Source: Leifsonia poae (GTDB lineage: Bacteria; Actinomycetota; Actinomycetes; Actinomycetales; Microbacteriaceae). From it: a stretch of 39,825 nucleotides of DNA. Positions 1 to 39,825 of the stretch are shown piece after piece; position 1 is the stretch's first letter; every line of letters starts with the position of its first letter. A program made the translations under genes and the position numbers. A model generated the notes under the pieces. That model saw only the letters and a program-made list of their open reading frames with translations. It did no database searches and was not told the DNA's origin. Where the stretch lies: NCBI RefSeq assembly GCF_020009625.1, contig NZ_JAIHLP010000004.1:1-39825 (forward strand), written 5' to 3'.

Positions 1-13
1 GATGAATGACGTC

Positions 14-1679
14 TCAGCCATGCTGGTACCAGACGGTGGTGTCGGGTTCGAGACGCACGGGACCGTCGGTGGGGACGGACCGTCGCTGAACAGGTAGACG
101 CGCTCTGCCTCGAGTGTGACGGAGTGAGAGCCGAAGTTGGTCGCGGACGTCCAGCGTTCGGCCGGCGGAACGCCACGACATCCGGCGCGATGTCGAGCCA
201 CTCCAGACGCTCGTCAGTCTGCAGCATTCGCCGACCGGCGAGCGCGTCCTGGTAGAGGGACAGCACCGAACCCGAGCGTCCGCTCTGGGTATCGACCGCG
301 AACTCGGCGAACCAGGCCGGCTGCGGCAGGTGCGCACCACCCGCGCCGAAGCCGAAGGAAGGCCCGTCTGCCGTCCACGGGAGCGGCACGCGGCAGCCGT
401 CCCGGCCGATTTCCTGAACCTCCGGTGCGGAAGAACGTGGGATCCTGGCGGTCGTCGCCGGGGATGTCGGCGACCTCCGGCAGACCGAGCTCCTCACCTT
501 GGTACAGGTACACACTGCCGGGCAGCGCCATCGCCAGCAGGGTGGCGGCGTTAGCGCGGCGCAGGCCCAGGTCGCGGTCCTCCCGCGGTTCCACGCCATG
601 GGAGAGGAGCCACGCGTGGCCCTCGCTGTCTGTGGAGGGAGGCCGAACCGGGTGGCGTGTCTGACCATGTCGTGGTTGGAGAACACCCACGTGCTGGAGC
701 TCCCGCTCTGCGCCGAGAGATCGAGGTTCTCCTCCACGATGCGCCGGAACTGCGCGGCGTCCCAGGTGGCCTTGAGGAGGTCGAAGTTGAATGCCTGTCC
801 GAGGCCCTGCTCGGTGGCGTAGCGGATCCGCCGCTCCGCGGCACCCAGGCCTCCGCGACGGCGGTGAGCGGTGGCGTGTAGCGGTCGAACAGGCGTCGCC
901 ACTCCGCATAGATCTCGTGCACTTCGTCCGCGCGGTCCCAGATCGGATGCGTCCCGACTGGGAAGTGTGTTGGGTCTTCGAGCTGGACCTGCGTCGGCAG
1001 CTCAACTCCAGCCCCTTGGTCAGAGCGTGGGCGACGTCGACACGGAATCCGTCGACCCCGCGATCTGCCCAGAACTCAAGGGTGGTCAGAAAGTCCTGTC
1101 GCACCTCGGGATTCGACCAGTTCCAGTCGGGCTGCTCGCGAGCGAACAGGTGCAGATACCACTGCCCATCCGGCACGCGGTCCAGGCCGGCCCTCCGAAG
1201 ATCGACGTCCAGTCCGACGGTGGCTCTGAGCCGTCCGGGCCGCGCCCGTCGCGGAAGATGTAGCGGTCGCGGGCGGCGGAACCGGGTACGCTGCGCAGGG
1301 CTTCCTGAAACCAAGCGTGCTGATCGGAGCTGTGGTTCGGCACGATGTCGACAATCACCTTGATGTCGACGTCATGGAGGCGGGCGACCAGCGCGTCGAA
1401 GTCCGCAAGCGTACCGATGCGCGGGTCGACGTCGCGATAATCCGCGACGTCGTAGCCGCCGTCCGCGAGCTCGGACGGGTAGAACGGGCTCAGCCAGACT
1501 GCGTCGATGCCGAGATCGCGCAGGTAGTCGATGCGGGAGATCAGCCCAAGGAAGTCGCCTACTCCGTCGCCGTTACCGTCCGCGAAGCTGCGCGGATACA
1601 CCTGATACACGGCTGCCTGCCGCCACCACCGGTCGGGAGATTCCACACGGGTGGCGTTCAGAACGCTTTCGGTCACCAT
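14..1679 (-). pseudogene. GH13 alpha-glucosidase, left copy, broken by several indels
   Basis: Same gene as 29302-30969, where the frame is intact. Here about eight differences, mostly single missing G, C or A bases (near 79, 167, 416, 640, 840, 1007 and 1182) plus a three-base insertion near 930, split it into fragments. The N-terminal part (start at 1679) and a C-terminal fragment still read correctly. Because the other copy is perfect and the damage is confined to the contig end, this is almost certainly sequence error and not a true pseudogene. Confidence 0.85.
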
Positions 1680-1706
1680 TGATCCTTCCGAGAGAGACGA
1701 TCCAGA

Positions 1707-1725
1707 ATTTATCTAGGTTCTAAAT
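1707..1725. promoter_or_regulatory. Candidate ROK operator (left copy)
   Basis: ATTTATCTAGGTTCTAAAT is an inverted repeat with ATTTA/TAAAT arms. It sits in the divergent promoter region between the alpha-glucosidase and the ROK regulator, just upstream of the regulator's -10 box. AT-rich inverted repeats of this kind are typical binding sites of ROK/NagC/XylR repressors. The assignment to this regulator is inferred from position. Confidence 0.45.
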
Positions 1726-1738
1726 CTAAGACGTGCAC

Positions 1739-1750
1739 TATTGTTGTCAC
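1739..1750 (+). promoter_or_regulatory. Leaderless -10 region of the ROK gene (left copy)
   Basis: TATTGT at 1739-1744 is followed by six bases (TGTCAC) and then the ATG at 1751, so transcription would begin at or next to the start codon. No Shine-Dalgarno sequence is present. This geometry is common in actinobacteria. The same arrangement is at 31029-31040 in the right copy. Confidence 0.5.
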
Positions 1751-3003
1751 ATGTCGAGGTTTGGGCAAGTCCCGCAGAGAAATCGATTCCAACGCACGCG
1801 CTGGTCGCGACGTCAACGAACGTCCTCCGGCGCTCGAACACGCTCGCGCTGCTGAAGATCTTCAGCAGCGCGTCCGCCGGCAAGAGCTTCACAACGTCCG
1901 AACTCATCGAGCTCTCCGACCTCACGCGCTCCACCATCCTGGCCGTTTGCGACGATCTGCTGGCTGCGGGTTGGATCGCGGAGTCGGATGCCGGCCCCCG
2001 GGTGGAAGGGACCCGCGGCAGGCCCTCCCGCCGCTTCGCCCTGAACCCGGGCGCGGCCCACGTCGTCGGGGTTGATCTCGGCTTCTCATCCGTGACCTGC
2101 GTGGTCGCCGACCTGCTCGGCCAGATCGTCGGACGCTCGAGACGAGCCTTTCACTCGCGCCCCGACAGCCCCGAGTGGATCATCGATCGGACGGCCGAGA
2201 CGCAGGCGGCCGTCGACGAATCCCTCCACGACGCCGGAGCTGAAGCCGGGACCGTCCTAGCCGCCACGCTCGCCGTACCCGCACCCGTCGATCACACCGG
2301 TCGGGTGGGCGTCGGCGACGAGTTCTGGGACTGGATCCGGATCGATCCCGACCTGCTGTTCAGCGGCCACCCGGAATGGCCCATCGTCGTAGAAAACGAC
2401 GCCAACCTCGCCGCGCTGGCCGAACGTGAGGCGATGTCCGGCCCGGCGCAGTCGCTCGTCGTCCTCCTCGCCGGCGACCGCTTCGGCGCGGGCATCGTCG
2501 AGAACGGTGTTCTCCACCGCGGACACCACGGCGGCGGGGGCGAGATGAAATACCTCAGCCTAATCGAGGGCGTCGGCAGCACAGTGGGAATCGGGCGACT
2601 GGCTCAGGATTGGGCGCAGGACGCAGTTGGCGACCATCTGCAGACGAAGCTGACGTCCGAGAGCGTCGCCGCCGACGTGTTCCGGCTGGGAGAGGAGGGC
2701 GACGACGTGGCTCACGACATCTCCGGCCGCCTCCTCGACCGTCTGGCGCGCGTCATCGCGACCCTCGTCAGCCTCCTCGACCCCGGCCGAATCGTCCTTG
2801 GCGGCGGAGTGGCGACGTCGCTCCAGCCACTCATCCCCGAACTCCGCCTGCGCGTCGAGGAGCACACGGCGTTCGCCAGCGAGTTGCTCGCCTCGCCCCT
2901 GGCGAGCGACATCGTCATCCAGGGCGCGGTGCACGCGGCGCTCGCCCATGTCTGGGATCATGCTCTGAAGAGTTCCCCCAGCGCTCCCACGGCGATCCGC
3001 TAG
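1751..3003 (+). CDS. ROK-family transcriptional regulator, left copy (one base missing near the start)
   Basis: Same gene as 31041-32294. One G is missing in the third to fourth codon (TCGAGG-TTTGG here, TCGAGGG-TTTGG in the right copy), so the ATG at 1751 runs into another frame after three codons. From about 1757 onward the frame and protein are identical to the right copy. The single difference lies in a G run and is best read as an error. The functional description is given under the right copy. Confidence 0.85.
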
Positions 3004-3021
3004 CCGGTGAGCCCACCGGCT
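3002..3021 (+). terminator. Hairpin right after the ROK gene
   Basis: AGCCGGTG and CACCGGCT form a perfect 8-bp stem with an AGCC loop, starting inside the ROK stop codon. There is no T tract after it, so it may be a weak or factor-assisted terminator. The same hairpin is at 32293-32312. Confidence 0.45.
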
Positions 3022-3160
3022 GTCGGCTGATTCGGCATCACCTCATTTCGCGAAGCTCGTCGAGGCCATCCAAGTCTCCTTCGCTGATAATATACCTTAT
3101 GTCAGTTTGAACATGGCAATCCCGTTAGATGCGAATGCGACACCTAGCCGCGGCTCCCCC

Positions 3161-3210
3161 GGTGGCCCTTGGGTCGGGCCACCCAAGAGGTCGTGGCTCC
3201 TGCCACCACC
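3161..3210. other. Cluster of overlapping hairpins beyond the small membrane gene
   Basis: GGTGGCCC (3161-3168) pairs with GGGCCACC (3176-3183). The alternative pairing CTTGGGT (3168-3174) with ACCCAAG (3181-3187) competes for the same bases. A third stem, AGGTCGTGGC with GCCACCACCT and one mismatch, follows at 3187-3210. They lie just downstream of the leftward gene ending at 3222 and may end its transcript. Apart from these and the ROK hairpin, I see nothing in 3004-3221. The same cluster recurs near 32453-32502. Confidence 0.4.
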
Positions 3211-3221
3211 TCAGTTTTCAC

Positions 3222-3765
3222 TCACAAGTCCTTGTTCTTCTTGCTACGGGATCCGCCTTCGGAGATCTCGCCATTTTCAGAGCGCTTCCATGTAACCCCA
3301 TCGGCATCCCGGAATCGCAGCTCTACCAAGAAGTCCCACGGCTCATGCCCGCGAAGGTCGATTTCACCATCGACTACTTTGGGCCCCTAGTCCGCTGCGC
3401 TTCGCTGTACGGGAGCAGAGCGAAGACCTGCTCGAATCCAGGTGGCACAACGGCTTGATCCAAGTCCACCACGCCCCGGGCAGCTAGTTCGCCGTATCCA
3501 TTCACCATGAGATATAGATCGTAGATCGGTACGTTGTTGCCGTTTCTGAGCCAAACGTCGTAGTGCTCGGAAGTATCGCCCTCGCCACCCAAGCGGAGAC
3601 CTTCGAGGCAACCCTGCGCCTACGTTCCTGCGCCCGCCTCAAACCCTGTGCGCGAGCATCTCGCCAGGATAGAGCCGCGTAGATTCCAGCCGTCACTGCC
3701 GCGACGACCAACCCAACCGTGGCTATTGCGGTCACCCACGAGGGCACATCCCCCCACATGCTCAT
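3222..3765 (-). CDS. Small membrane-anchored hypothetical protein, left copy (frame interrupted)
   Basis: I do not recognise a named family. The start at 3765 encodes a short cytoplasmic or periplasmic N-end, one membrane helix (about residues 8-30), a basic stretch (RDARAQGLRRAQERRRR) and then a soluble domain rich in beta-type sequence (DVWLRNGNNVPIYDL). The soluble domain lies in a second frame. Adding one G to the GTGGC run near 3588-3592 joins the two into a 181-residue protein ending at 3222. That break occurs in both copies. This copy also lacks a C near 3387 that the right copy has. The membrane anchor plus basic linker plus globular domain resembles small actinobacterial proteins of unknown role. 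Confidence 0.6.
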
Positions 3766-3831
3766 GCACGAACCCTATAGTGGCGCGGCCGGATAGAAGA
3801 GGTTACAGCGTCAGACGCCACCGAGATACAG

Positions 3832-4572
3832 TCAGACCTCCGGATTGACCACCGAATAGTCGCGATGATCCTGGTAGGAGCCATCAACGGCGAGCGGCAC
3901 TGTCGATCGCCGAACCTTCCGCGCGATTTGAGGTGTAACCGATTGCCTCCGCCACTCTCGTTCGAAAACACACGCCGCGCTGATGACCTTGTGGCTGAAG
4001 ACGAACTGCTTGTTGCCGTTCAACACCTGCACAGAGCCATCTGTGCCGGAGCGCACCGAAACGCCGGGATACACGGACATGACCAGCACGTCATCATCGT
4101 GGCCCATCCTCACGCTCATCAAAGGCTCACCGCTCGGGCCTTCAAAGTCGAGCATCAGGGGAAGTATCGGAAGCGCATCATCGCTGTGCCGATACCGCCG
4201 GAGAAACTCGTTCTCCGGAAAGATCGGGTAGATCATGGTTTCCGCATACGACTTAGCAACCTCGGTCCTTCGAGTAAATCGCCCGGCAAACCGCCGATAG
4301 CCCAGTTGCCAGAGGCGAGGGGCGAGGCCCTCGCTTAGGGCGCGTTCACACTGCTGAAGCGCCCACACCGGCTGCCTCAGATGCGGGACCGCGTAGAGCT
4401 CGGCGATCATCTCATTGCGGCGCGCGTCACCTTTCCGGAAGGCGAGGGAAGCGAGTCTCACAATCCAGCCCGGGGCGATCCCCCAGACGAGGAGCAGAGC
4501 CGCCCCCATGCCGACGAGCGGCCACAGCCCCAACAGAGAGGCAAGTTTCGCGAAATCGAAATCTACATTCAT
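3832..4572 (-). CDS. Membrane-anchored hypothetical protein in a PadR operon (left copy)
   Basis: This 246-residue protein is unrecognised. It has one clear membrane segment near the N-terminus (about residues 12-34), a basic stretch, and a long soluble C-terminal domain (TLDFEGP, DDDVLVMSVYPGVSV). Its ATG overlaps the stop of the PadR gene as ATGA (4569-4572), so the two are translated together. PadR proteins often control a membrane gene next to them; by context this is the regulated target. No catalytic motif is visible. An identical copy lies at 33125-33865. Confidence 0.7.
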   Translation of the reverse strand: MNVDFDFAKLASLLGLWPLVGMGAALLLVWGIAPGWIVRLASLAFRKGDARRNEMIAELYAVPHLRQPVWALQQCERALSEGLAPRLWQLGYRRFAGRFTRRTEVAKSYAETMIYPIFPENEFLRRYRHSDDALPILPLMLDFEGPSGEPLMSVRMGHDDDVLVMSVYPGVSVRSGTDGSVQVLNGNKQFVFSHKVISAACVFEREWRRQSVTPQIARKVRRSTVPLAVDGSYQDHRDYSVVNPEV

Positions 4573-4892
4573 GTCATCGCCAGCCTTGCCTGTTGGGGCC
4601 TTGTCGCCCCCACGCGAGCCTGTGATGCGAGGAATCGACTCTGAGCCGCTCCCAACTCACGAAGGCCCGTATCGGTGATCTCGTAATAGCGGCGGGGAGG
4701 GCGGCCGTTAGCTTCGCTGGGATCCTCCCAGCCGTCGGTCAGCCATCCTTCGTCCATCATGCGTCCAAGGATTGGGTAGAGGACGCCTGACCGAACACCG
4801 CTGTCCACACTCAACCGGTATCCCCAGTGTCGTTCCTTTGGGGCGTCGAGGAGTGCGGTCGCGACCTTCACGAGAGACGGAGTGATCTTCAT
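4569..4892 (-). CDS. PadR-family transcriptional regulator (left copy)
   Basis: 107 residues, the usual size of a compact PadR repressor. The N-terminal winged helix (about residues 8-75) shows the family pattern: a helix carrying GYRLSVDSGVRSGVLYPIL, which is the recognition helix, then the wing ending in RRYYEITDTGLRELG. PadR proteins are dimeric repressors that release DNA when they bind small phenolic or other ligands. The ATG at 4892 has no Shine-Dalgarno sequence but sits six bases after a TAGAGT -10 box, implying a leaderless transcript. A near-perfect palindrome covers that promoter, so autoregulation is likely. The gene overlaps the following membrane gene by four bases. Confidence 0.88.
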   Translation of the reverse strand: MKITPSLVKVATALLDAPKERHWGYRLSVDSGVRSGVLYPILGRMMDEGWLTDGWEDPSEANGRPPRRYYEITDTGLRELGAAQSRFLASQARVGATRPQQARLAMT

Positions 4893-4893
4893 G

Positions 4894-4921
4894 CCCTAAC
4901 TCTACATAGGTAGAGATAGGG
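4894..4921. promoter_or_regulatory. PadR operator and leaderless promoter (left copy)
   Basis: A 28-bp inverted repeat with arms CCCTA-A-CTCTAC and GTAGAG-A-TAGGG around an ATAG spacer; only one position in each arm fails to pair. It starts two bases upstream of the PadR ATG and includes the -10 box TAGAGT (minus strand, 4899-4904). A PadR dimer bound here would block RNA polymerase directly. The same site lies at 34187-34214. Confidence 0.7.
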
Positions 4922-4979
4922 CGTCCAGACCAAATTCCTCCTACTCGATTGGTTGCTCAGCCGGGTACCCGCGCAACGA

Positions 4980-5213
4980 TTACGGCTTGCCTTCGCCGTC
5001 CGATTCCCGCTCCGGGATAGCTGGCTCGTCGTACTCACCGTTCGTCAGCCGGCGGTACTCGTCGTCGATCTCCGCGTCGAGCTGGCGAGACTCGCGGATG
5101 GCGGCGAACAGATGTTTCTCAAACGACACGAGTTCCTGGTCGCCCACGACCATCTCATCATCGTCATCGAACTCGTCGTCATCACTCATGCCGACATGCT
5201 GGTCGCGTGCCAC
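4980..5213 (-). CDS. Small highly acidic hypothetical protein (left copy)
   Basis: 77 residues from a GTG at 5213, or 69 residues from the internal ATG at 5189; neither has a clear ribosome site. The N-terminal third is dominated by Asp/Glu (MSDDDEFDDDDEMVVGD) and the middle is a probable helix (SFEKHLFAAIRESRQLDAEIDDEYRRL). I recognise no family. It is the last gene of the leftward conjugation operon, so a role as an adaptor or inhibitor in transfer is possible but unproven. A second copy is at 34273-34506. Confidence 0.55.
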   Translation of the reverse strand: MARDQHVGMSDDDEFDDDDEMVVGDQELVSFEKHLFAAIRESRQLDAEIDDEYRRLTNGEYDEPAIPERESDGEGKP

Positions 5214-5220
5214 GCCGTCG

Positions 5221-5592
5221 TCAACAGTTGATTGAGCGTGTTCGCACGCAGAAGCATTTCACAGCCCACGCAGATAGCCGTGAATGTCGAACGGACGCAG
5301 TGGCCACGCATAGCTTGCTCGCGAGGGGTGGCGCGGATGGCCGCTCTTTTAGAGGGTCACCGATAGATCTCCAGTTACAGGACGCGGCTTCTGGGAGGCC
5401 CACGATGCCGCGAAGCATGCCGCGCAGGTACGATCGCGCCATAATCGTCTCGCCCCAGGCGGCTAGCAGCTCGAGTCGGCGCCCGCCGATGAACTCGGCA
5501 ATGTGCCGCTCATTCTCCGCTTTCAGCTCCGGACTGTAGGCGACATGCATGTCACTGGGTTGCGTTGCGCGCTGTTGAAACACGCCTGTCAT
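5221..5592 (-). CDS. Hypothetical protein in the conjugation operon (left copy)
   Basis: 123 residues. The ATG at 5592 overlaps the stop of the cell-wall hydrolase gene as ATGA, which fixes the start. The first 70 residues look folded and helical (SPELKAENERHIAEFIGGRRLELLAAWGE). The tail after about residue 80 is rich in Ser, Arg and Cys and looks less protein-like, so a missed frame change near 5340 is possible. No family recognised. An identical copy is at 34514-34885. Confidence 0.55.
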   Translation of the reverse strand: MTGVFQQRATQPSDMHVAYSPELKAENERHIAEFIGGRRLELLAAWGETIMARSYLRGMLRGIVGLPEAASCNWRSIGDPLKERPSAPPLASKLCVATASVRHSRLSAWAVKCFCVRTRSINC

Positions 5593-6659
5593 TGCTGACT
5601 CCCGACATAAGCGCCCGTGGCGTACAGGAAGTCGATGTGTAGATGGTTCCCGGTGTCGTCGATCTGGCCGAAGTTCGTGGTCGCGATCGTCACGCCCGCA
5701 GCTGCGCGAACGTCCTTCTGCCCGACTCGTGAGCCCTTGGGCACGATCGGGTCGAGCATCCCGATCAGGCGCAGCGAGTACCCGTCTGCCCCCGTGAGCG
5801 GCGTGCCGTTGAGCATGTAGAAGTCGACGGCGTGCCCGCCGCCGTTCTTGTAGTGGGCCGACTCCGTGCCGGCCCCTTCGATCTGGCCGGTGCATCTGCG
5901 GTTGATGTCGGAGACGCCCACGGACTGGAAGGTGCGAACAGCGAGCACGATGGTCTGCAAGACACGGGTGTCGATTCCGCAATCCGCGACGGTCTTATCC
6001 TGAGCAATCCAGCGGATCTCTTTGATGTGATCCGGCACCAGGCCACGCAGCTGGCCGGCGTCCGCCGCTTTCACGAGTTCCTGGGCGAGCCCCACCTGGT
6101 CGGCGCCTACGGCGCACCCGGGGGTGCCGCCGCCATTACTGCCGAGCGCCTGCACGACCTGCGCGGCCGCGGAGTAGAACTTCGTGTAGTGGTTTGGGTC
6201 AGCGTTCACCTGCACGGTGTGCGCGGCCAGCGTCGGGGTCATGGCCTGCCAGCCGGGCACTTGGATGAGTCGCTGGAAGAACAGCACCGCCGACTTGGTC
6301 GGGTCCATCCGATCCGCGAGGCTCCCCCAGGTGTCGCGCTGCTGAAACAGCCCGCGCGAGTCGGGGCCGGCCTGGTCGCCATGGTCGAGCACCCGCAACC
6401 CGGATTCGCCCATCGCGGTCATGACGCCGATGACCTGAGCCTGGGCGTCGAGCCCCAGTCCGGTCGCGGCGTTCATGATCGCCGCGGCGTTCGCGAGCTG
6501 GTCGCCTGAGTAGCCGGCGATCGGCCGGCTGCTGATCGCGATGGTCGCGACGACCTCGCCGCCGCCGCATCCGCTGGCTTGCGCGCCGGACATGAACACA
6601 CCACCGCCGAACATCACCAGAACGGTGATGCCGGCAGCCGCGATGCCCTTCCAGCCCAT
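5589..6659 (-). CDS. VirB1-like two-domain cell-wall hydrolase (transglycosylase-like plus M15-like), left copy
   Basis: 356 residues from the ATG at 6659, which shares a base with the stop of the VirB4-like gene. A longer upstream start at 6731 would add a basic out-of-context leader and is not preferred. Residues 5-28 form a signal anchor. Residues about 55-160 resemble actinobacterial lysozyme/transglycosylase-like domains: TAMGESGLRV with candidate catalytic Glu85, then SRGLFQQRDTWGS. The C-terminal half carries an M15 peptidase-like metal site: H269, H276-A-V-D279 and H339-L-H341. Such proteins open peptidoglycan locally so that a conjugation channel can cross the wall. Its place directly after the ATPase in a conjugation operon supports that role. 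An identical copy is at 34882-35952. Confidence 0.8.
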   Translation of the reverse strand: MGWKGIAAAGITVLVMFGGGVFMSGAQASGCGGGEVVATIAISSRPIAGYSGDQLANAAAIMNAATGLGLDAQAQVIGVMTAMGESGLRVLDHGDQAGPDSRGLFQQRDTWGSLADRMDPTKSAVLFFQRLIQVPGWQAMTPTLAAHTVQVNADPNHYTKFYSAAAQVVQALGSNGGGTPGCAVGADQVGLAQELVKAADAGQLRGLVPDHIKEIRWIAQDKTVADCGIDTRVLQTIVLAVRTFQSVGVSDINRRCTGQIEGAGTESAHYKNGGGHAVDFYMLNGTPLTGADGYSLRLIGMLDPIVPKGSRVGQKDVRAAAGVTIATTNFGQIDDTGNHLHIDFLYATGAYVGSQQ

Positions 6660-8133
6660 CACGCGCTCCGCAGCACCGAGGCGGCGGCACCCTCCATGCC
6701 CTCGTCGGTGTTGGTGATCTGCGTCTCCCACTCCGAGCGGATGTGCCGCACGAGCGTTTCAACGTGCGTGCCGTACTTGAAGTAGTGGTGGCCGTCGCTC
6801 AGCTGCGTAATGTCGTGCGCCCGCTCGGGAGAGAAGTTGAAGGTCTGCTGGCACCACAGCGCATCCTCGTGCCGGCTCTGCCGGTAGACGTAGACCGACT
6901 GGGCCTCCTGCACCATCGCCATACCGGGTGAGTTGGCAGGAATATCGGTGCCCTTGTGGAAGGCGAACACGTTGGAGAGCCGAGGCCACGGGAGAGCTTC
7001 TGATTCGCCCTCGCGAGCGATGCGGAGGGGCCGGCAGCGATGTGCCAGCCTTCCTCGTAGACGCACGTCGTGTGCCAGCCGCGGTCGTTGCGGAGTCGAC
7101 CGAGCAGCCACATGTGCCCGATCGCCATGACGATCGGCACGGAAGGGCCGTCATCGGGCAGCTGCGAAATGTCCCAGCTGGTGAGCTTGTGCGCCAGGTC
7201 GACCACCTTGGACGTTTCGCCGTCGAGCAGGCCGGCATAGTCGTCCAAGAGCGTGTTGAGGGTGAACTGCACCGAGAGGCCGGCCTGGTGCAGCTTGTCC
7301 CGCGCCTGCGGCGAATGCTGCGCGTAGTCGCTGTCCGCGGTCGTCGACGCGAGCGCCGGCAGCACGTCGGCCAGGGTCGGCACCCGTCCGTCCTCGAACC
7401 GGGCGAGCGTGATCCGCAGGGCCGAGCGGAGCGCTTCTTCTTCCCACTCGTTGAGCGGGGTGTCGTTGCGAGCGAGGCGCGTGACGACTTTCAGCAGCCG
7501 CAGTTGCCCGGATGCTCCGGTGCCGTGGCTGATCATGGGGTCCAGCAGATTCAGCCGGGTGCCGGTGCCGTCGTCGGTGAACTTGATGGGCTCGGCTCCG
7601 AACGCGCGCGCGAGCTCGGAGTATTCGCCCTCCCCTGCTCGGTCCTTTTTGTCGAACACGGTGGCGCGCCGCTTGGCCATGATGAGGGGCCGGGCGACGA
7701 GCGCGGTCTTGATGAAGCTCGACTTACCGGAGCCGACGTCGCCCATCACGACGACGTTCGGGCTCGACACCAACCGCGGCCGCGAGTTGTAGGCGGTCAC
7801 CGGGTCGTGCGCGATTGACGTCTTCGAGAGCACGTCGCGGCCGGTGACAATGCCGCTGGTGCCGGTGGGTGCGCCGATAACGGCGGAGTTGAGGACTTCG
7901 GCCTGCCGGGTGGTCGACGGCGCACCGCGCAGCGCGGGGGCGTAGAAGCCGCGACCGGCGCGGCCGCTGCGCGCGCGCAGCTGCGTGCCGGGGACGTTCC
8001 ACGGCAGCAGCTCGTCCTTGCCCTCGGTGCGTCCGCTCTCGTCGACCTGTACTTCCTCGGGCGGGGCGAACTTCCGCAGAACCGGCAGCGACCACATACC
8101 GCTCTTGGTGCTCTCGGCCTTGTGCTCGCTCAT
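6659..8133 (-). CDS. VirB4/TraC-like conjugation ATPase (left copy, frame interrupted near 6985)
   Basis: The ATG at 8133 is preceded by AGGAGG and overlaps the stop of the SCO6880 gene (ATGA). Walker A is GDVGSGKS (about residues 131-138), after a region with PNVVVM typical of ATP-binding secretion motors. The protein reads to SLARANQKLSRGLG and then changes frame. The next frame resumes with RLSNVFAFHKGTD and runs to 6659. Adding one C near 6983-6987 gives a single 491-residue protein. The break is identical in both copies. The family energises type IV secretion at the inner face of the membrane. The product is assigned from its Walker motif and its position after SCO6880. Confidence 0.8.
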
Positions 8134-9785
8134 AGCGCCTCCTTGTTGGTCTTGCCGGCCAGCTTCCGGTACACGCGGTTGGTGACAGAGGGCTTCTCGG
8201 TCTGGATACCTCGGCCGATCGGCCACGTCGTGCCGGACGCCGCCGATTGGAAGCTGTCCTGCCAGTCCAGGTGCTCGACGCCGAGCCCGTTCTCGCAGAC
8301 TTCCTCTAGCTGACGAGACGCGATTTGCAGCCGGTCGCGGCTTGTCTCGGTGATCGTGACGTAGCCGATCCAGCTGTCCCCGTGGTGGCGGGAGCCATAC
8401 CCAAGATCGGCGTTCCGCAGCTGCGCGGCGGTCTTGTTCACGTGGGTTTCGTCGTTCGCGAGGCGGCCCTTTTCGGCGTCGTTCATCTGCGCGGCTTGGT
8501 CGCGCACCAGGTCGCGCCGGGCCGCAGCGCGTGCCTCGGATGCGGGGATTAGCTGGTGATGGAACGACACCGTACGGAGGAAGTGCAGCTCCGACCCAAT
8601 CAGCAGGTCGAGCATCCACAGCTGCGACCGTTTGCCTACGGCGAGGTTCTCGGCCTTGATCGCGGCGGTGCGGTGCCACCACTCGACCTCTGCGCCCGTC
8701 TCGGGGTTGGTGGCCGTGACGATGTGTGCGGAGTATTCGTCGTGGGACGCGACGCCCAGCTTGCCCGGGTCGTCGACAGGCTGGTCGATCGGGTGAAACG
8801 GGTTCTGGCCGTGAACGACGTGCGCTCCGGTCTGCCGTGCGGTGAGCACGGCAACGTCTCCCAAACGTGCCGCGCGGAGGCCGCGCTCTGCGGACTCGAT
8901 TTCGCGGTGCATCAGTGCGCGCCAACCGTCGCGGCCCTCCCCATATCCACGGGCGACGTCGACGAATTCGGCGTCGATTGGCCAGCACGCCGTGATCGTG
9001 TGCCGCTGCACCATTGCGTCCCGGCCGGCCGTGTGCAGCACATCCCCGTACGAGAGCACGGCGGGGTGGTTGGTCGGGATCGTCGGGTCAAGGCTAACCT
9101 CCGCCCACGCCGCGTTGAATGCGTTGTCGGGCGGCAGCACTCGCGTGGTCACCTGCACGCGACGCAGCAGGCTCGACGGTGCTGCGCGCGATGCCAGGAA
9201 CTCCCCGAAAGCCTCGGCCGCTCGACGAGCGACCGAGTTGGGCTCCGCACCGCGCAGCTGCCCGGTGACGGTGAACACGACCGATAGATAGGGCTTCTCC
9301 CCCATCGGGGCGTGCCAGGCGATTCCCGGCTCGCGCCGGCCCATCTGAAGCCATCCCATCCCGTCCGCACCGTCCGGCATGGTCCGCATCGCCGCAAGCT
9401 CGCGTGCGGCCGTCCACCGGTCCTCCTTGCCGGCGGTCTTGTCCTGGCTGAGCTGGGTCAGCTGGTCCCACTGTGCGACGTCGAACGGCGTGTAGCGGTC
9501 GATGCCGGCGCGGCGGCGGTCCTTCCAGCGCACCCGACGTTCGCGCCGGTCGAGGATCGACCCGCGGTGAGTGCGTGCTGTGACCAGGAACACCAGCAGC
9601 GCGGCGATGACGGCAACGACGACGGCGGGTGCACCAAAGAACGGTGCGCCGACGACCAGGCCGACTCCACACAGGGCAAGCAGGATGTTGCGCGGGCCTT
9701 TGCCGGACCCGCCGAAGAATGATCGGTGGCCGGCTTCGCCGCCCAGCTGCCTCTCTACCATCGTGTTCTGCGCTGCGTTGCTCAC
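8130..9785 (-). CDS. SCO6880-family type IV secretion/conjugation protein (left copy)
   Basis: 551 residues, intact in this copy. A GTG start at 9785 overlaps the TrbL-like stop as GTGA, with a G-rich ribosome site just before it. Two membrane helices near residues 33-70 (NILLALCGVGLVVGAPFF and AVVVAVIAALLVFLV) resemble PrgI/TcpE/VirB3-type modules; the rest is a large soluble domain. The length and the pattern TARTHRGSILDRRERRVRWKDRR are typical of the SCO6880 family, found in actinobacterial integrative and plasmid conjugation clusters. It probably forms part of the membrane-anchored motor complex with the ATPase that follows. The right copy (37422-39076) lacks a G near 38317. Confidence 0.82.
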   Translation of the reverse strand: MSNAAQNTMVERQLGGEAGHRSFFGGSGKGPRNILLALCGVGLVVGAPFFGAPAVVVAVIAALLVFLVTARTHRGSILDRRERRVRWKDRRRAGIDRYTPFDVAQWDQLTQLSQDKTAGKEDRWTAARELAAMRTMPDGADGMGWLQMGRREPGIAWHAPMGEKPYLSVVFTVTGQLRGAEPNSVARRAAEAFGEFLASRAAPSSLLRRVQVTTRVLPPDNAFNAAWAEVSLDPTIPTNHPAVLSYGDVLHTAGRDAMVQRHTITACWPIDAEFVDVARGYGEGRDGWRALMHREIESAERGLRAARLGDVAVLTARQTGAHVVHGQNPFHPIDQPVDDPGKLGVASHDEYSAHIVTATNPETGAEVEWWHRTAAIKAENLAVGKRSQLWMLDLLIGSELHFLRTVSFHHQLIPASEARAAARRDLVRDQAAQMNDAEKGRLANDETHVNKTAAQLRNADLGYGSRHHGDSWIGYVTITETSRDRLQIASRQLEEVCENGLGVEHLDWQDSFQSAASGTTWPIGRGIQTEKPSVTNRVYRKLAGKTNKEAL

Positions 9786-11150
9786 TGTGCCCCCTCGTCC
9801 GAATCAGCCGCCTCAGCGGCCATAGCGCCCGCCTCCTGGGCCTTTTCGACAGCCGCCTGCCCGGCTGCCACAGCGCCGGCCGCAATGAGCGTAGGAACGC
9901 CAATCGCGGCACCGACGCCAGTAGCGGACTCGGCCGCGCCCGCGGCCGCCAGCCTGCCAGCTCCGGCACCAGCTGCGCCGGCCCCCGTGCCCGCGCCGGC
10001 TGCGCCCGCTTCGGCTCCTGCGCCGGCTGCCCGTCCGGCGCTCTTGCCCGCTTTCGCTCCGGCTCCGGCGAAGTCGCCCAGTCCCCCGCTCCCCTTCACG
10101 CTGGGTGCGTCCTCGACTGGCGATGGGGCGTTGGCAGAGTCAGTCGGCTTGCCACCCTGTCGGGCTTCTGGTGCGTACTTCTGCGTGGCGTCCTGCATAT
10201 TGCCCGAGCCCCATCGCCCCGGCTGCATGCTCGGCCCGTTACTCCGCCGAAGGAGGCCGGGATGACCGGCGCGAACTTCATCAGAAGCGCCGGACTGAGA
10301 GTCGCAATGAGCATTGCGAGAATGCCGGAAATGAGCAGCGCGAGGCGCTGCACGTTCAGGTGATCGCCGAACGTCTCGACGCCGGCCCGATCCAGTGGAA
10401 CGTGACGCCGAGCATGAAGAACAGCAGCGGGTGCGCAAGCATCACGCCGATAAACAGGCCAACGAGTCGCCAGCCGGTCTTGCGGCGCTGCGGATCGATG
10501 ATCCAGACATAGCCGAGCGGGAACAGCACACCGGCGAAGTACAGGACGACGAGAAGCACGAGCATGACGGCGATCGCCATAAGAAGCGCGATCCACGCGC
10601 AGAACATCAGAAACGCCGCGACCGGTGCGCCTCCGGCGATGCCGGCTGCGTCGCCTTGATCGAGCATCTTCGTAAACGACGCCACGAGGTTGTCGTTGGT
10701 GTCGAAGAACGCCCACCGAGTCAGCGACGTGCTCAGCTCGTGCACGAGGTTCACGAGGAACGATCCGAGCAACGGGCCGAACATTGCCCCGATGATGAAC
10801 AGAGGGCCGTAGAACACCAGCGACTCCCCCAGCTCACGGCCCGATTGCGTTCCACGAGCGACCCGCACGAACTGCGGCAGCAACGTGAACACGAGCACGA
10901 AGATCGCCAGCCCGAACGACACCTTGTAGGCGTTGATGAACCAATCCATCGTGAGGTCCGGCATCGTCGCCTGAGTGACGACGGGCAGCACGTCCCGCGA
11001 CAGCGAGACAGCCGAGTCCCGGAACGACTTGTACATGTTCCCGAACGGGTCGGAGAAGAAGTTGGCGGTCTGCACCGCCCCGCCAATCGCGTCTCCAATG
11101 CCTCCGATCGCGTCACCGATCGGGTTACCGCTGCCTTCTCCACGGAACAT
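9782..11150 (-). CDS. TrbL/VirB6-like polytopic membrane protein with Ala/Gly-rich tail (frame interrupted)
   Basis: The ATG at 11150 has GGAGG eight bases upstream and lies one base after the stop of the VirB8-like gene. The N-terminal two thirds has about six membrane helices (FGLAIFVLVFTLLPQF, LFIIGAMFGPLLGSFLV, AVMLVLLVVLYFAGVLF, LLISGILAMLIATLSPALL). The C-terminal 150 residues are soluble and extremely rich in Ala, Gly and Pro. Two breaks interrupt it here: one missing C near 10386-10389 (both copies) and one missing C near 10243 (only this copy). Restoring both gives about 456 residues. TrbL/VirB6-type proteins form the inner-membrane channel of conjugation machines; actinobacterial relatives are annotated as SCO6881-type. 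Confidence 0.75.
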
Positions 11151-11151
11151 G

Positions 11152-11841
11152 TCAGCAACCTCCGCTGAACGCCGAGCCGATCGCGAACAGGTCTTGGGTC
11201 GTCCGCGTCCCCTTGGACTCAACGACGTGCCACGCGCCGCCCTCCCACTGGACCGTCACGGTGACGGATTCACGCAAGGTGGCGCTGAGAGCACCGTCTG
11301 TGACTAGACCACCTCCGACTGACACTGACACCTTGTCGGGCGTAGCCGACTCGACGTAAAAGACCCCAGGAACCGTCGAGACGTAGAACGGCTGACCGTC
11401 CGGCACGAGCCCACCGGAGAGATTGGGCGAGCCGGCCAGATAGTCGACCACTTTCTTGGAGTCGGCACCCGTCGAGTAGATGCGCTGAGCCACCGTCTGC
11501 ACGGCGGAAGCCGGCGGCGAGGGGTACTGATAGAGCCATCGAACGAAAGCGGCAGCGAAGCTCGCCGCCCCATTGGCTGAATGCGGAGCCGCCTTCTGCG
11601 CGGCCACGAGCATTGCCGCGTCTCGCTCGCGGCCGCCAATGCATCCACTTACCGCCGCTCCCGGTTCGTCCGTGCTGGTCGACGTGGGCGCAGGAGGGGT
11701 GGTGGCGGGGACGGCTCGGTCGTCGCCGCCTCGCGGGGCGGTGAGCGCGAACACGACCACCAGGACGACCAGCAGCGCGAGCGCGCCGACGATCCACGGC
11801 CAGCGAGGCCGTGTCCGTACAGGGCGTGGTGCGTCGGTCAT
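11152..11841 (-). CDS. VirB8/TcpC-like membrane-anchored conjugation protein
   Basis: 229 residues with a proline/arginine-rich cytoplasmic start, one membrane helix (PWIVGALALLVVLVVVFAL, about residues 14-32), a Ser/Thr/Pro linker (TTPPAPTSTSTDEP) and a periplasmic-side domain (about residues 60-229). The topology and the C-terminal mix of helix then beta strands (VSVSVGGGLV, SVTVTVQWEGGAWHVVE) fit the NTF2-like fold of VirB8 and TcpC, scaffold proteins of the transfer channel. Placement between the VirB2-like and TrbL-like genes fits. The family call is from topology and context, not from a diagnostic motif. It starts three bases after the VirB2-like stop. Confidence 0.65.
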   Translation of the reverse strand: MTDAPRPVRTRPRWPWIVGALALLVVLVVVFALTAPRGGDDRAVPATTPPAPTSTSTDEPGAAVSGCIGGRERDAAMLVAAQKAAPHSANGAASFAAAFVRWLYQYPSPPASAVQTVAQRIYSTGADSKKVVDYLAGSPNLSGGLVPDGQPFYVSTVPGVFYVESATPDKVSVSVGGGLVTDGALSATLRESVTVTVQWEGGAWHVVESKGTRTTQDLFAIGSAFSGGC

Positions 11842-11844
11842 GTG

Positions 11845-12164
11845 CTACCCCGCAAGGGCGAGAATGCCGCCGACGATCACGGCCAGCGCAGCGAGGCAGG
11901 CCAGCGCGATACCGGCCCAGATTGCCTTGGTGCGTGCCGACTTGTAGGCCATTGCGTTGCCGCCCCCTCGGACGATCCGGCCATGCCAGTGAGGCCGATC
12001 GCGAGGAACGCAATCGAGATGATGATGCAGATTCCCCAGATGCCGGCGATGAGCTTCTTCCAGAGCGCATCGAACTGGACGCCGAACACGGAGAAGTCCG
12101 GAAGGACGCCGTTCAGCGGATTGTCGATCGCGTGGACGATCAGGTGGTGAGCGATTTCGTGCAT
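11845..12164 (-). CDS. VirB2-like small two-helix membrane protein (frame interrupted)
   Basis: The ATG at 12164 has an AAGGAG site seven bases upstream. The N-terminal part contains one membrane helix (LIAGIWGICIIISIAFLAIG). Near 11963 the frame breaks in a run of four Gs (minus strand). Adding one G continues into AMAYKSARTKAIWAG and a second membrane helix (IALACLAALAVIVGGILA) ending at a TAG at 11845. The joined protein has 106 residues, the right size and two-helix layout for a VirB2-type or similar small subunit at the head of a conjugation operon. No second copy exists to test the break. Confidence 0.65.
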
Positions 12165-12182
12165 GTGATTTCTCCTTCTGGC

Positions 12183-13382
12183 CTAGCGGGCGGTTGATTT
12201 GAGCGCCTGCACGACGCCGGCTGTCGCGGCGGTGAATGCTGCACGGGTGGCCGGCGCGAGCCGGTCAAGAGTGATCTGCCCGCGCTCGGCAATGTGCTCG
12301 TCGTAGGGCACGTGGTAGACCGCGCGCACGAGCATCCCGTCGATGATTCGGTTCACTCGCTCGATGACCTGCGGGTGCTCCGGCCGGCCGTCGGTGAGGC
12401 GAATCACGATCGCGTTGTCCGCGAGCTGCGCGGCGTGCCCGCCTTGGGCCCGAAGCTCCTCGATCATGGCGACCGCCTCGAGTACGGCATCCCCCGCGTT
12501 GAGCACGGGGATCACGAGCGCGTCCGCGGTTTCCACCGCTCCCTCGAAAGCGCTGGATGACGGCTGGTTGCCGGAGTCCATGACGCGGATCGAATAGAAC
12601 TCGTCGATCACTCCTGCAGCCGCCACCACATCGTCACGGCTGAGGCGAGCACGTCGGCCCACCGTGCCGATGACAGAGGCGAATGAGGTCTGCGGGGCGG
12701 TGTAGCCGGCCAGCTGGCCGGCGTTAGTGATCTTTTGCACGTCCCGCACCAGCTCACCGATGCCCAGCGACGGGTTACCCTCGGCGCGGAACGTCAGCGC
12801 TCCCGGATCGTCGGAGACCTCCATCACGGCGACGGAGCCGCCGCGCACCGCGGCAAGCACTCCCCCGACGATCAGCGATACCGGCGTCTTGCCGGTGCCA
12901 CCCTTCTTGTTGCCCACGAGGATCGCCTGCGGGCCCGTCCATGTCGCCTGACGAATGACTTCCTCGTCCCGACGCAAAGACTCCGCGGCGTCCAGCGCCG
13001 CACGCTCACGCGCTCCCGGCTCCACCTTGATTCCAAGCTTGCCGAGCAAGCCCCGAACACCCTGGGTCGCGGTCGCTGGCTTCTGCACGGTGCTGGCAAT
13101 GCTGAGGTCCGCCACGGGGTCCAGGAAGATCGTTTCAGGGATCTCCGTGTGCGGAGCACTCGGAGGCACGGCCGGAATCGGCGGGAGTTCCACCACAGGC
13201 GCGGCCGGCTCTGCATGAGTCGCCAGCTCGGGCGGAACCTGGATCAGCTCGTCCTTCTCTGCGAGCTGCCCCAACACCTCGTCGACCTGGGCGCGGGTAC
13301 TGGTGTGCTCGGACTCGACGTATCGAGCGGCGCGCCCAGCGCCCGCGAAAACGTCTCCCGTCTGCTGGTCGTTATCTGTCAT
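12183..13382 (-). CDS. ParA/MinD-like P-loop ATPase of the conjugation operon
   Basis: 399 residues from the ATG at 13382; the longer frame upstream has no support. Residues 1-110 are an acidic and Pro/Ala-rich, probably disordered, extension. The ATPase core follows, with a deviant Walker A, GNKKGGTGKTP (about residues 157-166, Lys165), and a second motif at RVMDSGNQPSSS. The usual SxxxxN/LL after Walker A is replaced by PVSLIVGG. Proteins of this kind lead actinobacterial conjugation operons and may place the transfer machine or coupling protein at the pole; this is inference. It is first in a co-directional set with the VirB2-like gene 18 bases away. It is distinct from the partition ParA at 15076. 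Confidence 0.8.
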   Translation of the reverse strand: MTDNDQQTGDVFAGAGRAARYVESEHTSTRAQVDEVLGQLAEKDELIQVPPELATHAEPAAPVVELPPIPAVPPSAPHTEIPETIFLDPVADLSIASTVQKPATATQGVRGLLGKLGIKVEPGARERAALDAAESLRRDEEVIRQATWTGPQAILVGNKKGGTGKTPVSLIVGGVLAAVRGGSVAVMEVSDDPGALTFRAEGNPSLGIGELVRDVQKITNAGQLAGYTAPQTSFASVIGTVGRRARLSRDDVVAAAGVIDEFYSIRVMDSGNQPSSSAFEGAVETADALVIPVLNAGDAVLEAVAMIEELRAQGGHAAQLADNAIVIRLTDGRPEHPQVIERVNRIIDGMLVRAVYHVPYDEHIAERGQITLDRLAPATRAAFTAATAGVVQALKSTAR

Positions 13383-13658
13383 GTGCTCCGTCTCCCCTAG
13401 TGATTGAGTTAGCGTGCTGCGCCTTCTCGCCGCATGTGCGGGAAGCGACGTCGGCCGTGAGAGGCCGCGACGATGCTCGGTGAGGGCGCGGCTGAGAATG
13501 GCGCTGGGCCGCGCCAATTACTGATAGCTGAGACTTCGTCATCCGGCACTCTCCCCCCTACAAGACCGTGACCATTTCGAGGGTAATACGAACCCCGATT
13601 TACAACGCACAATCAGTCTACCTTGTAGTTCAATTAGCAGGTAGTGCATTGTGGAGGC
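13383..13658. promoter_or_regulatory. Divergent promoter region between the conjugation operon and the winged-helix gene
   Basis: About 275 bases without a gene. The right half is AT-rich and holds a CTACCT (13618-13623)/AGGTAG (13639-13644) inverted repeat. TTGTGC and TATTAC spaced by 18 bases on the minus strand are a possible but weak promoter for the conjugation operon. The location suggests the winged-helix protein may control both directions. No structured RNA was recognised. Confidence 0.35.
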
Positions 13659-14032
13659 ATGGACGAATTCAACGAGTTGCTATCGGCCGCCGCCGCAATG
13701 AGCGGGCACAATAGGGGATGCCGTCACGCCGCGACTCCCCCGACATGCCGCAGCGCGCCGCGGCCGTGCATCAAGCTGTCTCCGGGACGTCCAGGTTGAT
13801 AACGCTGCGATTCCTGCTGGAGAACCCCGGAGCCACCCGGACACACCTCGTCGAAGAAACCGGACTGACACCAAGTACAGCGCGCGTGACGTTGCGCGAG
13901 CTGGAAACGCTCGGCTACATCGTCGCGGACATTGAGGGCGAGAATCGCAACGGTCGATCCGTGCGATACAGCGCCCGCCGAGACGTGCTGACCGACGACC
14001 TCACCGCGTTCGTGGCCTGGATGCTGCGCTAG
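13659..14032 (+). CDS. Winged-helix DNA-binding protein (possible one-base break)
   Basis: The certain part is 104 residues from the ATG at 13718. It holds a winged helix: LITLRFLLENPGATRTHLVE, then TGLTPSTARVTLRELETLGY as the recognition helix, then a wing with NGRSVRYSA. This resembles MarR/ArsR-type helices. The frame from the earlier ATG at 13659 (MDEFNELLSAAAAMSGHNRG) ends in the GGGG run at 13713-13716; one added G joins the two into 124 residues, so the natural gene probably starts at 13659. It lies divergent from the conjugation operon and is a natural candidate for its regulator. No ligand domain is visible. Confidence 0.7.
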
Positions 14033-14070
14033 TTCTGCGCGCTGCGCCGCGGTGCTAGCGTGACCCCCAC

Positions 14071-14130
14071 CACCGTTTCCCCAACGGTGCAGCGAAGAAG
14101 GGCCACGCGTTCCCCACGGGTGGCCCTTCT
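14071..14130. terminator. Two consecutive hairpins after the winged-helix gene
   Basis: CACCGTT (14071-14077) pairs with AACGGTG (14083-14089). A stronger stem follows: AGAAGGGCCAC (14096-14106) pairs perfectly with GTGGCCCTTCT (14120-14130) around a 13-base loop. The stem ends CCCTTCT give a modest T-rich edge on the plus strand. It probably ends the winged-helix transcript and may work in both directions, because a leftward gene ends at 14227. Confidence 0.6.
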
Positions 14131-14147
14131 GCGTGCGGCCGGCCCAG

Positions 14148-14165
14148 TTGACACCTACGTGTCAA
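14148..14165. promoter_or_regulatory. 18-bp palindrome, site 1 of 3
   Basis: TTGACACCTACGTGTCAA, an inverted repeat with TTGACAC/GTGTCAA arms. Two related sites lie at 17475-17492 and 24733-24748. The bases following this site (CGACTCGAGGCGCC) resemble those following the 17475 site on the minus strand (CGCAGGCGCC), so the element may be longer and directional. Probably a binding site for one plasmid or host protein. Confidence 0.55.
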
Positions 14166-14206
14166 CGACTCGAGGCGCCCGCATCCTCTTCGCGCAAGAT
14201 GATGCA

Positions 14207-14221
14207 ATGAGTATTGAAGTA
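14207..14221 (+). repeat. ATGAGTAT-type site 1
   Basis: ATGAGTATTGAAGTA, followed by AACGCTC. It lies just beyond the stop of the coiled-coil gene. It belongs to a family of at least five sites in the partition region; see the findings. Confidence 0.6.
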
Positions 14222-14226
14222 AACGC

Positions 14227-14769
14227 TCATAGATAGCCCCGCGTGCCGGGCTGGCGGACCGGGACGTCCCACGGTTGCAGCTGGGACGTTTCCACCTGAG
14301 CGCTGGTGCGCCGATCGAGCGCGGCTTCTCGGCGTAGGAGGCTACTCACGACGTCGACGATCGTCCCGTCCATCGCAATCAGCATCCGCTCTAGATCGTG
14401 CTTCGCGGCCTCAATCTGCCGCACCAGTTCCTCACGCTCAGCCAAGGCACTCCGGACCCCGAACACGTAAAGAGCGAGCCCCGCATCGGTAAGGCGCGTG
14501 AGGTCGACGCGGCGCACCGGCCGGGCCAGCTCGTTGCCACCGAATCCTGGAGGCGCTGGGTGAAAGGCCGGCGCGACGGGCTCGGCTCCATTGTCCGTGT
14601 CGACGAACGCCCGGTAGTAGTAGGTGGCCGCCTCCTGCCGAAGCTCGCGCAGCTCGACGTACAGCTCGGCGAAGGTCTCGCGCGTATCGGCCACTCCCCC
14701 GGCGATGATTTCCGCTGGCGTGTACTTCGTGCGCATTAGATCCTCCCCCCGGGTTGCGCTAGCAGACAT
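14227..14769 (-). CDS. Coiled-coil hypothetical protein of the partition region
   Basis: 180 residues with no recognised domain. Two helical stretches with heptad-like spacing are visible: about residues 31-55 (RETFAELYVELRELRQEAATYYY) and about 105-135 (ALAEREELVRQIEAAKHDLERML). A proline-rich linker (APAFHPAPPGFGG) separates them. The start at 14769 could also be the internal ATG of MRTKYTPAEI. It follows the ribbon-helix-helix gene in the same direction with an ATGAGTAT-type site in the gap, which suggests a shared regulator. Role unknown. Confidence 0.65.
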   Translation of the reverse strand: MSASATRGEDLMRTKYTPAEIIAGGVADTRETFAELYVELRELRQEAATYYYRAFVDTDNGAEPVAPAFHPAPPGFGGNELARPVRRVDLTRLTDAGLALYVFGVRSALAEREELVRQIEAAKHDLERMLIAMDGTIVDVVSSLLRREAALDRRTSAQVETSQLQPWDVPVRQPGTRGYL

Positions 14770-14781
14770 TCAAATGAAGCT

Positions 14782-14796
14782 ATGAGTATCTGAGTT
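14782..14796 (+). repeat. ATGAGTAT-type site 2
   Basis: ATGAGTATCTGAGTT followed by CCGCGCC, in the 34-base gap between the ribbon-helix-helix gene and the coiled-coil gene. Its position immediately upstream of the latter fits an operator. Confidence 0.55.
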
Positions 14797-14803
14797 CCGC
14801 GCC

Positions 14804-15076
14804 TTAGCCGACGAGCGAACGAATGTGACGGGTCAGCTCGTCCTTGATGCTGGTGTCATTCTGAGCGGCCCACGCCTTGAATTTCTGGCGCAGCTCGCGC
14901 GGGATCATGAAGTTGATCCGGGCATCCTCGGCCGCCTCGGCGGCCGCTGTCGACCCTTGGGGCGCGGGTGTTGCCACCGTCGGCGCGGGGGCCGGTGCAG
15001 CTGCCGGCTGCTTCGGCGGTACGGCCTGCACGTCGCTGCTGCTGCCGATCAGATCGGCCAGGTTTGCCTTCGCCAT
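14804..15076 (-). CDS. Ribbon-helix-helix partner of ParA (ParB-like, CopG type)
   Basis: 90 residues. The N-end (MAKANLADLIG) is followed by a Pro/Ala-rich linker (about residues 18-50) and a C-terminal ribbon-helix-helix unit: RINFMIPRELRQKFKAWAAQ with NDTSIKDELTRHI. The start at 15076 shares one base with the ParA stop. A small DNA-binding protein directly after ParA is the type Ib partition layout, in which it binds repeated centromere sites and autoregulates. The ATGAGTAT-type repeats around the cluster are the obvious candidate sites. Confidence 0.75.
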   Translation of the reverse strand: MAKANLADLIGSSSDVQAVPPKQPAAAPAPAPTVATPAPQGSTAAAEAAEDARINFMIPRELRQKFKAWAAQNDTSIKDELTRHIRSLVG

Positions 15077-15743
15077 TATTTGCTTCCTCCGTTTGCCCAG
15101 ATGGTCGTCATTTCCAGCGCCAGTGACTTGAAGTCGTCGATCGCAAGAGACGTGTTGCGGGTGGTCGGATACGTCGTCACCACATCGCCAGTCATCGGCG
15201 CATCCGAATGCGCCACGTAATCTCGGATCACGCTGTTGAAGCGCGGAACGCCCATCGCATCGAGTCCAGCGATCGCGTCGTCCCTACGCCGCTCCCCCGC
15301 CGCGTCACGCTTCACACGGCTCAGCAGTACGCGATACGGCAAGCTGCGCGGCTCCACGAACGATTTGATCGTGCGCACGAGCGGTTTGACGCTAGCCGGC
15401 TGAGGCTCCATCGGCAGCACCACGAAGTCCGCCGAGTCGAGAACCGCCCCAGAAGATCGCTCTCGTATAGACTGCCCGGGGTGTCTACGAAGATTGTGTC
15501 GTAGGCGCCTGCTTCGCGCAGTCGGCCCAGTAGCGCCGGGTCGCCCTCGTCGGTGAAGTCGAACGGCAACGGGCGCTCGTTCTTTTCTGCCGTCTCGGCC
15601 CAGTCGCTTGCAGTGCGTTGCAGGTGGTCGGTGTCCACGACGAGTACCCGCGAGTGGTCCGCCGCGACGACGGCGGCGAGGTTCATCACAACGTTGCTCT
15701 TGCCGACGCCGCCCTTTTGGTTGAGCACTGTCACGATTCGCAT
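15076..15743 (-). CDS. parA: ParA-type partition ATPase (frame interrupted near 15456)
   Basis: The ATG at 15743 opens with the deviant Walker A of ParA, LNQKGGVGKSN (about residues 7-17). A Walker A' motif follows (VLVVDTDHLQRTASDW), then a Walker B-like FVDTPGSL. The frame breaks after YESDLLG in a run of four Gs. Adding one G continues with AVLDSADFVVLPMEPQPAS to a stop at 15076, giving 222 residues, the normal size of a small type Ib ParA. The protein would move or position plasmid copies by ATP-driven DNA binding. The overlapping ribbon-helix-helix gene supports this. Confidence 0.85.
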
Positions 15744-15769
15744 GCTTTATCCTATCATCTTTTCATCAA

Positions 15770-15844
15770 ATGAGTATGTGAGTCAAAGCGCCTTGCTAGC
15801 TATGAGTATTGAAGTAGGCGCTCGGGTGAGTCTGAGTAGCTGAG
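15770..15844 (+). repeat. Cluster of ATGAGTAT-type sites upstream of parA
   Basis: Two full sites, ATGAGTATGTGAGTC (15770-15784) and ATGAGTATTGAAGTA (15802-15816), are followed by a degenerate third with three TGAG units (15826-15844). The first two are followed by a GCGC-containing block (AAAGCGCC, GGCGCTC). The cluster fills the gap between parA and the antitoxin-like gene. It is the best candidate for a partition site or parA operator. Confidence 0.6.
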
Positions 15845-15845
15845 C

Positions 15846-16229
15846 CTAGGAAGCGTTGCGGAGGTAGAGCGCGATCGCTTCGCGCGCGACTTCGCTGGGC
15901 TTGCGGTGCTCGATTGCCGCACGGGCCTTAAGAGCTGCGTCCAGGTCGTGGGGGAGTCGTACCTGGACCTTGGGGGATTCGCCGCGCTGCTTGCCGGCTC
16001 CCGCCAGCGAGGGCCGGCCGCGGCCGATCGCCTTGTCCAGCTCGTCCGCTCCGACAATCTCGTCCAGGAGGGCGCGCCCTGCCCGCTGCGCGTCCTCGCC
16101 TTCGAATGCCTGGGCCGTGTCGGGGGTGTGAATGTCGTCGGCTTCGATCCGCTCCGACCACGCCGCATAGAGGGCATCATCCTCGGGGGAGACGTCGGCT
16201 CCGATCAGCGGGTCCGTGTTCTTCGTCAT
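15846..16229 (-). CDS. Ribbon-helix-helix antitoxin-like protein
   Basis: 127 residues. The first 80 are acidic (VSPEDDALYAAWSERIEADD). The C-terminus is a ribbon-helix-helix: KVQVRLPHDLDAALKARAAI then HRKPSEVAREAIALYL. Its ATG at 16229 overlaps the stop of the upstream gene as ATGA. A toxin-sized gene first and a DNA-binding antitoxin second with a four-base overlap recalls BrnT/BrnA order, but the toxin does not show the BrnT signature. The pair may stabilise the plasmid. It might alternatively be a plain regulator. Confidence 0.6.
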   Translation of the reverse strand: MTKNTDPLIGADVSPEDDALYAAWSERIEADDIHTPDTAQAFEGEDAQRAGRALLDEIVGADELDKAIGRGRPSLAGAGKQRGESPKVQVRLPHDLDAALKARAAIEHRKPSEVAREAIALYLRNAS

Positions 16230-16528
16230 GATTGCTGCCCCTTCCTGTCTGCGAGTATGCGCCTGGCTCGTTCTAACGTCTTCTGTCGAACGGGCATCGA
16301 GTGAAAGATCAGCGCATCCTTGTTCACCTGGTCGACGTGGGCGAAGACTTCGAGCATGATCGAGCCGTCTCGTGTTGGGCCGATGAACAGGTCCGCGGTC
16401 GGTTGTCCCGGGACACGGGCCTGGTCAAAGTCCTTCACGTAGACGACGGCGCTTCTCATAGCGTTGAGCGTGTCAGCGCGGGCAATCAGGTGCTTGTCTG
16501 CGCTGCTCGTCCATCTCGTCGGGGCCAT
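16226..16528 (-). CDS. Small protein paired with the antitoxin-like gene (possible toxin)
   Basis: 100 residues from the ATG at 16528. An earlier TTG at 16555 is not preferred because a good promoter ends exactly at this ATG. The sequence is compact alpha/beta (SAVVYVKDFDQARVPGQP, SIMLEVFAHVDQVN, ALIFHSMPVRQKTLERARRI). I recognise no family. The IFHSMPVR segment recalls a motif in short toxin-like proteins, but this is weak. The toxin role rests on its size, the overlap with a ribbon-helix-helix gene and its place among maintenance genes. Confidence 0.5.
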   Translation of the reverse strand: MAPTRWTSSADKHLIARADTLNAMRSAVVYVKDFDQARVPGQPTADLFIGPTRDGSIMLEVFAHVDQVNKDALIFHSMPVRQKTLERARRILADRKGQQS

Positions 16529-16563
16529 AATATTATTGTAGTCCAAAAATAGCAAGCTGTCTA
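16529..16563 (-). promoter_or_regulatory. Leaderless promoter of the toxin-antitoxin-like pair
   Basis: On the minus strand, TAGACA (16558-16563) and TACAAT (16535-16540) are spaced by 17 bases. The ATG at 16528 begins six bases after the -10. There is no ribosome site. An ATGAGTAT-type site lies about 20 bases upstream of the -35. Confidence 0.65.
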
Positions 16564-16584
16564 CTCAAAAGTAGTTAGCAGTAA

Positions 16585-16599
16585 ATGAGTATAGAAGTA
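16585..16599 (+). repeat. ATGAGTAT-type site 6
   Basis: ATGAGTATAGAAGTA, upstream of the toxin-like promoter. Unlike sites 1-4, it lacks the following GCGC block. The surrounding 16564-16770 holds no convincing gene. Confidence 0.55.
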
Positions 16600-16770
16600 T
16601 TGCTAGAGGCTGAGGGCGATCGATGATACGAGCAGGGGAGTGGTGACGAGCGCGCAAAGCGCGCCGGCCCTCCTGACGCGCTGTAGGACGGCGGTCGGGC
16701 CAATGTGTCGTCGGCTCAGGAACCGGGCCGCACGCTGGGAGCGCGACGGCTGCGATCGCCCGCATGGCGG

Positions 16771-17436
16771 TCACCCTTCCACGCGGTCGTCGTCGGTCAG
16801 ATCGTCGTCATCGGCGCGGAATTCCGTGCCGCAGAGACCGCAGAGGATGGGGCCGCCTTCGTACACCGCTTTGGATACTCGGATCTTCCGAGCGCAGTCG
16901 CATACGGCGCTCACGCCGTTGTTGTTGGACTTGCGGCCACTGCCGATCGTCTCGGTGATCCGGTAAGCGACGAGGGCGGCGTCCAGCTGTGCCACCTGGT
17001 CGCCGTAGACGCTCAGGGTGGCGTCGGGCACTGCCGTTTCACTCCATCCCTGGGTGTTGTTGTGGGAGAGGCCGAGACCGAACTCCTTTCCGATCGCCTG
17101 AAACTTCGTGTTGTGAAAGCGGCCCTGGCGGCTGGTGTCCTTGATCCCGCGAACCTGCGCCGCTCCGTGTGCGGCTTCGTGCAGCAGCGTGCCGAGCAGG
17201 TCGCGGCCGCCATTCTTCAACCCTTCACCGCCCACGAACAGCTCGTGCACGCGCTCGGTGCCGCGCACCCATCGGTCGGCGGCAAAGTGGCCGAGTTTCA
17301 AGCCCTTCGCGGCGCTGCCGGAGCCGATCGTCACGACGACCTCGGGCACGTCCGGGTGTCGCTCCTGGATCGCGTTCCAAGTGCTCTCGATCGCGTCGAC
17401 GAGTACGGCGGTAACGGATGCGGTCTGCGTGTTCAT
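16771..17436 (-). CDS. SprT-like zinc metalloprotease with C-terminal zinc ribbon
   Basis: 221 residues. The ATG at 17436 follows an AGGGAG site by five bases. The catalytic motif is H86-E-A-A-H90 in LLGTLLHEAAHGAA, with H108 (GRFHNTKF) as a possible third ligand, matching the SprT/Spartan-type arrangement. A C-terminal CxC...CxxC ribbon (C179, C181, C199, C202) is a second metal site, and an acidic tail ends the protein. SprT-like proteases in other settings cut proteins crosslinked to or bound on DNA. Its role on a plasmid is unknown; processing of a DNA-bound replication or transfer protein is one speculation. An 18-bp palindrome lies 39 bases upstream. Confidence 0.75.
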   Translation of the reverse strand: MNTQTASVTAVLVDAIESTWNAIQERHPDVPEVVVTIGSGSAAKGLKLGHFAADRWVRGTERVHELFVGGEGLKNGGRDLLGTLLHEAAHGAAQVRGIKDTSRQGRFHNTKFQAIGKEFGLGLSHNNTQGWSETAVPDATLSVYGDQVAQLDAALVAYRITETIGSGRKSNNNGVSAVCDCARKIRVSKAVYEGGPILCGLCGTEFRADDDDLTDDDRVEG

Positions 17437-17474
17437 ATCTTCTCCCTGGTGGTAGTTGCTGTCTGGCGCCTGCG

Positions 17475-17492
17475 TTGACACGTACGTGTCAA
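17475..17492. promoter_or_regulatory. 18-bp palindrome, site 2 of 3
   Basis: TTGACACGTACGTGTCAA is a perfect palindrome between the stop of the small acidic gene (17508) and the start of the SprT-like gene (17436). It overlaps a possible -35 TTGACA, but I see no matching -10. It is suited to controlling the SprT-like gene. Confidence 0.6.
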
Positions 17493-17507
17493 GTGCTCGA
17501 GCTGGCC

Positions 17508-17789
17508 TCACTGGCAGCTGTCGCACTGCAGGGCGTCCATCGGGTCGACGGGCACCACGTACTCGGCCACGGCGGGCCGGTAGTGGTCGTCGCCGTCGTC
17601 GTCGCCCTCGGCGTGCGCCTCGATCCACATGTCTGCGCTGGCGGGCTCTCCGATTGCGCGGAGCATTCCTGCAAGGGCCTCGACCTCGCCGCAGCTCAGT
17701 TGCGTTGCAACGTCGGCCGCCAGGTCTCCGGCTGAAAAAACCGCCGCGAATCGGGTGACGTCGCTGGTGTTGGTAATGAGTGTGCTCAT
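17508..17789 (-). CDS. Small acidic hypothetical protein
   Basis: 93 residues; the ATG at 17789 follows a GAGGGAGAG-rich ribosome site. The first half is helical (DVTRFAAVFSAGDLAADVATQ, CGEVEALAGMLRAIG). The second half is acidic (EAHAEGDDDGDDHY), and the C-terminus contains a CDSC pair. I recognise no family. It precedes the SprT-like gene in the same direction and may share its transcript, although the palindrome between them suggests separate control. Confidence 0.6.
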   Translation of the reverse strand: MSTLITNTSDVTRFAAVFSAGDLAADVATQLSCGEVEALAGMLRAIGEPASADMWIEAHAEGDDDGDDHYRPAVAEYVVPVDPMDALQCDSCQ

Positions 17790-18000
17790 CGCTTCTCTCC
17801 CTCATGTTTTTTTGCCGGGATGGCACGTAGTGCCGTTCAGGGAGAGCGGTCGGAGTGCAACCCGAAGGGCAGCGGGGGAGAGAATTTCCGCGCGAAATGA
17901 GGGAGCTTGCGACCGCGTGCGGAAAATCTCGGCGGAGCTGGCTCCCGCAGGGAGCTTGCGCGAAGGCCGCCGACCGTAGAATCGCCGCAGGCTTCCCGGT

Positions 18001-18026
18001 AAAAAACTGAGCCCCGCTAGGGGCTC
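18001..18026 (-). terminator. Intrinsic terminator, leftward
   Basis: On the minus strand, GAGCCCC-TAGC-GGGGCTC forms a perfect 7-bp stem followed by AG and six Ts. This is the most canonical terminator in the window. No annotated leftward gene ends here. Confidence 0.75.
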
Positions 18027-18034
18027 GATACAGT

Positions 18035-18059
18035 CGGCCGCCGCAGCGGCCGTCCTTTT
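18035..18059 (+). terminator. Intrinsic terminator, rightward
   Basis: CGGCCGC-CGCA-GCGGCCG is a perfect 7-bp stem followed by TCCTTTT on the plus strand. No annotated rightward gene ends upstream of it. Confidence 0.6.
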
Positions 18060-18220
18060 GCTCTGCACCCGCACTCGCATGTCGAGCAGCTGTGCCTCAC
18101 ACTCACAGCCTGAGATAGCGGCCGAATGTCGGAGGTCCCCGATATTCTGTTGGCGTGACTTTCATGGCTTAGAGACGTCGGTAGTGAGGCACCTGCTCCG
18201 GTACCGAGATTGGAGCGGCA

Positions 18221-19441
18221 GTGACTCAGGATTTACCGCCTTCCCAGGAAGAGCACCTATCAGCAATAGCAACGGAGTTACGCGCTGTGCCCGTACGCGT
18301 TCGCCGTCTTTTTGGGTTGCCTCCGCTCGCCCTGGATCTGCTGGACGCAGCAGCTGCCACCGTCTATGACTTGCTCGATGAGACCGATCGAACATGGGAC
18401 GACCGGCTGGCCCAGCTACCGGTCCGGTTTGAACGGCTGTTTCCCGACGGAGTTCCGGAAGGCCGTCTGGACTGGTTGAACCTCCCTCAGGAAGAAATTG
18501 AGCAGAAGGTCAAGGAAAGCTTCGGGCGATTGAACAACCCAAACACGCGGCGCTTTTTGAATCGTCTGTTGGGGTCTAAGACGTTCAATCGGCTCACTGT
18601 TGCCTTCAACCAGGATTGGGCGCTGTTCCTGCTGGGCACGAGACGGCTGCTTCGAAGCTTTATGCCGGTCGCTCAGGCCCTGCAAGACGCGGCAGGGCCG
18701 CTCTCCGACAAGGAGAGAGCCAACCTGGGTGGATTCAGCGACGCTCAGACCGTTCTCCTGGACGCGGTCCTAAAGCTGGACCACGCTGTCGGCGGATTCT
18801 TTGACAAGCGCGACATCGATTTGCAGAAGATGGGGTTCCCGGTGCGTGATGCCGAGGCAAGAACTCTCGACGTTGGAGTTGATGAGCTAATCGACGTCAT
18901 GAGGACGATGCTCGACGTCGAAACGCAGCGCAGGGCCCAGGAGCTGAGCGACGTACTCTTCCGTAAGCTGCGCGGCTTTGAGCAGGCGCTGGCCGCTTCC
19001 GACGATGGCGTTTCACAGGCGGCAAATAGCCTGGTCGAATTTATCGATCGGCTCCTTCGTACGGCGTTCGACGAGGCCGACGTGCTTGAATGGATTGGAA
19101 AGCACTACCCAGACGATAAGAGCCTCGTGTTTGAGCGTGAAGGTCGAGCAATTCCGACCAAGCGGGCCAGTGCCCTTTGCTTCGCGCACGCCGCTCAGGC
19201 GCCCACCGAAACTTCCAACCTGGAATCGATGGTCGCACTCAGCATCGTTAAGGTGCGCTCGTCGGCTGAACGACTCAAGCACGCCAACGTGGGCGATCCC
19301 GATGAAGAAGCAGAACTCAGACGGCTCATGCTCGCCCTTCGGGGTGCACTGACTTTCATCCTGCGATTCAATTGGCTGCTTGCAGACGATGACCGGTACT
19401 TCTACCTCAGGGAGCGCTTCGCACCCCAGAAGGCGGCCTAA
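18221..19441 (+). CDS. Orphan helical hypothetical protein, 406 residues
   Basis: A GTG start at 18221 with GGAG five bases upstream. The protein reads without interruption and appears almost wholly helical, with no membrane segment, P-loop or clear catalytic motif. Notable stretches are DLLDAAAATVYDLLDETDRTWDDR, FFDKRDIDLQKMGF and LTFILRFNWLLADDDRYFY. It is the only large rightward gene in the 13-30 kb half, and its codons look less GC-extreme than its neighbours. The 3' end overlaps the coupling-protein gene tail to tail by 35 bases. An isolated, self-promoted gene of unknown family in this setting may be accessory cargo; a defence role would be conjecture. Confidence 0.75.
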   Translation: MTQDLPPSQEEHLSAIATELRAVPVRVRRLFGLPPLALDLLDAAAATVYDLLDETDRTWDDRLAQLPVRFERLFPDGVPEGRLDWLNLPQEEIEQKVKESFGRLNNPNTRRFLNRLLGSKTFNRLTVAFNQDWALFLLGTRRLLRSFMPVAQALQDAAGPLSDKERANLGGFSDAQTVLLDAVLKLDHAVGGFFDKRDIDLQKMGFPVRDAEARTLDVGVDELIDVMRTMLDVETQRRAQELSDVLFRKLRGFEQALAASDDGVSQAANSLVEFIDRLLRTAFDEADVLEWIGKHYPDDKSLVFEREGRAIPTKRASALCFAHAAQAPTETSNLESMVALSIVKVRSSAERLKHANVGDPDEEAELRRLMLALRGALTFILRFNWLLADDDRYFYLRERFAPQKAA

Positions 19442-21281
19442 TACTTCCCGCTGTCGTTGCGGCAGCGATATCGGCGCCTTCCACCCTGCGGTTGGGGAGC
19501 ACCCGGAACGCGGCCATTGAGCCGCCCTGGACGATCCAGAATTGTGCGTCGTTAGCTTCCCGCACATCCTGTGGCGGGATCACGTAGGTGTGTTGAGCTC
19601 GGGCGGATTTCAGTTCCTCGCCGGTCGCCATGCCGGAGGATTCCATCTGCATGTAGGTGCCGGCGTACTTCACGACGTCCTCGGGGTCTTTCTGCCGACC
19701 GAAGATCAGCGCAGCGCCGGAGGCGAGGGCGCGGCGTCGCCGTGTCTCGTCGTTGGACAGGCCCGCGGGGGACTGGGCGGCGAGGCCGAGGCCGACGCCG
19801 GCCGATCGCGCCGTCTCGTAGAGCGAGCCGGCCGTGTCGCCGGGATCACTGGTGCCGGTGACGAGTTGCGGGAACTCGTCGACGACGACGAGCACGGGCG
19901 TCTTGTCTCGCCGCATGAGCCGGTTCGTCAGGAAGTTCCGCAGGTCGAGCAACAGCAGGTCACCGAGACGAGCCTGCGAGTCGTCGGAGGGTGCCAGCGG
20001 AACGATGGTGATGTCCGCGTTCGGCTTCTCGTAGGACCACCCGTTGGGGTCCAGCCACCGCTCTAGCGGCCGCAGCGCGACGAGCAAGCTCTGCAACGTC
20101 CGCTGGCCGGCAGAAATGCCGGCGCGGGAGTCCACGATCGCGTTGACCATCTGGAGGTCGTACTGGTCGCGAACGTGCGGGGCCGGGTTGCTGAGGCGTT
20201 CGCGTAGGTCGTCGACGCTGCGCAGCGGCGACGCATCCTGCACCGCTTGCAGGATGCCGCGGATCTCATCGAGGTAGTGCTGATTCGCCCCGTCTGGGGG
20301 CGGCATCAGCCGCATGAGCTTCGTGGTCACCTGGTCGGCGGTGCCGGTGAACATGTCCCAGCCGGCGTTGATCGCCGCGGTGCGGCCGAAGCTCTCGGCC
20401 AGCGCTGCAAGCTTTTCGGCGTCCTCCGGGTCGCCCTTGGCGTCGATGAAGAACACCGGCCAGCCGTATTCGAGCGCGCACTGCATCGCGTCGTTCAGGA
20501 ACACGGTTTTTCCGGTGCCGGATTCGGCGATCAGCAGGAAGCGCACCGCGGATGCCGCGGTGGGCATCTGCGCGTACTTTCCGCCCGGGTCGATCCAGTC
20601 GCGCACACGGCGCGCGTCATAGAACCGATCGGCCAGTGTCCGCACCGTGGCGCGACTGACGAGCCCGAACGCCTGCGCACCCTCTGGGGTGCGCAGCGGA
20701 GCCGTCATCGCGCCTTTCGCGGAACCGGTGATCTGGCCCGTCTCGGCGTCGACGGTGACGCCCATCCGGCGCGCGGCCGCGCGATCGGCTGCGCGCTTGC
20801 GCGCCGTCTCGATCCTGGTCTGTTGCACGACGTCAGCGATGCGCCGGTTGCGTACGAGCGTCGCGACACGGCGACGTCGAATCGACCAGGTGACCGGCAG
20901 CAGGAGGATGCCGGCCAGGAAGTTGCCGAGCAGCCACGGCCACATGCCGAGCGCCTGGGCCTTCCAGTCGGGCGTCTTGAAGAACGCCGCGGCGTCGCCG
21001 CTCGCAATCCACTGTGCGAGCCAGGCGAGCTCGAAGCCGAGCAGCCCGGCGACGAGCAATACTCCGATCGTGTTGACGATCCACTGCCACCGCCAGGTGA
21101 CCCAGAACCACGTCTTGGTCGCGATGACCGTTCCGGTGACCCTGGCCACCATGAAGGGGATCACGAACGGGGCGCAAACCGCGACGAGCGCGAGGATCAG
21201 CACGGCGATGACAAGCTTCTCGACGAGCACGCTCGTGGCGTCGTCGGAGCCACCCTGCTGCACTTGCTGTTGGTTGCTCAT
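19407..21281 (-). CDS. VirD4/TraG-like type IV coupling protein
   Basis: 624 residues. The ATG at 21281 overlaps the preceding stop (ATGA), with a GGGGGA ribosome site. Four hydrophobic segments lie before residue 135 (KLVIAVLILALVAVCAPFVI, TIGVLLVAGLLGFELAWLA, LLGNFLAGILLLPVTW and one weaker). The motor has Walker A AESGTGKT (about residues 252-259) and Walker B VLVVVDEFPQL, followed by AQSPAGLS, the usual glutamine-containing motif of coupling ATPases. These proteins bind the DNA-relaxase complex and feed it to the channel. It lies about 6 kb from the rest of the conjugation operon, beside the candidate transfer origin. Confidence 0.85.
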   Translation of the reverse strand: MSNQQQVQQGGSDDATSVLVEKLVIAVLILALVAVCAPFVIPFMVARVTGTVIATKTWFWVTWRWQWIVNTIGVLLVAGLLGFELAWLAQWIASGDAAAFFKTPDWKAQALGMWPWLLGNFLAGILLLPVTWSIRRRRVATLVRNRRIADVVQQTRIETARKRAADRAAARRMGVTVDAETGQITGSAKGAMTAPLRTPEGAQAFGLVSRATVRTLADRFYDARRVRDWIDPGGKYAQMPTAASAVRFLLIAESGTGKTVFLNDAMQCALEYGWPVFFIDAKGDPEDAEKLAALAESFGRTAAINAGWDMFTGTADQVTTKLMRLMPPPDGANQHYLDEIRGILQAVQDASPLRSVDDLRERLSNPAPHVRDQYDLQMVNAIVDSRAGISAGQRTLQSLLVALRPLERWLDPNGWSYEKPNADITIVPLAPSDDSQARLGDLLLLDLRNFLTNRLMRRDKTPVLVVVDEFPQLVTGTSDPGDTAGSLYETARSAGVGLGLAAQSPAGLSNDETRRRRALASGAALIFGRQKDPEDVVKYAGTYMQMESSGMATGEELKSARAQHTYVIPPQDVREANDAQFWIVQGGSMAAFRVLPNRRVEGADIAAATTAGSIRPPSGVRSAP

Positions 21282-22021
21282 CGCGTCCCCCATCCATCGG
21301 TAGCCGGCCCACCGACTACCAAGCCGTCCAGCTGCGCCGGCACTTCGGCCGGCGTGCTTTCTGGCACCCCATCCCAAGCTCCACTCTCATCTCCGACCCA
21401 CTTCCCGCGCACGTCGAAAACGGGCAGGGCAAGGATGCGGTGACGGTCGTCACGGAACACTCTCGTGTCGGCTTCTCGGTTCACGATGCGAGCCGTGGTC
21501 GTGTCGCAGAAGTACACGATGCGGTCGACACCTTCGCGCGCCAGCCGCCATGTGTGGTTCTCGAAGATGACACGGTAACGGTCGATCGTTTTCGGCGTCA
21601 GCTCGACCTCGACCAGCTCGCGCCGGCCGTCCGGTCGGACGGCAACCCCGTCCGTCTGGTGCTCACTCCGCATCCCCGGTTTCCGGTCGCGCTCCAGCTG
21701 TAGCCGCGGCACAAGTAGCGCGCCGAGACGGCCGCCACCGCGACCTCGTGACGGGTCGTCTGACGGAACAGGTTGGGGGCGGTCTTGCCGATCGCCTGGT
21801 GCGTCGCCCAGACGATCGAACCGTCTCGGAAACGTGGGTCGAGCACGGTCGACCAGACCGACCTCAACGAGCCTCGCGGTCCACTGCTGAGCCTTCCGCA
21901 AACTCACCGGAGAGCCCGCACCAGACAACCCTCCGAGCGCCCACCGAAGCGCATCCATGTCGGCCATGCGAACCACGCTCAGCCACTCCACCATTGCTTC
22001 GTCACGCTCGGTCAGCTGCAC
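21278..22021 (-). CDS. Replication-relaxation-like protein (two compensating frame breaks)
   Basis: The start at 22021 gives a helical, winged-helix-like N-terminus (LTERDEAMVEWLSVVRMADM). The C-terminal domain holds VRPDGRRELVEVELTPKTIDRY, resembling the PD...E core of the replication-relaxation family. Between about 21838 and 21690 the plausible sequence (FRDGSIVWATHQAIGKTAPN, ARYLCRGYSW) is in another frame. Adding one C to the CCC run near 21846-21850 and one G near 21690 makes one continuous protein of about 248 residues. The stop overlaps the coupling-protein start. In other actinobacterial mobile elements such proteins sit beside coupling proteins. The function is not settled. Confidence 0.65.
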   Translation of the reverse strand: MQLTERDEAMVEWLSVVRMADMDALRWALGGLSGAGSPVSLRKAQQWTARLVEVGLVDRARPTFPRRFDRLGDAPGDRQDRPQPVPSDDPSRGRGGGRLGALLVPRLQLERDRKPGMRSEHQTDGVAVRPDGRRELVEVELTPKTIDRYRVIFENHTWRLAREGVDRIVYFCDTTTARIVNREADTRVFRDDRHRILALPVFDVRGKWVGDESGAWDGVPESTPAEVPAQLDGLVVGGPATDGWGTR

Positions 22022-22215
22022 CAGTGCCCCCTCTCACCTTGCTAACCAAGCTACCAGGTAGAACGCTTGTGTGTCACCTGATCGGGGCTCAGAGCGACAG
22101 GAATTTGAACACGGCTCCGCCGCGTCCGCTACCTTCCTGTATTGCTCGACTGTCGCTCACAACAGCCACCGATTCTCACCACCTACCCAAGGCAACATGC
22201 ACTCTCAAACCCCAC

Positions 22216-22320
22216 CACTCTCTCAACTTTGCATTGTTTTTCTTCTTCCCTTTTCTTCTTTCTCACACTCTTTTTCTTGCCCTGCCCTGCCCCCACCCCT
22301 TTACTTCCCAACCTCCCTCA
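22216..22320 (+). other. Polypyrimidine tract
   Basis: About 105 bases that are almost all C and T on the plus strand, running into the left arm of the large inverted repeat. This is sharply unlike the rest of the window. It codes for nothing convincing. Such tracts can form triplex (H-DNA) or unwind easily. Confidence 0.6.
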
Positions 22321-22411
22321 GACAACTTGTTGGGTGCGGGAGGTTGGGAAGCGCGCGTAGCGCGGGGTGGGGGCAGGGCAGGGCAAACCCGGCCACGGGT
22401 ATGCGTTTGCC
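22277..22411. other. Large nested inverted repeat: candidate oriT or replication origin
   Basis: Outer arms 22277-22299 and 22364-22386 are perfect 23-base complements (TTGCCCTGCCC... with ...GGGCAGGGCAA). Inner arms 22304-22317 (CTTCCCAACCTCCC) and 22338-22351 are perfect over 14 bases. The loop is 20 bases. A second hairpin follows: GGCAAAC (22382-22388) with GTTTGCC (22405-22411), enclosing CCCG/CGGG. The element lies between the replication-type genes and the replication-relaxation/coupling-protein genes, where an origin of transfer or replication is expected. Function is inferred from structure and position only. Confidence 0.6.
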
Positions 22412-22507
22412 TATTCGCGCTCGGTGAATAGTCCGACGTACTAGCTCAGAACCGGTGGAGCTGTCGATCAGCGGCTCTCAGAGCCGCCAGGCGGCCCCCT
22501 GAGGCCG

Positions 22508-22744
22508 CTACTCGCACCCGCGAACCTTTGGCAACGTGACGATCGACGCTGGCTCCTGCCAGCCGCGGGGAGTGAGCGCCTGCGCCAACCTCCCGCGGCT
22601 CGTCGACGACCAACCAACGGCGCATGTGTGCTCCTGGCCGACCATCTGCACCGTTACGGGTGAGGCCGCAGCAGCGACAGCGCTGCGGCCGCTCTCGATA
22701 CGCGCAAACCTGGTGAAAGAACTGCAAGGTGTGTAAGCGGTCAT
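22508..22744 (-). CDS. Small hypothetical protein in the rep operon
   Basis: 78 residues; the ATG at 22744 overlaps the stop of the preceding gene as ATGA, which supports it over the longer frame at 22446-22763. The sequence (FARIESGRSAVAAAASPVTV, QMVGQEHTCAVGWSS, ALTPRGWQEPASIVTLPK) has a few cysteines but no clear metal motif. Family not recognised. It is the last gene before the large inverted repeat. Confidence 0.55.
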   Translation of the reverse strand: MTAYTPCSSFTRFARIESGRSAVAAAASPVTVQMVGQEHTCAVGWSSTSRGRLAQALTPRGWQEPASIVTLPKVRGCE

Positions 22745-23034
22745 CGGTGGCTCCGTCCGGCACGGTGGGCCTCGATCGCGTCGAGGCGAGCGTACAGCTG
22801 GGCGAGCGAAATTGCAGCGTCGGTGGTCCGTTGGCCGGCGAGGTTCAGCACCGGGAACAGGTCAGCCGGCGCACTCTCCGGGGGTCGGAACCAGACCTCC
22901 GTGACGGGGTTGTGGTCGTCGTCGACGTGCTCGGATCGCGACGGCTCCCACGTCCATTGGACGTCGCCGTGCTCGATCCCTTCGACGTCGATTGACCAGC
23001 CTCTCCCGGTCAGAATCGCGTGCAGGTCGAGCAC
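22741..23034 (-). CDS. Hypothetical protein, possibly continuous with the Rep gene
   Basis: 97 residues from a GTG at 23034. The sequence (GRGWSIDVEGIEHGDVQWTW, TEVWFRPPESAPADLFPVLN, AAISLAQLYARLDAIEAHR) looks like a small mixed alpha/beta protein ending in a helix. The frame stays open further upstream (FEFPQAVQDLHQKVLDLHAIL), overlapping the end of the Rep gene, and no ribosome site precedes the GTG. A missed frame shift joining it to Rep, or an upstream non-canonical start, is therefore possible. Family unknown. Confidence 0.5.
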   Translation of the reverse strand: MLDLHAILTGRGWSIDVEGIEHGDVQWTWEPSRSEHVDDDHNPVTEVWFRPPESAPADLFPVLNLAGQRTTDAAISLAQLYARLDAIEAHRAGRSHR

Positions 23035-24233
23035 CTTTTGGTGGAGGTCCTGGACCGCCTGGGGGAACTCAAAAGCATGCCGGCCGACGCGAGCAGCACG
23101 TCGCTGATCGCTCGCGGCGACGTCGCCCGCTCACGTCGACGAGCCTCGTCGCGTGCTCGAATTGCGGCGTCCGATTCTGCCCGGATGCGGGCAAACTCAC
23201 CGGGGGAAAGCGATGCTCGACGCTGCCTCTCGGCCTCCCTCTCACGAGCGGCCTGCGCACGCTGAGCTTGCAGCTCACGCGCCCGCTTGTCGCTCGCGAC
23301 GGCCGGGGGAGTCTCGCCGGGCTCGATCGTCTGCCGGATCATCCATGCGAAGTAGCGCAACGGATCTTCTGCCGTGTGCAGCTTCTCGTGTGCGGCGGGG
23401 AACCGACCAGCGATCCGCTGCGTTAGCTCGCCCAGCGACCACGACTCCGCCACGCCGGCACGGCGTAGCAGCTGATCGATCTGGCCGATGTGGCGGCCGC
23501 GCGCCAGGGCGTTCCCATAGTGGCGATCCAGCTGTGCGAGGAACCGCTGACGGGTGATCGCGCGTACCTGCGGGACTGGACGTACATGCTTGACCGGATC
23601 GCCCTTCTTCCGTCCAGGCTCGGGCCGCGGAGCGGCCTCCGATTGCGCGCTTGCGCGCGTTTGCTCTAACGAGAATTCGTAAGTTGATAGAGGGTTTTGA
23701 GCGTTAACAGGTAGGTGGACATTCTTAGTGTTCACCGACGACTTATCCACAGCCGGCAGGGTCAGCGCGAGCACCGAGGCGGCCCGCAGTTGCACACTCT
23801 GGTGCAGCGCTCTGGCGGCCTCTCGCTCGTCCGCGTAGAGGTACCGGCCCTCTGCTACGGTCGCGGCAAACCCGAGCGCTTCGAGCGTCCTCGTGGCACG
23901 CTGGATGGTCTTAGCGCAGCGCTCCACCGCACCGCCCACGGTGTCATGCGCCACGGTGACGCTGCGGCCCGTGGCGACGTCGGCGCGCTCGGCGTACTCG
24001 GCAGCAATCGCTAGCAGGGTGCGTCGTGCAACCTTCCGGGACGCACGTGCCGCCTCGCCCTCCGGAGTACCCAGAGCGGCCGTGAGCGCCGCAAGCCAAT
24101 GCTCGCGACCTCGCCATGCGACGATCGGCCCGTAGGCACCTTCGGGCACCGGCAGCGACCAGCTGCGCGGACGCGACGCACCCGGTCGCTCCGAGGCGGG
24201 CCCAGGGGTCGACAGGCCGACGCCCGCCGACAC
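23010..24233 (-). CDS. Putative plasmid replication initiator (helix-turn-helix Rep)
   Basis: 407 residues from a GTG at 24233. The N-terminal part (about residues 50-170) looks like a winged-helix replication or primase-like domain (LAALTAALGTPEGEAARASR, AVERCAKTIQRATRTLEALGF). A linker follows, then a basic region (VKHVRPVPQVRAITRQRFLA), a second helical domain and a long charged coiled coil (ARELQAQRAQAAREREAERQ). Proteins with this layout act as initiators on actinobacterial plasmids. No other replication gene is visible, which supports the call. The last 20 residues are low-complexity Ser/Arg and may be out of frame. No catalytic motif was found. Confidence 0.55.
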   Translation of the reverse strand: MSAGVGLSTPGPASERPGASRPRSWSLPVPEGAYGPIVAWRGREHWLAALTAALGTPEGEAARASRKVARRTLLAIAAEYAERADVATGRSVTVAHDTVGGAVERCAKTIQRATRTLEALGFAATVAEGRYLYADEREAARALHQSVQLRAASVLALTLPAVDKSSVNTKNVHLPVNAQNPLSTYEFSLEQTRASAQSEAAPRPEPGRKKGDPVKHVRPVPQVRAITRQRFLAQLDRHYGNALARGRHIGQIDQLLRRAGVAESWSLGELTQRIAGRFPAAHEKLHTAEDPLRYFAWMIRQTIEPGETPPAVASDKRARELQAQRAQAAREREAERQRRASLSPGEFARIRAESDAAIRARDEARRRERATSPRAISDVLLASAGMLLSSPRRSRTSTKRCSTCTRF

Positions 24234-24310
24234 GCCGACGGGCGGTGATGCTGTACCTAGGGTTAGCGAGTACGCCTGGTGTACTATTTGGGCATCTCCT
24301 TCGAGACGCG

Positions 24311-24328
24311 AAGAACCCTCCGGTTCTT
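24311..24328. other. Hairpin upstream of the Rep gene
   Basis: AAGAACC (24311-24317) and GGTTCTT (24322-24328) form a perfect 7-bp stem with a 4-base loop, in the 195-base gap before rep. It has no T tract. It could be part of a 5' leader or an attenuator of the rep transcript. Confidence 0.4.
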
Positions 24329-24395
24329 CCGGCTTGAGTTGAAATCGTCAGAACCGACCAGTCGCCAAACTTGAAGCGGCTCTGACAAAGGCTTC

Positions 24396-24423
24396 TAGGC
24401 CCGTCGCGAAAGCGGCGGGCCTA
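24396..24423 (-). terminator. Hairpin after the small ribbon-helix-helix gene
   Basis: TAGGCCCGTCGC and GCGGCGGGCCTA pair over 12 positions, one a G-U wobble, around a GAAA loop. It begins six bases beyond the stop of the gene at 24429. The T tract is weak, but the stem is strong and probably isolates that gene from rep. Confidence 0.6.
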
Positions 24424-24428
24424 ATGCG

Positions 24429-24656
24429 TTAACCGGTGTTGATGGGCAGCTCCTCGCTGTTGTCGGGCGTCCACCACGTCGGAACGCCATGCTCATCGAG
24501 GTCGAGACGATCGATCATCTCTTCCAGGAGAACGGCAGCTGAGACACCCATCGCTGCTGCGACGGCGTCCATCTTGTCCTTCGACGTCTGTTCGATCTTC
24601 CAACCCACCGATACGGGCTTGACCCGTGTACCGCGGGGGAGACGTCGAGCTGTCAT
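24429..24656 (-). CDS. Small ribbon-helix-helix-like protein
   Basis: 75 residues. A basic start (MTARRLPRGTRVKPVSVGWK) is followed by an RHH-like helix pair (SKDKMDAVAAAMGVSAAVLL, EEMIDRLDLDE). Such small proteins often control copy number or transfer genes. The ATG at 24656 lies six bases after a TAGTGT -10-like box (24663-24668), again suggesting a leaderless transcript. CTAGCG is directly repeated just upstream (24666-24671 and 24678-24683). Located upstream of rep, it is a candidate copy-control repressor; this is inference. Confidence 0.55.
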   Translation of the reverse strand: MTARRLPRGTRVKPVSVGWKIEQTSKDKMDAVAAAMGVSAAVLLEEMIDRLDLDEHGVPTWWTPDNSEELPINTG

Positions 24657-24732
24657 GTCGTCACACTAGCGATAGAGCTAGCGTTAATCAGCGACGCGTC
24701 GGCGTGTCGAAACGGATATGTCCGAATCTGGC

Positions 24733-24748
24733 TGACACGTACGTGTCA
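24733..24748. promoter_or_regulatory. 18-bp palindrome family, site 3 of 3
   Basis: TGACACGTACGTGTCA has the same core as the sites at 14148 and 17475. It lies 77 bases upstream of the small ribbon-helix-helix gene and beyond the end of the sugar operon. The rest of 24657-24983 holds only a weak hairpin (24927-24955). Confidence 0.55.
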
Positions 24749-24926
24749 AAAGGTGTTCCCAAGCTTCTGGACCACTCTGTGTGGCCTAAGGCTGACGGAC
24801 CAGCGGGCGCAACCTTTTCCACTCCGCCTCACATCAGTTCGAAGTTCAAGTCGATGAATCCGCCACAAGCTATGGCACGCCACCGACAGGCGTTTACTCG
24901 ATGGGCTGACAGGCAGGGCACGAGAA

Positions 24927-24955
24927 CCGGCGGCCGACATGCAATCGACCGCCGG
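24927..24955 (-). terminator. Possible terminator of the sugar operon
   Basis: CCGGCGG (24927-24933) and CCGCCGG (24949-24955) form a 7-bp stem with a 15-base loop, 29 bases beyond the stop of the binding-protein gene. No T tract follows, so the call is tentative. Confidence 0.4.
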
Positions 24956-24983
24956 CTGCTCGCCGCTGACACGGGTGAACGCT

Positions 24984-26234
24984 CTAGCCGAGGAGCGTGT
25001 CGACCTGTTTCGCTGCGTCGGAGAGTGCCTGCTCCACGTCTTTGCCCTGCTGCGCCTGCTGGAGCGCGAGCGTGATGATGTTCTCGAGCTGGGACTCCTG
25101 CTTGACACCCGGCGGGAGCACGACGTGCTCGATCGAGTCGAGGACGGCCTGGCGGTTTGCCGGCTTGCCCGCGGTCAGGTAGGCCGACAGCTTGCTCTGA
25201 TCCGAGATGGCCGGGACCTCCCAGGCGGAGCTGATCCGCTGCTGCACGGTCGTGTCACTGCTGGTGAGGTACTCGATCCATTCGAGCGCCTCCTTCGGGT
25301 GCTTCGTGCTCTTCGAGATCACCGCCGCGTTGCTGAAGAACTGCGACGCCTTCTGGGCATCCCCCGGGTCGACCACGATGTCCCAGTCGTCCTTCATGGA
25401 GTCAAGCTCGGAGAACGCCCAGATGCCCTGCTCCATCATCGCGAGCTTCCCGTCCAGAAACAGCTGGGACTCTCCTCCCGAGCCGAGCTGCGCGGCGGTC
25501 GGCATAGTGGTGCCGACCTTTCCGATCAGCCAGTTCGCCGCCTTCACTCCGGCCGTGCTGTCGAAGACGGCCTTCGTCTTGTTCGCGTTCAGGATGGAGC
25601 CGCCGGCCTGCGCGATGGCCTTATAGAACTCCGAGAACTGCACCGGCTGATAATCCCCGTAGATGCCGGCGGCCCGATCTGTGAGCTTCTTAGCGGCGGC
25701 CTGCTCATCCGCCCACGTCCACGAGTTCGTCGGGTAGGCGAGCCCCGCCTTGTCAAACATGGTCTTGTTGTACGCAAGGACGACGCTTGAGAAACTCTCC
25801 GGCAGGCCGTACTGCTTGCCCGAAAGCGTGAACGACTGATACGGCTTCTTGGCGTAGACCGATGAGTCCACGGAGAGTCCGTTCGAATTGAGATCCAGCA
25901 GGGCGTCCGAACCGGCGAACGACAGGTAGTTCGCGTAGTCCAGCTCGAAGGTGTCGGGGGCGCTGCCGCCGGAGACGCGCGTGCGGACGTTCGTGAAGTA
26001 GTTGTCGTACGCGGCCGTGGTCACCTTGATGGCGATGTTCGGGTGGCTCTTCTCGAACGCCGCGATGATGGCATCGAGCTGCTTCGTGTGGTCAGGGGAC
26101 GAGGAGAAATTGGCGTATTCGAGCGTCACCTTCTCATCGGAACCGCCGTTTCCCTGGCTGCAGCCCGACAGCGCGACCGCGGTAATTCCCGCGAGCATCG
26201 CCGCGACCGCGGTGAGTGCCTTGCCTCTTTTCAT
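24984..26234 (-). CDS. Sugar ABC transporter substrate-binding lipoprotein (MalE-like)
   Basis: 416 residues from the ATG at 26234, which has AAAGG eight bases upstream (a GTG at 26243 would add three residues). A lipoprotein signal ends in the lipobox LSGC near residue 25. The mature protein follows the family 1 extracellular solute-binding pattern: FEKSHPNIAIKV, SGGSAPDTFELDYANY, YGLPESFSSVVLAYNKTMFD, FLDGKLAMMEQGIW. It would capture an oligosaccharide outside the membrane and hand it to the two permeases encoded upstream. Two GH13 enzymes in the operon suggest maltose, trehalose, sucrose or isomalto-oligosaccharides. This is the last gene of the operon. Confidence 0.9.
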   Translation of the reverse strand: MKRGKALTAVAAMLAGITAVALSGCSQGNGGSDEKVTLEYANFSSSPDHTKQLDAIIAAFEKSHPNIAIKVTTAAYDNYFTNVRTRVSGGSAPDTFELDYANYLSFAGSDALLDLNSNGLSVDSSVYAKKPYQSFTLSGKQYGLPESFSSVVLAYNKTMFDKAGLAYPTNSWTWADEQAAAKKLTDRAAGIYGDYQPVQFSEFYKAIAQAGGSILNANKTKAVFDSTAGVKAANWLIGKVGTTMPTAAQLGSGGESQLFLDGKLAMMEQGIWAFSELDSMKDDWDIVVDPGDAQKASQFFSNAAVISKSTKHPKEALEWIEYLTSSDTTVQQRISSAWEVPAISDQSKLSAYLTAGKPANRQAVLDSIEHVVLPPGVKQESQLENIITLALQQAQQGKDVEQALSDAAKQVDTLLG

Positions 26235-26258
26235 GTTGCGCACCTTTCGTGTGTCCGC

Positions 26259-27083
26259 TCAGCCTTTGAGTCCGGACATTGAGACCCCTTGCAGCACATA
26301 CCGTTGTGCGAAGAGGAAGACAGCGATGACAGGAACCACCGAGACTGCCGCCCCCGCGAGCACCATGTTCCAGTTCTTGTCGTAGACGCCCGACATGTTT
26401 GACAGTCCCAGAGGAAGGGTCATCATGTCGGTGCTGTGAATCGCGATGAGCGGCCAGAGGAAGCTGTTCCATGCGCCCATGAAGGAGAAGATCGCGACGG
26501 TCGCAAGGATCGGTTTCGACATGGGCACGACAATGCTGAAGAACACCCGAATATGCCCTGCGCCGTCCACAAAGGCGGCTTCCTCGATCTCACGGGGCAG
26601 TTGGAGGAACGCCTGCCGCAGCAGGAAAATCCCGAACGGCATAGCGATATCGGGCAGGATTAGCGCCGCGTAGGTATCGAGGAGGTTCATCGACTTGAAC
26701 TCAACAAAGAGCGGGACGATCAACACCTGGAACGGCACCATCAGTGTCGCGAGGACCAACACGAACAGAGCGTTGCGTCCGGGGAACTCCAGCCGCGTGA
26801 ATCCATAAGCCGCGAGGGCACTGGTGGTGACCTGGATCACCGTGAGCACGCCGGAGACCAGGATGCTGTTCAGCATCCATCGCAGCATCGGTTCGTTCTC
26901 GAATAGCTGGACGTACCCGCTGACGTCGAACGGCTGGGGGATCAGCTGAGGCGGCGTGCGGAACAGGTTCCCCGGGGCCGTGAGCGAGGTGGAGATCATC
27001 CACACGAACGGGAAGAGGAACACGATCGCGCCCGCGACCATCACCACGATGATCGTGGGTTTGCCGAGTCGGAGTCTATGCAT
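26259..27083 (-). CDS. Sugar ABC transporter permease (MalG-like)
   Basis: 274 residues, six predicted membrane helices. The cytoplasmic EAA loop reads EEAAFVDGAGHIRVFFSIVVP (about residues 182-202), the contact for the ABC ATPase. The N-terminus (TIIVVMVAGAIVFLFPFVWM) and YGFTRLEFPGRNALF are typical of the MalG/UgpE class. The start overlaps the preceding permease by eight bases, so the two are translated together. No ATPase gene is in the operon or window; such systems commonly use a shared chromosomal MsiK-type ATPase. Confidence 0.9.
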   Translation of the reverse strand: MHRLRLGKPTIIVVMVAGAIVFLFPFVWMISTSLTAPGNLFRTPPQLIPQPFDVSGYVQLFENEPMLRWMLNSILVSGVLTVIQVTTSALAAYGFTRLEFPGRNALFVLVLATLMVPFQVLIVPLFVEFKSMNLLDTYAALILPDIAMPFGIFLLRQAFLQLPREIEEAAFVDGAGHIRVFFSIVVPMSKPILATVAIFSFMGAWNSFLWPLIAIHSTDMMTLPLGLSNMSGVYDKNWNMVLAGAAVSVVPVIAVFLFAQRYVLQGVSMSGLKG

Positions 27084-27960
27084 CGTAGGTGACCCATCGT
27101 CGTTGGAGGCGGAATTGGACGAGCGTGAAGACGAGGATGATCGCGAACAGCACCCAGCTCATCGCGGATGCGCCGCCCATGTCTCCGTACGAGAACGCTT
27201 GCTGCACGACCTGCTGGAGGATGACCGTCGTCGAGCCGGCGGGACCCCCGCCGGTCATGATGTAGACCTGGTCAAAGACCTGGAACCCGCCGATCAGGCT
27301 CAGGACCACCACGAAGAAGATCGACGGTGTCAGAAGCGGGAGGGTGATGTAGAAGAGTCGTTTGACGGATCCGGCGCCGTCGAGGCGCGCCGCCTCGTAG
27401 AGGTGCGTCGGGATCGATTGCAGCCCGGCCAGCAGGATAAGCATGTTGAAGCCCATGTCCTTCCAGACCGACGCGATGATCACAGCGGGCATCGCCCACA
27501 CGGGATCCGTCCACCAGCCGGGGCCGGAGATGCCGACGAGCCCGAGGAGGAAGTTTACGATTCCGCCGTCGGGGCTCAGCAGCCACTTCCATAGCAGCGC
27601 GACGACGATCCAACTGGTGACCACCGGCAGGTAGTAGATGGCACGGAACACCCCGCGTCCGCGGATCTTCGTGTTGAGCAGCAGGGCGAGGACAAGCGCG
27701 CCGAGCAGCACGAGCGGCACGTAACCGCAGAGATAGTAGAGCGTGTGTAGGAGCGCCTGACCGAAGTCCGCGTTCGTGAGGACCTTCGCGTAGTTCTTCA
27801 GTCCCACGAACGTGGCGGGACTTAGGAGGTCCCAATTCAGGAGGCTCGTCCACAGCGACGAGATCATGGGGTAAAACCGGAAGGCAATCAGTGGGACGAC
27901 CGCGGGCCCAATGAAAAGCAGGATTAGTCCGGCCTTGCGCCAGCCTCGGGTGCCGACCAT
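27076..27960 (-). CDS. Sugar ABC transporter permease (MalF-like)
   Basis: 294 residues with about six membrane helices (GLILLFIGPAVVPLIAFRFY, YVPLVLLGALVLALLLN, AIYYLPVVTSWIVVALLW) and the EAA loop YEAARLDGAGSVKRLFYITLP near residues 195-215. This is the MalF/UgpA class. Its ATG overlaps the stop of the GH13 gene as ATGA. It pairs with the MalG-like protein as the membrane channel for the sugar captured by the lipoprotein. Confidence 0.9.
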   Translation of the reverse strand: MVGTRGWRKAGLILLFIGPAVVPLIAFRFYPMISSLWTSLLNWDLLSPATFVGLKNYAKVLTNADFGQALLHTLYYLCGYVPLVLLGALVLALLLNTKIRGRGVFRAIYYLPVVTSWIVVALLWKWLLSPDGGIVNFLLGLVGISGPGWWTDPVWAMPAVIIASVWKDMGFNMLILLAGLQSIPTHLYEAARLDGAGSVKRLFYITLPLLTPSIFFVVVLSLIGGFQVFDQVYIMTGGGPAGSTTVILQQVVQQAFSYGDMGGASAMSWVLFAIILVFTLVQFRLQRRWVTYDA

Positions 27961-29309
27961 CAGTCGACCTCCCCAATGAGCAACGGGTTCCGTCTGGTAG
28001 GCCAGCTCACGAGAGCCGCCACGTCGAGGACGACGGCGGGTGCCGCGGTGTGCAGCAGGCCGTTCGCGACGACCACCTCGGCCTCAGCGAGCAGGTCGGT
28101 GTACCGGCCGTCGGGAATTCGCACGGGCACGGGACCGCCGGTACCGTCCACGTCGAACAGGCCGAGGAGGGTGTGCGGTTCATCGGCCTCGATCGCGCTC
28201 CACGACAGCCCGATCCACGGAGCGGACTCGAGCACGTCAAAGCGACGCAACCAACGCGTCTTCTTCTTCGCGCTGATCAATCGTGTGAGCACCGCCGACA
28301 GGTCAACTCCGGACCAGTCGACGGGTTCGCGCTCGAAGAGCGAAGGCCTAGCCGCGGCGGAGGCCTCCTGCCCGGCGTACATCAGGAACGGGCCGGGGAG
28401 CAGAGCCGTCAAGGCAGTCCAGGCGAAGGCGCGATCGGTGCTGAGGAAGCTTTGCACACGTGCGTTGTCGTGATTCTCGACGCAGCGTAGCTTCATGGCG
28501 GTCGGCGGCCGGGTGAGGCCCTGCCACTGGACGAGGTCTACGTACTGTAGCGCGGATGCACGACCGTCTGTCGCGTTGCGCCACAACTGCCACGTGTCGT
28601 AGGGGTACTCGATGTCGAACGCCTGGAACACCTCCGCGTCCTCGTGCACGGTGATGCCGGCGCGGCGGCAGAACGCGATCATCCCAGGGTCGACGGTCTC
28701 GGCGATCCACAGGGTCCCCGGGTGCGCCGCATCTACGACAGCTCGCGCATCCAGCCAAAAGTCGAGCGGGACGAGGGATGCGACGTCGCAGCGGAACCCG
28801 TCCACACCCCGAGCCGCCCAAAACAGAAGAACCTCGAGGAGGTGGGCTCGGACAGCTCTGTCGAAGACGAGCTCGGCGACGTCCCCCCACTCGGGGATCG
28901 ACCCTGTTGGTTCTGCGGCGACGTCGCGCATGACAGCGTCAGGCAGCTCCTGGGCGAGCACGGCGTCCGGTGAGACGTGATGGAACACGATGTCGAGCAC
29001 GACGCGCAGGTCCAGCGCGTGCGCGCGGGTCACCAGCTCGTCGAAGTCGCCGTCGGTGCCCTGCTCCGGGTCGATCCGCCGGTAGTCCTGGATCGCGTAC
29101 GGGCTTCCGACTGATCCGATGCGGCGCTCGCGACCGATCGGCTGGACCGGGGTGAGATAGAGGATGTCGGCCCCGAGGGCGCTGATGCGCTCGAGCTCTG
29201 CCGTGACCGCCCGGAGGCTTCCATCGGCGGAGAACGCCCGTGGATACACCTGGTAAATCGTGGCCGCCGCGATGTCGGAGTCCGGCGCGATGAATGACGT
29301 CTCAGCCAT
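27960..29309 (-). CDS. GH13 alpha-amylase family glycosidase (second enzyme)
   Basis: 449 residues; the ATG at 29309 overlaps the end of the alpha-glucosidase by eight bases, which fixes the start. Translation upstream of it belongs to another frame. The barrel starts at IYQVYPRAF. Conserved region I is DIVFHHV. The nucleophile is Asp175 (GFRCDV), the acid/base Glu204 (WIAETVD) and the transition-state Asp281 (ENHD). It is shorter than typical oligo-1,6-glucosidases, with a small C-terminal beta domain. The substrate is an alpha-glucoside, probably the intracellular product of the transporter. No signal peptide is present, so it is cytoplasmic. Confidence 0.88.
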   Translation of the reverse strand: MAETSFIAPDSDIAAATIYQVYPRAFSADGSLRAVTAELERISALGADILYLTPVQPIGRERRIGSVGSPYAIQDYRRIDPEQGTDGDFDELVTRAHALDLRVVLDIVFHHVSPDAVLAQELPDAVMRDVAAEPTGSIPEWGDVAELVFDRAVRAHLLEVLLFWAARGVDGFRCDVASLVPLDFWLDARAVVDAAHPGTLWIAETVDPGMIAFCRRAGITVHEDAEVFQAFDIEYPYDTWQLWRNATDGRASALQYVDLVQWQGLTRPPTAMKLRCVENHDNARVQSFLSTDRAFAWTALTALLPGPFLMYAGQEASAAARPSLFEREPVDWSGVDLSAVLTRLISAKKKTRWLRRFDVLESAPWIGLSWSAIEADEPHTLLGLFDVDGTGGPVPVRIPDGRYTDLLAEAEVVVANGLLHTAAPAVVLDVAALVSWPTRRNPLLIGEVD

Positions 29310-30969
29310 GCTGGTACCAGACGGTGGTGTCGGGTTCGAGACGCACGGGACCGTCGGTGGGGACGGAACCGTCGCTGAACAGGTAGACGCGCTCTGCCTC
29401 GAGTGTGACGGAGTGAGAGCCGAAGTTGGTCGCGGACGTCCAGCCGTTCGGCCGGCGGAACGCCACGACATCCGGCGCGATGTCGAGCCACTCCAGACGC
29501 TCGTCAGTCTGCAGCATTCGCCGACCGGCGAGCGCGTCCTGGTAGAGGGACAGCACCGAACCCGAGCGTCCGCTCTGGGTATCGACCGCGAACTCGGCGA
29601 ACCAGGCCGGCTGCGGCAGGTGCGCACCACCCGCGCCGAAGCCGAAGGAAGGCCCGTCTGCCGTCCACGGGAGCGGCACGCGGCAGCCGTCCCGGCCGAT
29701 TTCCTGACCTCCGGTGCGGAAGAACGTGGGATCCTGGCGGTCGTCGCCGGGGATGTCGGCGACCTCCGGCAGACCGAGCTCCTCACCTTGGTACAGGTAC
29801 ACACTGCCGGGCAGCGCCATCGCCAGCAGGGTGGCGGCGTTAGCGCGGCGCAGGCCCAGGTCGCGGTCCTCCCGCGGTTCCACGCCATGGGAGAGGAGCC
29901 ACGCGTGGCCCTCGCTGTCTGTGGAGGGGAGGCCGAACCGGGTGGCGTGTCTGACCATGTCGTGGTTGGAGAACACCCACGTGCTGGAGCTCCCGCTCTG
30001 CGCCGAGAGATCGAGGTTCTCCTCCACGATGCGCCGGAACTGCGCGGCGTCCCAGGTGGCCTTGAGGAGGTCGAAGTTGAATGCCTGTCCGAGGCCCTGC
30101 TCGGTGGCGTAGCGGATCCGCCGCTCCGCGGGCACCCAGGCCTCCGCGACGGCGGTGAGCGGTGGCGTGTAGCGGTCGAACAGGCGTCGCCACTCCGCAT
30201 AGATCTCGTGCACTTCGTCGCGGTCCCAGATCGGATGCGTCCCGACTGGGAAGTGTGTTGGGTCTTCGAGCTGGACCTGCGTCGGCAGCTCAACTCCCAG
30301 CCCCTTGGTCAGAGCGTGGGCGACGTCGACACGGAATCCGTCGACCCCGCGATCTGCCCAGAACTCAAGGGTGGTCAGAAAGTCCTGTCGCACCTCGGGA
30401 TTCGACCAGTTCCAGTCGGGCTGCTCGCGAGCGAACAGGTGCAGATACCACTGCCCATCCGGCACGCGGGTCCAGGCCGGCCCTCCGAAGATCGACGTCC
30501 AGTCCGACGGTGGCTCTGAGCCGTCCGGGCCGCGCCCGTCGCGGAAGATGTAGCGGTCGCGGGCGGCGGAACCGGGTACGCTGCGCAGGGCTTCCTGAAA
30601 CCAAGCGTGCTGATCGGAGCTGTGGTTCGGCACGATGTCGACAATCACCTTGATGTCGACGTCATGGAGGCGGGCGACCAGCGCGTCGAAGTCCGCAAGC
30701 GTACCGATGCGCGGGTCGACGTCGCGATAATCCGCGACGTCGTAGCCGCCGTCCGCGAGCTCGGACGGGTAGAACGGGCTCAGCCAGACTGCGTCGATGC
30801 CGAGATCGCGCAGGTAGTCGATGCGGGAGATCAGCCCAAGGAAGTCGCCTACTCCGTCGCCGTTACCGTCCGCGAAGCTGCGCGGATACACCTGATACAC
30901 GGCTGCCTGCCGCCACCACCGGTCGGGAGATTCCACACGGGTGGCGTTCAGAACGCTTTCGGTCACCAT
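29302..30969 (-). CDS. GH13 alpha-glucosidase (oligo-1,6-glucosidase/AglA type), intact copy
   Basis: 555 residues, first gene of the sugar operon; ATG at 30969 with AAGGA six bases upstream. The N-terminal barrel carries VYQVYPRSFADGNGDGVGDF and LGIDAVWLSPFYPSELADGG. Conserved region I is DIVPNH (about 111-116), the nucleophile Asp215 (GFRVDVAH), the acid/base Glu276 (AVAEAW) and the transition-state Asp337 (SNHD). The PSELADGGYDVADYRDV pattern is typical of alpha-glucosidases of GH13 subfamilies 23/30. It hydrolyses terminal alpha-glucosidic bonds in the cytoplasm. No signal peptide. A ROK regulator diverges from its promoter. Confidence 0.92.
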   Translation of the reverse strand: MVTESVLNATRVESPDRWWRQAAVYQVYPRSFADGNGDGVGDFLGLISRIDYLRDLGIDAVWLSPFYPSELADGGYDVADYRDVDPRIGTLADFDALVARLHDVDIKVIVDIVPNHSSDQHAWFQEALRSVPGSAARDRYIFRDGRGPDGSEPPSDWTSIFGGPAWTRVPDGQWYLHLFAREQPDWNWSNPEVRQDFLTTLEFWADRGVDGFRVDVAHALTKGLGVELPTQVQLEDPTHFPVGTHPIWDRDEVHEIYAEWRRLFDRYTPPLTAVAEAWVPAERRIRYATEQGLGQAFNFDLLKATWDAAQFRRIVEENLDLSAQSGSSSTWVFSNHDMVRHATRFGLPSTDSEGHAWLLSHGVEPREDRDLGLRRANAATLLAMALPGSVYLYQGEELGLPEVADIPGDDRQDPTFFRTGGQEIGRDGCRVPLPWTADGPSFGFGAGGAHLPQPAWFAEFAVDTQSGRSGSVLSLYQDALAGRRMLQTDERLEWLDIAPDVVAFRRPNGWTSATNFGSHSVTLEAERVYLFSDGSVPTDGPVRLEPDTTVWYQHG

Positions 30970-30996
30970 TGATCCTTCCGAGAGAGACGATCCAGA

Positions 30997-31015
30997 ATTT
31001 ATCTAGGTTCTAAAT
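30997..31015. promoter_or_regulatory. Candidate ROK operator (right copy)
   Basis: ATTTATCTAGGTTCTAAAT, identical to the left-copy site at 1707-1725. It lies between the divergent start codons, where one bound dimer could repress both directions. Confidence 0.45.
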
Positions 31016-31028
31016 CTAAGACGTGCAC

Positions 31029-31040
31029 TATTGTTGTCAC
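31029..31040 (+). promoter_or_regulatory. Leaderless -10 region of the ROK gene (right copy)
   Basis: TATTGT (31029-31034), then TGTCAC and ATG. This copy has the correct reading frame. No ribosome-binding site is present. Confidence 0.5.
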
Positions 31041-32294
31041 ATGTCGAGGGTTTGGGCAAGTCCCGCAGAGAAATCGATTCCAACGCACGCGCTGGTCGCG
31101 ACGTCAACGAACGTCCTCCGGCGCTCGAACACGCTCGCGCTGCTGAAGATCTTCAGCAGCGCGTCCGCCGGCAAGAGCTTCACAACGTCCGAACTCATCG
31201 AGCTCTCCGACCTCACGCGCTCCACCATCCTGGCCGTTTGCGACGATCTGCTGGCTGCGGGTTGGATCGCGGAGTCGGATGCCGGCCCCCGGGTGGAAGG
31301 GACCCGCGGCAGGCCCTCCCGCCGCTTCGCCCTGAACCCGGGCGCGGCCCACGTCGTCGGGGTTGATCTCGGCTTCTCATCCGTGACCTGCGTGGTCGCC
31401 GACCTGCTCGGCCAGATCGTCGGACGCTCGAGACGAGCCTTTCACTCGCGCCCCGACAGCCCCGAGTGGATCATCGATCGGACGGCCGAGACGCAGGCGG
31501 CCGTCGACGAATCCCTCCACGACGCCGGAGCTGAAGCCGGGACCGTCCTAGCCGCCACGCTCGCCGTACCCGCACCCGTCGATCACACCGGTCGGGTGGG
31601 CGTCGGCGACGAGTTCTGGGACTGGATCCGGATCGATCCCGACCTGCTGTTCAGCGGCCACCCGGAATGGCCCATCGTCGTAGAAAACGACGCCAACCTC
31701 GCCGCGCTGGCCGAACGTGAGGCGATGTCCGGCCCGGCGCAGTCGCTCGTCGTCCTCCTCGCCGGCGACCGCTTCGGCGCGGGCATCGTCGAGAACGGTG
31801 TTCTCCACCGCGGACACCACGGCGGCGGGGGCGAGATGAAATACCTCAGCCTAATCGAGGGCGTCGGCAGCACAGTGGGAATCGGGCGACTGGCTCAGGA
31901 TTGGGCGCAGGACGCAGTTGGCGACCATCTGCAGACGAAGCTGACGTCCGAGAGCGTCGCCGCCGACGTGTTCCGGCTGGGAGAGGAGGGCGACGACGTG
32001 GCTCACGACATCTCCGGCCGCCTCCTCGACCGTCTGGCGCGCGTCATCGCGACCCTCGTCAGCCTCCTCGACCCCGGCCGAATCGTCCTTGGCGGCGGAG
32101 TGGCGACGTCGCTCCAGCCACTCATCCCCGAACTCCGCCTGCGCGTCGAGGAGCACACGGCGTTCGCCAGCGAGTTGCTCGCCTCGCCCCTGGCGAGCGA
32201 CATCGTCATCCAGGGCGCGGTGCACGCGGCGCTCGCCCATGTCTGGGATCATGCTCTGAAGAGTTCCCCCAGCGCTCCCACGGCGATCCGCTAG
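31041..32294 (+). CDS. ROK-family transcriptional regulator, intact copy
   Basis: 417 residues from the ATG at 31041, chosen because it sits six bases after a -10 box; the ORF could also be extended 18 bases upstream. A winged helix at the N-terminus (ELIELSDLTRSTILAVCDDL, then LAAGWIAE) binds DNA. The ROK sugar-kinase-like domain follows (VVGVDLGFSSVTCVVADL; VVENDANLAALAERE; LAGDRFGAGIVENGVLHRG; HGGGGEMKYL). The usual CxCGxxGC zinc motif is missing: after GGGGEMKYL the sequence runs SLIEGVGSTVGIGR. Divergent from the sugar operon, it is probably its repressor with a sugar or sugar phosphate as inducer. A hairpin follows the stop. Confidence 0.9.
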   Translation: MSRVWASPAEKSIPTHALVATSTNVLRRSNTLALLKIFSSASAGKSFTTSELIELSDLTRSTILAVCDDLLAAGWIAESDAGPRVEGTRGRPSRRFALNPGAAHVVGVDLGFSSVTCVVADLLGQIVGRSRRAFHSRPDSPEWIIDRTAETQAAVDESLHDAGAEAGTVLAATLAVPAPVDHTGRVGVGDEFWDWIRIDPDLLFSGHPEWPIVVENDANLAALAEREAMSGPAQSLVVLLAGDRFGAGIVENGVLHRGHHGGGGEMKYLSLIEGVGSTVGIGRLAQDWAQDAVGDHLQTKLTSESVAADVFRLGEEGDDVAHDISGRLLDRLARVIATLVSLLDPGRIVLGGGVATSLQPLIPELRLRVEEHTAFASELLASPLASDIVIQGAVHAALAHVWDHALKSSPSAPTAIR

Positions 32295-32312
32295 CCGGTG
32301 AGCCCACCGGCT
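32293..32312 (+). terminator. Hairpin after the ROK gene (right copy)
   Basis: AGCCGGTG/CACCGGCT stem, identical to 3002-3021. Confidence 0.45.
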
Positions 32313-32513
32313 GTCGGCTGATTCGGCATCACCTCATTTCGCGAAGCTCGTCGAGGCCATCCAAGTCTCCTTCGCTGATAATATACCTTATGTCAGTTTG
32401 AACATGGCAATCCCCGTTAGATGCGAATGCGACACCTAGCCGCGGCTCCCCCGGTGGCCCTTGGGTCGGGCCACCCAAGAGGTCGTGGCTCCTGCCACCA
32501 CCTCAGTTTTCAC

Positions 32514-33058
32514 TCACAAGTCCTTGTTCTTCTTGCTACGGGATCCGCCTTCGGAGATCTCGCCATTTTCAGAGCGCTTCCATGTAACCCCATCGGCATC
32601 CCGGAATCGCAGCTCTACCAAGAAGTCCCACGGCTCATGCCCGCGAAGGTCGATTTCACCATCGACTACTTTGGGCCCCCTAGTCCGCTGCGCTTCGCTG
32701 TACGGGAGCAGAGCGAAGACCTGCTCGAATCCAGGTGGCACAACGGCTTGATCCAAGTCCACCACGCCCCGGGCAGCTAGTTCGCCGTATCCATTCACCA
32801 TGAGATATAGATCGTAGATCGGTACGTTGTTGCCGTTTCTGAGCCAAACGTCGTAGTGCTCGGAAGTATCGCCCTCGCCACCCAAGCGGAGACCTTCGAG
32901 GCAACCCTGCGCCTACGTTCCTGCGCCCGCCTCAAACCCTGTGCGCGAGCATCTCGCCAGGATAGAGCCGCGTAGATTCCAGCCGTCACTGCCGCGACGA
33001 CCAACCCAACCGTGGCTATTGCGGTCACCCACGAGGGCACATCCCCCCACATGCTCAT
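32514..33058 (-). CDS. Small membrane-anchored hypothetical protein, right copy (frame interrupted)
   Basis: Second copy of 3222-3765. It carries only the shared missing G (GTGGC run) and gives the longer C-terminal reading: after the break the protein continues GGEGDTSEHYDVWLRNGNN through FEQVFALLPYSEAQRTRGPK to a Lys/Asp tail at 32514. Restoring one base yields 181 residues with one membrane helix at the N-end. Role unknown. Confidence 0.6.
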
Positions 33059-33124
33059 GCACGAACCCTATAGTGGCGCGGCCGGATAGAAGAGGTTACA
33101 GCGTCAGACGCCACCGAGATACAG

Positions 33125-33865
33125 TCAGACCTCCGGATTGACCACCGAATAGTCGCGATGATCCTGGTAGGAGCCATCAACGGCGAGCGGCACTGTCGAT
33201 CGCCGAACCTTCCGCGCGATTTGAGGTGTAACCGATTGCCTCCGCCACTCTCGTTCGAAAACACACGCCGCGCTGATGACCTTGTGGCTGAAGACGAACT
33301 GCTTGTTGCCGTTCAACACCTGCACAGAGCCATCTGTGCCGGAGCGCACCGAAACGCCGGGATACACGGACATGACCAGCACGTCATCATCGTGGCCCAT
33401 CCTCACGCTCATCAAAGGCTCACCGCTCGGGCCTTCAAAGTCGAGCATCAGGGGAAGTATCGGAAGCGCATCATCGCTGTGCCGATACCGCCGGAGAAAC
33501 TCGTTCTCCGGAAAGATCGGGTAGATCATGGTTTCCGCATACGACTTAGCAACCTCGGTCCTTCGAGTAAATCGCCCGGCAAACCGCCGATAGCCCAGTT
33601 GCCAGAGGCGAGGGGCGAGGCCCTCGCTTAGGGCGCGTTCACACTGCTGAAGCGCCCACACCGGCTGCCTCAGATGCGGGACCGCGTAGAGCTCGGCGAT
33701 CATCTCATTGCGGCGCGCGTCACCTTTCCGGAAGGCGAGGGAAGCGAGTCTCACAATCCAGCCCGGGGCGATCCCCCAGACGAGGAGCAGAGCCGCCCCC
33801 ATGCCGACGAGCGGCCACAGCCCCAACAGAGAGGCAAGTTTCGCGAAATCGAAATCTACATTCAT
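33125..33865 (-). CDS. Membrane-anchored hypothetical protein in a PadR operon (right copy)
   Basis: Identical to 3832-4572: 246 residues, one N-terminal membrane helix and a large soluble domain, overlapping the PadR stop by four bases. Confidence 0.7.
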   Translation of the reverse strand: MNVDFDFAKLASLLGLWPLVGMGAALLLVWGIAPGWIVRLASLAFRKGDARRNEMIAELYAVPHLRQPVWALQQCERALSEGLAPRLWQLGYRRFAGRFTRRTEVAKSYAETMIYPIFPENEFLRRYRHSDDALPILPLMLDFEGPSGEPLMSVRMGHDDDVLVMSVYPGVSVRSGTDGSVQVLNGNKQFVFSHKVISAACVFEREWRRQSVTPQIARKVRRSTVPLAVDGSYQDHRDYSVVNPEV

Positions 33866-34185
33866 GTCATCGCCAGCCTTGCCTGTTGGGGCCTTGTCGC
33901 CCCCACGCGAGCCTGTGATGCGAGGAATCGACTCTGAGCCGCTCCCAACTCACGAAGGCCCGTATCGGTGATCTCGTAATAGCGGCGGGGAGGGCGGCCG
34001 TTAGCTTCGCTGGGATCCTCCCAGCCGTCGGTCAGCCATCCTTCGTCCATCATGCGTCCAAGGATTGGGTAGAGGACGCCTGACCGAACACCGCTGTCCA
34101 CACTCAACCGGTATCCCCAGTGTCGTTCCTTTGGGGCGTCGAGGAGTGCGGTCGCGACCTTCACGAGAGACGGAGTGATCTTCAT
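33862..34185 (-). CDS. PadR-family transcriptional regulator (right copy)
   Basis: Identical to 4569-4892: 107-residue winged-helix PadR protein with the same leaderless, palindrome-covered promoter. Confidence 0.88.
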   Translation of the reverse strand: MKITPSLVKVATALLDAPKERHWGYRLSVDSGVRSGVLYPILGRMMDEGWLTDGWEDPSEANGRPPRRYYEITDTGLRELGAAQSRFLASQARVGATRPQQARLAMT

Positions 34186-34186
34186 G

Positions 34187-34214
34187 CCCTAACTCTACAT
34201 AGGTAGAGATAGGG
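34187..34214. promoter_or_regulatory. PadR operator and leaderless promoter (right copy)
   Basis: Identical to 4894-4921: arms CCCTA-A-CTCTAC and GTAGAG-A-TAGGG around ATAG, containing the TAGAGT -10 box on the minus strand. Confidence 0.7.
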
Positions 34215-34272
34215 CGTCCAGACCAAATTCCTCCTACTCGATTGGTTGCTCAGCCGGGTACCCGCGCAACGA

Positions 34273-34506
34273 TTACGGCTTGCCTTCGCCGTCCGATTCC
34301 CGCTCCGGGATAGCTGGCTCGTCGTACTCACCGTTCGTCAGCCGGCGGTACTCGTCGTCGATCTCCGCGTCGAGCTGGCGAGACTCGCGGATGGCGGCGA
34401 ACAGATGTTTCTCAAACGACACGAGTTCCTGGTCGCCCACGACCATCTCATCATCGTCATCGAACTCGTCGTCATCACTCATGCCGACATGCTGGTCGCG
34501 TGCCAC
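34273..34506 (-). CDS. Small highly acidic hypothetical protein (right copy)
   Basis: Identical to 4980-5213: 77 residues, with an alternative ATG at 34482. Confidence 0.55.
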   Translation of the reverse strand: MARDQHVGMSDDDEFDDDDEMVVGDQELVSFEKHLFAAIRESRQLDAEIDDEYRRLTNGEYDEPAIPERESDGEGKP

Positions 34507-34513
34507 GCCGTCG

Positions 34514-34885
34514 TCAACAGTTGATTGAGCGTGTTCGCACGCAGAAGCATTTCACAGCCCACGCAGATAGCCGTGAATGTCGAACGGACGCAGTGGCCAC
34601 GCATAGCTTGCTCGCGAGGGGTGGCGCGGATGGCCGCTCTTTTAGAGGGTCACCGATAGATCTCCAGTTACAGGACGCGGCTTCTGGGAGGCCCACGATG
34701 CCGCGAAGCATGCCGCGCAGGTACGATCGCGCCATAATCGTCTCGCCCCAGGCGGCTAGCAGCTCGAGTCGGCGCCCGCCGATGAACTCGGCAATGTGCC
34801 GCTCATTCTCCGCTTTCAGCTCCGGACTGTAGGCGACATGCATGTCACTGGGTTGCGTTGCGCGCTGTTGAAACACGCCTGTCAT
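34514..34885 (-). CDS. Hypothetical protein in the conjugation operon (right copy)
   Basis: Identical to 5221-5592: 123 residues, ATG overlapping the hydrolase stop. Confidence 0.55.
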   Translation of the reverse strand: MTGVFQQRATQPSDMHVAYSPELKAENERHIAEFIGGRRLELLAAWGETIMARSYLRGMLRGIVGLPEAASCNWRSIGDPLKERPSAPPLASKLCVATASVRHSRLSAWAVKCFCVRTRSINC

Positions 34886-35952
34886 TGCTGACTCCCGACA
34901 TAAGCGCCCGTGGCGTACAGGAAGTCGATGTGTAGATGGTTCCCGGTGTCGTCGATCTGGCCGAAGTTCGTGGTCGCGATCGTCACGCCCGCAGCTGCGC
35001 GAACGTCCTTCTGCCCGACTCGTGAGCCCTTGGGCACGATCGGGTCGAGCATCCCGATCAGGCGCAGCGAGTACCCGTCTGCCCCCGTGAGCGGCGTGCC
35101 GTTGAGCATGTAGAAGTCGACGGCGTGCCCGCCGCCGTTCTTGTAGTGGGCCGACTCCGTGCCGGCCCCTTCGATCTGGCCGGTGCATCTGCGGTTGATG
35201 TCGGAGACGCCCACGGACTGGAAGGTGCGAACAGCGAGCACGATGGTCTGCAAGACACGGGTGTCGATTCCGCAATCCGCGACGGTCTTATCCTGAGCAA
35301 TCCAGCGGATCTCTTTGATGTGATCCGGCACCAGGCCACGCAGCTGGCCGGCGTCCGCCGCTTTCACGAGTTCCTGGGCGAGCCCCACCTGGTCGGCGCC
35401 TACGGCGCACCCGGGGGTGCCGCCGCCATTACTGCCGAGCGCCTGCACGACCTGCGCGGCCGCGGAGTAGAACTTCGTGTAGTGGTTTGGGTCAGCGTTC
35501 ACCTGCACGGTGTGCGCGGCCAGCGTCGGGGTCATGGCCTGCCAGCCGGGCACTTGGATGAGTCGCTGGAAGAACAGCACCGCCGACTTGGTCGGGTCCA
35601 TCCGATCCGCGAGGCTCCCCCAGGTGTCGCGCTGCTGAAACAGCCCGCGCGAGTCGGGGCCGGCCTGGTCGCCATGGTCGAGCACCCGCAACCCGGATTC
35701 GCCCATCGCGGTCATGACGCCGATGACCTGAGCCTGGGCGTCGAGCCCCAGTCCGGTCGCGGCGTTCATGATCGCCGCGGCGTTCGCGAGCTGGTCGCCT
35801 GAGTAGCCGGCGATCGGCCGGCTGCTGATCGCGATGGTCGCGACGACCTCGCCGCCGCCGCATCCGCTGGCTTGCGCGCCGGACATGAACACACCACCGC
35901 CGAACATCACCAGAACGGTGATGCCGGCAGCCGCGATGCCCTTCCAGCCCAT
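34882..35952 (-). CDS. VirB1-like two-domain cell-wall hydrolase (right copy)
   Basis: Identical to 5589-6659: 356 residues, signal anchor, transglycosylase-like GESGLRV domain and M15-like HxxxxxxHAVD...HLH metal site. Confidence 0.8.
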   Translation of the reverse strand: MGWKGIAAAGITVLVMFGGGVFMSGAQASGCGGGEVVATIAISSRPIAGYSGDQLANAAAIMNAATGLGLDAQAQVIGVMTAMGESGLRVLDHGDQAGPDSRGLFQQRDTWGSLADRMDPTKSAVLFFQRLIQVPGWQAMTPTLAAHTVQVNADPNHYTKFYSAAAQVVQALGSNGGGTPGCAVGADQVGLAQELVKAADAGQLRGLVPDHIKEIRWIAQDKTVADCGIDTRVLQTIVLAVRTFQSVGVSDINRRCTGQIEGAGTESAHYKNGGGHAVDFYMLNGTPLTGADGYSLRLIGMLDPIVPKGSRVGQKDVRAAAGVTIATTNFGQIDDTGNHLHIDFLYATGAYVGSQQ

Positions 35953-37425
35953 CACGCGCTCCGCAGCACCGAGGCGGCGGCACCCTCCATGCCCTCGTCG
36001 GTGTTGGTGATCTGCGTCTCCCACTCCGAGCGGATGTGCCGCACGAGCGTTTCAACGTGCGTGCCGTACTTGAAGTAGTGGTGGCCGTCGCTCAGCTGCG
36101 TAATGTCGTGCGCCCGCTCGGGAGAGAAGTTGAAGGTCTGCTGGCACCACAGCGCATCCTCGTGCCGGCTCTGCCGGTAGACGTAGACCGACTGGGCCTC
36201 CTGCACCATCGCCATACCGGGTGAGTTGGCAGGAATATCGGTGCCCTTGTGGAAGGCGAACACGTTGGAGAGCCGAGGCCACGGGAGAGCTTCTGATTCG
36301 CCCTCGCGAGCGATGCGGAGGGGCCGGCAGCGATGTGCCAGCCTTCCTCGTAGACGCACGTCGTGTGCCAGCCGCGGTCGTTGCGGAGTCGACCGAGCAG
36401 CCACATGTGCCCGATCGCCATGACGATCGGCACGGAAGGGCCGTCATCGGGCAGCTGCGAAATGTCCCAGCTGGTGAGCTTGTGCGCCAGGTCGACCACC
36501 TTGGACGTTTCGCCGTCGAGCAGGCCGGCATAGTCGTCCAAGAGCGTGTTGAGGGTGAACTGCACCGAGAGGCCGGCCTGGTGCAGCTTGTCCCGCGCCT
36601 GCGGCGAATGCTGCGCGTAGTCGCTGTCCGCGGTCGTCGACGCGAGCGCCGGCAGCACGTCGGCCAGGGTCGGCACCCGTCCGTCCTCGAACCGGGCGAG
36701 CGTGATCCGCAGGGCCGAGCGGAGCGCTTCTTCTTCCCACTCGTTGAGCGGGGTGTCGTTGCGAGCGAGGCGCGTGACGACTTTCAGCAGCCGCAGTTGC
36801 CCGGATGCTCCGGTGCCGTGGCTGATCATGGGGTCCAGCAGATTCAGCCGGGTGCCGGTGCCGTCGTCGGTGAACTTGATGGGCTCGGCTCCGAACGCGC
36901 GCGCGAGCTCGGAGTATTCGCCCTCCCCTGCTCGGTCCTTTTTGTCGAACACGGTGGCGCGCCGCTTGGCCATGATGAGGGGCCGGGCGACGAGCGCGGT
37001 CTTGATGAAGCTCGACTTACCGGAGCCGACGTCGCCCATCACGACGACGTTCGGGCTCGACACCAACCGCGGCGCGAGTTGTAGGCGGTCACCGGGTCGT
37101 GCGCGATTGACGTCTTCGAGAGCACGTCGCGGCCGGTGACAATGCCGCTGGTGCCGGTGGGTGCGCCGATAACGGCGGAGTTGAGGACTTCGGCCTGCCG
37201 GGTGGTCGACGGCGCACCGCGCAGCGCGGGGGCGTAGAAGCCGCGACCGGCGCGGCCGCTGCGCGCGCGCAGCTGCGTGCCGGGGACGTTCCACGGCAGC
37301 AGCTCGTCCTTGCCCTCGGTGCGTCCGCTCTCGTCGACCTGTACTTCCTCGGGCGGGGCGAACTTCCGCAGAACCGGCAGCGACCACATACCGCTCTTGG
37401 TGCTCTCGGCCTTGTGCTCGCTCAT
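35952..37425 (-). CDS. VirB4/TraC-like conjugation ATPase (right copy, frame interrupted twice)
   Basis: Second copy of 6659-8133. It shares the missing C near 36278. It also lacks a C near 37071 (CGCGGCGCGAG instead of CGCGGCCGCGAG), which puts the N-terminal 120 residues out of frame with the Walker A. The left copy is correct at that second point. One base shorter than the left copy. Confidence 0.8.
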
Positions 37426-39076
37426 AGCGCCTCCTTGTTGGTCTTGCCGGCCAGCTTCCGGTACACGCGGTTGGTGACAGAGGGCTTCTCGGTCTGGATA
37501 CCTCGGCCGATCGGCCACGTCGTGCCGGACGCCGCCGATTGGAAGCTGTCCTGCCAGTCCAGGTGCTCGACGCCGAGCCCGTTCTCGCAGACTTCCTCTA
37601 GCTGACGAGACGCGATTTGCAGCCGGTCGCGGCTTGTCTCGGTGATCGTGACGTAGCCGATCCAGCTGTCCCCGTGGTGGCGGGAGCCATACCCAAGATC
37701 GGCGTTCCGCAGCTGCGCGGCGGTCTTGTTCACGTGGGTTTCGTCGTTCGCGAGGCGGCCCTTTTCGGCGTCGTTCATCTGCGCGGCTTGGTCGCGCACC
37801 AGGTCGCGCCGGGCCGCAGCGCGTGCCTCGGATGCGGGGATTAGCTGGTGATGGAACGACACCGTACGGAGGAAGTGCAGCTCCGACCCAATCAGCAGGT
37901 CGAGCATCCACAGCTGCGACCGTTTGCCTACGGCGAGGTTCTCGGCCTTGATCGCGGCGGTGCGGTGCCACCACTCGACCTCTGCGCCCGTCTCGGGGTT
38001 GGTGGCCGTGACGATGTGTGCGGAGTATTCGTCGTGGGACGCGACGCCCAGCTTGCCCGGGTCGTCGACAGGCTGGTCGATCGGGTGAAACGGGTTCTGG
38101 CCGTGAACGACGTGCGCTCCGGTCTGCCGTGCGGTGAGCACGGCAACGTCTCCCAAACGTGCCGCGCGGAGGCCGCGCTCTGCGGACTCGATTTCGCGGT
38201 GCATCAGTGCGCGCCAACCGTCGCGGCCCTCCCCATATCCACGGGCGACGTCGACGAATTCGGCGTCGATTGGCCAGCACGCCGTGATCGTGTGCCGCTG
38301 CACCATTGCGTCCCGCCGGCCGTGTGCAGCACATCCCCGTACGAGAGCACGGCGGGGTGGTTGGTCGGGATCGTCGGGTCAAGGCTAACCTCCGCCCACG
38401 CCGCGTTGAATGCGTTGTCGGGGCGCAGCACTCGCGTGGTCACCTGCACGCGACGCAGCAGGCTCGACGGTGCTGCGCGCGATGCCAGGAACTCCCCGAA
38501 AGCCTCGGCCGCTCGACGAGCGACCGAGTTGGGCTCCGCACCGCGCAGCTGCCCGGTGACGGTGAACACGACCGATAGATAGGGCTTCTCCCCCATCGGG
38601 GCGTGCCAGGCGATTCCCGGCTCGCGCCGGCCCATCTGAAGCCATCCCATCCCGTCCGCACCGTCCGGCATGGTCCGCATCGCCGCAAGCTCGCGTGCGG
38701 CCGTCCACCGGTCCTCCTTGCCGGCGGTCTTGTCCTGGCTGAGCTGGGTCAGCTGGTCCCACTGTGCGACGTCGAACGGCGTGTAGCGGTCGATGCCGGC
38801 GCGGCGGCGGTCCTTCCAGCGCACCCGACGTTCGCGCCGGTCGAGGATCGACCCGCGGTGAGTGCGTGCTGTGACCAGGAACACCAGCAGCGCGGCGATG
38901 ACGGCAACGACGACGGCGGGTGCACCAAAGAACGGTGCGCCGACGACCAGGCCGACTCCACACAGGGCAAGCAGGATGTTGCGCGGGCCTTTGCCGGACC
39001 CGCCGAAGAATGATCGGTGGCCGGCTTCGCCGCCCAGCTGCCTCTCTACCATCGTGTTCTGCGCTGCGTTGCTCAC
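37422..39076 (-). CDS. SCO6880-family conjugation protein (right copy, frame interrupted)
   Basis: Second copy of 8130-9785. A missing G near 38317 (CCCGCCGG instead of CCCGGCCGG) splits it. A nearby GGGGCGC/GGGCGGC difference at about 38420 also changes LPPDN to LRPDN. The left copy reads through all 551 residues, so this one carries contig-end errors. Confidence 0.8.
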
Positions 39077-39825
39077 TGTGCCCCCTCGTCCGAATCAGCC
39101 GCCTCAGCGGCCATAGCGCCCGCCTCCTGGGCCTTTTCGACAGCCGCCTGCCCGGCTGCCACAGCGCCGGCCGCAATGAGCGTAGGAACGCCAATCGCGG
39201 CACCGACGCAGTAGCGGACTCGGCCGCGCCCGCGGCCGCCAGCCTGCCAGCTCCGGCACCAGCTGCGCCGGCCCCCGTGCCCGCGCCGGCTGCGCCCGCT
39301 TCGGCTCCTGCGCCGGCTGCCCGTCCGGCGCTCTTGCCCGCTTTCGCTCCGGCTCCGGCGAAGTCGCCCAGTCCCCCGCTCCCCTTCACGCTGGGTGCGT
39401 CCTCGACTGGCGATGGGGCGTTGGCAGAGTCAGTCGGCTTGCCACCCTGTCGGGCTTCTGGTGCGTACTTCTGCGTGGCGTCCTGCATATTGCCCGAGCC
39501 CCATCGCCCCGGCTGCATGCTCGGCCCGTTACTCCCGCCGAAGGAGGCCGGGATGACCGGCGCGAACTTCATCAGAAGCGCCGGACTGAGAGTCGCAATG
39601 AGCATTGCGAGAATGCCGGAAATGAGCAGCGCGAGGCGCTGCACGTTCAGGTGATCGCCGAACGTCTCGACGCCGGCCCGATCCAGTGGAACGTGACGCC
39701 GAGCATGAAGAACAGCAGCGGGTGCGCAAGCATCACGCCGATAAACAGGCCAACGAGTCGCCAGCCGGTCTTGCGGCGCCTGCGGATCGATGATCCAGAC
39801 ATAGCCGAGCGGGAACAGCACACCG
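39073..39825 (-). CDS. TrbL/VirB6-like membrane protein (right copy, partial at window end)
   Basis: Second copy of the C-terminal half of 9782-11150, running off the window. It has the correct base near 39534 (SNGPSMQPGRWG is in frame) but lacks a C near 39209 and has an extra C near 39780. It also shares the missing C near 39679. The Ala/Gly-rich tail occupies 39080-39500. Confidence 0.7.

Follow-up and report, generated by a model that had tools for sequence, protein, structure and literature searches.

What is the function of the large nested inverted repeat that lies in the noncoding space between a replication gene and the candidate transfer genes of a Leifsonia poae plasmid? An earlier note on this DNA, made from the sequence alone, had read the structure as a candidate origin of transfer (oriT) or other origin. 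The window, by which we mean the whole 39,825-nt stretch analyzed (contig NZ_JAIHLP010000004.1), repeats bases 1-10533 at 29289-39825 with 99.81% identity when compared with itself, the copies differing in places, and looks like a circular plasmid of ∼29.3 kb that was assembled past its own start and left untrimmed. To the left of the hairpin, and pointing away from it, lie a gene for a MobC-like (replication-relaxation) protein (21278-22021, minus strand) and then one for a type IV secretion system (T4SS) ATPase of the coupling-protein-like or VirB4-HerA type (19407-21377, minus strand). To the right, a plasmid Rep-family gene (23010-24233, minus strand), recognized by tblastn matches to annotated replication proteins, points toward the hairpin; its product matched no Pfam family. 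This gene order, with both sets of genes leftward, is the one that had been described. Part of a VirB4-like conjugation ATPase is also encoded at 36092-37387 on the minus strand (32.4 bits to NF045971, for which the cut-off is 325), with a longer frame in the overlapping copy at 6799-8988 that likewise matched no Pfam family.

The whole nested hairpin spans 22277-22386, and we give all of its parts on the plus strand. The 23-bp outer stem is formed by a left arm at 22277-22299 and a right arm at 22364-22386 that is 100% complementary to it. Enclosed within are an unpaired TTTA (22300-22303), a perfect 14-bp inner stem made by CTTCCCAACCTCCC (22304-22317) and GGGAGGTTGGGAAG (22338-22351), a 20-nt apical loop (22318-22337) in which fold prediction and RNAalifold place short extra pairs, and, filling the 12-nt gap on the right (22352-22363), a side hairpin of the form GCGC-GTA-GCGC. 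The stem lengths, the loop and the unequal gaps of 4 and 12 nt are exactly as the earlier note had given them, and two of its other descriptions hold in part. The lead-in at 22200-22276 is pyrimidine rich, but what had been called a nearly pure C/T tract of ∼105 nt is 83% C/T across 22200-22303, with 86% in the best 100-nt stretch. The adjoining hairpin is present in the fold prediction as ACCCG-GCCA-CGGGT at 22387-22400, but its stem has just 5 bp, and the second hairpin that recurs in relatives is found at ∼22404-22438, mostly outside the interval then marked, with a core of CTATTC-gcgctcggt-GAATAG at 22411-22431; it is a possible protein-binding site. The nested hairpin is far beyond chance: the longest perfect arm in the 29.3-kb unit, allowing gaps of up to 150 nt, is 23 nt, against a maximum of 14 in 100 first-order Markov sequences, and the region 22200-22450 folds better than shuffled versions on either strand (z of -10.3 and -8.6, with 0 of 200 shuffles equaling it).

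The same hairpin sits between Rep and MobC on plasmids of Herbiconiux, Microbacterium, Clavibacter, Curtobacterium and Gryllotalpicola, and an exact-pattern scan of 84,980 species genomes returned 28 further stretches in 27 genomes. One of these records is titled merely uncultured actinobacterium, the other genera being named by record titles, and we take all genera with the core to belong to the Microbacteriaceae. The comparison of stems among homologous plasmids that the earlier note proposed brought out compensating changes. The 44 structures reduce to 36 distinct outer stems whose left arms share 54% of positions on average, and 688 of their 715 pair cells are Watson-Crick, compared with a mean of 398 (maximum of 427) with columns shuffled, a contrast that is enlarged because the stem finder takes the best-scoring register of each row, which favors paired cells, and because the stems stem from related species, so that shuffles overstate their independence. 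This count omits L001, L002, L009, L012, L022 and later loci with an already-seen core, as well as the palindromic L019 and reverse readings of the same hairpins, and it includes L030 with a misregistered core. Positions of the outer stem hold ∼3.6 pair types each. RNAalifold predicted 46 pairs from 16 chosen rows, 35 of them with two-sided changes (two rows of this alignment, L026 and L037, are offset in their coordinates and truncated on the right), and the side hairpin at 22352-22363 covaries as well, with two-sided changes at 4 of its 5 predicted pairs in the alignment of relatives.

The motif TTTAC is invariant in 16/16 aligned rows, many of which were found by a pattern requiring it; the exceptions elsewhere are AGAAC in two Microbacterium members and TATAC or TTCAC in a few others. 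Inner stem and TTTAC are largely kept as sequence and the outer stem as pairing, and, within Microbacteriaceae, the hairpin is conserved as an architecture around a conserved core. The unpaired TTTA beside the inner stem is kept in most members, and we would, speculatively, regard it as a candidate nic region. The pyrimidine bias also recurs: the 100 nt preceding the left arm average 73% C/T in 43 rows (L032, with 26 nt, was dropped), compared with 52% for the sequence following the right arm in 44 rows, both means including the invalid row L007; before the left arm of L011, whose core is flipped, the value is 45%. Perfect arms of at least 8 nt mark a second hairpin in 16/44 right flanks versus 5/44 stretches taken 400 nt further on, although these 16 are not all one motif and the perfect arm of the window's own second hairpin is 6 nt.

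Which of the neighboring genes the hairpin accompanies could be read from the genomes that carry it. A MobC relative was found in 21 of the 27 core-bearing genomes (one by a weak 62-residue match and one by a partial match), and a Rep relative in 6, with none in the remaining 21. Of the 28 stretches themselves, 18 include MobC, without exception on one and the same side of the core; 4 include Rep, and 14 an integrase relative. Starting from the protein, we found 18 plasmids that encode a MobC relative, and all 14 of the plasmid regions examined contain the core. Over 30 MobC loci examined out of 39 places, a set that includes the window itself and overlaps the earlier one, a nested hairpin lies 53-356 bp upstream of the MobC match in 27; we counted nested inverted repeats rather than motif hits (28/30), because the loose motif also matches control loci. 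The three loci lacking one are L112, which has a motif hit only, and L128 and L129, where the MobC matches are partial or weak. Across 398 genomes of the family, the core pattern occurs in 17, a lower bound since the pattern demands TTTAC and an exact core, MobC in 29 and both in 12, where ∼1 joint occurrence would be expected by chance; the reversed pattern used as a control had 0 matches in the same 398 genomes.

Five plasmid loci with Rep and without MobC gave no core motif (at L015 the search covered just the region downstream of Rep). One plasmid, pCT1, carries the hairpin and Rep without MobC; its strain also has pCT2, which does bear MobC, and it is the Rep side of pCT2 that the arms of pCT1 match. 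By these comparisons the hairpin tracks the MobC-like gene, not Rep. Plasmid pCM1 also bears the hairpin site, and a strain cured of pCM1 and pCM2 is described as having acquired both from other strains (PMC4059874). Relatives of the T4SS ATPase were found on three Nocardia and Cellulosimicrobium plasmids (L131-L133), and we do not extend the system beyond Microbacteriaceae because these plasmids have no MobC match below an E value of 0.4 and no comparable nested hairpin. We also observed a single genome (G124) with six MobC matches, all on one contig (C1).

Both proteins encoded next to the hairpin have a domain makeup that bears on its function. All 34 MobC members match NF041423, the NCBIfam MobC replication-relaxation family, at an E value of 0.1 or less; the protein from the window has the best E value of the 34 (5.3e-9) and scores 35.7 bits, below the curated cut-off of 200. 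In their alignment, D124, E138, E140 and K144 are invariant in 34/34, and we take these residues to form a predicted PD-(D/E)XK-type catalytic motif. Since the scores of the members are far below the curated cut-off, enzyme activity of the MobC-like protein is an assumption of our interpretation. In the structural model of a Cryobacterium relative (pLDDT of 90.5), residues 1-80 form a MarR-like winged helix, and in Foldseek the C-terminal half gave weak matches to restriction enzymes, Hjc and Can2/Cdn1, none at an E value of 0.001 or less. A further structure search listed almost only winged-helix proteins and covered mainly residues 1-80, so that the absence of nucleases from it means little, and searching PDB sequences with MobC returned no match at an E value of 1 or less. 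The portion of the window's MobC-like gene at 21690-21840 is readable in a frame other than that of the rest, and relatives differ there; this is probably assembly noise.

The model of the partner ATPase, again from the Cryobacterium relative (pLDDT of 74), matches VirB4, HerA, the Legionella coupling complex and Cag-beta, and 4 of the 120 ATPase relatives listed are named as type IV secretory system conjugative DNA transfer family proteins. From sequence and models, the two genes beside the hairpin would encode a coupling protein and a relaxase. The literature places MOBC relaxases among the PD-(D/E)XK enzymes and gives TraX, one of their number, a winged helix-turn-helix (PMC12857230); the known mobilizable plasmids with a VirD4 protein of their own are said to be few and to encode a MobC relaxase as well (PMC5704250). 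MOB-suite labeled several of the plasmids considered here as MOBC, a call made at the level of the record whose labeled gene may differ from the MobC-like gene, and typed 7 of the 18 MobC plasmids as nonmobilizable. A MobC-like relaxase has been named on Clavibacter pCM3 (PMC13327613), and it too may be other than the gene described here.

Some carriers of the hairpin have the site and no relaxase gene. In 6 of the 28 stretches (L025, L031, L034, L038, L043 and L049), MobC is absent and a tyrosine integrase gene follows the hairpin at a distance of ∼230-340 bp. A tRNA gene follows just past the integrase in L025, L038 and L049 and ∼1.9 kb past it in L031 and L043; no tRNA gene was found in L034. 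Stretches L025, L031 and L038 cover fewer than 800 bases on the MobC side, and their genomes gave no MobC match. Three further MobC-less members differ in setting: L023 has an integrase relative 3.4 kb off on the other side, and L041, with just a 15-bp stem, and L047 have no integrase relative in the stretch examined. The Herbiconiux genome of L043 shows what such an element can contain, namely, a 16.4-kb island (L139, 1026-17446) bounded by identical 24-bp repeats of the end of a tRNA-Arg gene, that is, an integrative element with a tyrosine integrase (Phage_integrase) near a tRNA and direct-repeat att sites. Besides the integrase and the hairpin it encodes AbiEi/AbiEii, a NACHT protein and an SMC/AAA-type ATPase resembling several defense ATPases (best PADLOC match Ppl, 5.6e-21). 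No relaxase family was detected in it by a Pfam scan of 8 of the 9 listed open reading frames or a PADLOC scan of 7 of the 9, and MobC is present elsewhere in the same genome.

The sites of these MobC-less members closely match MobC-linked ones. Compared with the MobC-linked L042, the cores agree at 53/54 (L025), 52/54 (L038), 50/54 (L043) and 48/54 (L031) positions, L047 agrees with L024 at 56/56 and L034 with L026 at 50/53. The closest MobC-linked core comes from the same genus in 6 of the 9; across genera, the values are 52/53 for L049, 48/53 for L023 and 47/58 for L041. In their flanks, the MobC-less and the matched loci are dissimilar; L047 is an exception, and the left flank of L043 a weak one. 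Elements without a relaxase that carry an oriT like that of a helper have been described under the terms iOriT, iMOB and pMOB (PMC11389934), and nonconjugative staphylococcal plasmids are described as carrying a close copy of the helper's oriT, termed oriT mimicry (PMC8136818). The MobC-less loci show this pattern in their sequences, with the pairing to a putative helper read from core similarity, although these islands could instead be decayed relatives rather than hitchhikers.

We propose that the structure is the oriT of a divergent MOBC-like mobilization system of Microbacteriaceae, and we put the probability of this at roughly three in four; as the best reading of the comparisons, this oriT would be common to plasmids, integrative elements and islands that lack a relaxase. 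It is a noncoding inverted repeat beside genes for an apparent relaxase and coupling protein. The oriT half of the earlier proposal is supported because the hairpin follows the MobC-like/T4SS-ATPase pair on plasmids and chromosomal elements, because its stem compensates and because it persists without MobC in integrase-bearing islands; the replication half of that proposal fared poorly, as Rep is missing from most carriers. Under the proposed mechanism, the MobC-like enzyme would use its winged helix to bind the site, where the conserved inner stem or the second hairpin may be the contact, and, after extrusion of the nested hairpin, would nick one strand close to its junction. The nicked strand would then be handed to the adjacent coupling-type ATPase and to a T4SS, either the element's own or a helper's, and elements with just the site and an integrase would be moved in trans. 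If, as we suggest, the enzyme recognizes the site by its core motif together with its shape, the sequence of the outer stem would be free to change as long as pairing is kept.

An alternative is that the hairpin serves replication, either as a vegetative origin or single-strand initiation site used by Rep or as an origin of the rolling-circle type at which the MobC-like protein would replicate excised elements. The hairpin does adjoin Rep here and on other plasmids, the protein name "replication-relaxation" fits such a role, and some relaxases are described as multifunctional (PMC5714925). Against this, 21 of the 27 core-bearing genomes have no Rep relative, the motif search gave no core at the five Rep-only plasmid loci, and the GC-skew extremes of the window fall at 30829 and 36027 (30847 and 15477 when detrended), not at the hairpin. 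On the co-occurrence data we reject an origin of vegetative replication (oriV) served by Rep, and we regard the replication role as a whole, including the rolling-circle version driven by MobC, which would be compatible with an oriT, as improbable. The hairpin also lies upstream of the MobC operon and folds strongly as RNA on both strands, as a leader, attenuator or terminator of that operon or of the upstream gene might, but the MobC-less islands have no MobC gene after the hairpin, the noncanonical cells of the outer stem (7 G-T, 11 A-C and 9 other) show no clear wobble-pair excess whichever strand is taken as RNA, neither strand has a T tract after the hairpin, and Rfam gave 0 matches in 10000-39825 at gathering scores. 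The T-tract result rules out a Rho-independent terminator and the Rfam result a known Rfam RNA, and a transcriptional or RNA element of any sort seems very unlikely.

Two rearrangements among the relatives bear on how the site might be processed. In the Clavibacter sepedonicus plasmids pCSL2 and pCS1 (L011 and L088), the core is inverted inside the outer stem relative to close kin (L013 and L086), and pCT1 contains a 21.6-kb palindrome (L051, 7890-29538; 99.87%) with the hairpin at its center, whose two arms both match pCT2 on its Rep side and meet at the foot of the inner stem. Both rearrangements would follow if a 3' end generated at the site folded back on itself; template switching or a long-read artifact would produce them as well. 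The hairpin might then be a packaging site, a recombination hot spot or a selfish palindrome kept by template switching, with no function in transfer; its near-perfect stems despite rapid sequence change fit template switching, as do the two rearrangements. Template switching alone, however, leaves the conserved core motif, the fixed orientation and the link to MobC unexplained, and the exact core pattern had 0 matches in viral contigs, which rules out a phage site and counts against packaging; we consider this family of explanations extremely unlikely.

Returning to the oriT reading, we can extend it to a more specific form in which a restriction-enzyme-like relaxase reads the extruded, T-shaped cruciform by its conserved core, the outer stem being free to vary, and leaves a 3' end able to fold back and prime synthesis, the site acting as a portable passport for relaxase-less defense islands across Microbacteriaceae. 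Such folding back and priming would explain the flipped core and the pCT1 palindrome; we hold this form only tentatively and think it doubtful. The terminal hairpins of parvoviruses are T-shaped nested palindromes. By analogy, the T shape is shared with the hairpin described here, whose relatives show a core flip and fold-back duplication, whereas the hairpin is internal to circular plasmids and chromosomes; to our knowledge, no proteins are shared between the two systems.

We found no description of this hairpin site, and no described oriT for Microbacteriaceae, in the open-access papers searched, and the closest parallels come from other systems. The oriT2 of plasmid pAD1 has an array of five direct repeats that serves as a binding site, 70-120 bp from nic. 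We saw no such five-repeat array in 21800-22700, where a repeat search gave two-copy direct-repeat families only, and because neither this array nor a score above the NF041423 cut-off was found, we file the site not as a pAD1-type oriT2 and MobC not as a curated family member. In its PD-(D/E)XK-type residues, its N-terminal winged helix and the coupling protein encoded next door, the system nonetheless resembles TraX of pAD1 and MobC of CloDF13 (MOBC) (PMC12857230, PMC5704250), while it differs in its distance from the NCBIfam MobC subfamily and in having a nested, covarying hairpin as its site. TraX, one MOBC prototype, is described as having been studied experimentally (PMC12857230). The MOBT oriT of ICESt3, with a hairpin at nic (IR1) and a distant repeat bound by a helix-turn-helix domain (IR2), is similar in having two inverted repeats and a relaxase with an N-terminal DNA-binding domain (PMC9371924), a likeness set by the number of repeats and not their sizes, and its relaxase belongs to an unrelated, Rep_trans-like family. 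The staphylococcal and iOriT elements share with ours a close copy of a helper's oriT in elements lacking a relaxase (PMC8136818, PMC11389934); unlike the staphylococcal cases, ours are actinobacterial chromosomal tRNA islands, one with defense cargo, and their helper is suggested by sequence.

If the oriT reading is right, the hairpin would provide a sequence-and-shape oriT signature readable in the genomes of an actinobacterial family and a model of origin processing by a restriction-enzyme-like (MOBC-type) relaxase, and it would suggest a route by which some defense islands may spread without a relaxase of their own. The cargo of the Leifsonia plasmid is of another kind: the region at 24984-32294 encodes a solute-binding protein, an alpha-amylase family protein and a ROK protein, a set of the sugar-uptake type.
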